Positions 1-34,880 of a stretch of 34,880 nucleotides of DNA are shown here, piece after piece. The notes beneath the pieces were generated by a model. The model saw only the letters and a program-made list of their open reading frames with translations, made no database searches and had not been told where the DNA came from. Position numbers and translations under genes: made by a program. Positions within the stretch are counted from its first letter, which is position 1. Each line of letters begins with the position of its first letter. Origin of the DNA: Verrucomicrobiota bacterium (GTDB taxonomy: Bacteria; Verrucomicrobiota; Verrucomicrobiia; Opitutales; Opitutaceae); assembly GCA_016871755.1 (NCBI GenBank), contig VHCJ01000028.1:1-34880 (forward strand), in the 5' to 3' direction.

Positions 1-176
1 AGCTCCTTGAGCCGCTTGGCCTCGTTGACCTCCATCATCCCGAACTGTCGCTTCCAACGGTGGAAGGTCTGCTCCGAGATGTTCTTCTCCTTACAGATCT
101 CCACGATGCTCTTGCCGCCGTCGGCGATCCGCAAAATGCGGATCTTGTCCTCAGTCGTATGTCGTTTGCCTTTCAT
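1..176 (-). CDS. IS3-family transposase OrfA, partial (N-terminal 58 residues)
   Basis: This encodes the DNA-binding subunit of an IS3-type transposase, which recognises the IS ends and is normally joined to the OrfB integrase by a programmed -1 frameshift. The translation starts [17 protein letters not shown] and continues with a helix-turn-helix (about residues 8-45, containing [20 protein letters not shown]). It then enters the start of the coiled region ([15 protein letters not shown]) and runs off the window. The start at 176 is supported by an AGAGGAC purine tract about 8 bases upstream, unlike the native genes here. The family call rests on the HTH_Tnp_1 pattern. OrfB is not visible. 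Confidence 0.85.
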
Positions 177-242
177 GGTCTGGGTCCTCTCTGGTGGCCC
201 AGACTAACACCCAAGGCGGCTCAAAATTTCGGGGTCAGGTCA
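1..242 (-). mobile_element. IS3-family insertion sequence, left copy (5' end only)
   Basis: The outer end of the element is at 242, where the reverse strand begins TGACCTGACCCCGAAATTTT, a TG-ending terminus typical of IS3-family inverted repeats. Transcription of its orfA runs leftward out of the window. The same end occurs inverted at 34772-34880, and I count only two mismatches over the shared 109 bases (an A/G about 50 bases in and a T/C inside orfA). A third, diverged relative lies at about 1504-1687. The element interrupts a DUF1501 gene whose remainder begins at 243. The other end of the IS and any target duplication are outside the window. Confidence 0.85.
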
Positions 243-505
243 AGGGCACCACCGGCCGCGACCACAACCCCGACGCCTTCACCACCTGGATGATGGGCGC
301 GGGCGTGAAGGGCGGCGTCAGCTACGGGGCCACCGACGACTTCGGCCGCCGGAGCGTGCAGGACGTGACCACCGTCTACGATTTCTACGCCACGGTGCTT
401 CATCTGCTCGGCCTCGATCATGAGAGGCTGACCTTCTACTTCAACGGCCTCCAGCAACGACTCACCAACGTGCACGGGCACGTGATCAAGAACGTGCTCG
501 CGTGA
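243..505 (+). pseudogene. DUF1501 family protein, C-terminal fragment cut by the IS
   Basis: The frame entering from the IS end at 242 reads [20 protein letters not shown] and then [14 protein letters not shown], ending HVIKNVLA at a TGA at 503-505. This matches the C-terminus of DUF1501 (sulfatase-like, PF07394) proteins, in which a GRDHNP...W..AGGG.KGG..YG.TD core is followed by a conserved LLGLDHE.LT...NG...RLT.VHG tail. These secreted proteins are abundant in Planctomycetes and Verrucomicrobia and usually lie beside DUF1549/DUF1553 proteins. Only about 87 residues of a normal 400-500 remain, because the IS insertion removed the 5' part. No promoter or start of its own is visible, so it is not expected to be functional. 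Confidence 0.85.
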
Positions 506-1048
506 GGACACCCGCGTGCGGCACCGGCGTTTGGGCGCGGCGACGGTGCCTGGACGGGGTGTTGGAAACCTCGGTCGGGAAACAGAACCCCTTGGTCAGG
601 ATCCTGACCTCGGTGCGAATTGACTGAGCGATGAAGCACTCCTCGTGGGCGAGGGCGTGCAGGTGGGCCTCCTCGGCGGGACTCGCGGCGCGGGCGCCGT
701 AGGCGATCCGCGGACGGAGATCAATCTGGCTGACCCAGAGCTTGCCGGCCGCATTCCGCGTCATGGTCCCGAGGGCGTTGTCCTCGTAGCGGACGACGTC
801 GAAGCCATGCTTCGCCGCGATGGAGAGCCACCAGAGCATGAGGCAGCTCGCGACTGAGGCGACGTAGGCCTCCTCGGGATCGACATGCGCGGCGTTGGAC
901 CATGGCGCGGGCACGACGGAAGGCGAGGGCGAGGCGGGCACCGTGACGCCCCGTCAAAGTGCCAGCTGTGCTCGCGTGAGTACTGGCCCCGGCGGAAATC
1001 GGGCCCGGAAACGCTCCAGACGATGCGGGCAATGTGCTCGGAGTTGAG
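486..1048 (-). pseudogene. OsmC family peroxiredoxin-like protein, frameshifted
   Basis: OsmC/Ohr proteins reduce organic hydroperoxides with two reactive cysteines. Reading leftward from about 1048, one frame gives LNSEHIARIVWSVSGPDF then RRGQYSREHSWHFDGA. A second frame takes over near 950 with TVPASPSPSVVPAPWSNAAH, VDPEEAYVASVASCLMLWWL and later HALAHEECFIAQSIRTEVR. Both family cysteines (VASC and EECFIA) are present. The two halves join if one G is added to the GGGG run at 949-952, so this is a single-base homopolymer deletion, either real or a sequencing error. Homology ends near 603, and the open frame then runs on without family resemblance into the 3' end of the DUF1501 fragment. No convincing start codon lies in frame upstream, so the 5' end is also damaged. 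The 200 bases between it and the tRNA are G-rich, with nothing recognisable. Confidence 0.75.
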
Positions 1049-1252
1049 GAGCCTTGATGAGGTGCGCCGTGTTTGGGGTGAGCTTGGATGCTGGAATGTT
1101 CAAACGTGGAACGCGAGCGTGGTTGGGGCGCGGCGGCGGGGGCGCGTGGGACGGCGTGTGCGGGACGGCGAGGCTCCGGGGCCGATCCGGGGCGCGCCGA
1201 GTTCCGGCTCGCCTCGGGGGGCCGGGCGGGCTAGGACGGGAGGCGCAGGTTC

Positions 1253-1338
1253 GCCCGGATGGCGGAATGGTAGACGCTTTCGACTTAAAATCGAATTTCC
1301 GAAAGGAAGTGCCGGTTCGAATCCGGCTCCGGGTACCA
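1253..1338 (+). tRNA. tRNA-Leu (anticodon TAA)
   Basis: A full cloverleaf can be drawn. The acceptor stem is GCCCGGA (1253-1259) with TCCGGGT (1328-1334), including one G-U pair at the top. The anticodon stem is TTCGA/TCGAA around the loop CTTAAAA (1284-1290), giving anticodon TAA at 1286-1288. A long variable arm (about 1296-1309) marks a class II tRNA, and the T arm contains GGTTCGAATCC. The discriminator is A1335 and CCA is encoded (1336-1338). It closely resembles other bacterial tRNA-Leu(UAA) genes. The tRNA lies between the OsmC remnant and an IS remnant, a typical setting for insertions. Confidence 0.96.
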
Positions 1339-1400
1339 GGCGTTTCCAACTCGATGACAAGTGGGGACTTACAAAGCAGGAGGAGACGAAAAGCCGGCCT

Positions 1401-1437
1401 TACTTACTAACAAAAAGGGGCCTACTTACTAACAAAA
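1401..1437. repeat. Two-copy 15-bp direct repeat, 22-bp period
   Basis: TACTTACTAACAAAA is present at 1401-1415 and again at 1423-1437, separated by AGGGGCC. Its reverse complement, GTTAGTAAGTAGGCCCC then TTTTT, resembles a second place in the window, 15325-15351 (GTTGGCCAGCAGGCCCC then TTTTT, reverse strand). It may therefore belong to a dispersed repeat family. It sits between the tRNA and the old IS remnant. Confidence 0.6.
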
Positions 1438-1620
1438 CGCCAGTCTCCGCCAGCGCTTGCGGATGACGCGGAAGGCATCGGACGGGCCGATGCGGAGGCA
1501 CGGGTGGTACGTCACGTCTGAGATGTTTTTCTCCCGACAGATGTCCACGATGCTCCTGCCCGCGTCCACGTCCCGTAGGATGCGGACTTTCTCCTCTGTA
1601 CTGTAGCGTTTTCCTTTCAT
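1429..1620 (-). pseudogene. Diverged IS3-type transposase OrfA remnant
   Basis: The first 39 residues (MKGKRYSTEEKVRILRDVDA then GRSIVDICREKNISDVTYH) match the OrfA at the window ends, with many conservative changes. After residue 39 (about position 1504) the frame departs into PCLRIGPSDAFRVIRKRW and stops at 1429-1431, so the helix-turn-helix is cut and OrfB is absent. Upstream there is the same AAAGGA ribosome-binding tract and the same 66-67-base spacing from the IS end to the ATG as in the other copies. The remnant is older and differs more from the two end copies than they do from each other. Confidence 0.8.
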
Positions 1621-1687
1621 GATCTGGGTCCTTTCTGTTGGACCCAGACCGAACCTTCAAGCGGCTCGAATTTCCGGGATCACGTCA
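1504..1687 (-). mobile_element. IS3-type element remnant (5' end)
   Basis: The reverse strand begins at 1687 with TGACGTGATCCCGGAAATTC. This is related to, but clearly different from, the IS terminus at 242 and 34772 (TGACCTGACCCCGAAATTTT). It is followed by the same leader (GGTCTGGGTCC...AGAAAGGACCCAGA) and an OrfA start. Only the first 180 or so bases remain recognisable. It lies about 165 bp downstream of the tRNA-Leu 3' end. Confidence 0.75.
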
Positions 1688-1794
1688 GCTGGCCGGTCAG
1701 GCGGACTTGAGCGTTGGGGGACTACAGGGGTCCGACTCCGCTTTTACCCGGCACCCTCCCCTTAAACCCCTCCCGGATCCGATCCCCCTGAAGA

Positions 1795-1850
1795 TCCAGT
1801 TTCCTTCCGGTGGGTGGTAAAATCAGCGTGGCGACTGGAAGGAAACCGGA
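1795..1850. repeat. Imperfect 17-bp inverted repeat at the 46-bp repeat boundary
   Basis: TCCAGTTTCCTTCCGGT (1795-1811) pairs with ACTGGAAGGAAACCGGA (1834-1850), with one mismatch and one G-T pair across a 22-base spacer. The right arm is the first 17 bases of the 46-bp direct repeat. On the plus strand the stem is followed by TTTT, so it could act as a terminator. The same left arm is not present in front of the copy at 34599. Confidence 0.6.
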
Positions 1851-1879
1851 TTTTGCTGGGGTTGGGTCGGGTGGGGGTT
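1834..1879 (+). repeat. 46-bp direct repeat, left copy
   Basis: These 46 bases are identical, base for base, to 34599-34644 in the same orientation. They begin ACTGGAAGGAAACCGGATTT and end GGTCGGGTGGGGGTT. The right edge at 1879/1880 is exactly where the reading frame of the FAD-linked oxidase stops resembling its family. The flanks on the other side (1688-1833) show no similarity to the flanks of the right copy. Confidence 0.9.
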
Positions 1880-2482
1880 GTAGATCCGGGTTTCGAGAGA
1901 GTCTGGCCCGGCGCATTTGGCGGTGAACTCCGCAGGCGTGAGCGGGCCGAAGGTCGCCTCGCTGCCGTCGCTCAGAAAGCCGCGGGCGGAGACGAGGTGC
2001 TCGCGGGTGGTGCCGTGGACGATGGAGTTGGCGCCGCAGGAATTGTTGCCGACCATGCCTCCGATCATGGCGCGGTTGGCGGTGGAGGTTTCCGGCGTGA
2101 AGAACAGACCGTGCGGCTGGAGAAACAGATTGAGCTCGTTGCGCACGACGCCGGGTTGCACACGCACGCGGCGGGCGGTGCGGTCGAAGGCGATCACCTG
2201 GTTGAGATGCCGTCCGAGGTCCACGACGATGCCGCTGCCGACAACCTGGCCGGCCAGCGAGGTGCCGGCGGTGCGGGGAATGAGGCCGACCTTGTGGCGC
2301 GCGGCAAAGCGCACGAGCTCACGCACGTCCGCCTCGGTGCGGGGCAGGGCGACGGCCAGCGGCAGCTCCTGGTATTCGGAGGCGTCGGTCGCGTAGAGGG
2401 CGCGCATCGTCCGTCCCGTGTGCAACGATCCTGTGAGGCGGGCGGCAAGGACGGACAGTTCAGCGGGAGAAACGGCACTCAT
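1880..2482 (-). pseudogene. FAD-linked oxidase (GlcD-like), 3' half lost at the repeat
   Basis: The product starts MSAVSPAELSVLAARLTG and contains the FAD-binding PCMH-type domain (FAD_binding_4) of D-2-hydroxyacid dehydrogenases such as GlcD and D-lactate dehydrogenase. Visible motifs are LPRTEADVRELVRFAARH, PRTAGTSLAGQVVG (pyrophosphate loop), VQPGVVRNELNLFLQPHG and GGMVGNNSCGANSIVHGTTR. About 201 residues are authentic, up to SLETRIY, and the frame then runs into the 46-bp repeat. Full-length relatives have 450 to more than 900 residues, so the C-terminal half is missing. The start at 2482 is preferred because upstream in-frame sequence resembles no protein. It is the last gene of the glucuronate operon, 96 bases after the SDR gene. 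Its substrate was probably a hydroxyacid but cannot be told. Confidence 0.8.
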
Positions 2483-2511
2483 ACGGGTCCGGGTTAAGTA
2501 GGCGGGGCGCG

Positions 2512-2538
2512 GTGCTTTGGCGAGATGAACCAAAGCAC
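2512..2538 (-). promoter_or_regulatory. Intercistronic hairpin between the SDR and FAD oxidase genes
   Basis: GTGCTTTGG (2512-2520) and CCAAAGCAC (2530-2538) form a perfect 9-bp inverted repeat with a 9-base loop, lying in the 96-base gap. No T-run follows on either strand, so an RNA-processing or stabilising stem is more likely than a strong terminator. Its function is inferred. Confidence 0.5.
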
Positions 2539-2578
2539 AAGCCAACCCCACGCAGAGCCGGCTCCACCAGGCGCTGGC

Positions 2579-3430
2579 TCAGACGCCGGGGCAGGCGAGG
2601 AAACCGCCGTCCACGGGGACCATGATGCCGGTGACAAATTTCGCCTGGTCGTCATGGAGCAACCACGTCACGGTGCCGAGCAGCTCCTCCGCCTCGCCGA
2701 AGCGCCTGAGCGGGGTGTGGTGGATGACGTTCTGGCCGCGGGTTGAAAGGGAGCCGTCGGGGTTCATTAGGATTTTCCGACTGCGGTCGTTCACGAAGAA
2801 GCCGGGGGCAACGCCGTTGACGCGGATGCCGGCGGGGGCGAGGTAGGCGGCAAGCCACGCGGTAAAACTGACCATGCCGGTCTTGGCCGTGGCGTAGGCG
2901 GGCACGCGGGTGATCGGGCGGTAGCTTGTCATCGAGCCGAAGGTGAGGATGCTGCCGCGGTGCTGTGCGGCCATGTCGCGGCCGAAAACCTGGGAAGGGA
3001 TGATCGTGCCGAGCGTGTTCGTGCGGATCACGTCATCCACCTTTTCAGGGTCGAGGTTGAAGAAGCCGCGGAGACCGGCGGGCTTGTCGTCGGCGATTTC
3101 CGCGGGATCGAACTGGACTGACGTGGTGATGGCCTCGGTCTGGTTTCCGCCGGCGCCGTTGATGAGGAACCACGGCACGCCAAATTCGGCGACGACCGCG
3201 GCGCGGGCTCTTTCAACCGACGCGGGGTCGGTCACGTCGCAGGCGACGGTCAGCGCCGTGCCGCCAGCGCTGCGGATATCGGCGGCGACTTGCTCCAGTG
3301 AGGCAGGCGTGCGGCCGAGCAGGGCCACGCGGGTGCCCTGGGCGGCGAGGTGGCGGGCAATGGCGGAGCAGAGGGTGCCGCCGGCACCGGTGATGACGGC
3401 GGTCTTGCCGGAAAAAAACGGGTCGTTCAT
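2579..3430 (-). CDS. uxuB: SDR-type D-mannonate oxidoreductase (fructuronate reductase)
   Basis: It reduces D-fructuronate to D-mannonate with NAD(P)H in the cytoplasm, the second step of glucuronate catabolism. The 283-residue protein is a classical short-chain dehydrogenase, like the Bacillus YjmF type and unlike the larger E. coli UxuB. The cofactor loop TGAGGTLC is at 14-21, NGAGGNQTEA at 91-100, the catalytic Ser near 166, and Y179-x3-K183. The C-terminus (LMNPDGSLSTRGQNVIHHTP, then RFGEAEELLG and FVTGIMVPVDGG) is characteristic of this subfamily. One oddity is Cys21 where relatives usually have the last glycine of the cofactor loop. Its ATG overlaps the uxaC stop (ATGA, 3427-3430), so translation is probably coupled. 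The symbol is given by function. Confidence 0.9.
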   Translation of the reverse strand: MNDPFFSGKTAVITGAGGTLCSAIARHLAAQGTRVALLGRTPASLEQVAADIRSAGGTALTVACDVTDPASVERARAAVVAEFGVPWFLINGAGGNQTEAITTSVQFDPAEIADDKPAGLRGFFNLDPEKVDDVIRTNTLGTIIPSQVFGRDMAAQHRGSILTFGSMTSYRPITRVPAYATAKTGMVSFTAWLAAYLAPAGIRVNGVAPGFFVNDRSRKILMNPDGSLSTRGQNVIHHTPLRRFGEAEELLGTVTWLLHDDQAKFVTGIMVPVDGGFLACPGV

Positions 3431-4848
3431 GGGAGGGAAAGTGCGGCGGGAGACGCCAGCCAGGCCCGGGCGTTTGCCCCGGCGACGCGGCGGACATAGT
3501 TGCCGAGGAAGTCGGGATCGTCCGGGAAGATGCCGGCCTGGACCTGGGCGCCGAACCAGTCGCAGAGCACCCGGCGGAAATATTCATGCCGCGACAGGGA
3601 CAGCACGCTGCGCGAGTCCGTGGTCATGCCGATGAACGGGGCAAGCAGGCCGTAGCGGGAGAGCGTGTCGAGGTGCTGGCGGATGCCCAGATCGTGATCG
3701 TTGAACCACCAGGGCGGGCCGAACTGGATTTTTCCCGCCACATGGTCCTCGGTGAAGGAGCCCGTGAGCACCGCAAAGGCGGCGTGGTCGGCGGGATTCA
3801 AAGGGTAGAGGATGGTCTTGGGCAGGGCGTCCCGAATTTCGAGGTGATCGAGGCAGCGGCAGAGGGCGGGGATGTCGGTGGCGCGGCCGATCATGGCGAA
3901 GCCGCCGGCGGCTCCGGCCAGCCGGCGCAGGCGCGAGCTGGTATGGCGCTGGGCGCCGAGGTGCAGCTGCATGACCCAGCCGCGGCGGCCGTAGCTTTCG
4001 CCAAGCCAGGCGAGGAGAGAGGAACGGAAGGCGCGAGTCTGGGCGGCATCCGGCCGGCCGCCCGTCAGCACCCGGGAGAGGGTGGCGTTGGCCTCGGTGT
4101 CGGACACTGCCTCAAAAGCGAAGACATCGAGTCCATGGTCGGCTATGGTGCAGCCGTGCGCCGCGAAGACATCGAGGCGCTGGTTCAGGGCCGCGCGGTA
4201 GCTGTCGAGATCGCTGACACGGGTGCCAGTGGCGGCGGCGAGCCGGCCGAGCCAGTCCCGGAAGCCGGGTTCGTCGATGGCGAGGGCGTCATCGGCTCGC
4301 AACGAGGGCAGAACGCGCGGAATGAATCCGTCAGCGCCGAGTTGCCGGTGGGCGTCGAGCGGGTCGAGCCAGCGGTCGGAGGTGCCGACAAGTTCGACGT
4401 TGGCCGCGGCGAGGAGGCCGCGGGCGCGGTGGGAGGGTCCGGCCAGCTGTTCGTTGCACTGCGCCCAGATCCGGTCGGCGGAAGCGGGATTGAGCGGCTC
4501 GGTGACGCCGAAATAGCGGCGAAGTTCCAAGGCGCTCCAGTGGTAGAGCGGATTCCCCAGGGTCTGGGGCAGCGTTGCGGCCCAGTGGTCGAATTTTTCC
4601 CGCGGGGAGGCGTCCCCGGTGATGGCCTGCTCCGGCACGCCGAGCAGGCGCATGGCGCGGTGTTTGTATTGATCGGGTTCGAGCCAAAGCTGGGTCAGGT
4701 CGCGATAGGTCCGGTCCGCCGCGAGATCCCCCGCGTCGAGATGCGAGTGGTAGTCGATGATAGGCAGCGCCGCGGCATGCTCGTGATACAGGCGGCGGGC
4801 CAGGGGGCTGCGGAGCAGGAAGTTTTCGTCGGCTGAAAGCGATTTCAT
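3427..4848 (-). CDS. uxaC: Uronate isomerase
   Basis: It isomerises D-glucuronate to D-fructuronate (and D-galacturonate to D-tagaturonate), the entry step of the hexuronate pathway, in the cytoplasm. At 473 residues it has the usual length (about 470) for this amidohydrolase-superfamily enzyme. Visible markers are the metal-binding IIDYHSHLD at 30-38 (His34, His36), DRTYRDLTQLWLEPDQYKHR, TLGNPLYHWSALELRRYFG and, near the C-terminus, FIGMTTDSRSVLSLSRHEYF, all family signatures. It lies 9 bases after the symporter gene and overlaps the SDR gene by 4 bases. With the SDR reductase and uxuA in the same operon, glucuronate is the likely physiological substrate. No Shine-Dalgarno sequence is present. 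Confidence 0.96.
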   Translation of the reverse strand: MKSLSADENFLLRSPLARRLYHEHAAALPIIDYHSHLDAGDLAADRTYRDLTQLWLEPDQYKHRAMRLLGVPEQAITGDASPREKFDHWAATLPQTLGNPLYHWSALELRRYFGVTEPLNPASADRIWAQCNEQLAGPSHRARGLLAAANVELVGTSDRWLDPLDAHRQLGADGFIPRVLPSLRADDALAIDEPGFRDWLGRLAAATGTRVSDLDSYRAALNQRLDVFAAHGCTIADHGLDVFAFEAVSDTEANATLSRVLTGGRPDAAQTRAFRSSLLAWLGESYGRRGWVMQLHLGAQRHTSSRLRRLAGAAGGFAMIGRATDIPALCRCLDHLEIRDALPKTILYPLNPADHAAFAVLTGSFTEDHVAGKIQFGPPWWFNDHDLGIRQHLDTLSRYGLLAPFIGMTTDSRSVLSLSRHEYFRRVLCDWFGAQVQAGIFPDDPDFLGNYVRRVAGANARAWLASPAALSLP

Positions 4849-4857
4849 GACAAGGGC

Positions 4858-6525
4858 TCAGGTTGAAGGAACCGGTCGGCGGTGCCGGAAGAGGAAGGCG
4901 CCGCCGGCCGCCATGCAGGCGAGGCCCGCCGCGAGGGCCAGCCGGCCGCCCAAGTTGGCGAGGGTGAAGAGTCCGACGGCGACAAAGAATCCGCCGGCGA
5001 TGAGGAAGGACAGGCCGAAGAGCCGGCCGAGAGCGTAGCTGAAGCCGGGATTGAGGACCGGAATTTCGTCGGCGGACAGCGGTCGCGCCAGCCGGGCGAA
5101 GAAGATGGCCACCCGCTCATCCAGCGCCGGGCTGCGGCCCGCGGGCAGGAGGAAGAGCGCGAGGCAGACCAGCACGACCAGCGGGGTGGCGACCTCCCAG
5201 GCGAGGTGATTGTTGAAGTGCAGGGCCGCGGCGAAGCCGGAGCCCAGCACGGCGCACAACAACGCACCGAGGCTGTTGGGGCGGCGCCAGAGCAGGCCGC
5301 CGAGCAGGGGGATGGCCAGCGGCACCGCGAAGACGGAGGCGAAGAGCTTGTTGGCTTCGAAGGCGCCGCCAAAGCCGCCGACGAACATGGCACCGAAGAT
5401 CACCACGGTGCCGACACCGACCGTAGTGGCCCGAGCCATCCACACGAGGTGCCGGTCGTCGGCCGCGGGCCGGATGAAGCGCTGATAGAAATCCTTCGTC
5501 AGCACCGCAGCCATCACGTTGAATTCGGAATTGAGCGAGGACATCGTGGCGGCGAACATGCTGGCGACCACGAGGCCCATCATGCCGGCCGGCAGGAGGT
5601 GGGCGCAGGCGGCGACGTAGGCCTGCTCGGGGTCGGCCAGGCCGGGCAGGAAGACACGGGCGGCGAGCGGCGGCAGCAGGAAGATGACCGGTGAGACGAG
5701 GAACATGAAGGCGGTGAGGTAACCCACCTTGCGGGCGGAAGGCTCGTCGCGCACGACGTAGAGCCGCTGGATGAACGCCCAGTTGCTGTTGTATTTGAGC
5801 GCCACGAGAAGGTAGTAGGCGAAGAGCCATAGCGGCACGCCCTTGGGGCCGTGGAACCACTCAAGCTGCGTCGGCGCCGCCGCGGCGATGCCGCTGATAC
5901 CGCCCGCGGCCTGCAGGCTGAGCGGCACGAGGATGGCGGAACAGAGCATGAGCACGATGAACTGGATGGTATCCAGCACGGTCACGGCCCAGAGGCCGCC
6001 GATCATGGTGAAGATCGTGATAAAGATACCGGAGGCGACGATGGCCTCGGGCACGCTGAACGGGGTGACGGCGGCGAGGAAGACCGCGGTGGCGTAGAGC
6101 CGCACGGCGTTGTCGAGGAAGCGCATGAGCAGCCCCATCCACGAAAAGACCTGACGCACGCCGAGGTTGAAGCGCTGCTCAAGGTATTCGACCGGGGTGG
6201 TGAGGTTGGAGCGGCGCCACCGCGTGGCGAGGTAGCGGCCGGCCACCACGCAGGGCGGGACGGTGGACCAGAAGACGACGAGGACGACCAGACCGTGCTC
6301 GTAGGCGATGCCGGCGTAGGCGACAAAGACGAAGGTGCTGAACATCGACATGAAGTTGCTCACGCCGGCGATGGTCCACGGAATCGTGTTGCCGCCCTTG
6401 AGGTAGCTGGCGGCGTCCTTGATGAACCAGCCGAAGAAACTGCCGATGGCCGCCATGAGCACCATGAACGCGCCGAGCAGCACATAGTCGAGGGCCTGGA
6501 GGTGATTGAGATCGACGGTCGGCAT
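4858..6525 (-). CDS. Sodium:solute symporter (SSS family)
   Basis: This is an inner-membrane secondary transporter of the SSS/SLC5 family, which couples solute uptake to sodium. The 555-residue protein has about 13-15 hydrophobic segments. Family features include SYLKGGNTIPWTIAGVSNFM (residues about 40-60), VEYLEQRFNLGVRQVFSW, the FTMIGGLWAVTVLDTIQFIV segment and VASMFAATMSSLNSEFNVMA. Given the flanking uxaC, uxuB, uxuA and glycosidase genes, the likely cargo is glucuronate or a glucuronate-containing mono- or oligosaccharide, but this is inference from context. It starts 5 bases after the RraA-family stop and ends 9 bases before uxaC, so it is clearly co-transcribed. Confidence 0.93.
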   Translation of the reverse strand: MPTVDLNHLQALDYVLLGAFMVLMAAIGSFFGWFIKDAASYLKGGNTIPWTIAGVSNFMSMFSTFVFVAYAGIAYEHGLVVLVVFWSTVPPCVVAGRYLATRWRRSNLTTPVEYLEQRFNLGVRQVFSWMGLLMRFLDNAVRLYATAVFLAAVTPFSVPEAIVASGIFITIFTMIGGLWAVTVLDTIQFIVLMLCSAILVPLSLQAAGGISGIAAAAPTQLEWFHGPKGVPLWLFAYYLLVALKYNSNWAFIQRLYVVRDEPSARKVGYLTAFMFLVSPVIFLLPPLAARVFLPGLADPEQAYVAACAHLLPAGMMGLVVASMFAATMSSLNSEFNVMAAVLTKDFYQRFIRPAADDRHLVWMARATTVGVGTVVIFGAMFVGGFGGAFEANKLFASVFAVPLAIPLLGGLLWRRPNSLGALLCAVLGSGFAAALHFNNHLAWEVATPLVVLVCLALFLLPAGRSPALDERVAIFFARLARPLSADEIPVLNPGFSYALGRLFGLSFLIAGGFFVAVGLFTLANLGGRLALAAGLACMAAGGAFLFRHRRPVPST

Positions 6526-6530
6526 GGAAA

Positions 6531-7286
6531 CTAGAAGTAGCCGCCCTTTGCCGTGATCTGGTGGACGGTCTGGCCTTCGGCGACCCAGCCGAAGATCTTT
6601 TTCTCGTTGGCCCGGATTTCCTCGGCACGGACGAGAACCTCGAAGGCGATGTCGCGCGGCACGACGACCACGCCGTCAATGTCACCGAGGATGACGTCAC
6701 CGGGTTTGATCACCACGCCGCGGATGAGGATCGGCACCTGGTAGTGCGTGATGAGGCAGCGGCCGAGGCTGCCGTTGGGGATGCGGTGTTTGTAGAAGAC
6801 CGGGAAATCCTTCTCGAGGATCTGGTGCGTGTCGCGGATGCCGCCGTCGATGAGTGCGCCGCGGATGCCCTTGCCGACGGCGGTGGCGGTCATGACGCCG
6901 CCCCAGAGGGTGGCTTTCTCGTCGTTGCTGGTATCCCAGACGACAAAGGAATCGGCGGCCATGTCGTCGAGCATCTGGGTGCGGAAGGTCATTTCGCCGG
7001 TGATCTTCACGTTGGGCGCGCTCTTCACGGTGAAGGCGAGGCCGGCGACGGATCGTTCCGGACGGAGGGGGATGAGCTGGCCGATGCCCTGGTCGAGCAA
7101 CGCGTGCTCGCGGAGCACGTCGCTGATGGCGCCGGTATAGAGCTGCTCGTAGCGGGCGAGCAGTTCCTTGACGGGAATGGGGAAGGGCTTGGTCGAGATC
7201 GTTTCGCGCGCGGCGATGAGCTTCTCGAGCTTCATCATCTTGGCTTCCTTCTGCAGGAGGCCTTCGTTTTCAGGAGAGAGATTCAT
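6531..7286 (-). CDS. RraA-family protein (putative class II pyruvate aldolase fold)
   Basis: RraA-fold proteins include 4-hydroxy-4-methyl-2-oxoglutarate/4-carboxy-4-hydroxy-2-oxoadipate aldolases as well as the RNase E inhibitor RraA. Visible features in 251 residues are YTGAISDVLRE (50-60), WGGVMTATAVGKGIRGALID (128-147), the metal and substrate motif DGGIRD (147-152) and PGDVILGDIDGVVVVP (195-210). The Arg151 and Asp152 used by aldolase members are present, which favours enzymatic activity. It sits between uxuA and the symporter with gaps of 14 and 5 bases. No KDG kinase or KDPG aldolase is nearby, so direct aldol cleavage of a 2-keto-3-deoxy acid is possible but unproven. An alternative start at 7238 (Met17) has an AGAAGGAAG tract just upstream. 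The N-terminus is therefore uncertain. Confidence 0.88.
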   Translation of the reverse strand: MNLSPENEGLLQKEAKMMKLEKLIAARETISTKPFPIPVKELLARYEQLYTGAISDVLREHALLDQGIGQLIPLRPERSVAGLAFTVKSAPNVKITGEMTFRTQMLDDMAADSFVVWDTSNDEKATLWGGVMTATAVGKGIRGALIDGGIRDTHQILEKDFPVFYKHRIPNGSLGRCLITHYQVPILIRGVVIKPGDVILGDIDGVVVVPRDIAFEVLVRAEEIRANEKKIFGWVAEGQTVHQITAKGGYF

Positions 7287-7300
7287 GGGAGTGCGGGTGG

Positions 7301-8269
7301 TCAGCGGTAGGAAAGATGGGCGGAGTCGAGGATGCCTTTCATGTAGCCGGTGGCGAAAAGCCGGCCGAGGTGGGCGTAGCCGTGCGGGAGATCCTCCTCG
7401 CCGGACAGGGACGGCACATGGTCCACGCGGATGGGGCCGCGAAAGCCCAGCTCGTGGTAGAGGCGCAGCATGGCGGGCATGTCGGTCGGACCGTCGTCGT
7501 GGAAGGTTTCGGTGAAGTCCGCCGCGGTTCCCTCCACGTCGCGAAAGTGGACGAACACGATGCGCGGGGCGAAGCGGCGGGCGGTGGCGGCGAGGTCGGC
7601 GGCCATGAGCCGGAAATTGGCCTGGCAGAAGGTCAGGCCGTGGGCGGGCGAGTCGCTCAGCGTCAGCGCCCGGGCGATGGCGTCGGGCGTGCCGAAGATG
7701 CGGGCGACGCCACGCAGGGCCGGGAGCGGCGGGTCGTCGGGATGGAGTCCGAGGCGGACGCCGGCCTCCTCGGCCGCGGGGAGGACGGCGCGGAGAAAGT
7801 ATTCGTAGTTGGTCCAAAGCGCCTCCGCAGTGATCTGTTGGGCGACCGGGACCGGCGTCGAATCGTATTCGGTCAGGCGGAACCGGTTGGTGAGCGCGCC
7901 CCCGCGGGCCGGCACATGGGCGGCGGAGCGGCACCAGCCCAGGGTCGCCATGAAATTGTAGCAGAGCAGGCGGATGCCGAGGGTGCCCATGTTGGCGAGC
8001 ATGCGGCGGTAGTTTTCGAGATCCTCGTCGCGACCCGGCAAGCCGAGCTTGATGCGCTGCATGTCGAACTCGTCGCCTTCCAATCCGCAGACAGTGAGGC
8101 CGGCGGTCGCGAAGTTCTGCTGCACGGTGCGCAGCGACTCCAAGTCGTAGGGCGGCGTCAGGCCGGTATCGCGCGGGTGGCAGCGCACGATGGCGTGCGT
8201 GATCCCGGCCTGGAGGGCGTAGTCCCAGGAGCGGTCGCGTCGTGCGGGCAGGAAGTCGGCCAGGATCAT
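7301..8269 (-). CDS. uxuA: Mannonate dehydratase
   Basis: It dehydrates D-mannonate to 2-keto-3-deoxy-D-gluconate, the third step of glucuronate breakdown. It is a cytoplasmic TIM-barrel enzyme of the xylose-isomerase-like fold using Mn/Fe. In 322 residues one sees ITHAIVRCHPRD near 23-34, LCYNFMATLGW (102-112), the metal-site motif GLHPDDPP (174-181), TFCQANF (213-219), VHFRDVEGT (240-248) and RVDHVPSL (281-288). Length fits the shorter UxuA form (E. coli has 394). It follows the GH39-like gene by 15 bases and precedes the RraA-family gene by 14. Assignment is strong from motif order plus co-occurrence with uxaC and a fructuronate reductase. Confidence 0.94.
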   Translation of the reverse strand: MILADFLPARRDRSWDYALQAGITHAIVRCHPRDTGLTPPYDLESLRTVQQNFATAGLTVCGLEGDEFDMQRIKLGLPGRDEDLENYRRMLANMGTLGIRLLCYNFMATLGWCRSAAHVPARGGALTNRFRLTEYDSTPVPVAQQITAEALWTNYEYFLRAVLPAAEEAGVRLGLHPDDPPLPALRGVARIFGTPDAIARALTLSDSPAHGLTFCQANFRLMAADLAATARRFAPRIVFVHFRDVEGTAADFTETFHDDGPTDMPAMLRLYHELGFRGPIRVDHVPSLSGEEDLPHGYAHLGRLFATGYMKGILDSAHLSYR

Positions 8270-8284
8270 GGACGGTGCCGCCGG

Positions 8285-9748
8285 TCAGCGGGTGGCGGGC
8301 GTCAGCGGAATGAGGCTGCGCTCAGCGAGGAGCAGGGGCGAATCGTAGACAGGCAGGGCGGTGAAAACGGCGCCCTGGTCGTTCTGGGTCCACGCATCCC
8401 TGGGCAGGGCGTAAACGGTGCTGGTGCGCAGATCCACGAGCACGGGCTCGGTGAACCGGGCCTTGGGCAGGCGGAGGGTCACAAGATTGACGCCGTTGGC
8501 CTCGGCGGGCGGGGCGTCGCTGAACCAATAGGCGGCGAGTTGAGCGCCCGAGGAAGTTTGGTAGCCGGTGAGAGCCACGTTGCGGAGGGCGGTCGAGGTG
8601 AAAGGGTAATCGGCCACGCGAACCAGGGTATCGCCGAAAATGGCGAAGATGCTTTGGGCCGCGTAATAGGCCAGTTTCACATGCGAGATGGTCTGGTCGG
8701 GATTTGTGCCGAGGAGGCCCTTGTAGTTCATACGAAGCTGGCCATCGGGGGTGCCGCTCGTGTTGTTGCCCTGCCGGTAGTGCATGTCGGAGAGCGTGAA
8801 GAGATTGAACGGCACGTCCTTGGCGCGGTGGGCGAGCATGCGGCGCAGATTCCACTTGGCCTGGGTGTTTTCCGTCCAAGTGATGTTGCGCAGGGCAAAA
8901 TCCTCCTGATGGCGCGAGGGAGCGCCGGTCTCGCCCTGGCGGATCTGGATGGACCGGCCGAGGGGGGCGATGCGCGCGCGCAAGCGGTCCACGATGGCGG
9001 TCTGATCGGGATTGTTGGGGTAGCCGTGATGGGTGATGGCGTCGATCAGGTCGAGGCGGCCGCGGGCGTGCATCAGGTCGATGAACTGTTCGGCGTATTC
9101 CGGCGTATGGGCCAGGGCGAGGGCGTAGAGGCGGCTGTGAGGTTGGAGTTCGCGCACGATGACGGCGGTCTTGATGTAGAGGTCGGTGTAGGCCTGGACA
9201 GTGGCAGTGCCGCGGTTGTTGAGGTCAGGTTCGTTCCAGACCTCCCACTCGTGGACGTGCTGACCGTAGCGCACGACGAGGGCGCGCACCCAGCGCTCCC
9301 AGGCGGCGATCGCTTCGGGGGACGAGGGTAGACCGCCACCGAGGCCGGTGTCGCCGCCGCCGGGATAAACGGGATTGCCGTAGTTGAACTCAAGCCAGGG
9401 CCGGACGCCCTGGGCCACGGCATCGTTGATGATGGTATCGAGCCAGTCCCAGGAATACACGCCGGGGGACTTTTCGCACTTGGCCCAGCCGGCCTGGAGG
9501 CGGATGGACTTCACGCCGAGCGGGCCGAGGTAGGGCTTGTAGTTTTCGTAGACGGCGAAGTCGCGGTCGAGGGTCTCGCCGCCGATCGACCACCAGGAGT
9601 TGTCCGGAGCGGTGGCAGCGTGGATCGGCGTGACCCGGCCGAGCACCGGGAGATCAAGGCCCGCGGTCGGGGTCGCGGCGGCCTGGAGGCCGAGAGGAGC
9701 CAGGGTGAGAACAGCCAGCAGCAGGGAAAGAAGGCGGGAGCGAGTCAT
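8285..9748 (-). CDS. Secreted GH39-like clan GH-A glycoside hydrolase
   Basis: This 487-residue protein has a signal peptide (MTRSRLLSLLLAVLTLAPLG, cleavage after about LQAAA) and a TIM-barrel retaining-glycosidase pattern. HEWEVWNEPDLNN at 166-178 carries the acid/base Glu173, and IQIRQGETGAPS (267-278) offers Glu273 as the nucleophile. The YSWDWLDTIINDAVAQGVRP strand-helix unit and the WNEP context resemble GH39, which includes beta-xylosidases and alpha-L-iduronidases. Related clan GH-A families cannot be excluded. In a glucuronate operon, next to a TonB receptor, it probably releases uronic acids or the sugars linked to them. I chose the start at 9748 because it begins the signal peptide; the frame stays open to 9814 without protein-like sequence. 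Confidence 0.8.
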   Translation of the reverse strand: MTRSRLLSLLLAVLTLAPLGLQAAATPTAGLDLPVLGRVTPIHAATAPDNSWWSIGGETLDRDFAVYENYKPYLGPLGVKSIRLQAGWAKCEKSPGVYSWDWLDTIINDAVAQGVRPWLEFNYGNPVYPGGGDTGLGGGLPSSPEAIAAWERWVRALVVRYGQHVHEWEVWNEPDLNNRGTATVQAYTDLYIKTAVIVRELQPHSRLYALALAHTPEYAEQFIDLMHARGRLDLIDAITHHGYPNNPDQTAIVDRLRARIAPLGRSIQIRQGETGAPSRHQEDFALRNITWTENTQAKWNLRRMLAHRAKDVPFNLFTLSDMHYRQGNNTSGTPDGQLRMNYKGLLGTNPDQTISHVKLAYYAAQSIFAIFGDTLVRVADYPFTSTALRNVALTGYQTSSGAQLAAYWFSDAPPAEANGVNLVTLRLPKARFTEPVLVDLRTSTVYALPRDAWTQNDQGAVFTALPVYDSPLLLAERSLIPLTPATR

Positions 9749-9779
9749 GGGATGGGCGGCAGGAGTGGGGAGAGAAGGA

Positions 9780-9800
9780 CGGGACAACGTGCGTGTCCCG
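9780..9800 (-). promoter_or_regulatory. Intercistronic hairpin after the TonB receptor gene
   Basis: CGGGACA (9780-9786) and TGTCCCG (9794-9800) form a perfect 7-bp stem with a 7-base loop, inside the 87-base gap between the receptor gene and the GH39-like gene. A pyrimidine-rich TCCTTCTCTCC follows on the minus strand, but there is no true T-run. It may reduce read-through or stabilise the receptor mRNA, so that receptor and enzymes are made in different amounts. This role is inference. Confidence 0.45.
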
Positions 9801-9835
9801 CCCCGGGTGGCCAAAGAATTGCGAGCAGGTTTTAA

Positions 9836-12800
9836 TCAGAAGGAGAACTTCGTGGAGAGCGTGATTTTGCGACCCTCGGCGATGGACCACACCGCGACCT
9901 GGCCGTCGGGGTTGATCACCACGGGCACGAGCTCGTTGTTCGTGAAGAGATTTCGGACATTCAGCTGGATCTTCATCGGCACTTTGCCGTTGAAGAGCTT
10001 GGTCGAATAGGAAAGCCAGGTGTCGACCCGCGTCTCGGTGGGGCCGTAGAACGGATTGCGGACATCGGAGATGCGGAGGTCGCTGAGTTCCGCGACCCCG
10101 TCGGACGGACTGAGGTCGCCCTCGAAGGTCTCGACCGGGAAGCCGATGGCGGCCTTGTCCTGCCAGCGGACGCCAGCGCCGACGCCGAAGCCCTTGAGGC
10201 GCTCGCCCTGGAACTGGTAGTTGCCGACGAAGTTGGCGCGCCATTTGCGAAGTTCCTGCACCGGGGCCCCGTCGGCCGAGGCGGCGACGTTGAACACGTT
10301 GAGGGCGAGCAGCTGGAAATTGTTCGCGAGGATGTTGATGTCGTTCGTGCCTTCCTTGCCGAGGGCGCCCTGGTTGATGGGGATCTGCAGGGCCCAGGGT
10401 TTGAGCCACTCGGTGGCGAGGGATGCGCCGGTGGAGGTCGGGGTGTTGAACAGGAGCTCGCGCACGGCGGCGCCGGTGTTGCTGCGCACGGATTCCTGCT
10501 TGGAGACGTTCAGGATGAAGGACAGGCCGCGGGTCGGGCGGAAGGAGAGCTCGATCTCGTGCCCCTCGCTGACGAAGTCGCTCGTGTCGCGCACGCCGGG
10601 GTTGGTGGTGTTCAGGTTGCCGCCGGGCGCGATGGTCGCGGAGAAGGTGTCGAGGAGCGCCTGGGGCGGGGCGACGTAGCCGACGGGGAAACCGTTGCCG
10701 CCATTCGGGATGAAGCCGCCGCGGACCATGCCGTAGACCTGGGAGTGCATCTGCATGATCGCGGCGGGAATTCCGCCGACGCGGTCGTTGAAGCTCCCGG
10801 TCTGGGTGGTTTCAAAGGTGTTTAGGCGGAGGGAGACGCGGCCCTTGAAGGCTTCGAGGTAGAGGCCGGCCTCCTTGGTGATGCCGTTGGGCGGAGCGAT
10901 CTCGTTGCGAAAGGTGTCCACCGTCTTGCGGTTGGGGGGGCTGAAGTTCTCGGACTCGCCGTAGTAGAGGTTGAGGGCGGACACCACGGGCAGGCGCTGC
11001 ACCCATTTCTGCGGGGCCTTGGCGACGGCGCTCCAGGCAAAAAGCGTCCGCTCGAAGTCCTGGGAAACTAGCGCGGGGTTATCGAGACTGTAGGCCGGAC
11101 TGTCGACCCGCACGTATCCTTCGCCGGCGGGATCGAACGGGGCGTTGGCGGAGAGGATGGAGGATTCCTCCTTGCGCCAGCCCACGGTGGAAACGAGGTG
11201 GTCGCCCAGCCAGTAGCTTTGCAGGGCGAAGGCCTGGGAATCCAGGGTGCGTTCGCTCAGCGTGGCGAAGCTGGCGGTGTTGGTGACCTCGCGGTTTTCC
11301 CGCAGCACGGTGAGGGCCTGGGTGCCGGGGGCGTATTGGGCCTGGGTGGCGACGCCGGCGGTGGGGGCGGGCAGGCGGGAGATCACCACACCCTGGCCGT
11401 TGATCTGGGTGTGATAGTCCAGCAGGTTTTGTTGGAGGCCCGGGAGGTTGGCTCCGGCCGGGGTGCTCGCGGAGGCGAGGGAGGGTCCGAGGTAAACCCA
11501 GGTGACGATCTGCTTGCTCTGACCGGCGGTGCGGGCCTGGTTGTTGCCGTTGGTCCACAGGTCGGGCGTGTAGTGGACGGAGCCACCGCCGCGGTTGTCG
11601 GTCTGCAGGGTTTCCCGCTGGGCCAGCACGGAAAAAATGTGGCGGCCGAGGACCCAGCCCGCGCGGCGGGCCTTGAGGTCGCCGAAGTCGAGTTCGTAGA
11701 AAGCCTTCGCCCGCCGGGTCTCGGTTTCCACCTCGTCGTAGGTGGCGCGGCCGGCGGTGGAGATGAAGGGGCGGCCGTAGTTCGGGTTGATCTCGCCGGT
11801 CCACATGTGGGTGTTCACGTCGATGGAGATGTAGGGGGAGGACTGCGGCAGCAGGCTCTGCAGGCCTTCGTCCCATTGCTGGCGGCTGAAGGCGACCTCG
11901 AAGCCGGCCTTGCGGTCGAGCAGCAGCTGTTCGACCGAGGCATCGATCACGTTGAGGTTGGCCAGGCCCTCGGAGTTCGGGCCGACGAGGGTGTTGTTGA
12001 AGAAGTCGAAGATCGTGGGATCGGTGAGGTTCTCCGAAGTGTAGAAGGCGCCGTCGGGCAGGCCGTAGTCGGTGCGCACGCGGCTCATCTCGCGGGCGTA
12101 GGCGGCAACGGCGATGCCGGTGCGGCCGGTCGAGGGGAAGTAGACATTGCCCGAGACCATCGGGCGGCCGAAGACAACCTGCCCGCCCGCGCTCGTGGGG
12201 ATGTTGTCACGCGGGGCCGTGGCGTTGACGTCCTGGAAGAATATGGTGGGCGAACGGTTCACGTTCTCAATGACGCCGATGGTCGCGTTGCCGCTCGCGC
12301 GGTTGAAGACGTTGAACGGACCGGTGCGCGGATCGTAGCCGACCTTTTCGCGGGCTCCGAGGGCCTCGAGGTTGTCGGGCAGCGTCGCGGAGAACCACGA
12401 GGACAGGCGGTCGGAGGGGGTCAGGGTGCGCGGACGGTTGGAGGCGATGCGTCCGTTCTCGTAGGAGGCCCGCACGGTGGTGGACGACAGGAGGCCGCGG
12501 TCGCGCAGGGCCTTGATATCCCAGCCGGCCGCGACGTATTGGCGGTCGGTGTCGGAGAAGGCGAACTTCTGCTGGTATTTTTCCTCGGCGTGGACGGCGG
12601 CGACGCGGACGGCGAGTTCGTTGGGCAGGAGAACTTGGTTGTATTTGAACACGCCGCGCCAGGTCCCGTGGTTGTCCGCCGAGAGATCGAGGCTGCCGGC
12701 GGTCCTGTTCAGGTCGGCGGTGGCCGTGGAGGTGTTGATGATGCCGGCCGGGCTGCCGACGCCGAAGAGAAGGGCGTTGGCGCCGCGGTTGATCTCCACG

Positions 12801-13351
12801 CGTTCGGTGTTGAAGCTGTCCATGGGGATGCTGCTCCGGAAGAAGTTCCGCGCCTGGGTCGCCTCGGCGAGGCCGCGCACGCGGGTGCCGGCCGGACCGC
12901 TGCTCAGGCTGGGCTCGCCGGAGACTCCACCCGGGGCGGCTTCCGTGCCCGAGAGGTTGCCGCCAAACCCGGTCGTTTCCATGTTGGTCTGGTAGACGAG
13001 CAGTTCGCGCAGGTTGGTCGAGGCCGTGTCCTCGAGGAACTTGGCTGTGACCACCGAGACGGAGGCGCCGAGGTCGGTGAGCTTGGTGCTCAGGCCGGTG
13101 CCGGCGAGGGACTCGCTGGCCTCGTAGCCGACGTCGGAAGTGCTCTTCACGACGAAAGGGGAAAGCACGAGAACCGGCTCCTTGGGGACGGGGGCGGCGG
13201 AATCGGGGGATGCCGTCTGGGCCGGGAGGGAGACGTTCAGCAGGAGGACCAGCACACCGGCGAGGCACCGGGTGGGGGACATCGCGGCGGGCGGAACGGT
13301 CCGGGCAACCGCCCGGAACGCGGGCACGGGGGGAAGGGCAGGCACATTCAT
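9836..13351 (-). CDS. TonB-dependent receptor, first gene of the glucuronate operon
   Basis: This is an outer-membrane beta-barrel that imports ligands using TonB energy. From the start at 13351 it has 1171 residues. MSPTRCLAGVLVLLLNVSLP, beginning at Met24 (13282), looks like the signal peptide, so 13282 may be the true start. A TonB box VLVLSPFVVKS lies at about 60-70, of the type common in Opitutaceae. The plug domain follows (GTGLSTKLTDLGASVSVVTA, then NLRELLVYQTNM, RVEINRGANALLFGVGSPAG), then a long barrel ending KITLSTKFSF with the terminal Phe expected for barrel assembly. The frame is open to 13801 but would overlap the AraC gene and looks non-coding there. Candidate promoter at 13481-13509. 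Its ligand is probably the oligosaccharide degraded by the downstream enzymes. Confidence 0.94.
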   Translation of the reverse strand: MNVPALPPVPAFRAVARTVPPAAMSPTRCLAGVLVLLLNVSLPAQTASPDSAAPVPKEPVLVLSPFVVKSTSDVGYEASESLAGTGLSTKLTDLGASVSVVTAKFLEDTASTNLRELLVYQTNMETTGFGGNLSGTEAAPGGVSGEPSLSSGPAGTRVRGLAEATQARNFFRSSIPMDSFNTERVEINRGANALLFGVGSPAGIINTSTATADLNRTAGSLDLSADNHGTWRGVFKYNQVLLPNELAVRVAAVHAEEKYQQKFAFSDTDRQYVAAGWDIKALRDRGLLSSTTVRASYENGRIASNRPRTLTPSDRLSSWFSATLPDNLEALGAREKVGYDPRTGPFNVFNRASGNATIGVIENVNRSPTIFFQDVNATAPRDNIPTSAGGQVVFGRPMVSGNVYFPSTGRTGIAVAAYAREMSRVRTDYGLPDGAFYTSENLTDPTIFDFFNNTLVGPNSEGLANLNVIDASVEQLLLDRKAGFEVAFSRQQWDEGLQSLLPQSSPYISIDVNTHMWTGEINPNYGRPFISTAGRATYDEVETETRRAKAFYELDFGDLKARRAGWVLGRHIFSVLAQRETLQTDNRGGGSVHYTPDLWTNGNNQARTAGQSKQIVTWVYLGPSLASASTPAGANLPGLQQNLLDYHTQINGQGVVISRLPAPTAGVATQAQYAPGTQALTVLRENREVTNTASFATLSERTLDSQAFALQSYWLGDHLVSTVGWRKEESSILSANAPFDPAGEGYVRVDSPAYSLDNPALVSQDFERTLFAWSAVAKAPQKWVQRLPVVSALNLYYGESENFSPPNRKTVDTFRNEIAPPNGITKEAGLYLEAFKGRVSLRLNTFETTQTGSFNDRVGGIPAAIMQMHSQVYGMVRGGFIPNGGNGFPVGYVAPPQALLDTFSATIAPGGNLNTTNPGVRDTSDFVSEGHEIELSFRPTRGLSFILNVSKQESVRSNTGAAVRELLFNTPTSTGASLATEWLKPWALQIPINQGALGKEGTNDINILANNFQLLALNVFNVAASADGAPVQELRKWRANFVGNYQFQGERLKGFGVGAGVRWQDKAAIGFPVETFEGDLSPSDGVAELSDLRISDVRNPFYGPTETRVDTWLSYSTKLFNGKVPMKIQLNVRNLFTNNELVPVVINPDGQVAVWSIAEGRKITLSTKFSF

Positions 13352-13480
13352 GGATTTGGTGGGGTGGGGTGAAACAGGCAGCAAAAGTTGGCGGGGGCGA
13401 AGGGGAGGGGGTGACCCGGGCGGGCGGGTTTGACTGCTATTGACCGGCGCAAATCCGGTGGGGCGGGGGAACTGCCGCTT

Positions 13481-13509
13481 ACTATAGGCGTTCGCGGGGG
13501 ATGAGTCTA
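13481..13509 (-). promoter_or_regulatory. Candidate promoter of the glucuronate operon
   Basis: On the minus strand TAGACT (13509-13504) is followed after 17 bases by TATAGT (13486-13481), matching the sigma-70 pattern at 4 of 6 and 5 of 6 positions. It lies 130 bases upstream of the TonB receptor start, leaving a G/C-rich 5' leader. Verrucomicrobial promoter consensus is poorly defined, so this is a candidate only. Confidence 0.4.
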
Positions 13510-13520
13510 TGGTTGCGCCT

Positions 13521-13533
13521 GACAATAGTTGTC
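13521..13533. promoter_or_regulatory. Inverted repeat, candidate operator in the AraC/receptor intergenic region
   Basis: GACAATAGTTGTC is a perfect 5-bp inverted repeat around TAG, located 16 bases before the AraC-type gene and just upstream of the candidate -35 box of the operon. The position suits autoregulation or shared control. Binding by the AraC-type protein is untested, and that family often binds direct repeats instead. Confidence 0.4.
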
Positions 13534-13548
13534 TGAAATTGATTTCCC

Positions 13549-14466
13549 ATGGCCATGACCTTTCACTCCGTCGAGCGGCTGGGCGCGCCCTTCTCCGCGG
13601 TTTCGGAACTCGGGGTCGTGATTCCGGCCGACGGGGAGGTGTCGTTCCTGAACCAGGAAAGAAAGCTCCTGTTCTACTTGCAGGGTAACTGCACCGGAGC
13701 GATCGACGGGGTGGGATCGTTTCCCATCCAGGCGGGCGACGTGCTGGTGGTGCCCTGCCGCTGCCGGCAGCGCTACCGGATGGACCGACCGAGGCAGTCA
13801 CCCCGGCTGCATCTGCTCAAGATTGCCTTCGCGCTGCCGCCGCTGGCGGTGCCGGACGGACGCATGCCCACCCTGCACGTGCAGGGCAATCCGGAGGAGG
13901 ACCTGAGCGTCTTCGCGCGCCATCACTTCCAACAGGTGCGACACCTGCCGGGGGCGCAGACGGCGCCCATGCAGGAAATCCTGCGCGCTATCCGGCGCGA
14001 GGCCGAGGGACACCACCCGGGCATCCGCCACCGGGTGCGGGCGCTGAGCACGAACCTGATGGTGTTGGTGGCGCGAATGGTTCATGAGCGGACCGTGCCC
14101 GTCATGACCGGAGCGGGGGCGCAGGTGCCGATGGTCAACCAGGTGAAGGAGTTTCTGCTGCGGAACCACGCACGCGAACTCTCCCTCGCCGAGATCGCCT
14201 GGCATGTGCGCAAGAGCGAGGAGCATATCGCGCGTGTCTTTCGAAGAGTCACCGGCCAGACGGTCTTCGACTACTTGCGCACCATCCGGCTCGAGAGTGC
14301 GAAGACCTTGCTGATCGATTCCGACAAGACCCTGACCGAGATCGCGCGTCTCACGGGTTTCGGTTCGCTTGCGCTATTTAGTCGAAATTTCACGCACTAT
14401 GTCGGTCGCACCGCTTCGTCCTACCGGCAAGAACGAGCACGATTGGTGCAGTGGCGGCCGGTGTGA
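13549..14466 (+). CDS. AraC-family transcriptional regulator
   Basis: A 305-residue protein with an N-terminal cupin-like sensor (about residues 15-100, including FYLQGNCTGAIDG and IQAGDVLVVPCRCRQRY) and a C-terminal AraC double helix-turn-helix (about 200-295). Visible motifs there are ELSLAEIAWHVRKSEEHIAR (210-229), VFRRVTGQTVFDYLRTIRLE and the family signature LTEIARLTGFGSLALFSRNF. It is divergent from the TonB receptor operon, with 197 bases between the two starts, so it is the likely activator responding to glucuronate or an oligosaccharide. The start at 13549 is chosen, and ATG 13555 is possible. No Shine-Dalgarno sequence is visible. Confidence 0.92.
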   Translation: MAMTFHSVERLGAPFSAVSELGVVIPADGEVSFLNQERKLLFYLQGNCTGAIDGVGSFPIQAGDVLVVPCRCRQRYRMDRPRQSPRLHLLKIAFALPPLAVPDGRMPTLHVQGNPEEDLSVFARHHFQQVRHLPGAQTAPMQEILRAIRREAEGHHPGIRHRVRALSTNLMVLVARMVHERTVPVMTGAGAQVPMVNQVKEFLLRNHARELSLAEIAWHVRKSEEHIARVFRRVTGQTVFDYLRTIRLESAKTLLIDSDKTLTEIARLTGFGSLALFSRNFTHYVGRTASSYRQERARLVQWRPV

Positions 14467-14645
14467 CCCAGGCGGAAGATCTGGACGGCAGGTAGGTGGA
14501 ATTGGCGAGGTTTCGAGGAGTGCGCGGCGGCAAGCGCGTGTCCTGCAAAAAGCTCCGGTTCAGAACAGGCTTGGTTAATGGTCTGAGAACTTTATGACAC
14601 AGGCCAAAAACTACCCCATGTCTTCCCTCCAAACCCCTGCTAACT

Positions 14646-14783
14646 TCAACTGGCCGCTGGCCTATGGTCGAAGTAACGCCCGTCCTTGATGCAACGTGCC
14701 TCCACCTTGATTCCCATCACGCCGTGTAACAGGGCACCGAACAGCCAGATCTCCGCCGCGGCAATCGAATCCCGTATTTTCAT
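14646..14783 (-). CDS. Small open frame of unknown function (45 residues)
   Basis: The translation MKIRDSIAAAEIWLFGALLH then GVMGIKVEARCIKDGRYFDH is not obviously a shadow of another gene, because this stretch has no recognisable gene on the other strand. It contains one moderately hydrophobic helix (WLFGALLHGVMGI). I do not recognise a family. It may be a small protein or the remnant of a longer gene in a region with several decayed genes. The 180 bases between the AraC stop and this frame show nothing recognisable. Confidence 0.2.
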   Translation of the reverse strand: MKIRDSIAAAEIWLFGALLHGVMGIKVEARCIKDGRYFDHRPAAS

Positions 14784-14791
14784 CGGCGTTG

Positions 14792-15235
14792 AAGGCTTCC
14801 GATCAGGGCGGCGCGGTCCCCGCCGGATCGGTCGCAATGCTGGATCTCGGTGGCGTGGCGGATTTGGCCGAAGTGCGCGTGAATGGCACGATGCTCGGCG
14901 TGCTCTGGCAGCCCCCGTTCCGGGTCGACGTGACGCAGGCGCTGCGGGCGGGTGAGAACACCTTGGAGGTGCGGGTGGCCAACCGCTGGATCAATCGCAT
15001 CATCGGCGATGAGTCTTTGCCGACGGAGCTCACGTATCAGCCACCGGGGAAAAACAAGTTCACCGATGGCAAGCTGGAGCAGTTGCCACCGTGGTTATAC
15101 GATCGGTCGCGCCTGGGCGAGAAGCAGCGCGTAAGCTTCACGACGTGGAAACACTACACCGCAGATTCGCCGCTTACGCCGGCCGGGCTGCTCGGACCGG
15201 TGCGGCTGGAGTGGCGAGCGATCGCAGGGCCGTAG
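14792..15235 (+). pseudogene. GH106-type alpha-L-rhamnosidase, C-terminal fragment
   Basis: The frame reads VAMLDLGGVADLAEVRVNGT, MLGVLWQPPFRVDVTQALRA, GENTLEVRVANRWINRIIGD, then FTTWKHYTADSPLTPAGLLG and PVRLEW, ending at 15235. This is the beta-sandwich carbohydrate-binding C-terminus of GH106-type rhamnosidases (the LDLG.V...V.LNG..LG.LW.PPFR.D.T pattern and the final FTTWRH...DSPL.PSGLLGPV block). About 140 of some 900-1100 residues remain, there is no proper start, and the upstream sequence is unrelated. GH106 enzymes cleave terminal rhamnose from pectin or other glycans. This copy is a decayed relic, probably with its 5' part deleted next to the AraC gene. Confidence 0.8.
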
Positions 15236-15281
15236 CGGCCGGCCGAAGGCGCAGCGCACAGCCTTGAGCCGAAACGTTGGC

Positions 15282-15318
15282 GGAAGAGGCCAGCGCGTGC
15301 CTCGTTGCAGCCTCTTCC
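15282..15318. repeat. Inverted repeat downstream of the GH106 fragment
   Basis: GGAAGAGGC (15282-15290) and GCCTCTTCC (15310-15318) form a perfect 9-bp stem with a 19-base loop. It lies 47 bases after the stop of the GH106 fragment. No T-run follows, so a terminator role is only possible. Confidence 0.4.
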
Positions 15319-15361
15319 CGGAGCCGACAAAAAGGGGCCTGCTGGCCAACCGCGTCGGTCT

Positions 15362-15478
15362 AACAACAAGCGAACCGCCCCGTCGATCGCCGCCCGGCCG
15401 CTCGTGTGGTGGCACTGGATCAACGGCAACGTGAGCAGCCATCGCCTGTTGCCGCTTCTCGATCGGTCTGCGATTTAA
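15362..15478 (+). pseudogene. GH106-type N-terminal remnant
   Basis: In one frame the sequence reads NNKRTAPSIAARPLVWWHWI then NGNVSSHRLL, and stops at a TAA (15476-15478). The RPLVWWHWINGNV stretch is the hallmark of the N-terminal catalytic region of GH106 rhamnosidases (usually followed by T.EGIT.DLEAM...G), and here it decays right after NGNVS. This start-of-gene remnant lies downstream of an end-of-gene remnant, which suggests two former tandem GH106 genes whose bodies were deleted. Only about 20 residues match, so the call is moderate. Confidence 0.55.
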
Positions 15479-15705
15479 CGGTTTCAATCTCGCCGCCGTT
15501 GCCCTCCGCGGACACCCACGCAAGTGTGCTCCTGTCGGTCCTCTTTTCCTGGAAGTGGACCAGCGCGCCCCAGCGCCACAAAAAACCACCCCAGTTATCC
15601 GGGCTTCACTCCATGATTGTCGGCCGCCCAAGGGTGGCCTCCTGCTCCCTGGTGTCACGAGGCTATCCGCGCAGACCCCCACCCCCTAACCCTCTTCGCG
15701 TATGC
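15473..15705 (+). repeat. Leader homologous to 19066-19300, copy upstream of GH31
   Basis: This segment aligns with 19066-19300 over its full length, strongest in the first 140 bases. Shared stretches include AACGGTTTCAAT, GTCCTCTT, CCTGGAAGT.GACCAGCG, AAAAAACCACCCC and TATCCGGGC. Further down, CGCAGA..CCCCA and CTTCTTCGC-like blocks also agree. The segment ends some 20 bases before the GH31 ATG. By eye roughly three quarters of the aligned bases agree. It begins inside the stop region of the GH106 N-terminal remnant. A regulatory leader shared by two glycosidase genes is the likely meaning. Confidence 0.75.
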
Positions 15706-15724
15706 GAAGCGATCTACCGCTAAT

Positions 15725-17857
15725 ATGATTTTCCTATTTGCCGTCCTGACCCTGACCGCAGGCGATACCAAACTCACGGTGGATCCGGAACGTGCGCGCC
15801 TGAGCCTGGAGCATCGCGGCGCGGTGACGGCTGGTGCGCACCCCGACGGCGGCCTGCTCCTCGGCACGCCGGACCGCCTGCTGCCCGCATCGCTGGTCTC
15901 CCGTGGCTACGATCTGCAAGGCCGGCCGGTATTCGAGGCCGCCACTTCCGAGGGCCGCAAAGCGCGCGTGACCGTCTCACTTACTCCCCAGCAGGCCGAT
16001 TTTTTGGTGCAGCCAGCGGAACCGATGTCCGTGCTGATGCGATTCGCCCCCGCCAGTCCCGGCTACGGGCTCGCCGATCACGCGGTTTCGAAGCGCCCGA
16101 CCTTCGACACCGACATCACCGGCTATAGCAACGACAACTTCCTCGCGGGAGGCGGGATCACCCGGCTGGTCTCCAACTTCGTCATCTATCCCAAAAACCA
16201 ATGGGCCTTTCTGGTCTGGGAGCCGGGCGCGAAGATCGTCCGCAGCACGGAGACCGAGTCCGCGCAGGGCTCGCGACACGTGGAGTCCAACGTGCGATTC
16301 ACCGTGTTTACCGGAACTCCGCGTGAGATCTACCGCGGCTTTCTCGAATCGCGCAACCAGTACGGCTACCCGGTGATGAAGCCCAAGTACGAGTTCTTCG
16401 GCGTCGGGTGGGAGGCGTTCGGCGCGCTGGCATGGGACACCAATCACAAGACCGTCGCTGAAAACATCGACCGTTACCTCGCCGAGGGCTACCCGCTCTC
16501 GTGGATGGTGGTGGGATCGGGCTTCTGGCCCCGCCACGAGGCGCGCTTCCACGAGACCACGAGTTTCGGGATGTACGACCAGAACCTCTACCCCGACCCC
16601 GCCGGCTTCATCGCGCGGTTCAAGGCAAAGGGGCTGAAGTATTTCCAGGGGCTGCGCACGACGTTTGTGGTCGATGGTCCCTTCACTGAGGAGGGGCTGC
16701 GCCAGCGGTTCTTCGTCGAGGAGAACGGGCAGCCGAAGGTGTTCAAGTTCGACTGGCCCAAGACACCCACCTACCTTCTCGATTGGACGAAGCCCGGGGC
16801 CGTCGCCTGGTTCACCGACCTGGCGCGCAAGTGGACCGCCTGGGGCGTGGACGGTTACAAGGAGGACGTTTTCGGTTTCAAAAAGTACGAGTTGCGCGAC
16901 GACAAACTCGATGCCGTGAACATCGCTCTCATGCGCGAAGGGCGCTACGTGATGGGGCGCAACGCCTACCTCGCGTCGCCCGCCGATCTTCACCGGATCA
17001 ACGATTTCAACTACAACCAGCCGCAGGACCGCGGCCCGGTCAATGCGCTCGCGTATGCCTATTCCGGCTTTCCGCTCGTCTACCCGGACATCGTCGGCGG
17101 GACTTTTGGCGAGGGCCATTTCGACCTCAAGGTGACGTCGCGCATGCGGACCTACATGATGCGCAACGCCATGTGGGCGAGCCTGCATCCGTCCATGGGC
17201 ATGGGCCAGGCGCCGTGGACTTTCGGCGACAAGAAACTGGAGACGGTGATGCTCGCCGCCGCCCGCCTGCACGATCGACTGCAACCGTTCTTCCATAGCC
17301 AGGCGGTGAAGTTCTTTTCGGACGGCTACCCATGGCCGATGACTCCTCTTCCGGTGGCGTTCCCCGACGATCCCTCCGTGCATGGTCGCGAGAACGACCG
17401 GGTGCGAGGTTATCAGTGGATGATCGGGGACTCTCTCCTGGCCGCGCCTCTCTACGGCAACGACTACGAGACCGCCACCGCCCGTGGTATTTACCTGCCC
17501 GCGGGCTCTTGGATCGAGTATGACTCCGGCCTCCGGCACGAAGGGCCGAAGCTGCTGCGGGACTATCCGATTCCTCCCGAGATGACGCCGCTGTTTGCCG
17601 GCGGCACGGGTATTGTCGTGGAGAAGAAGGACGGAGGGCTGGTCGCGCGCGTTTACCCGGTGTCCCCGCGGGCCGACTCGACCTTTGTCCATCCGGACGG
17701 GCAGTCCACTTCAGTGATCAGCGTCGATGTGGCGGACTGGAGCAAGGTCGCCGTCCAAACGACCGGCGGCAAACTCGTCCCTGGCCAGTGGGAGCGTCAT
17801 GCTTACGAATTCACGATTCGCGCCGGAGAAAACTACGCACTCCGCTCAAGGCATTAA
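15725..17857 (+). CDS. GH31 family glycoside hydrolase
   Basis: GH31 enzymes are retaining alpha-glycosidases (alpha-glucosidase, alpha-xylosidase, alpha-galactosidase and others). In 710 residues there is an N-terminal beta-sandwich (to about 215), then a TIM barrel with YEFFGVGWEAFGALAW, SWMVVGSGFWPRHEARFHET, the nucleophile motif WGVDGYKEDVFGF (373-385, Asp381), NDFNYNQPQDRGP (426-438) with a candidate acid Asp435, and PLVYPDIVGGTFGEGHF. A beta-sandwich C-terminal part follows. The N-terminus MIFLFAVLTLTAGDT resembles a short signal peptide. The frame is open back to a TTG at 15617, which would add basic residues, so the start is uncertain. It is convergent with lacI and overlaps its 3' end by 12 bases. 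Substrate unknown, but a LacI regulator and GH43 neighbour suggest a plant-type heteroglycan. Confidence 0.88.
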   Translation: MIFLFAVLTLTAGDTKLTVDPERARLSLEHRGAVTAGAHPDGGLLLGTPDRLLPASLVSRGYDLQGRPVFEAATSEGRKARVTVSLTPQQADFLVQPAEPMSVLMRFAPASPGYGLADHAVSKRPTFDTDITGYSNDNFLAGGGITRLVSNFVIYPKNQWAFLVWEPGAKIVRSTETESAQGSRHVESNVRFTVFTGTPREIYRGFLESRNQYGYPVMKPKYEFFGVGWEAFGALAWDTNHKTVAENIDRYLAEGYPLSWMVVGSGFWPRHEARFHETTSFGMYDQNLYPDPAGFIARFKAKGLKYFQGLRTTFVVDGPFTEEGLRQRFFVEENGQPKVFKFDWPKTPTYLLDWTKPGAVAWFTDLARKWTAWGVDGYKEDVFGFKKYELRDDKLDAVNIALMREGRYVMGRNAYLASPADLHRINDFNYNQPQDRGPVNALAYAYSGFPLVYPDIVGGTFGEGHFDLKVTSRMRTYMMRNAMWASLHPSMGMGQAPWTFGDKKLETVMLAAARLHDRLQPFFHSQAVKFFSDGYPWPMTPLPVAFPDDPSVHGRENDRVRGYQWMIGDSLLAAPLYGNDYETATARGIYLPAGSWIEYDSGLRHEGPKLLRDYPIPPEMTPLFAGGTGIVVEKKDGGLVARVYPVSPRADSTFVHPDGQSTSVISVDVADWSKVAVQTTGGKLVPGQWERHAYEFTIRAGENYALRSRH

Positions 17858-18919
17858 GGACAGGCGGCCCCTCTGAGGGCCATTCGTGCTAGCCAGCGCG
17901 TCGGATGAGTGCACCGCTGGTGCCGCCGCTTCCACCCAACGCCCGGGAAACAGCAGCATGCGCGGCAAGGGAGGCACGCCGGTTTCGTTGCCATTGAGCT
18001 GGCTGACGACGAGATCGACGGCGTTCGCGGCGATCATGTCGTAGGATAGATCGATTCCGCCGATCTCCGGCGCGGTCGGAGTCCAGTGCATCGTAACGAT
18101 CGGCCGCTCGGGCCCAGTTGCCAGGTCCATGGTCCGCAGCTGTTCGACGATCGCCTGGGAACTCACCACGATGGCATCGGGCCGGCACCGCTTGAACCTC
18201 CGCGCAACCTCGCGACGGTCTGCCGGCAGTCCGATCCACAACCACTCGGCGGCCGCGGGGCGTTGAGGATGAAACACCGCAAACGCCGCCTCCCACGCCC
18301 GCCGCGCCCGCTCGTTCACCTCCGCTTCGAGGATGGCCATCGGTCGCCGATGCCCGGCCGCGGCAAGTTTTTCGAGCGCCAGGAGCATCGCGAGAAAATG
18401 GTGGTGTCCGGCGTGATGGAGTTCGGGAGTCCACCGCGCGCTGCCGATCACCGCGGGGGCAAAACGATCCCACTCGAGATCCAGCGTCACCTCGGACTCG
18501 TGCATGACGGGGGACAGGAGCACTCCAACGATCCCGCGCGACTTCATCACTTGGGACAAGCGCTGGTCCGTCATGCCGCGCTCGGCGGTCCAGAACTGCT
18601 CCAAACCGTAACCCAACGCCTCGGCTCGCGCCTTGGCCCCCAGGTAGACGCGCTGGAGAAACGGATCCGCCGCCGCCTCGGCCTTCGGCGTATGCACCCA
18701 CACAAAGGCAATGCGCTCGCCTTTCCCGACCGGGCGGGAACTGCGGATGTGGGACATCAGCGAGGAAAAACGCGGATTCGGCCGGTAGCCCAAGGTGGCG
18801 GCGACTTCCTGTACTCGCCTCCGGGTCTCCGGGTGGATCCGCGGATCATTGCGCAGCGCATACGAGACCGTGGCCAGGCTGCAGTCGGCGGCGCGGGCAA
18901 TTTGTTTCAAGGTGATCAC
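17846..18919 (-). CDS. LacI-family transcriptional regulator
   Basis: A 357-residue repressor-type protein starting at GTG (18919). The N-terminal LacI helix-turn-helix and hinge are clear (ITLKQIARAADCSLATVSYA at 2-21, then NDPRIHPETRRRVQEVAATL and GYRPNP). A periplasmic-binding-protein-like sensor domain follows, with weak family motifs (GIVGVLLSP, RRPMAILE, PDAIVVSSQAIVEQL). It sits between the GH31 gene (convergent, 12-bp overlap of the 3' ends) and the GH43 gene (divergent), so it probably controls both. Both targets have the duplicated leader with AACGGTTTCAAT, a plausible half-operator. The ligand is unknown. Confidence 0.92.
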   Translation of the reverse strand: MITLKQIARAADCSLATVSYALRNDPRIHPETRRRVQEVAATLGYRPNPRFSSLMSHIRSSRPVGKGERIAFVWVHTPKAEAAADPFLQRVYLGAKARAEALGYGLEQFWTAERGMTDQRLSQVMKSRGIVGVLLSPVMHESEVTLDLEWDRFAPAVIGSARWTPELHHAGHHHFLAMLLALEKLAAAGHRRPMAILEAEVNERARRAWEAAFAVFHPQRPAAAEWLWIGLPADRREVARRFKRCRPDAIVVSSQAIVEQLRTMDLATGPERPIVTMHWTPTAPEIGGIDLSYDMIAANAVDLVVSQLNGNETGVPPLPRMLLFPGRWVEAAAPAVHSSDALASTNGPQRGRLSLMP

Positions 18920-19032
18920 TGCGCGGGAGATCGGTTCCGGTCAATGCACCCCGTCCGATGGCCGATGGCAATCCTTGGAAGTTAACAATCGCCCGCCCTT
19001 GCGGATCGGACTCGTGGAATAGCAGAAAGGAA

Positions 19033-19046
19033 CGGAGCAAGCTCCG
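19033..19046. promoter_or_regulatory. Inverted repeat in the lacI/GH43 intergenic region
   Basis: CGGAGCAAGCTCCG has 6-bp arms around AA. It lies 114 bases upstream of lacI and 21 bases before the TTGAACGGTTTCAA near-palindrome at 19066-19079. Either could be an operator for LacI or a weak structural element. There is no supporting second copy of this one. Confidence 0.3.
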
Positions 19047-19065
19047 GGGATTGGATCCATCCGTA

Positions 19066-19300
19066 ATTGAACGGTTTCAATATCACCACCGTTGCCCCCT
19101 CAGGTATTCACCCAATCGTGCTGCGGCCGGTCCTCTTGCCCTGGAAGTCGACCAGCGTACCCCTGCGCCATGAAAAAACCACCCCTGCTATCCGGGCATT
19201 CCCCCGGGATTAGCCGCCGCCCGCTGACGGCCCTTTTGCGGGTTGGCGTCGCGGGGCGATCAGCGCAGAGCCCCACTTCCTGCCCTTCTTCGCACTGCCG
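19066..19300 (+). repeat. Leader homologous to 15473-15705, copy upstream of and into GH43
   Basis: This copy starts with TTGAACGGTTTCAA, which has 5-bp inverted arms (TTGAA/TTCAA) as expected for a LacI-family site. It contains the ATG at 19170 that opens the long GH43 frame; in the other copy the same position is CAC. The duplication therefore spans upstream DNA and what is now the 5' coding part of the GH43 gene, but neither copy encodes a conserved peptide in that frame. Confidence 0.75.
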
Positions 19301-20387
19301 CCATGTCGGCTTTCGCTTCTTCGCAAACCGGCTGCGGACCTTGTCCCTCGCGACGCTGCTCGGTCTCGGCGGCGTCGGACTGGGGGCCGATTCGCCGGCG
19401 CGGCTGAACACTCAATTCCAGCCGGGCCTGCCGTGGCCCGATGCGCAGGGCGCGCACCTTAACGCGCACGGTTTCTGCGTCCTGGATTTCGGCGGCCGCC
19501 ACTATTGGTACGGGGCGCACAAGATCGCGGGCAAGACCGAGGCCGAGAAAAACGAGGCCGGCGTGCGCTGCTACGTCAGCGACGATCTGCTCAACTGGCA
19601 GGATGCCGGGCTCGTGCTGGACGTGTTCGCTCCGAACGCCCACTCCGAGCTGTCCGAGGCCGCCATTCTCGACCGGCCCAAAGTGATCTATCACGCCGCC
19701 TCCAAGAAGTTCATCCTCTATTTCAAACTCTACCCGCCCAAGTCGCAGGGTGGAAAGTCCGGCGTCGATTTCGCCTATGTCGGAGTGGCGACGGCAACGC
19801 AGCCAACCGGTCCGTTTGTGTACCACGGCCGCTTTCAGGGCGGCGGCAGCCAGTTCGGCACGGGCGACTTCGCGATCTTCCCTGACGTGGATGGATCGAT
19901 TTATCACCTCGGAGTGCGCAAGCCGGACAAGGCGTTTGTCTGCGGTCGATTGTCCGAGGACGGGTTGCAACCCGTTGGGGACTATGTGGAACTCGCCGGC
20001 ATCACTCGCGCCACCGAGGCGCCCGCCCTCTTTCGTCGCGGCACCAAGATCTATCTCCTCGCTTCCGGCAGCTCCGGTTGGGCGCCCAATGCCGCCCGCC
20101 TGTTCGTCGCCGACCAGGTCACCGGCCCGTATCAGGATATCGGCAATCCGTGCCGCGGGATTAACCCACACAACAATCTCGGACCGGAAAAGACCTTCGG
20201 GGGGCAGAGCACGTTTGTGTATCCCGTCGCCGGCCGGCGCGACGCGTGGATCGCCATGTTCGACCTCAACCAACCGCAGGATCCCATAACCTCCGGTTAC
20301 GTCTGGCTGCCGATCGAGTTCGAGGGCGACCGCCCGATCATCAGCTGGCGCGACCGGTGGGACCTGTCTGTGTTCCCGACCAAATAA
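19170..20387 (+). CDS. GH43-like glycoside hydrolase
   Basis: GH43 enzymes are five-bladed beta-propellers that hydrolyse arabinosides, xylosides or beta-1,3-galactans. Family features are AHLNAHGFCVLDFGGRHYWY (95-114), YVSDDLLNWQDAGLVL, TGDFAIFPDVDGSIYHL (231-247, with Asp233 as the pKa modulator), ATEAPALFRRGTKIYLLASG (281-300, with Glu283 as the general acid) and GWAPNAARLFVADQVTGPY. This pattern is closest to galactanase-like subfamilies with NAHG instead of the usual N-terminal Asp. The N-terminus is odd. A signal-like stretch (FANRLRTLSLATLLGLGGVG) appears only at residues 51-70, behind 50 residues that come from the duplicated leader, so 19170 may not be the true start. It is divergent from lacI. 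Confidence 0.85.
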   Translation: MKKPPLLSGHSPGISRRPLTALLRVGVAGRSAQSPTSCPSSHCRHVGFRFFANRLRTLSLATLLGLGGVGLGADSPARLNTQFQPGLPWPDAQGAHLNAHGFCVLDFGGRHYWYGAHKIAGKTEAEKNEAGVRCYVSDDLLNWQDAGLVLDVFAPNAHSELSEAAILDRPKVIYHAASKKFILYFKLYPPKSQGGKSGVDFAYVGVATATQPTGPFVYHGRFQGGGSQFGTGDFAIFPDVDGSIYHLGVRKPDKAFVCGRLSEDGLQPVGDYVELAGITRATEAPALFRRGTKIYLLASGSSGWAPNAARLFVADQVTGPYQDIGNPCRGINPHNNLGPEKTFGGQSTFVYPVAGRRDAWIAMFDLNQPQDPITSGYVWLPIEFEGDRPIISWRDRWDLSVFPTK

Positions 20388-20591
20388 GTCCGCTTCTTTA
20401 CTCCCTCTTCCGCCTGCTCTTCGCCGCCCCCTGCGCAATACCATGCCTTCTCCCCGCACCACGCGCTTTCGCCGGAAATTCAATGAGCCGGTCTGCCTCG
20501 ATCGGCCATTGGCTCCGTGCAAGACCAGCGCAGCGAAAGCTCCATAGACCCACTCCGATTTCAGAAACGTTCAGTTCAACACCCCGAAAAA

Positions 20592-23500
20592 ATGCAAACC
20601 AACCCAGCCCTCCAATCCCCTCAGCCGCAAAGCCGGCTTGCCTCCGTCTTCCCCCGTTTAGCCCGCGGGCTCTTGATGCCCCTGTGCCTCCTTTTCGCGA
20701 TGTGTTCGGGCCTCAGCGGGAGCGCCCAAACCTCCCCGTCCACCGGCCCAGCGACGATTCAAGGGCGAGTACTCAACGTCACGACCGGTGATTACCTGAA
20801 CAACGCCCGCGTGTTCGTCGAGGGCACGACACTGCAGGCCTTCACCAATGAATTCGGCGAATTCCGGCTGGCGGGAGTGCCGGCCGGCATCGTCACCGTG
20901 CACGCATTTTTCACGGGCCTCCCGCCCCAATCGGCCCAACTCACCGTCGAGGCCGGACAGACCGCCACGCAGGACTTCGAGCTCCGTCACGCCGATTCGG
21001 GAGCGCCGGCGAAGGATCCGATCTTGCAGCTCCCCGCCTTCGCCGTCGCCGCCGTGAAGGAGACCAACGCCAGCTCGATCGCGGTCAACGAGCAGCGCTT
21101 CGCCGAGAATCTCAAGAACGTCGTCTCCGCGGACGAGTTTGGCGGCGTGACCGAGGGAAACATCGGGGAGTTTCTGAAGTTTATTCCCGGCCTGACGCTC
21201 GATTACGTGGGGGCCGAGGCGCGCACGGCTTCGGTACGTGGCCTGCCGCCCGCGCACACCCGGGTGAACATCGACGGCAATCAGGTCGCTAGCACCGGCG
21301 CGGGGACTTTCAACCGCCAGTTCGAATTCGACCAGCTCTCGATCAACAACGTGTCCCGCGTCGAGGTGACCAAGGCACCAACGCCCAATATGCCCGCTGA
21401 CTCGATCGGCGGCTCGATCAACCTCGTGAGCAAAAGCGCGTTCGAGCGCTCGCGGCCACAGTTCAGCTACAAGGCTTACGTCAACATGCTCTCCCAGTCG
21501 ATTCAGGATGTGGACTACATCTCGTTCGAAAAGACGCCCGGACCCGAGCGAAAGCCCACGCTAAAGCTGAAGCCCAACTTCGAGTTCAGCTACATCCGGC
21601 CCGTCACCAAGAATTTCGGCTTCACGCTCACCGGGATGAAGACGAGCATCTTCAACCGCCAGTACGTCTCCGTCCCACGCTGGAGTCCCACGAGCAACGC
21701 TGGCACGCCCGGCACCGTCGCAACGTTCGAAAGACCCGCGCTGACGAGCTATCGCTTCATCGACGGCCCGAAAGTCACCGACCGCCACTCGATCGGCGCA
21801 ACCTTCGACTGGAGGATATCGCCGAACGATGTGTTGAGTGTGCGGGGTTCTTGGAACGAGTTCGATGCCGTGTTCCGCAATCAAATTTACGACTCCGCGA
21901 CCAACGTGCCGGCGACGTTCGGACCCGACTTCACCCAGAGCGGCAACAGCTCCGCGACGTTCGCCTCGAACGCGCATTCGGTGAGCATGCGCCGGGCGCT
22001 GCGCCGCACCTACGTCATCAGCGCCCAGCATCGCCACAACGGTCCCGTCTGGAAATTCGATGCCTCGGCCTCCTACTCCAATTCCCGCGCGTATTTCCGT
22101 GACATGGACGAAGGTTGGTTCGCCACCACCCAGCTCAGTCGCCCCGGCCTCAAGGTGCGTTACAATGGTATCCGCGATTCGATTCCCGGGTTGATCTCCG
22201 CCACGACGACCGCCGGTGCCCCGGTCGACATTCGCTCCCTGGGCAGTTACAACCTGACGCTGGTGAACACGCAGCCGGTTGATTCGATCAACACGAACAA
22301 GAACGCCAACGCCAGCCTCAGCCGGTACTTCAACATCGGCGTGCCGGTGCAGGTCAAGGCCGGCTTAGACTACCGCAGCATCACCTCCTTCGCCGACCGG
22401 CCGAGCCGGCAGTGGACGTTCCTGGGGCCGGATCGGATCGCCAACAACACCGACAATTCCGCCGCAAACTACGATCTCGTCGACCCGTATGCCGGCACCG
22501 TCAACGCCCCTTACGGTCTGGGTGGCTTTCAATATGTAAGTCCGATCAAGGCCTTCGATCTCTTCGTCAACCGTCCCGAATACTTCCTGCATGATGCTGT
22601 CTTTCAAGTGCAACAAAAGGCGCTGAACTCCCGCGTCATCACCGAAGAGATCAGCTCCGCCTATCTCCGCTTCGACCTGCGGCTGTTGGATAACCGGCTC
22701 TGGGTCGTCGCCGGAGCGCGCTACGAGCGCACGCACGACGAAGGCTCCGGTCCGATCAATGATCTTGGGCGCACGTTTCAACGTGACGCCGCCGGCAATC
22801 TCATCCGCAACTCCTCCGGCCAGCCGGTCAAGATCGTGGGCGATGCCGTAACACTCGCCAAGCTGCAGTACGTGGAACGTGGGGCGAAAATCGAAAAGGA
22901 GTACGGCGATCTCTACCCCAGCGTGAATCTGACCTTCAATCTCACGCCGGATATCGTCGCCCGGGCCAGCTACGCCGAGACCCTCTCGCGACCGAACTTC
23001 AATTTCATCATCCCCGGAACGACGCTGCCAGATCCCAGCACGACCTCCCGCGTCATTTCGATTAACAACGTCGAGTTGAACCCCTGGACCGCCCGGAACT
23101 ACGATCTCGCGATTTCATACTACCCGAAGGGCGGCGGGGAACTGTCGGTCGGAGTGTTCCGGAAAGACATCAAGGACTTCTTCAGATCCACTGACATCGA
23201 CGTGACGCCGGAACTGTTGGGTTTTTACGGCATCGATCCGACATTCGCGACCGGCGGCTACGTCCTCCGCTCGCAGCAGAATATTAAGGGCACCACCCGG
23301 ATTGACGGCTTCGAATTCAGTTACCGGCAGCCGCTGAAGTTCCTGCCAGCTTGGGCGCGCGGGGTGAATGTGCGGTACAACATCACCAAGCTGAACCTGT
23401 CCGACGATGCGCAGTCAGACTTCGACGGCTTCATCCCCGTCAGCCAGAATTGGGGCATCAGCCTCGACCGGGAGAAGTTCAACGTCCGGCTCAACTGGAA

Positions 23501-23765
23501 CTCCCGCGGACGCCAGAATCGAGCCCTGATCACCGGCGTCGCCGAGCCCGGCACTCGGGAGTATATCAAGGCCCGCCTTTCGCTCGATGTGGAGGCGGAG
23601 TATCGGCTCACAAAGAACCTCGGCCTCTTCGTCGGCGCGCGGAATATCACCCGGGAACCGGAGATCCTCCAACGGTTCGGTCCCACCACACCGGACTACG
23701 CGCGCACCTTCCAGCGCGCCGACTTCGGCTCCACGATCGCCGTCGGCGTGAAGGGCACCTTCTAG
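20592..23765 (+). CDS. TonB-dependent receptor with carboxypeptidase-regulatory-like domain
   Basis: A 1057-residue outer-membrane importer. After a signal peptide (basic residues to 25, then LLMPLCLLFAMCSGLSGSAQ) comes a CarboxypepD_reg-like Ig domain (about 54-132, ATIQGRVLNVTTGDYLNNAR and NEFGEFRLAGVPAG). Next are a TonB-box-like ILQLPAFAVAA (144-154), a plug (IGEFLKFIPGLTLDYVGAEA, RTASVRGLPPAHTRVNIDGN, RVEVTKAPTPNMPADSIGGS) and a barrel ending IAVGVKGTF with a terminal Phe. The architecture resembles TonB receptors of the Asticcacaulis/Caulobacter-like glycan type. It is the first gene of the second carbohydrate locus, 204 bases after GH43. No Shine-Dalgarno sequence is visible, but AAAAA precedes the ATG. 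An alternative GTG at 20517 lies upstream of the signal peptide and is less likely. Confidence 0.94.
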   Translation: MQTNPALQSPQPQSRLASVFPRLARGLLMPLCLLFAMCSGLSGSAQTSPSTGPATIQGRVLNVTTGDYLNNARVFVEGTTLQAFTNEFGEFRLAGVPAGIVTVHAFFTGLPPQSAQLTVEAGQTATQDFELRHADSGAPAKDPILQLPAFAVAAVKETNASSIAVNEQRFAENLKNVVSADEFGGVTEGNIGEFLKFIPGLTLDYVGAEARTASVRGLPPAHTRVNIDGNQVASTGAGTFNRQFEFDQLSINNVSRVEVTKAPTPNMPADSIGGSINLVSKSAFERSRPQFSYKAYVNMLSQSIQDVDYISFEKTPGPERKPTLKLKPNFEFSYIRPVTKNFGFTLTGMKTSIFNRQYVSVPRWSPTSNAGTPGTVATFERPALTSYRFIDGPKVTDRHSIGATFDWRISPNDVLSVRGSWNEFDAVFRNQIYDSATNVPATFGPDFTQSGNSSATFASNAHSVSMRRALRRTYVISAQHRHNGPVWKFDASASYSNSRAYFRDMDEGWFATTQLSRPGLKVRYNGIRDSIPGLISATTTAGAPVDIRSLGSYNLTLVNTQPVDSINTNKNANASLSRYFNIGVPVQVKAGLDYRSITSFADRPSRQWTFLGPDRIANNTDNSAANYDLVDPYAGTVNAPYGLGGFQYVSPIKAFDLFVNRPEYFLHDAVFQVQQKALNSRVITEEISSAYLRFDLRLLDNRLWVVAGARYERTHDEGSGPINDLGRTFQRDAAGNLIRNSSGQPVKIVGDAVTLAKLQYVERGAKIEKEYGDLYPSVNLTFNLTPDIVARASYAETLSRPNFNFIIPGTTLPDPSTTSRVISINNVELNPWTARNYDLAISYYPKGGGELSVGVFRKDIKDFFRSTDIDVTPELLGFYGIDPTFATGGYVLRSQQNIKGTTRIDGFEFSYRQPLKFLPAWARGVNVRYNITKLNLSDDAQSDFDGFIPVSQNWGISLDREKFNVRLNWNSRGRQNRALITGVAEPGTREYIKARLSLDVEAEYRLTKNLGLFVGARNITREPEILQRFGPTTPDYARTFQRADFGSTIAVGVKGTF

Positions 23766-23801
23766 TCCGGATTTTTCCCAACGCGCCAACCCCGACCGAA
23801 T

Positions 23802-23879
23802 GTGTAGCCGCGCTTGAACGCAGTGAAAGCGTGGCCGAACGGGCGACCACGTTGTCGCTTCGCTCCAACGCGGCTACAC
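23802..23879. repeat. REP-like imperfect palindrome (33-bp arms)
   Basis: The left arm at 23802-23834 begins GTGTAGCCGCG and ends GCGTGG. The right arm at 23847-23879 is its imperfect reverse complement (CCACGTTGTCGC ... CGCGGCTACAC), with a 12-base loop. The outer 11 bases pair perfectly. The size, GC-rich arms and intergenic position after a TonB receptor stop (37 bases) fit a REP/BIME-type dispersed element, which may also cap the receptor mRNA. Only one copy is in the window. Confidence 0.7.
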
Positions 23880-24016
23880 CAGGGGAAAATCGTCACCCAA
23901 CGGTGCGATTCCGATCGATTTGAATACACGCACGAAGAATCTCCTCACCGGAAAATCCGTCCGCCCGATGGACGGAGTCCGGTGCTGATCATCGAAGACT
24001 CCCCTGCCGCAAAATC

Positions 24017-26878
24017 ATGACCCTGAATCCCATTCGAATGCTAAGGGCGCTGCTCGCGGCGTCGGTGCTCAGCTCGGCTTCCGCCCAACCGATTGCCAAC
24101 GACCGCTACACCCTTGAACCCACGGCCGACGGCGCCGTGCAGATCACGGCCAAGGCGGCCGGCACCTGGACGTTCCGCGGCGACTTCACCGTACTCGTCG
24201 CCAAGGCGGATCCGAAACCGGCAATGCGGCCGGCAAACATCCCCCGAACCCTGCACAACATCGCCACGTGGCAGACGGCCGCTCCGCGCGCCGGGACCGA
24301 TTTGAAGCAGACGAAACGATCCGACGCGCAAGTGGGCGACGGTTTCGACGACCGCATCCTCGATGGCAAGACCGACCTGCGGACGGCCGATCTCTTCGCG
24401 GCCGCACCGGTCACCCACGTGAAGGCAACGGGCGTTCAGCACCAGGGCGACGCCCTTGAGTTCACTCTCGCCCCGCAGGATGCGTTTGCCCTGACCGCCC
24501 GCCTCACCCTGCCGCCCGGCGACGCCGAGCCCGTGCTCACGTTCACGCTCACACCCCGAACTGACGCGTGGTTCTCCGTCGGATACACCGGCGCGCCCGC
24601 CTATCCGCTCGAGACGCTCGCCGAGGTGTGGCAGCCTTTCATCTGGCAGGGAAAACGTTTCCCGACCCAGTCGATCCTCACGTCAGCCTACCAGTGCTCG
24701 CTGCCCGCGACCTTCGTGCGCAAGGGCGACGTCACCCTCGGCGTGGTGGTCGACGCCGGGGAGTTCCCTTTCTCCCCGTTGCCGCTGTTCGAAAACAGCC
24801 GCTTCGGCGTGGCGCTGCGCAACCCGGTTGGCGAGGCTCAGCCGATGGTTTTCGCGCCGATGCTCGGCGGCACGGAGTCGAAACGCACGCGCGGCCAGCC
24901 CTTCACGTTCAAACTCCGCCTCTTCGCCGGCACCGGCGACACCACCCAGGCCTTTGAGGACGTCGCGCGCCGGCTCTACGGCTTTCGCGACTATCGCCGC
25001 AACGCCATCAGCTCGCTCAATGAGACGCTCGACAATATGATCGACTACGGGATGAGCCACTACAGCTGGTTCATCGACGAGCTGAAGGGCTGCTCCTACT
25101 CGACCGACGTCCCCGGCGCGGTGAAGAACGTCAGCTCGCTCAACCCGCTCAACCTCGCCCTCATCGCCGACGATGAGGAGATCTTCAATAAACGCGCGTA
25201 CCCAATCATGGAGTACATGCTCTCGCGCGAGAAATTCCTCTTCAGCCTCGACCCCAAGCAGAAGGGCCAGAGCCCCTCGCGTCTCCTCCTCGGGCCCAGC
25301 GCCCCTGTGAGCGAGCTCGCCACGCTCTACGGCATCACTCATGGCGCCTCACCCGTGCTGGGGCATCTGGCCAAACAGATGCTCGGACGCGACCGCATCC
25401 TCAATCTCGACGATGTCACCGAAGGCGGCAGCTGGCAGAACCAGCTGAGCGTGGCCCTCGTCACGGGCGACGCCAGTCTGCTGGCCGCCGCCCGTCGCGG
25501 TGCCGACGCCTATCTGGCGCAGCGCGTTGACCAGCCGCCCACCGGGTTCGACGACGGTGGCATGTTGTTCTTGATCGGATTCGCGCCCAAGTGGATCGAC
25601 CTCTTCCGACTCTACGAGGCGACCGGCGAATCCCGCTACCTTGCTGCCGCCCGCCAGGGCGCCCGCCAGTACACTCAGTACACCTGGATGGCGCCGCGCA
25701 TTCCCGACGAGGAAGTGACGGTCAATCCCGGTGGGCAGGCGCCGGTCTATTGGTATCTCAAGCGCTTCCCGCCGATGCGCGCCCCGGAGGAGCGCGTGCC
25801 GGCCTGGCGCGTCTCCGAGATGGGCCTCACCCCGGAATCCTCCGGCACGATGTCGGGCCACCGCGCCATCTTCATGGCGAACTACGCCCCATGGATGTTG
25901 CGCATCGCGGCGCTCACCGGCGACCAAATGCTGCACGACGTCGCACGTTCCGCCATCGTCGGTCGCTATCGGAATTTCCCCGGCTACCACATGAACACCG
26001 CGCGCACCACGATCTACGAGCGCGCCGACTACCCGCTGCGCGACCACAAGGAGCTCAGCGTGAATTCATTCCACTACAATCACATCTGGCCCCACATGAG
26101 CATTCTCGTCGATTTTCTCGTCACGGATGCCTTTGCGCGTTCCGGCGGAAAGATCGACTTCCCCGCGCACTTCATCGAGGGCTACGCGTACCTGCAGAGC
26201 AAATTCTACGGTGACCGACCCGGGAAGTTCTACGACCGCGATGACGCCGTGCTTTGGCTGCCGCGCCGGCTCATCCAGAGCGGCTCGGTGGAAATCAACA
26301 CGCTCGTGGCCCGCGGCCGCAGCGGACTCTACCTCGCGTTCACCAATCAGTCGCCGCAGCCCGTCACCACCGAAATCACCCTCAGCGCCAAGGTGCTCCC
26401 GCAGCTCTCTGCGCGGACATATCGCACCCGCGTGTTGGCCGGTGGCGCGGATGCGTCTGAGCTGCGCGACGGTCGCCTGACTGTCACCGTTCCGCCAATG
26501 GGTCTGACCGCGATCGAAGTTGAGGGCCTTACCGTCACCCCGAAATTTCAGGACCGCCTCGTCGGCGCCCGTGCCACGGATGCGTGGCGCCGGGACTACC
26601 TCGAGCTGCCGTTCGGCGGCACCCGCGCGATGATCCTCAACTTCGGCCCCGCCGCTACCACGGCGTACGTCTACCTGCAGGCCGACGAGAGCAAGTTCAA
26701 GGCAGTCACCCTCAACTACACCCTCGCCGGCCGCCGGGTGTCGCTAACCGACGCGACGTTTCCGTTCGAGTTCACCGTGCCAGTTCCCGCCGGCGCGGAC
26801 ACCTTCGAATTCGAGGTGGGGGGCGTGACGCCTTCCGGGGACAAACAAGCTTCCGGCCCCGCCGTTTTGCAGCGATGA
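24017..26878 (+). CDS. Large secreted protein of unknown family, probably acting on carbohydrate
   Basis: A 953-residue protein with a signal peptide (MTLNPIRMLRALLAASVLSS, cleavage near ASA-Q). Residues about 25-310 look beta-rich. The middle part, about 330-780, is alpha-helical with repeated aromatic and helix-capping motifs (YGMSHYSWFIDELKGCSYST, VSELATLYGITHGASPVLGH, GTMSGHRAIFMANYAPWMLR, HYNHIWPHMSILVDF), which resembles an (alpha/alpha)6 toroid. The end is beta-rich again. This order is seen in several polysaccharide lyases and hydrolases, but I cannot assign a family or catalytic residues. It lies between a TonB receptor and an MFS hexuronate-type transporter, so periplasmic processing of an imported uronic-acid glycan is a reasonable inference. 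A 251-base gap with the REP-like hairpin precedes it. Confidence 0.6.
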   Translation: MTLNPIRMLRALLAASVLSSASAQPIANDRYTLEPTADGAVQITAKAAGTWTFRGDFTVLVAKADPKPAMRPANIPRTLHNIATWQTAAPRAGTDLKQTKRSDAQVGDGFDDRILDGKTDLRTADLFAAAPVTHVKATGVQHQGDALEFTLAPQDAFALTARLTLPPGDAEPVLTFTLTPRTDAWFSVGYTGAPAYPLETLAEVWQPFIWQGKRFPTQSILTSAYQCSLPATFVRKGDVTLGVVVDAGEFPFSPLPLFENSRFGVALRNPVGEAQPMVFAPMLGGTESKRTRGQPFTFKLRLFAGTGDTTQAFEDVARRLYGFRDYRRNAISSLNETLDNMIDYGMSHYSWFIDELKGCSYSTDVPGAVKNVSSLNPLNLALIADDEEIFNKRAYPIMEYMLSREKFLFSLDPKQKGQSPSRLLLGPSAPVSELATLYGITHGASPVLGHLAKQMLGRDRILNLDDVTEGGSWQNQLSVALVTGDASLLAAARRGADAYLAQRVDQPPTGFDDGGMLFLIGFAPKWIDLFRLYEATGESRYLAAARQGARQYTQYTWMAPRIPDEEVTVNPGGQAPVYWYLKRFPPMRAPEERVPAWRVSEMGLTPESSGTMSGHRAIFMANYAPWMLRIAALTGDQMLHDVARSAIVGRYRNFPGYHMNTARTTIYERADYPLRDHKELSVNSFHYNHIWPHMSILVDFLVTDAFARSGGKIDFPAHFIEGYAYLQSKFYGDRPGKFYDRDDAVLWLPRRLIQSGSVEINTLVARGRSGLYLAFTNQSPQPVTTEITLSAKVLPQLSARTYRTRVLAGGADASELRDGRLTVTVPPMGLTAIEVEGLTVTPKFQDRLVGARATDAWRRDYLELPFGGTRAMILNFGPAATTAYVYLQADESKFKAVTLNYTLAGRRVSLTDATFPFEFTVPVPAGADTFEFEVGGVTPSGDKQASGPAVLQR

Positions 26879-26991
26879 CGCGGCACTGGTCCAACTCGGT
26901 GAACGATTTCATCAACCCGCGGCTTGTGGCGGCGGCGGCGCACGGCGACGTTCAGCGCGGCCTCCCACCTCCCAGCTTCATCTCCACCTAA
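26875..26991 (+). CDS. Possible small coupled open frame (38 residues)
   Basis: An ATG overlapping the previous stop (ATGA at 26875-26878) opens a short frame starting MTRHWSNSVNDFINPRLVAA and ending PPSFIST at 26991, seven bases before the MFS gene. The ATGA overlap is the only support. The product is not recognised and it may be chance. Confidence 0.15.
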   Translation: MTRHWSNSVNDFINPRLVAAAAHGDVQRGLPPPSFIST

Positions 26992-26997
26992 GACTGC

Positions 26998-28389
26998 ATG
27001 CCCCGCCTCCCTCATCTTCGCTGGTGGATCGCGACGCTCCTCGTGGGCGCCGCCGTGCTCAACTATGTGGATCGCCAGACCTTGTCTGCGCTCGCTCCGA
27101 CCATCCAGACTGACCTCAAGATGGACGACCGCGCGTACGCCAATGTCGTCAATCTCTTCCTCGTCGCGTACACGATCGCCTACCTGTTCTCCGGCCGGAT
27201 CGCCGATCTCATGGGCACGCGCGTAAGCATGGTGCTTTTTGTCGTCTGGTGGTCGGCGGCCAATATGGTCACCGCGGCCGCGCAGGGGGTGCAGTCATTG
27301 GGCGTCTATCGTTTTCTGCTCGGTTTGGGCGAAGCCGGCGTCTGGCCCGCGGCATCGAAAGCAGTCTCGGAGTGGTTTCCGGCGCGGGAACGCGCCCTGG
27401 CCATCGGCCTCTACACGATGGGAGCGACGCTTGGCGCTACGCTCGCACCCTATATCGTGATTCCGCTGGCCACCCACGCCTGGGGCCAGACCCTGCCTGG
27501 CGTCGCCGAGTTTCTCGGCCAGGGCGCGGGTTGGCGCATCGCCTTCATCCTCACCGGCGCCGCCGGCCTCGTTTGGCTCATACCGTGGCTCTGGATGTAT
27601 CGCTCGCCCAAGGACAGCAAACTCATCACCAGTGGCGAACGCGAGATGCTGGAAAAATCCGCGGCGGCCGAGAGCCCGGCCGGTTCCAGCGAAAAGCCGT
27701 GGACGTGGAGGCAAGTTTTCACCTTTCGCGGCACCTGGCTGCTCCTGGTGGGGCGTCTCATCACCGACCCTGTGTGGTACTTCTATCAGTTCTGGTTCCC
27801 CAAGTACCTCAGCGCCGATCGGCATCTCTCGCAGGATCAATTGAAGATCACCTGGATCGTCTACGCCGCCGCCGGCGTCGGCAGCCTGCTCGGCGGATGG
27901 CTCTCTGGGCAATTGATCAAGCGCGGCACCGCGCCCGCTGCCAGCCGCCTGTGGGTGATGCTCGGCTGCGCCGCCATCATGCCGCTGTCGCCGTTTATCG
28001 CGCAGGCCGCCGGCCTCAATCTGGCCATCGCTCTCGCGGTCTGCACCGTCATCGCCGCGCTGGCGTGGTTGATCAACCTCAGTTCCATCGTCGTCGATAT
28101 CGTGCCCAAGCACTCCCTCGGCACGGTCTTCAGCGTCGTCGCCACCGGCAGCACGATCGGCGGTATCATCATGAACCTGATTGTCGCCACCATGGTCTCC
28201 GGTCCCTCGACCAAGGCAGCCGGCTTCCTGGATCAGGCCATTAAATCCGTCGCCAGCGGCCTGCTCGAACTGGTGCAGGGCCAGGGCTACGCCCAGTGGT
28301 TCTGGATCATGGCCGCGCTCCACCCGATCGCGTGGCTGATGCTCTACTTCTGCGGGGTGCACCGTAAAACCACCGTGGCGCCCGCCTGA
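26998..28389 (+). CDS. MFS transporter, ExuT-like hexuronate permease family
   Basis: An inner-membrane major-facilitator protein of the anion:cation symporter family, which includes the hexuronate transporter ExuT. The 463 residues contain about 12 hydrophobic segments. The family-typical N-terminal NYVDRQTLSALAPTIQTDL (22-40) is followed by the RIADLMGTR loop, LLGLGEAGVWPAASKAVSEW, GWRIAFILTGAAGLVWLIPW, DPVWYFYQFWFPKYL and GSLLGGWLSGQLIKRG. The likely cargo is glucuronate, galacturonate or a related acid sugar, symported with protons. Together with the SSS transporter of the other operon, the window has two candidate uronate importers. It is located between the unknown secreted protein and the DUF5107-TPR gene. 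Confidence 0.9.
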   Translation: MPRLPHLRWWIATLLVGAAVLNYVDRQTLSALAPTIQTDLKMDDRAYANVVNLFLVAYTIAYLFSGRIADLMGTRVSMVLFVVWWSAANMVTAAAQGVQSLGVYRFLLGLGEAGVWPAASKAVSEWFPARERALAIGLYTMGATLGATLAPYIVIPLATHAWGQTLPGVAEFLGQGAGWRIAFILTGAAGLVWLIPWLWMYRSPKDSKLITSGEREMLEKSAAAESPAGSSEKPWTWRQVFTFRGTWLLLVGRLITDPVWYFYQFWFPKYLSADRHLSQDQLKITWIVYAAAGVGSLLGGWLSGQLIKRGTAPAASRLWVMLGCAAIMPLSPFIAQAAGLNLAIALAVCTVIAALAWLINLSSIVVDIVPKHSLGTVFSVVATGSTIGGIIMNLIVATMVSGPSTKAAGFLDQAIKSVASGLLELVQGQGYAQWFWIMAALHPIAWLMLYFCGVHRKTTVAPA

Positions 28390-28457
28390 CCACGGTTCTG
28401 CAGCACCCTCCCCGGATCAAGCCTGCGCACGAAAGAAGCGTCCACCCTTCGACCCTC

Positions 28458-31400
28458 ATGGCCGCCGCAGTCACCCTCACCCGCGAGTCCGTCACGCTGC
28501 CGACCTACCTGCCGGCCGCGCCCGACCGCAATCCGATGTTCCTTGAGTCCCGCGTCTACCAGGGATCCAGCGGACGGGTCTATCCGCTCCGATTCTACGA
28601 TCGCATCGCCGAACAGCCCGTTCCGTACGATTGGGACGCCGTTTACCTCGAGAACGAGTTCCTGCGCGTGATGATTCTTCCCCAACTGGGCGGCCGCATC
28701 CACCGGATGCTCGACAAGACCAACCACTACGACGCGATCTACTTTCAGCCCGTCATCAAGCCGGCTTTGGTCGGACTCGCCGGTCCCTGGGCCAGCGGGG
28801 GCATCGAGTTCAACTGGCCGCAGCATCACCGTCCGTCGACCTTCATGCCCGCCGACGTCTGCGTCGATTCGCATCCCGATGGCGCCATTACGGTCTGGCT
28901 AGGGGAACACGACCCGATGGCGCGCATGAAGGGCATGCACGGAGTCTGCCTCCACCCCGGCCGCGCCGTGGTTGAGCTGAAGGTGCGCATCTACAACCGC
29001 ACCGATGATGTGCAGACATTCCTCTGGTGGGCCAATGCCGCCACCCGCGTCCACGAACATTACCAGAGTTTCTTCCCACCCGACGCCACCTTGGTCGCCG
29101 ACCACGCCAAGCGCGCCATGAGCACGTATCCGCTCTGCTCGGGCCGATACTACGGAGTCGAGTACGCCGCTCGCGCCCGAAACGGGGTTCCGGTCGCCGA
29201 ACGCCCCCGCCAATACCAGCCGTCCGGCGGCTACCCGGCAAACGATCTGAGCTGGTATGCCAACATCCCTGTGCCCACGTCCTACATGGCCATGGACTCC
29301 CGCGAGGATTTCTGCGGCGGCTACGACCACCGCGCCCAAGCCGGTCTCGTCCACCTCGCCAACCACCACATTGCCCCCGGCAAAAAGCAATGGACATGGG
29401 GCAACCATGAGTTCGGCTATGCTTGGGACCGCAACCTCACCGACGCCGACGAACACGGCGAACACCGACCCTACATCGAGCTCATGGCGGGGGTCTTCAC
29501 CGACAACCAGCCCGACTTTTCCTTTCTCCAGCCCGGCGAAACCAGAACGTGGAGCCACCATTGGTATCCGATCCAGCAGATTGGCCCCGCCCAGCACGCC
29601 AACCTCCACGCCGCGGTCAGCCTGGCCGTCACCGACCACTCCGCCCGCCTAGGCGTCGCGTTCACTGCCACCCAACCCGCCGCCACCGTCACGCTCCGCC
29701 GGGGGCAACGGATCCTCGCGCACGTCTGCCGCGATCTCTCCCCGGCCGCGCCCCTGGTCGAAACCGTGGCGCTTCCGCGCGGTGCAACCTTGCATCAACT
29801 CTGCCTCGAAGCCAGAGCTGCCGACGGCACGGTCCTCATCCGCCACCAGCCACGTCCCGGAGCGAGTCGCAAGGCCGCGGACCTCGCCACCGCCAGCGAA
29901 CCACCGCTGCCCGAAGCGGTCGGCGGCGCCGACGAACTGTTCCTCATCGGCCTGCACCTCGAGCAATACCGCCACGCCACGCGCCCCCCGGAGGCCTATT
30001 GGCAGGAGGCTCTCCGCCGCGACGACGGCGACTCCCGTTGCCATCTCGCGCTCGGTCGCTGGCACCTTCGCCGAGGGGAGTTTGGCCCCGCCGAATCACA
30101 CCTGCGCGCGAGCCTCGCCCGGCTCACCCGTCGCAATCCCAACCCTGCCGACGGCGAGGCCTTTTATCAACTCGGCCGCTGCCTTGTGCTTCAGGCTGGC
30201 GGCGCAACGACCGCCGAAACTCGGCAGGCGAAGCTCTCGGATGCCTATGCGGCGTTCTACAAGGCCACCTGGAACCACGCGTGGCAGGCGGCCGGTTTCC
30301 ACGCCCTCGCTGAGCTCGACTGTCGCCGTCTCGACTGGACGGCCGCGCTCGACCACCTCGAACGCGCCCTGCGGGTCAATACGGACAACCTTCGCGCCCG
30401 CAACCTCCGCGCCCTTGCCCTCCGTCGCCTGGGGCGTGAGGCCGAAGCCGCCGAGACGATTCGCGGCACGCTCGCCCTCGACCCGCTCGATCATTGGGGC
30501 CGGCTCCTCGCCAACCAACCCTTCAGCGGCGACACCCAGGTCCGGCTCGACCTTGCCCTCGACTTCGCCCGCGCCGGCTTCTTCGACGAGGCGGAAAGGC
30601 TGCTCGCAGCCGCCACTCCCGAACCGCTTTCCGGTACCGCTCCACTTGTCGCGTACTACCGCGCCTGGCTTTCCCAACTGGGGGGTGAAAAGCCCGACGC
30701 CATTCGCGCCCACCTTCGCGCCGGCGCGCGCACTCCCGGCGACTACTGCTTCCCGGCCCGCCTCGAGGAACAGGCCATCCTCCGCCACGCTCTGGCCGTC
30801 AATCCCCGCGATTCCCGCGCTCACGCCGCCCTCGGTCACTGGCTCTACGACCGTCGCCGCCACCGCGAGGCCATCACTCACTGGAAAAGCGCCGTTCGAC
30901 TCGCACCCCGCGACGCCGTCGTCTGGCGCTGCCTCGGCCTCGGCTACATCAACATCCTCGGGAAACCCGCCGCCGCCCGACGCGCGTATGCGGCCGCCCG
31001 CCGCGCTGCGCCCCGCGACGCTCGCCTCCTCTACGAGGCGGATCAGCTCGCCAAGCGTCTCGGCATCTCCTCGGCGCTCCGCCGGCGCGAACTCCTGCGC
31101 CACCCTGCGCTCGTCGCCGCCCGCGACGACCTTTCCCTCGAACTCTGCGCCCTTCACAATCAGCTCGGTCAACCTGCCCTGGCCCTGCCGATCATTTCCA
31201 CGCGTCGCTTTCAACCATGGGAGGGTGGCGAAGGCCAGGCCCTCGGGCAACATACGCGCACTCGCCTCCTACTGGGCCGCGCAGCCCTCGCCGACGGCGA
31301 TGCCGCCACGGCCCGGGCCGAATTTTCCCTCGCCCTCACCGCGCCGGAACACCTCGGCGAGGCCCGCCACCTCCTCGCCAACCAGAGCGAGATCCACTTC

Positions 31401-31838
31401 TGGCTGGGCGAAGCCTGTGCCGCCTCCGGCGACCACCCCGCGGCCCGGACCCACTGGCACTCCGCCGCCAGTTTTCGGGGCGATTTTCAGGCAATGAGCG
31501 TGCGCGATTTCTCCGAGTTGACCTACTACACCGCGCTCGCCCAACGCCGACTTGGTCAAACCGCCCGGGCCGAACGACTGCTTCACTCGCTGCTGGCTCA
31601 CGCTCGCCGCCTGGCGGCGGCGCCCGCGACCATCGACTACTTCGCCACGTCGCTGCCGACCATGCTCCTCTTCTCCGACGACCTACCGCGGCGCCAGCGT
31701 ACTACCGCGCTCTTTCTCGAAGCCCAGGCTCGTTTCGGCCTTGGCGAGCGCCCCGTCGCCCGACGTCTCCTCCGTCAAGTCCTCACCCGCGATCCCGGCC
31801 ACGCTCCCGCCGCCGATTTCCCCTCCGCCGAGCATTAA
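28458..31838 (+). CDS. DUF5107 domain protein with C-terminal TPR repeats
   Basis: A 1126-residue protein without a signal peptide, so probably cytoplasmic. The N-terminal DUF5107 region (about 25-370) shows NEFLRVMILPQLGGRIHRML (67-86), PWASGGIEFNWPQHH (110-124), TFLWWANAATRVHEHYQSFF and YDHRAQAGLVHLANHHIAPG. The GGRI element and the aromatic-rich beta pattern resemble galactose-mutarotase-like sandwich folds. From about residue 480 to 1115 there are many helical TPR-type units (for example CHLALGRWHLRRGEFGPAES, HLERALRVNTDNLRARNLRA). The biochemical function of DUF5107 is not known to me. Relatives occur in glycan-use loci. It is followed by the FAD oxidoreductase after 18 bases and is probably co-transcribed with the MFS gene. 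Confidence 0.85.
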   Translation: MAAAVTLTRESVTLPTYLPAAPDRNPMFLESRVYQGSSGRVYPLRFYDRIAEQPVPYDWDAVYLENEFLRVMILPQLGGRIHRMLDKTNHYDAIYFQPVIKPALVGLAGPWASGGIEFNWPQHHRPSTFMPADVCVDSHPDGAITVWLGEHDPMARMKGMHGVCLHPGRAVVELKVRIYNRTDDVQTFLWWANAATRVHEHYQSFFPPDATLVADHAKRAMSTYPLCSGRYYGVEYAARARNGVPVAERPRQYQPSGGYPANDLSWYANIPVPTSYMAMDSREDFCGGYDHRAQAGLVHLANHHIAPGKKQWTWGNHEFGYAWDRNLTDADEHGEHRPYIELMAGVFTDNQPDFSFLQPGETRTWSHHWYPIQQIGPAQHANLHAAVSLAVTDHSARLGVAFTATQPAATVTLRRGQRILAHVCRDLSPAAPLVETVALPRGATLHQLCLEARAADGTVLIRHQPRPGASRKAADLATASEPPLPEAVGGADELFLIGLHLEQYRHATRPPEAYWQEALRRDDGDSRCHLALGRWHLRRGEFGPAESHLRASLARLTRRNPNPADGEAFYQLGRCLVLQAGGATTAETRQAKLSDAYAAFYKATWNHAWQAAGFHALAELDCRRLDWTAALDHLERALRVNTDNLRARNLRALALRRLGREAEAAETIRGTLALDPLDHWGRLLANQPFSGDTQVRLDLALDFARAGFFDEAERLLAAATPEPLSGTAPLVAYYRAWLSQLGGEKPDAIRAHLRAGARTPGDYCFPARLEEQAILRHALAVNPRDSRAHAALGHWLYDRRRHREAITHWKSAVRLAPRDAVVWRCLGLGYINILGKPAAARRAYAAARRAAPRDARLLYEADQLAKRLGISSALRRRELLRHPALVAARDDLSLELCALHNQLGQPALALPIISTRRFQPWEGGEGQALGQHTRTRLLLGRAALADGDAATARAEFSLALTAPEHLGEARHLLANQSEIHFWLGEACAASGDHPAARTHWHSAASFRGDFQAMSVRDFSELTYYTALAQRRLGQTARAERLLHSLLAHARRLAAAPATIDYFATSLPTMLLFSDDLPRRQRTTALFLEAQARFGLGERPVARRLLRQVLTRDPGHAPAADFPSAEH

Positions 31839-31856
31839 TCTTTCCTTTATTCCGCC

Positions 31857-34142
31857 GTGCACCTCGCTCCTCCTTCCTCCTCCCGTGAACTGCGCTCCGT
31901 CCGCCACGACGCCGATTTGGTAATCGTCGGCGGTGGCCTCGGCGGCACGTGCTGCGCGCTCACGGCGGCGCGCGCCGGCCTCAAGGTCGTGCTCGTGCAG
32001 GACCGGCCCGTGCTGGGCGGCAACGCTTCCAGCGAGGTGCGCCTGTGGATCCTGGGCGCCACTTCCCACATGGGGAACAACAACCGCTGGGCGCGCGAGG
32101 GCGGCGTGATCGACGAATTGCTGGTCGAAAACATGTACCGCAACCCTGAGGGTAACCCGCTCTTCGTCGACGCGCTGCTGCTCGAGATGGTCACGGCGGA
32201 GAAGAACATCACGCTGCTGCTCAACACCGCCGTCCACGACGTCACGAAGCGCGACCCGGACACCATCGCGAGCGTGCGCGCATTCTGTTCGCAAAACTCC
32301 ACGGCCTACGAACTGCACGCCCCGCTCTTCTGCGACGCTTCGGGCGACGGCCTCGTGGGTTTCATGGCGGGCGCCGCTTTCCGCATGGGTGCGGAGTCGC
32401 GCGAAGAGTTCGGCGAGGGTTTTGCGCCCTCCAAAGAGTACGGCGAACTCCTCGGCCACTCTCTGTATTTCTATTCCAAGGACACCGGCCGGCCCGTGAC
32501 CTTCACCCCGCCGAGCTTCGCCCTGACCGACATCACCAAGATCCCGCGCTGGCGGCAGTTCAAGGCGGGCGAGTTCGGCTGCAAGCTCTGGTGGCTCGAA
32601 TACGGCGGGCGCCTCGACACCGTGCACGACACCGAGGGGATCAAGTGGGAACTTTGGAAGGTCGCTTATGGCGTTTGGAATCACATCAAGAACAGCGGCC
32701 AGTTCCCCGAGGCCGCCAACCTCACGCTGGAGTGGATCGGCCACATTCCGGGCAAGCGCGAGAGCCGCCGCTTCGAAGGCGACTACATTCTGCGCCAGCA
32801 GGACATCGTCGAGCAGCGCGCACATCCCGACGCCGTGGCGTTCGGCGGCTGGTCGATCGACCTCCACCCGGGTGACGGCGTATTTTCGGAGAAACCCGGC
32901 TGCAATCAGTGGCACTCCAAGGGCGTTTACCAGATTCCGTACCGCTGTCTCTACAGCCGCAATATCACCAATCTCTTCCTCGCCGGTCGCGTCATCAGCG
33001 CCTCGCATGTCGCCTTCGCGTCCAGCCGCGTCATGGCCACGTGTGCGCACGCGGGCCAGGCTGTCGGCCTCGCCGCCGCGCTTTGCCGTCGCGACACGCT
33101 CCTGCCGCGCGCGCTCACGGCGCCTGCGCCCCTCGCCGAACTGCAGCGCGCCCTCCTGCGCACCGGCCAGCACATCCCCGGTTTCTCCCTGGCCGGCGAC
33201 TCCGCCGATCTCGCCCAGCGCGCCACGCTCTCCGCCTCCAGCGAATACCAGCTCGCCACGCTCCCGGCCGACGGCCCCGCCGTCTCCCTGGCCGACGGCT
33301 GGGCGATGATGCTCCCCGTCACCGCCGGCACCAAGCTCGACCTCGCGGTCTTTGCCGATGTCGCCGCCGCCGCCGAGCTGCGGGTCGAGCTGCGCCAAAG
33401 CAGCCGGTCCGACAACCACACGCCCGACGTCACGCTCGAAACCAAGACGCTCCCCCTCGCCGCCGGCGACGGCCAGGAGGTCGCGGTGTCCTTCACCCAC
33501 ACGTTTGCCGACACCCGCTACGCCTTTGTTTGTTTCTTTGGTGGACCCGCCATCCGCCTCCGCACGAGCGAGCAGCGGCTCACGGGCGTGCTTTCGCTCT
33601 GCCACATGGTGAACCTCGCCGTGGCGAAATCGGCGGTGCAGACGCCGCCGCCCGATATCGGCGTCGATACCTTTGAGTTCTGGCAACCGCAGCGCCGCCC
33701 CGCCGGCCGCAACCTTGCCCTGCGCCTCGCGCGCCCGCTCGCGGCCTTCGGCGCCGCCAACGTCGTCAACGGCGTCGCGCGCCCCACCAACGCGCCCAAC
33801 GCCTGGCTCGCCTCCCTCGCCGACCCCGCGCCTGCACTCACCCTGCGTTGGGCCGAGCCGCAGACGATTGCGCGGATCGAGCTCATGTTCGATCCAGACT
33901 TCGATCACCCCATGGAGTCGGTCCTCATGGGGCACCCCGAGCGCCGCATGCCGTTTTGCGTGGAGCGTTACCGCGTGCTTGACGAAAGCGGCCACGTGCT
34001 CGCCACCTGCACGGAGAATCATCAGGCCCGCAACGTCATCGTGCTCGCCTCGCCCGTCACGACCCGCGCCCTCCGGCTCGAACTCGCCGCCCCCGCCGCT
34101 CACGTCCCCGCCGCCCTGTTCGAAGTGCGGTGCTACGCGTAG
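31857..34142 (+). CDS. FAD-dependent oxidoreductase with C-terminal discoidin-like region
   Basis: A 761-residue cytoplasmic flavoprotein of the FAD_oxidored (PF12831) type, starting at GTG 31857. The dinucleotide fold DLVIVGGGLGGTCCALTAAR (20-39) is followed by PVLGGNASSEVRLWILGATS (51-70), DASGDGLVGFMAGAAFRMG and the C-terminal flavin motif NLFLAGRVISASHVAFASSR. The last 120 residues or so (LALRLARPLAAFGAANVVNG, LRWAEPQTIARIELMFDPDF, TTRALRLELAAPAAHVPAAL) look like a discoidin/galactose-binding domain, unusual on a protein with no export signal. It probably oxidises a sugar or sugar acid, but the substrate is unknown. It is the last intact gene of the plus-strand locus, 18 bases after the DUF5107 gene. 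Confidence 0.87.
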   Translation: MHLAPPSSSRELRSVRHDADLVIVGGGLGGTCCALTAARAGLKVVLVQDRPVLGGNASSEVRLWILGATSHMGNNNRWAREGGVIDELLVENMYRNPEGNPLFVDALLLEMVTAEKNITLLLNTAVHDVTKRDPDTIASVRAFCSQNSTAYELHAPLFCDASGDGLVGFMAGAAFRMGAESREEFGEGFAPSKEYGELLGHSLYFYSKDTGRPVTFTPPSFALTDITKIPRWRQFKAGEFGCKLWWLEYGGRLDTVHDTEGIKWELWKVAYGVWNHIKNSGQFPEAANLTLEWIGHIPGKRESRRFEGDYILRQQDIVEQRAHPDAVAFGGWSIDLHPGDGVFSEKPGCNQWHSKGVYQIPYRCLYSRNITNLFLAGRVISASHVAFASSRVMATCAHAGQAVGLAAALCRRDTLLPRALTAPAPLAELQRALLRTGQHIPGFSLAGDSADLAQRATLSASSEYQLATLPADGPAVSLADGWAMMLPVTAGTKLDLAVFADVAAAAELRVELRQSSRSDNHTPDVTLETKTLPLAAGDGQEVAVSFTHTFADTRYAFVCFFGGPAIRLRTSEQRLTGVLSLCHMVNLAVAKSAVQTPPPDIGVDTFEFWQPQRRPAGRNLALRLARPLAAFGAANVVNGVARPTNAPNAWLASLADPAPALTLRWAEPQTIARIELMFDPDFDHPMESVLMGHPERRMPFCVERYRVLDESGHVLATCTENHQARNVIVLASPVTTRALRLELAAPAAHVPAALFEVRCYA

Positions 34143-34189
34143 CCCGCCTGCATCACACTCAAGCTGGTTTTCTCCCCCGTTCTAGTCTT

Positions 34190-34598
34190 CGACGCTTCTC
34201 ACTCGTCCGTTACAACATCAGCGAAAACGACAGCGGAAACCTCATCCGCTTTTCCGGCGTGCCCACGAACACACAAATCTACAACAACACCTTTTACGCC
34301 AAGCCCACGATGGACAACCGCCGTGTTCCCGGCGACCCGCCGCGCATCCTTTACCACAAGGACTGGCAGGGATGGTCCGACGGCGTGGAATTCACGAACA
34401 ACATCATCTACAACGATTGCCCGCAGGCCGTTTATGAGTTCGGCCAGAGCCGGAACAATAGATGGTCGCACAATCTGTTTTTCGGCCACCACCCCGCCAG
34501 CGAACCGGGCGATGCCGCCAAGGTCACCGCCGATCCGCTTTTCGCTGGCAACCCCGGCACTGCCGACCGCGGTCGGGGGTCCGCCATCGCGGTTTATT
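34190..34598 (+). pseudogene. Right-handed parallel beta-helix protein, internal/C-terminal fragment
   Basis: The frame reads LVRYNISENDSGNLIRFSGV, TNTQIYNNTFYA, WSDGVEFTNNIIYND, RNNRWSHNLFFGHHP and KVTADPLFAGNPGTADRGRG. These are the N-rich coils of pectate-lyase-like parallel beta-helix proteins (Beta_helix/NosD type), ending in the DP.F..PGT tail that is usual just before the C-terminus. The N-terminal part is missing, because the 50 bases after the FAD gene show no start or homology. The C-terminus is cut exactly at 34598/34599 by the 46-bp repeat. Intact relatives have more than 400 residues. It is a relic, perhaps of a polysaccharide lyase or epimerase. Confidence 0.75.
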
Positions 34599-34644
34599 AC
34601 TGGAAGGAAACCGGATTTTGCTGGGGTTGGGTCGGGTGGGGGTT
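34599..34644 (+). repeat. 46-bp direct repeat, right copy
   Basis: Identical over all 46 bases and in the same orientation to 1834-1879. Its left edge coincides with the end of the beta-helix fragment. The perfect identity in such distant copies points to recent origin, recombination or an active dispersed element. Confidence 0.9.
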
Positions 34645-34771
34645 AGGGGGAGGGGCGGAGGAAAAACCAAGGCGGCCCCCTTAGCCCCCCACACCGAAAA
34701 GAGGCTTTTCGCGACGGGTGACGGCAGTCCTCGCGGAGCGACGAGATGCGCCCGCCGAAAATGGGCCGGAA
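34645..34771. other. Short spacer between the 46-bp repeat and the IS
   Basis: No gene is recognisable. It contains a small perfect hairpin, CGAAAAG/CTTTTCG with an AGG loop (34695-34711). It shares no visible similarity with 1688-1833, the outer flank of the left repeat copy. Confidence 0.5.
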
Positions 34772-34880
34772 TGACCTGACCCCGAAATTTTGAGCCGCCT
34801 TGGGTGTTAGTCTGGGCCACCAGAAAGGACCCAGACCATGAAAGGCAAACGACATACGACTGAGGATAAGATCCGCATTT
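34772..34880 (+). mobile_element. IS3-family insertion sequence, right copy (5' end only)
   Basis: It starts at 34772 with TGACCTGACCCCGAAATTTT and runs off the window. It is the inverted counterpart of 1-242, with two differences in the 109 shared bases. The AAAGGAC tract 8 bases before the orfA ATG is a good ribosome-binding site. The base pairs just outside this end show no copy of the sequence outside 242, so the two copies are separate insertions or the junction is rearranged. Confidence 0.85.
34838..34880 (+). CDS. IS3-family transposase OrfA, partial (first 14 residues)
   Basis: The first codons read [14 protein letters not shown], identical to the OrfA start at the left end of the window, which is on the opposite strand. 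The gene is cut by the window edge, so nothing more can be said about its integrity. Confidence 0.85.
   Translation, partial: MKGKRHTTEDKIRI

Follow-up and report, generated by a model that had tools for sequence, protein, structure and literature searches.

The closest described counterpart of the protein considered here is BDI_1685 from Parabacteroides distasonis, labeled "TPR-domain containing protein" in its structure entry (PDB 5cd6), a chain of the same kind with a mutarotase fold and a TPR part; no paper under that name was found in the open-access literature searched. DUF5107 is listed by Pfam as a domain of unknown function, in agreement with a preliminary description of this locus, and in the open-access literature searched a single paper names it, likewise without an assigned function. 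The fold is also that of galactose mutarotase (GalM, aldose 1-epimerase), in which we take the catalytic base to be a glutamate (E304 of Lactococcus lactis GalM) and the general-acid histidines to be H170 and H96. For the neighboring permease, the nearest family is that of the D-galactonate transporters of the MFS (TIGR00893). Among glycan-use loci, the pectin locus of Bacteroides contains the exo-β-1,4-galactosidase BT4151, which is described in a review as removing galactan from pectin fragments (PMC8002723).

The window analyzed here is a stretch of 34,880 nucleotides from a Verrucomicrobiota bacterium of the Opitutaceae. Three ORFs occupy positions 26998–34142 on one strand with gaps of 68 and 18 bases, and these coordinates proved exact on recheck. 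The relevant features are as follows:

17846..18919, minus strand: LacI-type regulator (Pfam LacI, 3.1e-14)
19092..20387, plus strand: GH43-family protein upstream on the strand of the flavoprotein (Pfam GH43, 8.7e-14), syntenic in loci L095 and L097
20517..23765, plus strand: TonB-dependent receptor (TIGR01782, 327.2 bits; cut-off, 310)
24017..26878, plus strand: Sec953, 953 aa, with an export-like N-terminus and without a Pfam family, a conserved partner of FADox
26998..28389, plus strand: MFS permease, 463 aa (Pfam MFS_1, 9.6e-48), a conserved neighbor of FADox
28458..31838, plus strand: DUF5107-TPR protein, 1126 aa (Pfam DUF5107, 1.7e-44, with TPR families behind), the apparent guest gene
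29478..29480, plus strand: Glu341 codon of DUF5107-TPR (coordinates derived from the residue number)
31857..34142, plus strand: FADox, a PF12831 flavoprotein, 761 aa, GTG start (Pfam FAD_oxidored, 3e-97)

Consensus scans detected no promoter-like sites between 26998 and 34142 and no terminator-like sites on the plus strand of this segment. The N-termini of DUF5107-TPR and FADox are not export-like (by eye and by a crude hydropathy rule), as expected from the earlier statement that neither carries a signal peptide. With regard to the adjacent SusC/SusD pair of a Bacteroidetes-type PUL, the 16 window proteins scanned included TonB receptors but no SusD family (Pfam, E ≤ 0.01). A homologue with 76% identity to the LacI-type regulator adjoins the GH43-Sec953-FADox cluster of L095.

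Synteny shows that Sec953, an importer (MFS here, SSF elsewhere), and FADox are kept together; they are treated here as a first conserved unit. Among 57 related genomes, Sec953 was detected in all seven FADox genomes and in one of the 50 others (p = 3e-8); this count excluded G022, where a contig end leaves a 117-residue match at 56% identity, and the ratio is 7/8 when this partial match is counted. The genome searches were run at E ≤ 1e-60, 1e-40, and 1e-80 (GH2 at 1e-60). The gene order is GH43-Sec953-FADox in L095, GH43-Sec953-MFS-FADox without DUF5107 in L097, and Sec953-like-MFS-FADox in L099, the latter two having an MFS relative upstream of FADox. Fifteen distant FADox loci were also compared (the best 19 places minus the window, G034, which was already covered, and two G066 fragments; neighbor matches of at least 60 bits listed). 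An SSF importer directly adjoins FADox in nine of them and is separated from it by one gene in a tenth, and an MFS protein with 72% identity lies directly upstream in one further locus. These results bear out the part of the earlier proposal that links the permease to the flavoprotein and both to a secreted protein. An apparent transporter–FADox fusion in L230 (1356-aa ORF) was rejected because its SSF match is in a different reading frame.

FADox matches the whole of PF12831 (327 bits; cut-off, 27; profile 1–416 of 416, residues 20–433) and continues into a conserved C-terminal tail of approximately 290 residues. The tail had been called discoidin-like, a label with weak support: F5_F8_type_C (PF00754) was found in one of 18 tails (6e-4) and not in that of the window, which has no Pfam match. 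DUF7402 was found in 7 of the 18 (best 1e-3; Pfam, E ≤ 0.1), and no PDB match was obtained at E ≤ 1. The FADox model, built from two sequences only, had a pLDDT of 37.2. The permease, previously termed ExuT-like, does have TIGR00893 as its best NCBIfam match over nearly its full length, but with 204.8 bits it stays under the cut-off of 395 and is not a certified member of the galactonate transporter family. Sec953 showed a weak GH127/six-hairpin resemblance, and its best PDB match was no better than E 0.027. A 3-keto-glycoside route for FADox, by analogy with glycoside 3-oxidases, was considered and found no support from neighbor families, as no recognized partner of this kind occurred among the 25 families listed for 62 FADox neighbors (36 further families exist).

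DUF5107-TPR is found in other company. Synteny and the phylogenetic profile show it often beside AraC genes, XylE- or CUT2-type importers, and a BT4151-like GH2 or a GH35, which are taken here as a second conserved unit. In 99 DUF5107 loci (one contig enters twice, as L039 and L146, and some loci are short), GH2 lay within 8 kb in 27, GH35 in 13, and neither in 63. A sugar porter was found within this distance in 34 loci, any tested importer in 51 (including periplasmic binding proteins, which are confusable with LacI-type regulators), none of those importers in 48, and the MFS family of the window in 0; neighbor homology was judged at 60 bits to single references. L137 of Edaphobacter lichenicola is an example of a sugar-porter locus. 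The 80 named loci rank highest among 588 confirmed ones, which biases them to close relatives. The importers that could be typed were of the XylE or CUT2 type, families that transport monosaccharides.

Among the 57 related genomes, GH2 was present in 14 of 19 DUF5107 genomes vs. 0 of 38 others (p = 1.5e-9), all 14 relatives with the queried GH2 thus having DUF5107-TPR, and GH35 in 13 of 19 vs. 2 of 38 (p = 9e-7). The GH2 association persisted within the family in genomes of at least 4 Mb (p = 6e-5), although the relatedness of the 57 genomes means that all such p-values overstate independence. DUF5107 was scored present on a full-length domain match; G003, with a 39-position match just over the cut-off, and G005 were scored absent. 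Within 8 kb of DUF5107 lay 6 of 22 GH2 genes and 4 of 17 GH35 genes (19 rows before split pieces were merged), vs. 0.12 and 0.08, respectively, expected under random placement. Of nine SP porters of the type queried, only one was close to DUF5107. The GH2 representative from L123 had NF049890 (exo-β-1,4-galactosidase) as its only NCBIfam match, over its length, with 824.5 bits and hence below the equivalog cut-off of 1500; it resembles the BT4151 family at that level. A scan of 96 of the 164 unclassified same-strand neighbors (in locus order up to L171) yielded two each of GH53, GH59, and GH30_2 and three true aldose 1-epimerases (PF01263). With such epimerases beside some DUF5107 genes, a simple mutarotase would at times duplicate their function. 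Unlike the BT4151 locus, this genome shows no such GH2: neither the queried GH2 nor GH35 was found in it at the thresholds used. GH31, GH43, and Sec953 lie close by in its region.

The DUF5107 profile (PF17128) matches residues 40–372 of the protein with 152.5 bits (cut-off, 24.4). The predicted structure is confident (pLDDT 91.8) and comprises a galactose-mutarotase fold at approximately residues 1–375, further strands at approximately 385–463, and a TPR superhelix at approximately 490–1120. It matched BDI_1685, which is shorter (575 residues in the structure), with a VIA Z of 37.4 over 550 residues at 22% identity. The Z values were 25.2 for 3mwx, 24.8 for 4bze, 20.4–25.2 for entries named galactose mutarotase, and approximately 21 for L. 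lactis GalM. The protein differs from GalM in the additional superhelix of approximately 630 residues, in having no PF01263 match (Pfam, E ≤ 0.01), and in the conserved GalM histidines, which have no evident counterpart at the matched positions (by eye, from sequence only). E341 is invariant in 67 of 67 homologues and precedes by nine residues the aligned Asn of an NQPxF...PGE segment seen in both proteins, the same spacing as for the GalM glutamate; the profile alignment, which covers 17 columns with a probability of 1.8% (E 0.027), is very weak and starts behind the glutamate. Most likely, DUF5107-TPR would be a mutarotase-like enzyme that serves the use of galactose or galactan in the cytoplasm and was recruited to this locus.

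Taken as a whole, the best explanation, to which we give an even chance, is that the segment represents the 3′ end of a TonB-linked operon for glycan use in an Opitutaceae bacterium, and that two separately conserved units are combined in this operon. The neighborhoods suggest that DUF5107-TPR came from a different and widespread sugar cassette, probably for galactose, and now sits between an importer and a FADox that travel together. In the first unit, a glycan fragment would be delivered by Sec953, the GH43 protein, and the TonB receptor, imported by the permease, and oxidized by FADox in the cytoplasm. In the second, GH2 enzymes, many of them exported, would release a β-sugar, the importer would take up the monosaccharide, and DUF5107-TPR would process it intracellularly in the manner of a mutarotase, with E341 perhaps as the base and the superhelix serving either to cover the pocket or to dock a partner enzyme. 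Here, the gene of the second unit stands between importer and FADox, and its usual GH2/GH35 partners were not found.

The preliminary description had instead joined DUF5107-TPR and FADox as consecutive steps of a cytoplasmic pathway for an acidic sugar fed by the permease, which now appears distinctly improbable. The two genes are co-directional and tightly spaced, and L120 also holds both, approximately 2.3 kb apart, but this is the only one of the 99 other DUF5107 loci with a FADox relative nearby, and there it lies on the opposite strand, divergent, with an AraC gene of its own. The L120 DUF5107 is not the nearest relative of the window protein in the tree, so the neighborhood may have arisen twice. 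DUF5107 was near FADox in none of 23 other FADox loci (relatives and phylum, matches of at least 60 bits listed; some on short contigs, at least three ending at contig ends close by) and was present in four of seven FADox genomes (p = 0.16; counting the partial G022 match gives 5/8 and p = 0.07). The two-enzyme pathway is not conserved, and the outcome that the preliminary description had named as refuting it, a lack of conserved co-occurrence beyond this strain, has nearly been reached. The acidic substrate had rested on UxaC in another operon of the window; a single one of the 99 DUF5107 loci has a UxaC match nearby, the matches listed for the 15 distant FADox loci include none, and sugar-acid chemistry is unsupported.

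It is also unlikely that DUF5107-TPR is a non-enzymatic cytoplasmic sugar sensor or scaffold, whose mutarotase fold would bind sugar and whose TPR arm would bind a regulator or enzyme. Partner binding is the usual role of TPR arrays, 48 of the 99 loci have an AraC gene within 8 kb, and the GalM histidines are not seen by sequence; on the other side, 51 loci have no such AraC gene, and conservation is densest in the mutarotase-fold domain (including E341, H123, H216, and D349–D353) rather than the TPR part, with 108 of 320 columns at least 95% conserved in residues 61–380 vs. 22 of 226 in residues 901–1126. Within the TPR part, a conserved stretch lies at approximately residues 916–926. The invariant acidic residues (E65, E117, E341, D349, and D353) and Trp residues would suit a glycoside hydrolase such as a β-galactosidase, with a super-sandwich joined to a helical domain, an arrangement known from several (alpha/alpha) glycosidases. 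Glycosidases, GH2 and GH35 among them, are encoded nearby, and similar sandwich domains are found in GH38 and in a β-galactosidase chain (Z 15.3–16.5); this assignment is nonetheless rather improbable, since free-standing mutarotases match better (Z ~20–25) and the typed importers are of the monosaccharide type. Going further than a recruited mutarotase-like enzyme, we propose only tentatively that DUF5107-TPR represents an undescribed class of cytoplasmic enzymes, present in approximately nine phyla, with a mutarotase-fold active site enclosed by the TPR superhelix, which would perform a hitherto unrecognized step in the bacterial use of galactan or galactose and have been rewired here to a flavoenzyme–importer pair acting on another sugar.

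As Sec953, FADox, and the importer form a separate unit, the three genes of the segment should not be treated as one pathway in experiments. Sec953 and FADox with their importer constitute a second unassigned pair, on which work on the flavoenzyme should center. For DUF5107, the fold, the invariant residues, the GH2/GH35 partners, the monosaccharide-type importers, and the phylogenetic profile together offer a testable assignment for a domain that occurs in many phyla.

The ORF check recovered the three ORFs with the shared strand and gaps of the preliminary description. Their Pfam matches were MFS_1, DUF5107 ahead of TPR repeats, and FAD_oxidored (PF12831; hereafter FADox). The assembly comprises 3.67 Mb in 144 contigs, of which the window is one complete contig.

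2579-13801, minus strand: divergent operon of TonB receptor, GH39, RraA-like protein, SSF importer, glucuronate isomerase and SDR, left of the three-gene stretch
Upstream of the permease, plus strand: GH43, TonB receptor and Sec953 (953 aa, 24017-26878)
26998-28389, plus strand: MFS permease
28458-31838, plus strand: DUF5107-TPR
31857-34142, plus strand: FADox

In the RraA-like protein (467 aa), the Pfam match was limited to residues 269-424.

FADox relatives were searched in 57 genomes and then in 288 genomes of the phylum. Within the 57-genome set, Sec953 was present in all seven FADox genomes vs. 1 of the remaining 50. Gene orders in three related loci were GH43-Sec953-MFS-FADox (L097), GH43-Sec953-FADox (L095) and Sec953-like-MFS-FADox (L099), with DUF5107 absent from each. 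In nine of 15 loci farther afield, FADox adjoined an SSF importer gene related to the SSF gene of the window, and in a tenth one gene separated the two; a further locus (L229) had an MFS gene, 72% identical, directly upstream of FADox. Sec953 relatives occurred in two of the 15 (L239 and L240), and DUF5107 in none, among the matches listed. The proposed pairing of permease and flavoprotein was thus borne out as a conserved importer-FADox pair. Further neighbors of the distant FADox genes included GH43, GH2, GH29, GH95, sulfatases and esterases, which indicates glycan use and singles out no one substrate. An apparent SSF-FADox fusion (1356-aa open frame, L230:9099-13169) was dismissed, as the SSF match lies in another frame.

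Sec953 has an export-like N-terminus and belongs to no Pfam family; none of 12 homologues scanned had a Pfam family over the cut-off, and four showed weak GH127 similarity (best 0.004). Its PDB matches, also weak, were six-hairpin glycosidases. Sec953 possibly represents a glycosidase family that is unassigned so far. A 4.2-kb contig of the same assembly (L105, G000:C90) carries a second TonB receptor and Sec953 (83 and 87% identical), cut by the contig ends, which is a paralogue or strain variant.

Full-length DUF5107-TPR was found in 19 of the 57 genomes (20 loci; a raw count of 20 genomes arises from one short match that also passed the cut-off). The named genomes yielded 588 stretches encoding a relative. 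The best 80 of these were analyzed; going by record titles and genera, we take their phyla to include Verrucomicrobiota, Acidobacteriota, Planctomycetota, Pseudomonadota, Actinomycetota, Bacillota, Bacteroidota, Chloroflexota and Armatimonadota. Across 99 DUF5107 loci (window excluded; named ones from the best 80 of 588), the numbers of loci with a given gene within 8 kb were 48 for AraC, 34 for sugar porters, 27 for GH2, 13 for GH35 and 51 for any importer, and the window's MFS family occurred in no locus. Three porter representatives exceeded the cut-off of sugar-porter family TIGR00879; their best equivalog was XylE, whose own cut-off they did not reach. Two ABC ATPases resembled AraG/XylG, and we take both kinds to be monosaccharide importers. 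One GH2 representative was nearest to exo-beta-1,4-galactosidase BT4151, with a score under the cut-off. GH53, GH31, GH78, PcRGLX-like protein, apiosidase and GH42 were single cases, and 96 further neighbors scanned contained two each of GH53, GH59 and GH30_2. All 14 relatives that carry a GH2 resembling the one at locus L040 have DUF5107-TPR, and this GH2 occurred in 0 of 38 genomes without DUF5107.

The preliminary description had joined DUF5107-TPR and FADox in one possible cytoplasmic sugar-acid pathway. The operon is real but combines two units. FADox was near DUF5107 in only one of the 99 loci (L120), in opposite orientation, and the sugar-acid claim found no support. In the tree, the window's DUF5107-TPR falls among Opitutaceae copies, nearest to that of L032, where a GH2 gene adjoins DUF5107. 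Most simply, a DUF5107 gene from within the Opitutaceae would have moved between MFS and FADox; its loss from other loci would also give this distribution but demands more events. GH2 and GH35 partners were not found in this draft genome, so the substrate of DUF5107-TPR here may differ. The surviving core of the earlier idea is that DUF5107-TPR may act on the sugar imported by the MFS permease.

An AlphaFold2 model of DUF5107-TPR from 67 sequences was confident. Residues up to ~375 matched galactose mutarotases (B. subtilis 3mwx, Z 25.2, and 4bze, 24.8; L. lactis GalM, ~21), and the longest match was BDI_1685 (5cd6; Z 37.4 across 550 residues). Conservation concentrates in this mutarotase-fold domain, where E341, invariant in 67 of 67 sequences, lies nine residues ahead of the Asn in an NQPxF...PGE segment. 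In 14 GalM sequences, the catalytic Glu likewise precedes the Asn of a like segment by nine residues. The GalM histidines have no evident counterparts at matching sequence positions. E341 may correspond to the GalM Glu, a lead rather than proof because the profile comparison aligned this one segment at a probability of 1.8% (E 0.027). We infer that DUF5107-TPR is an enzyme; it would act on a free aldose, e.g., galactose, and the TPR arm would enclose the site or bind a partner. True aldose 1-epimerases (PF01263) were 3 of the 96 neighbors scanned, which speaks against DUF5107-TPR simply duplicating GalM.

Strongly hydrophobic N-termini were found in 4 of 101 DUF5107 ORFs vs. 18 of 28 GH2 ORFs, as judged by a rough hydropathy rule applied to start sites without curation; the rule misses one protein (L025) with an export-like stretch behind a misplaced start. 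These counts fit a scheme in which GH2 would be exported, the importer would bring the sugar in and cytoplasmic DUF5107-TPR would act on it. Two divergent DUF5107-TPR proteins (L038:7456-10752 and L025:6722-10438) have export-like hydrophobic N-termini, suggesting extracytoplasmic members of the family. Overall, the operon points to a widespread protein family, unassigned so far, whose function is open to testing.
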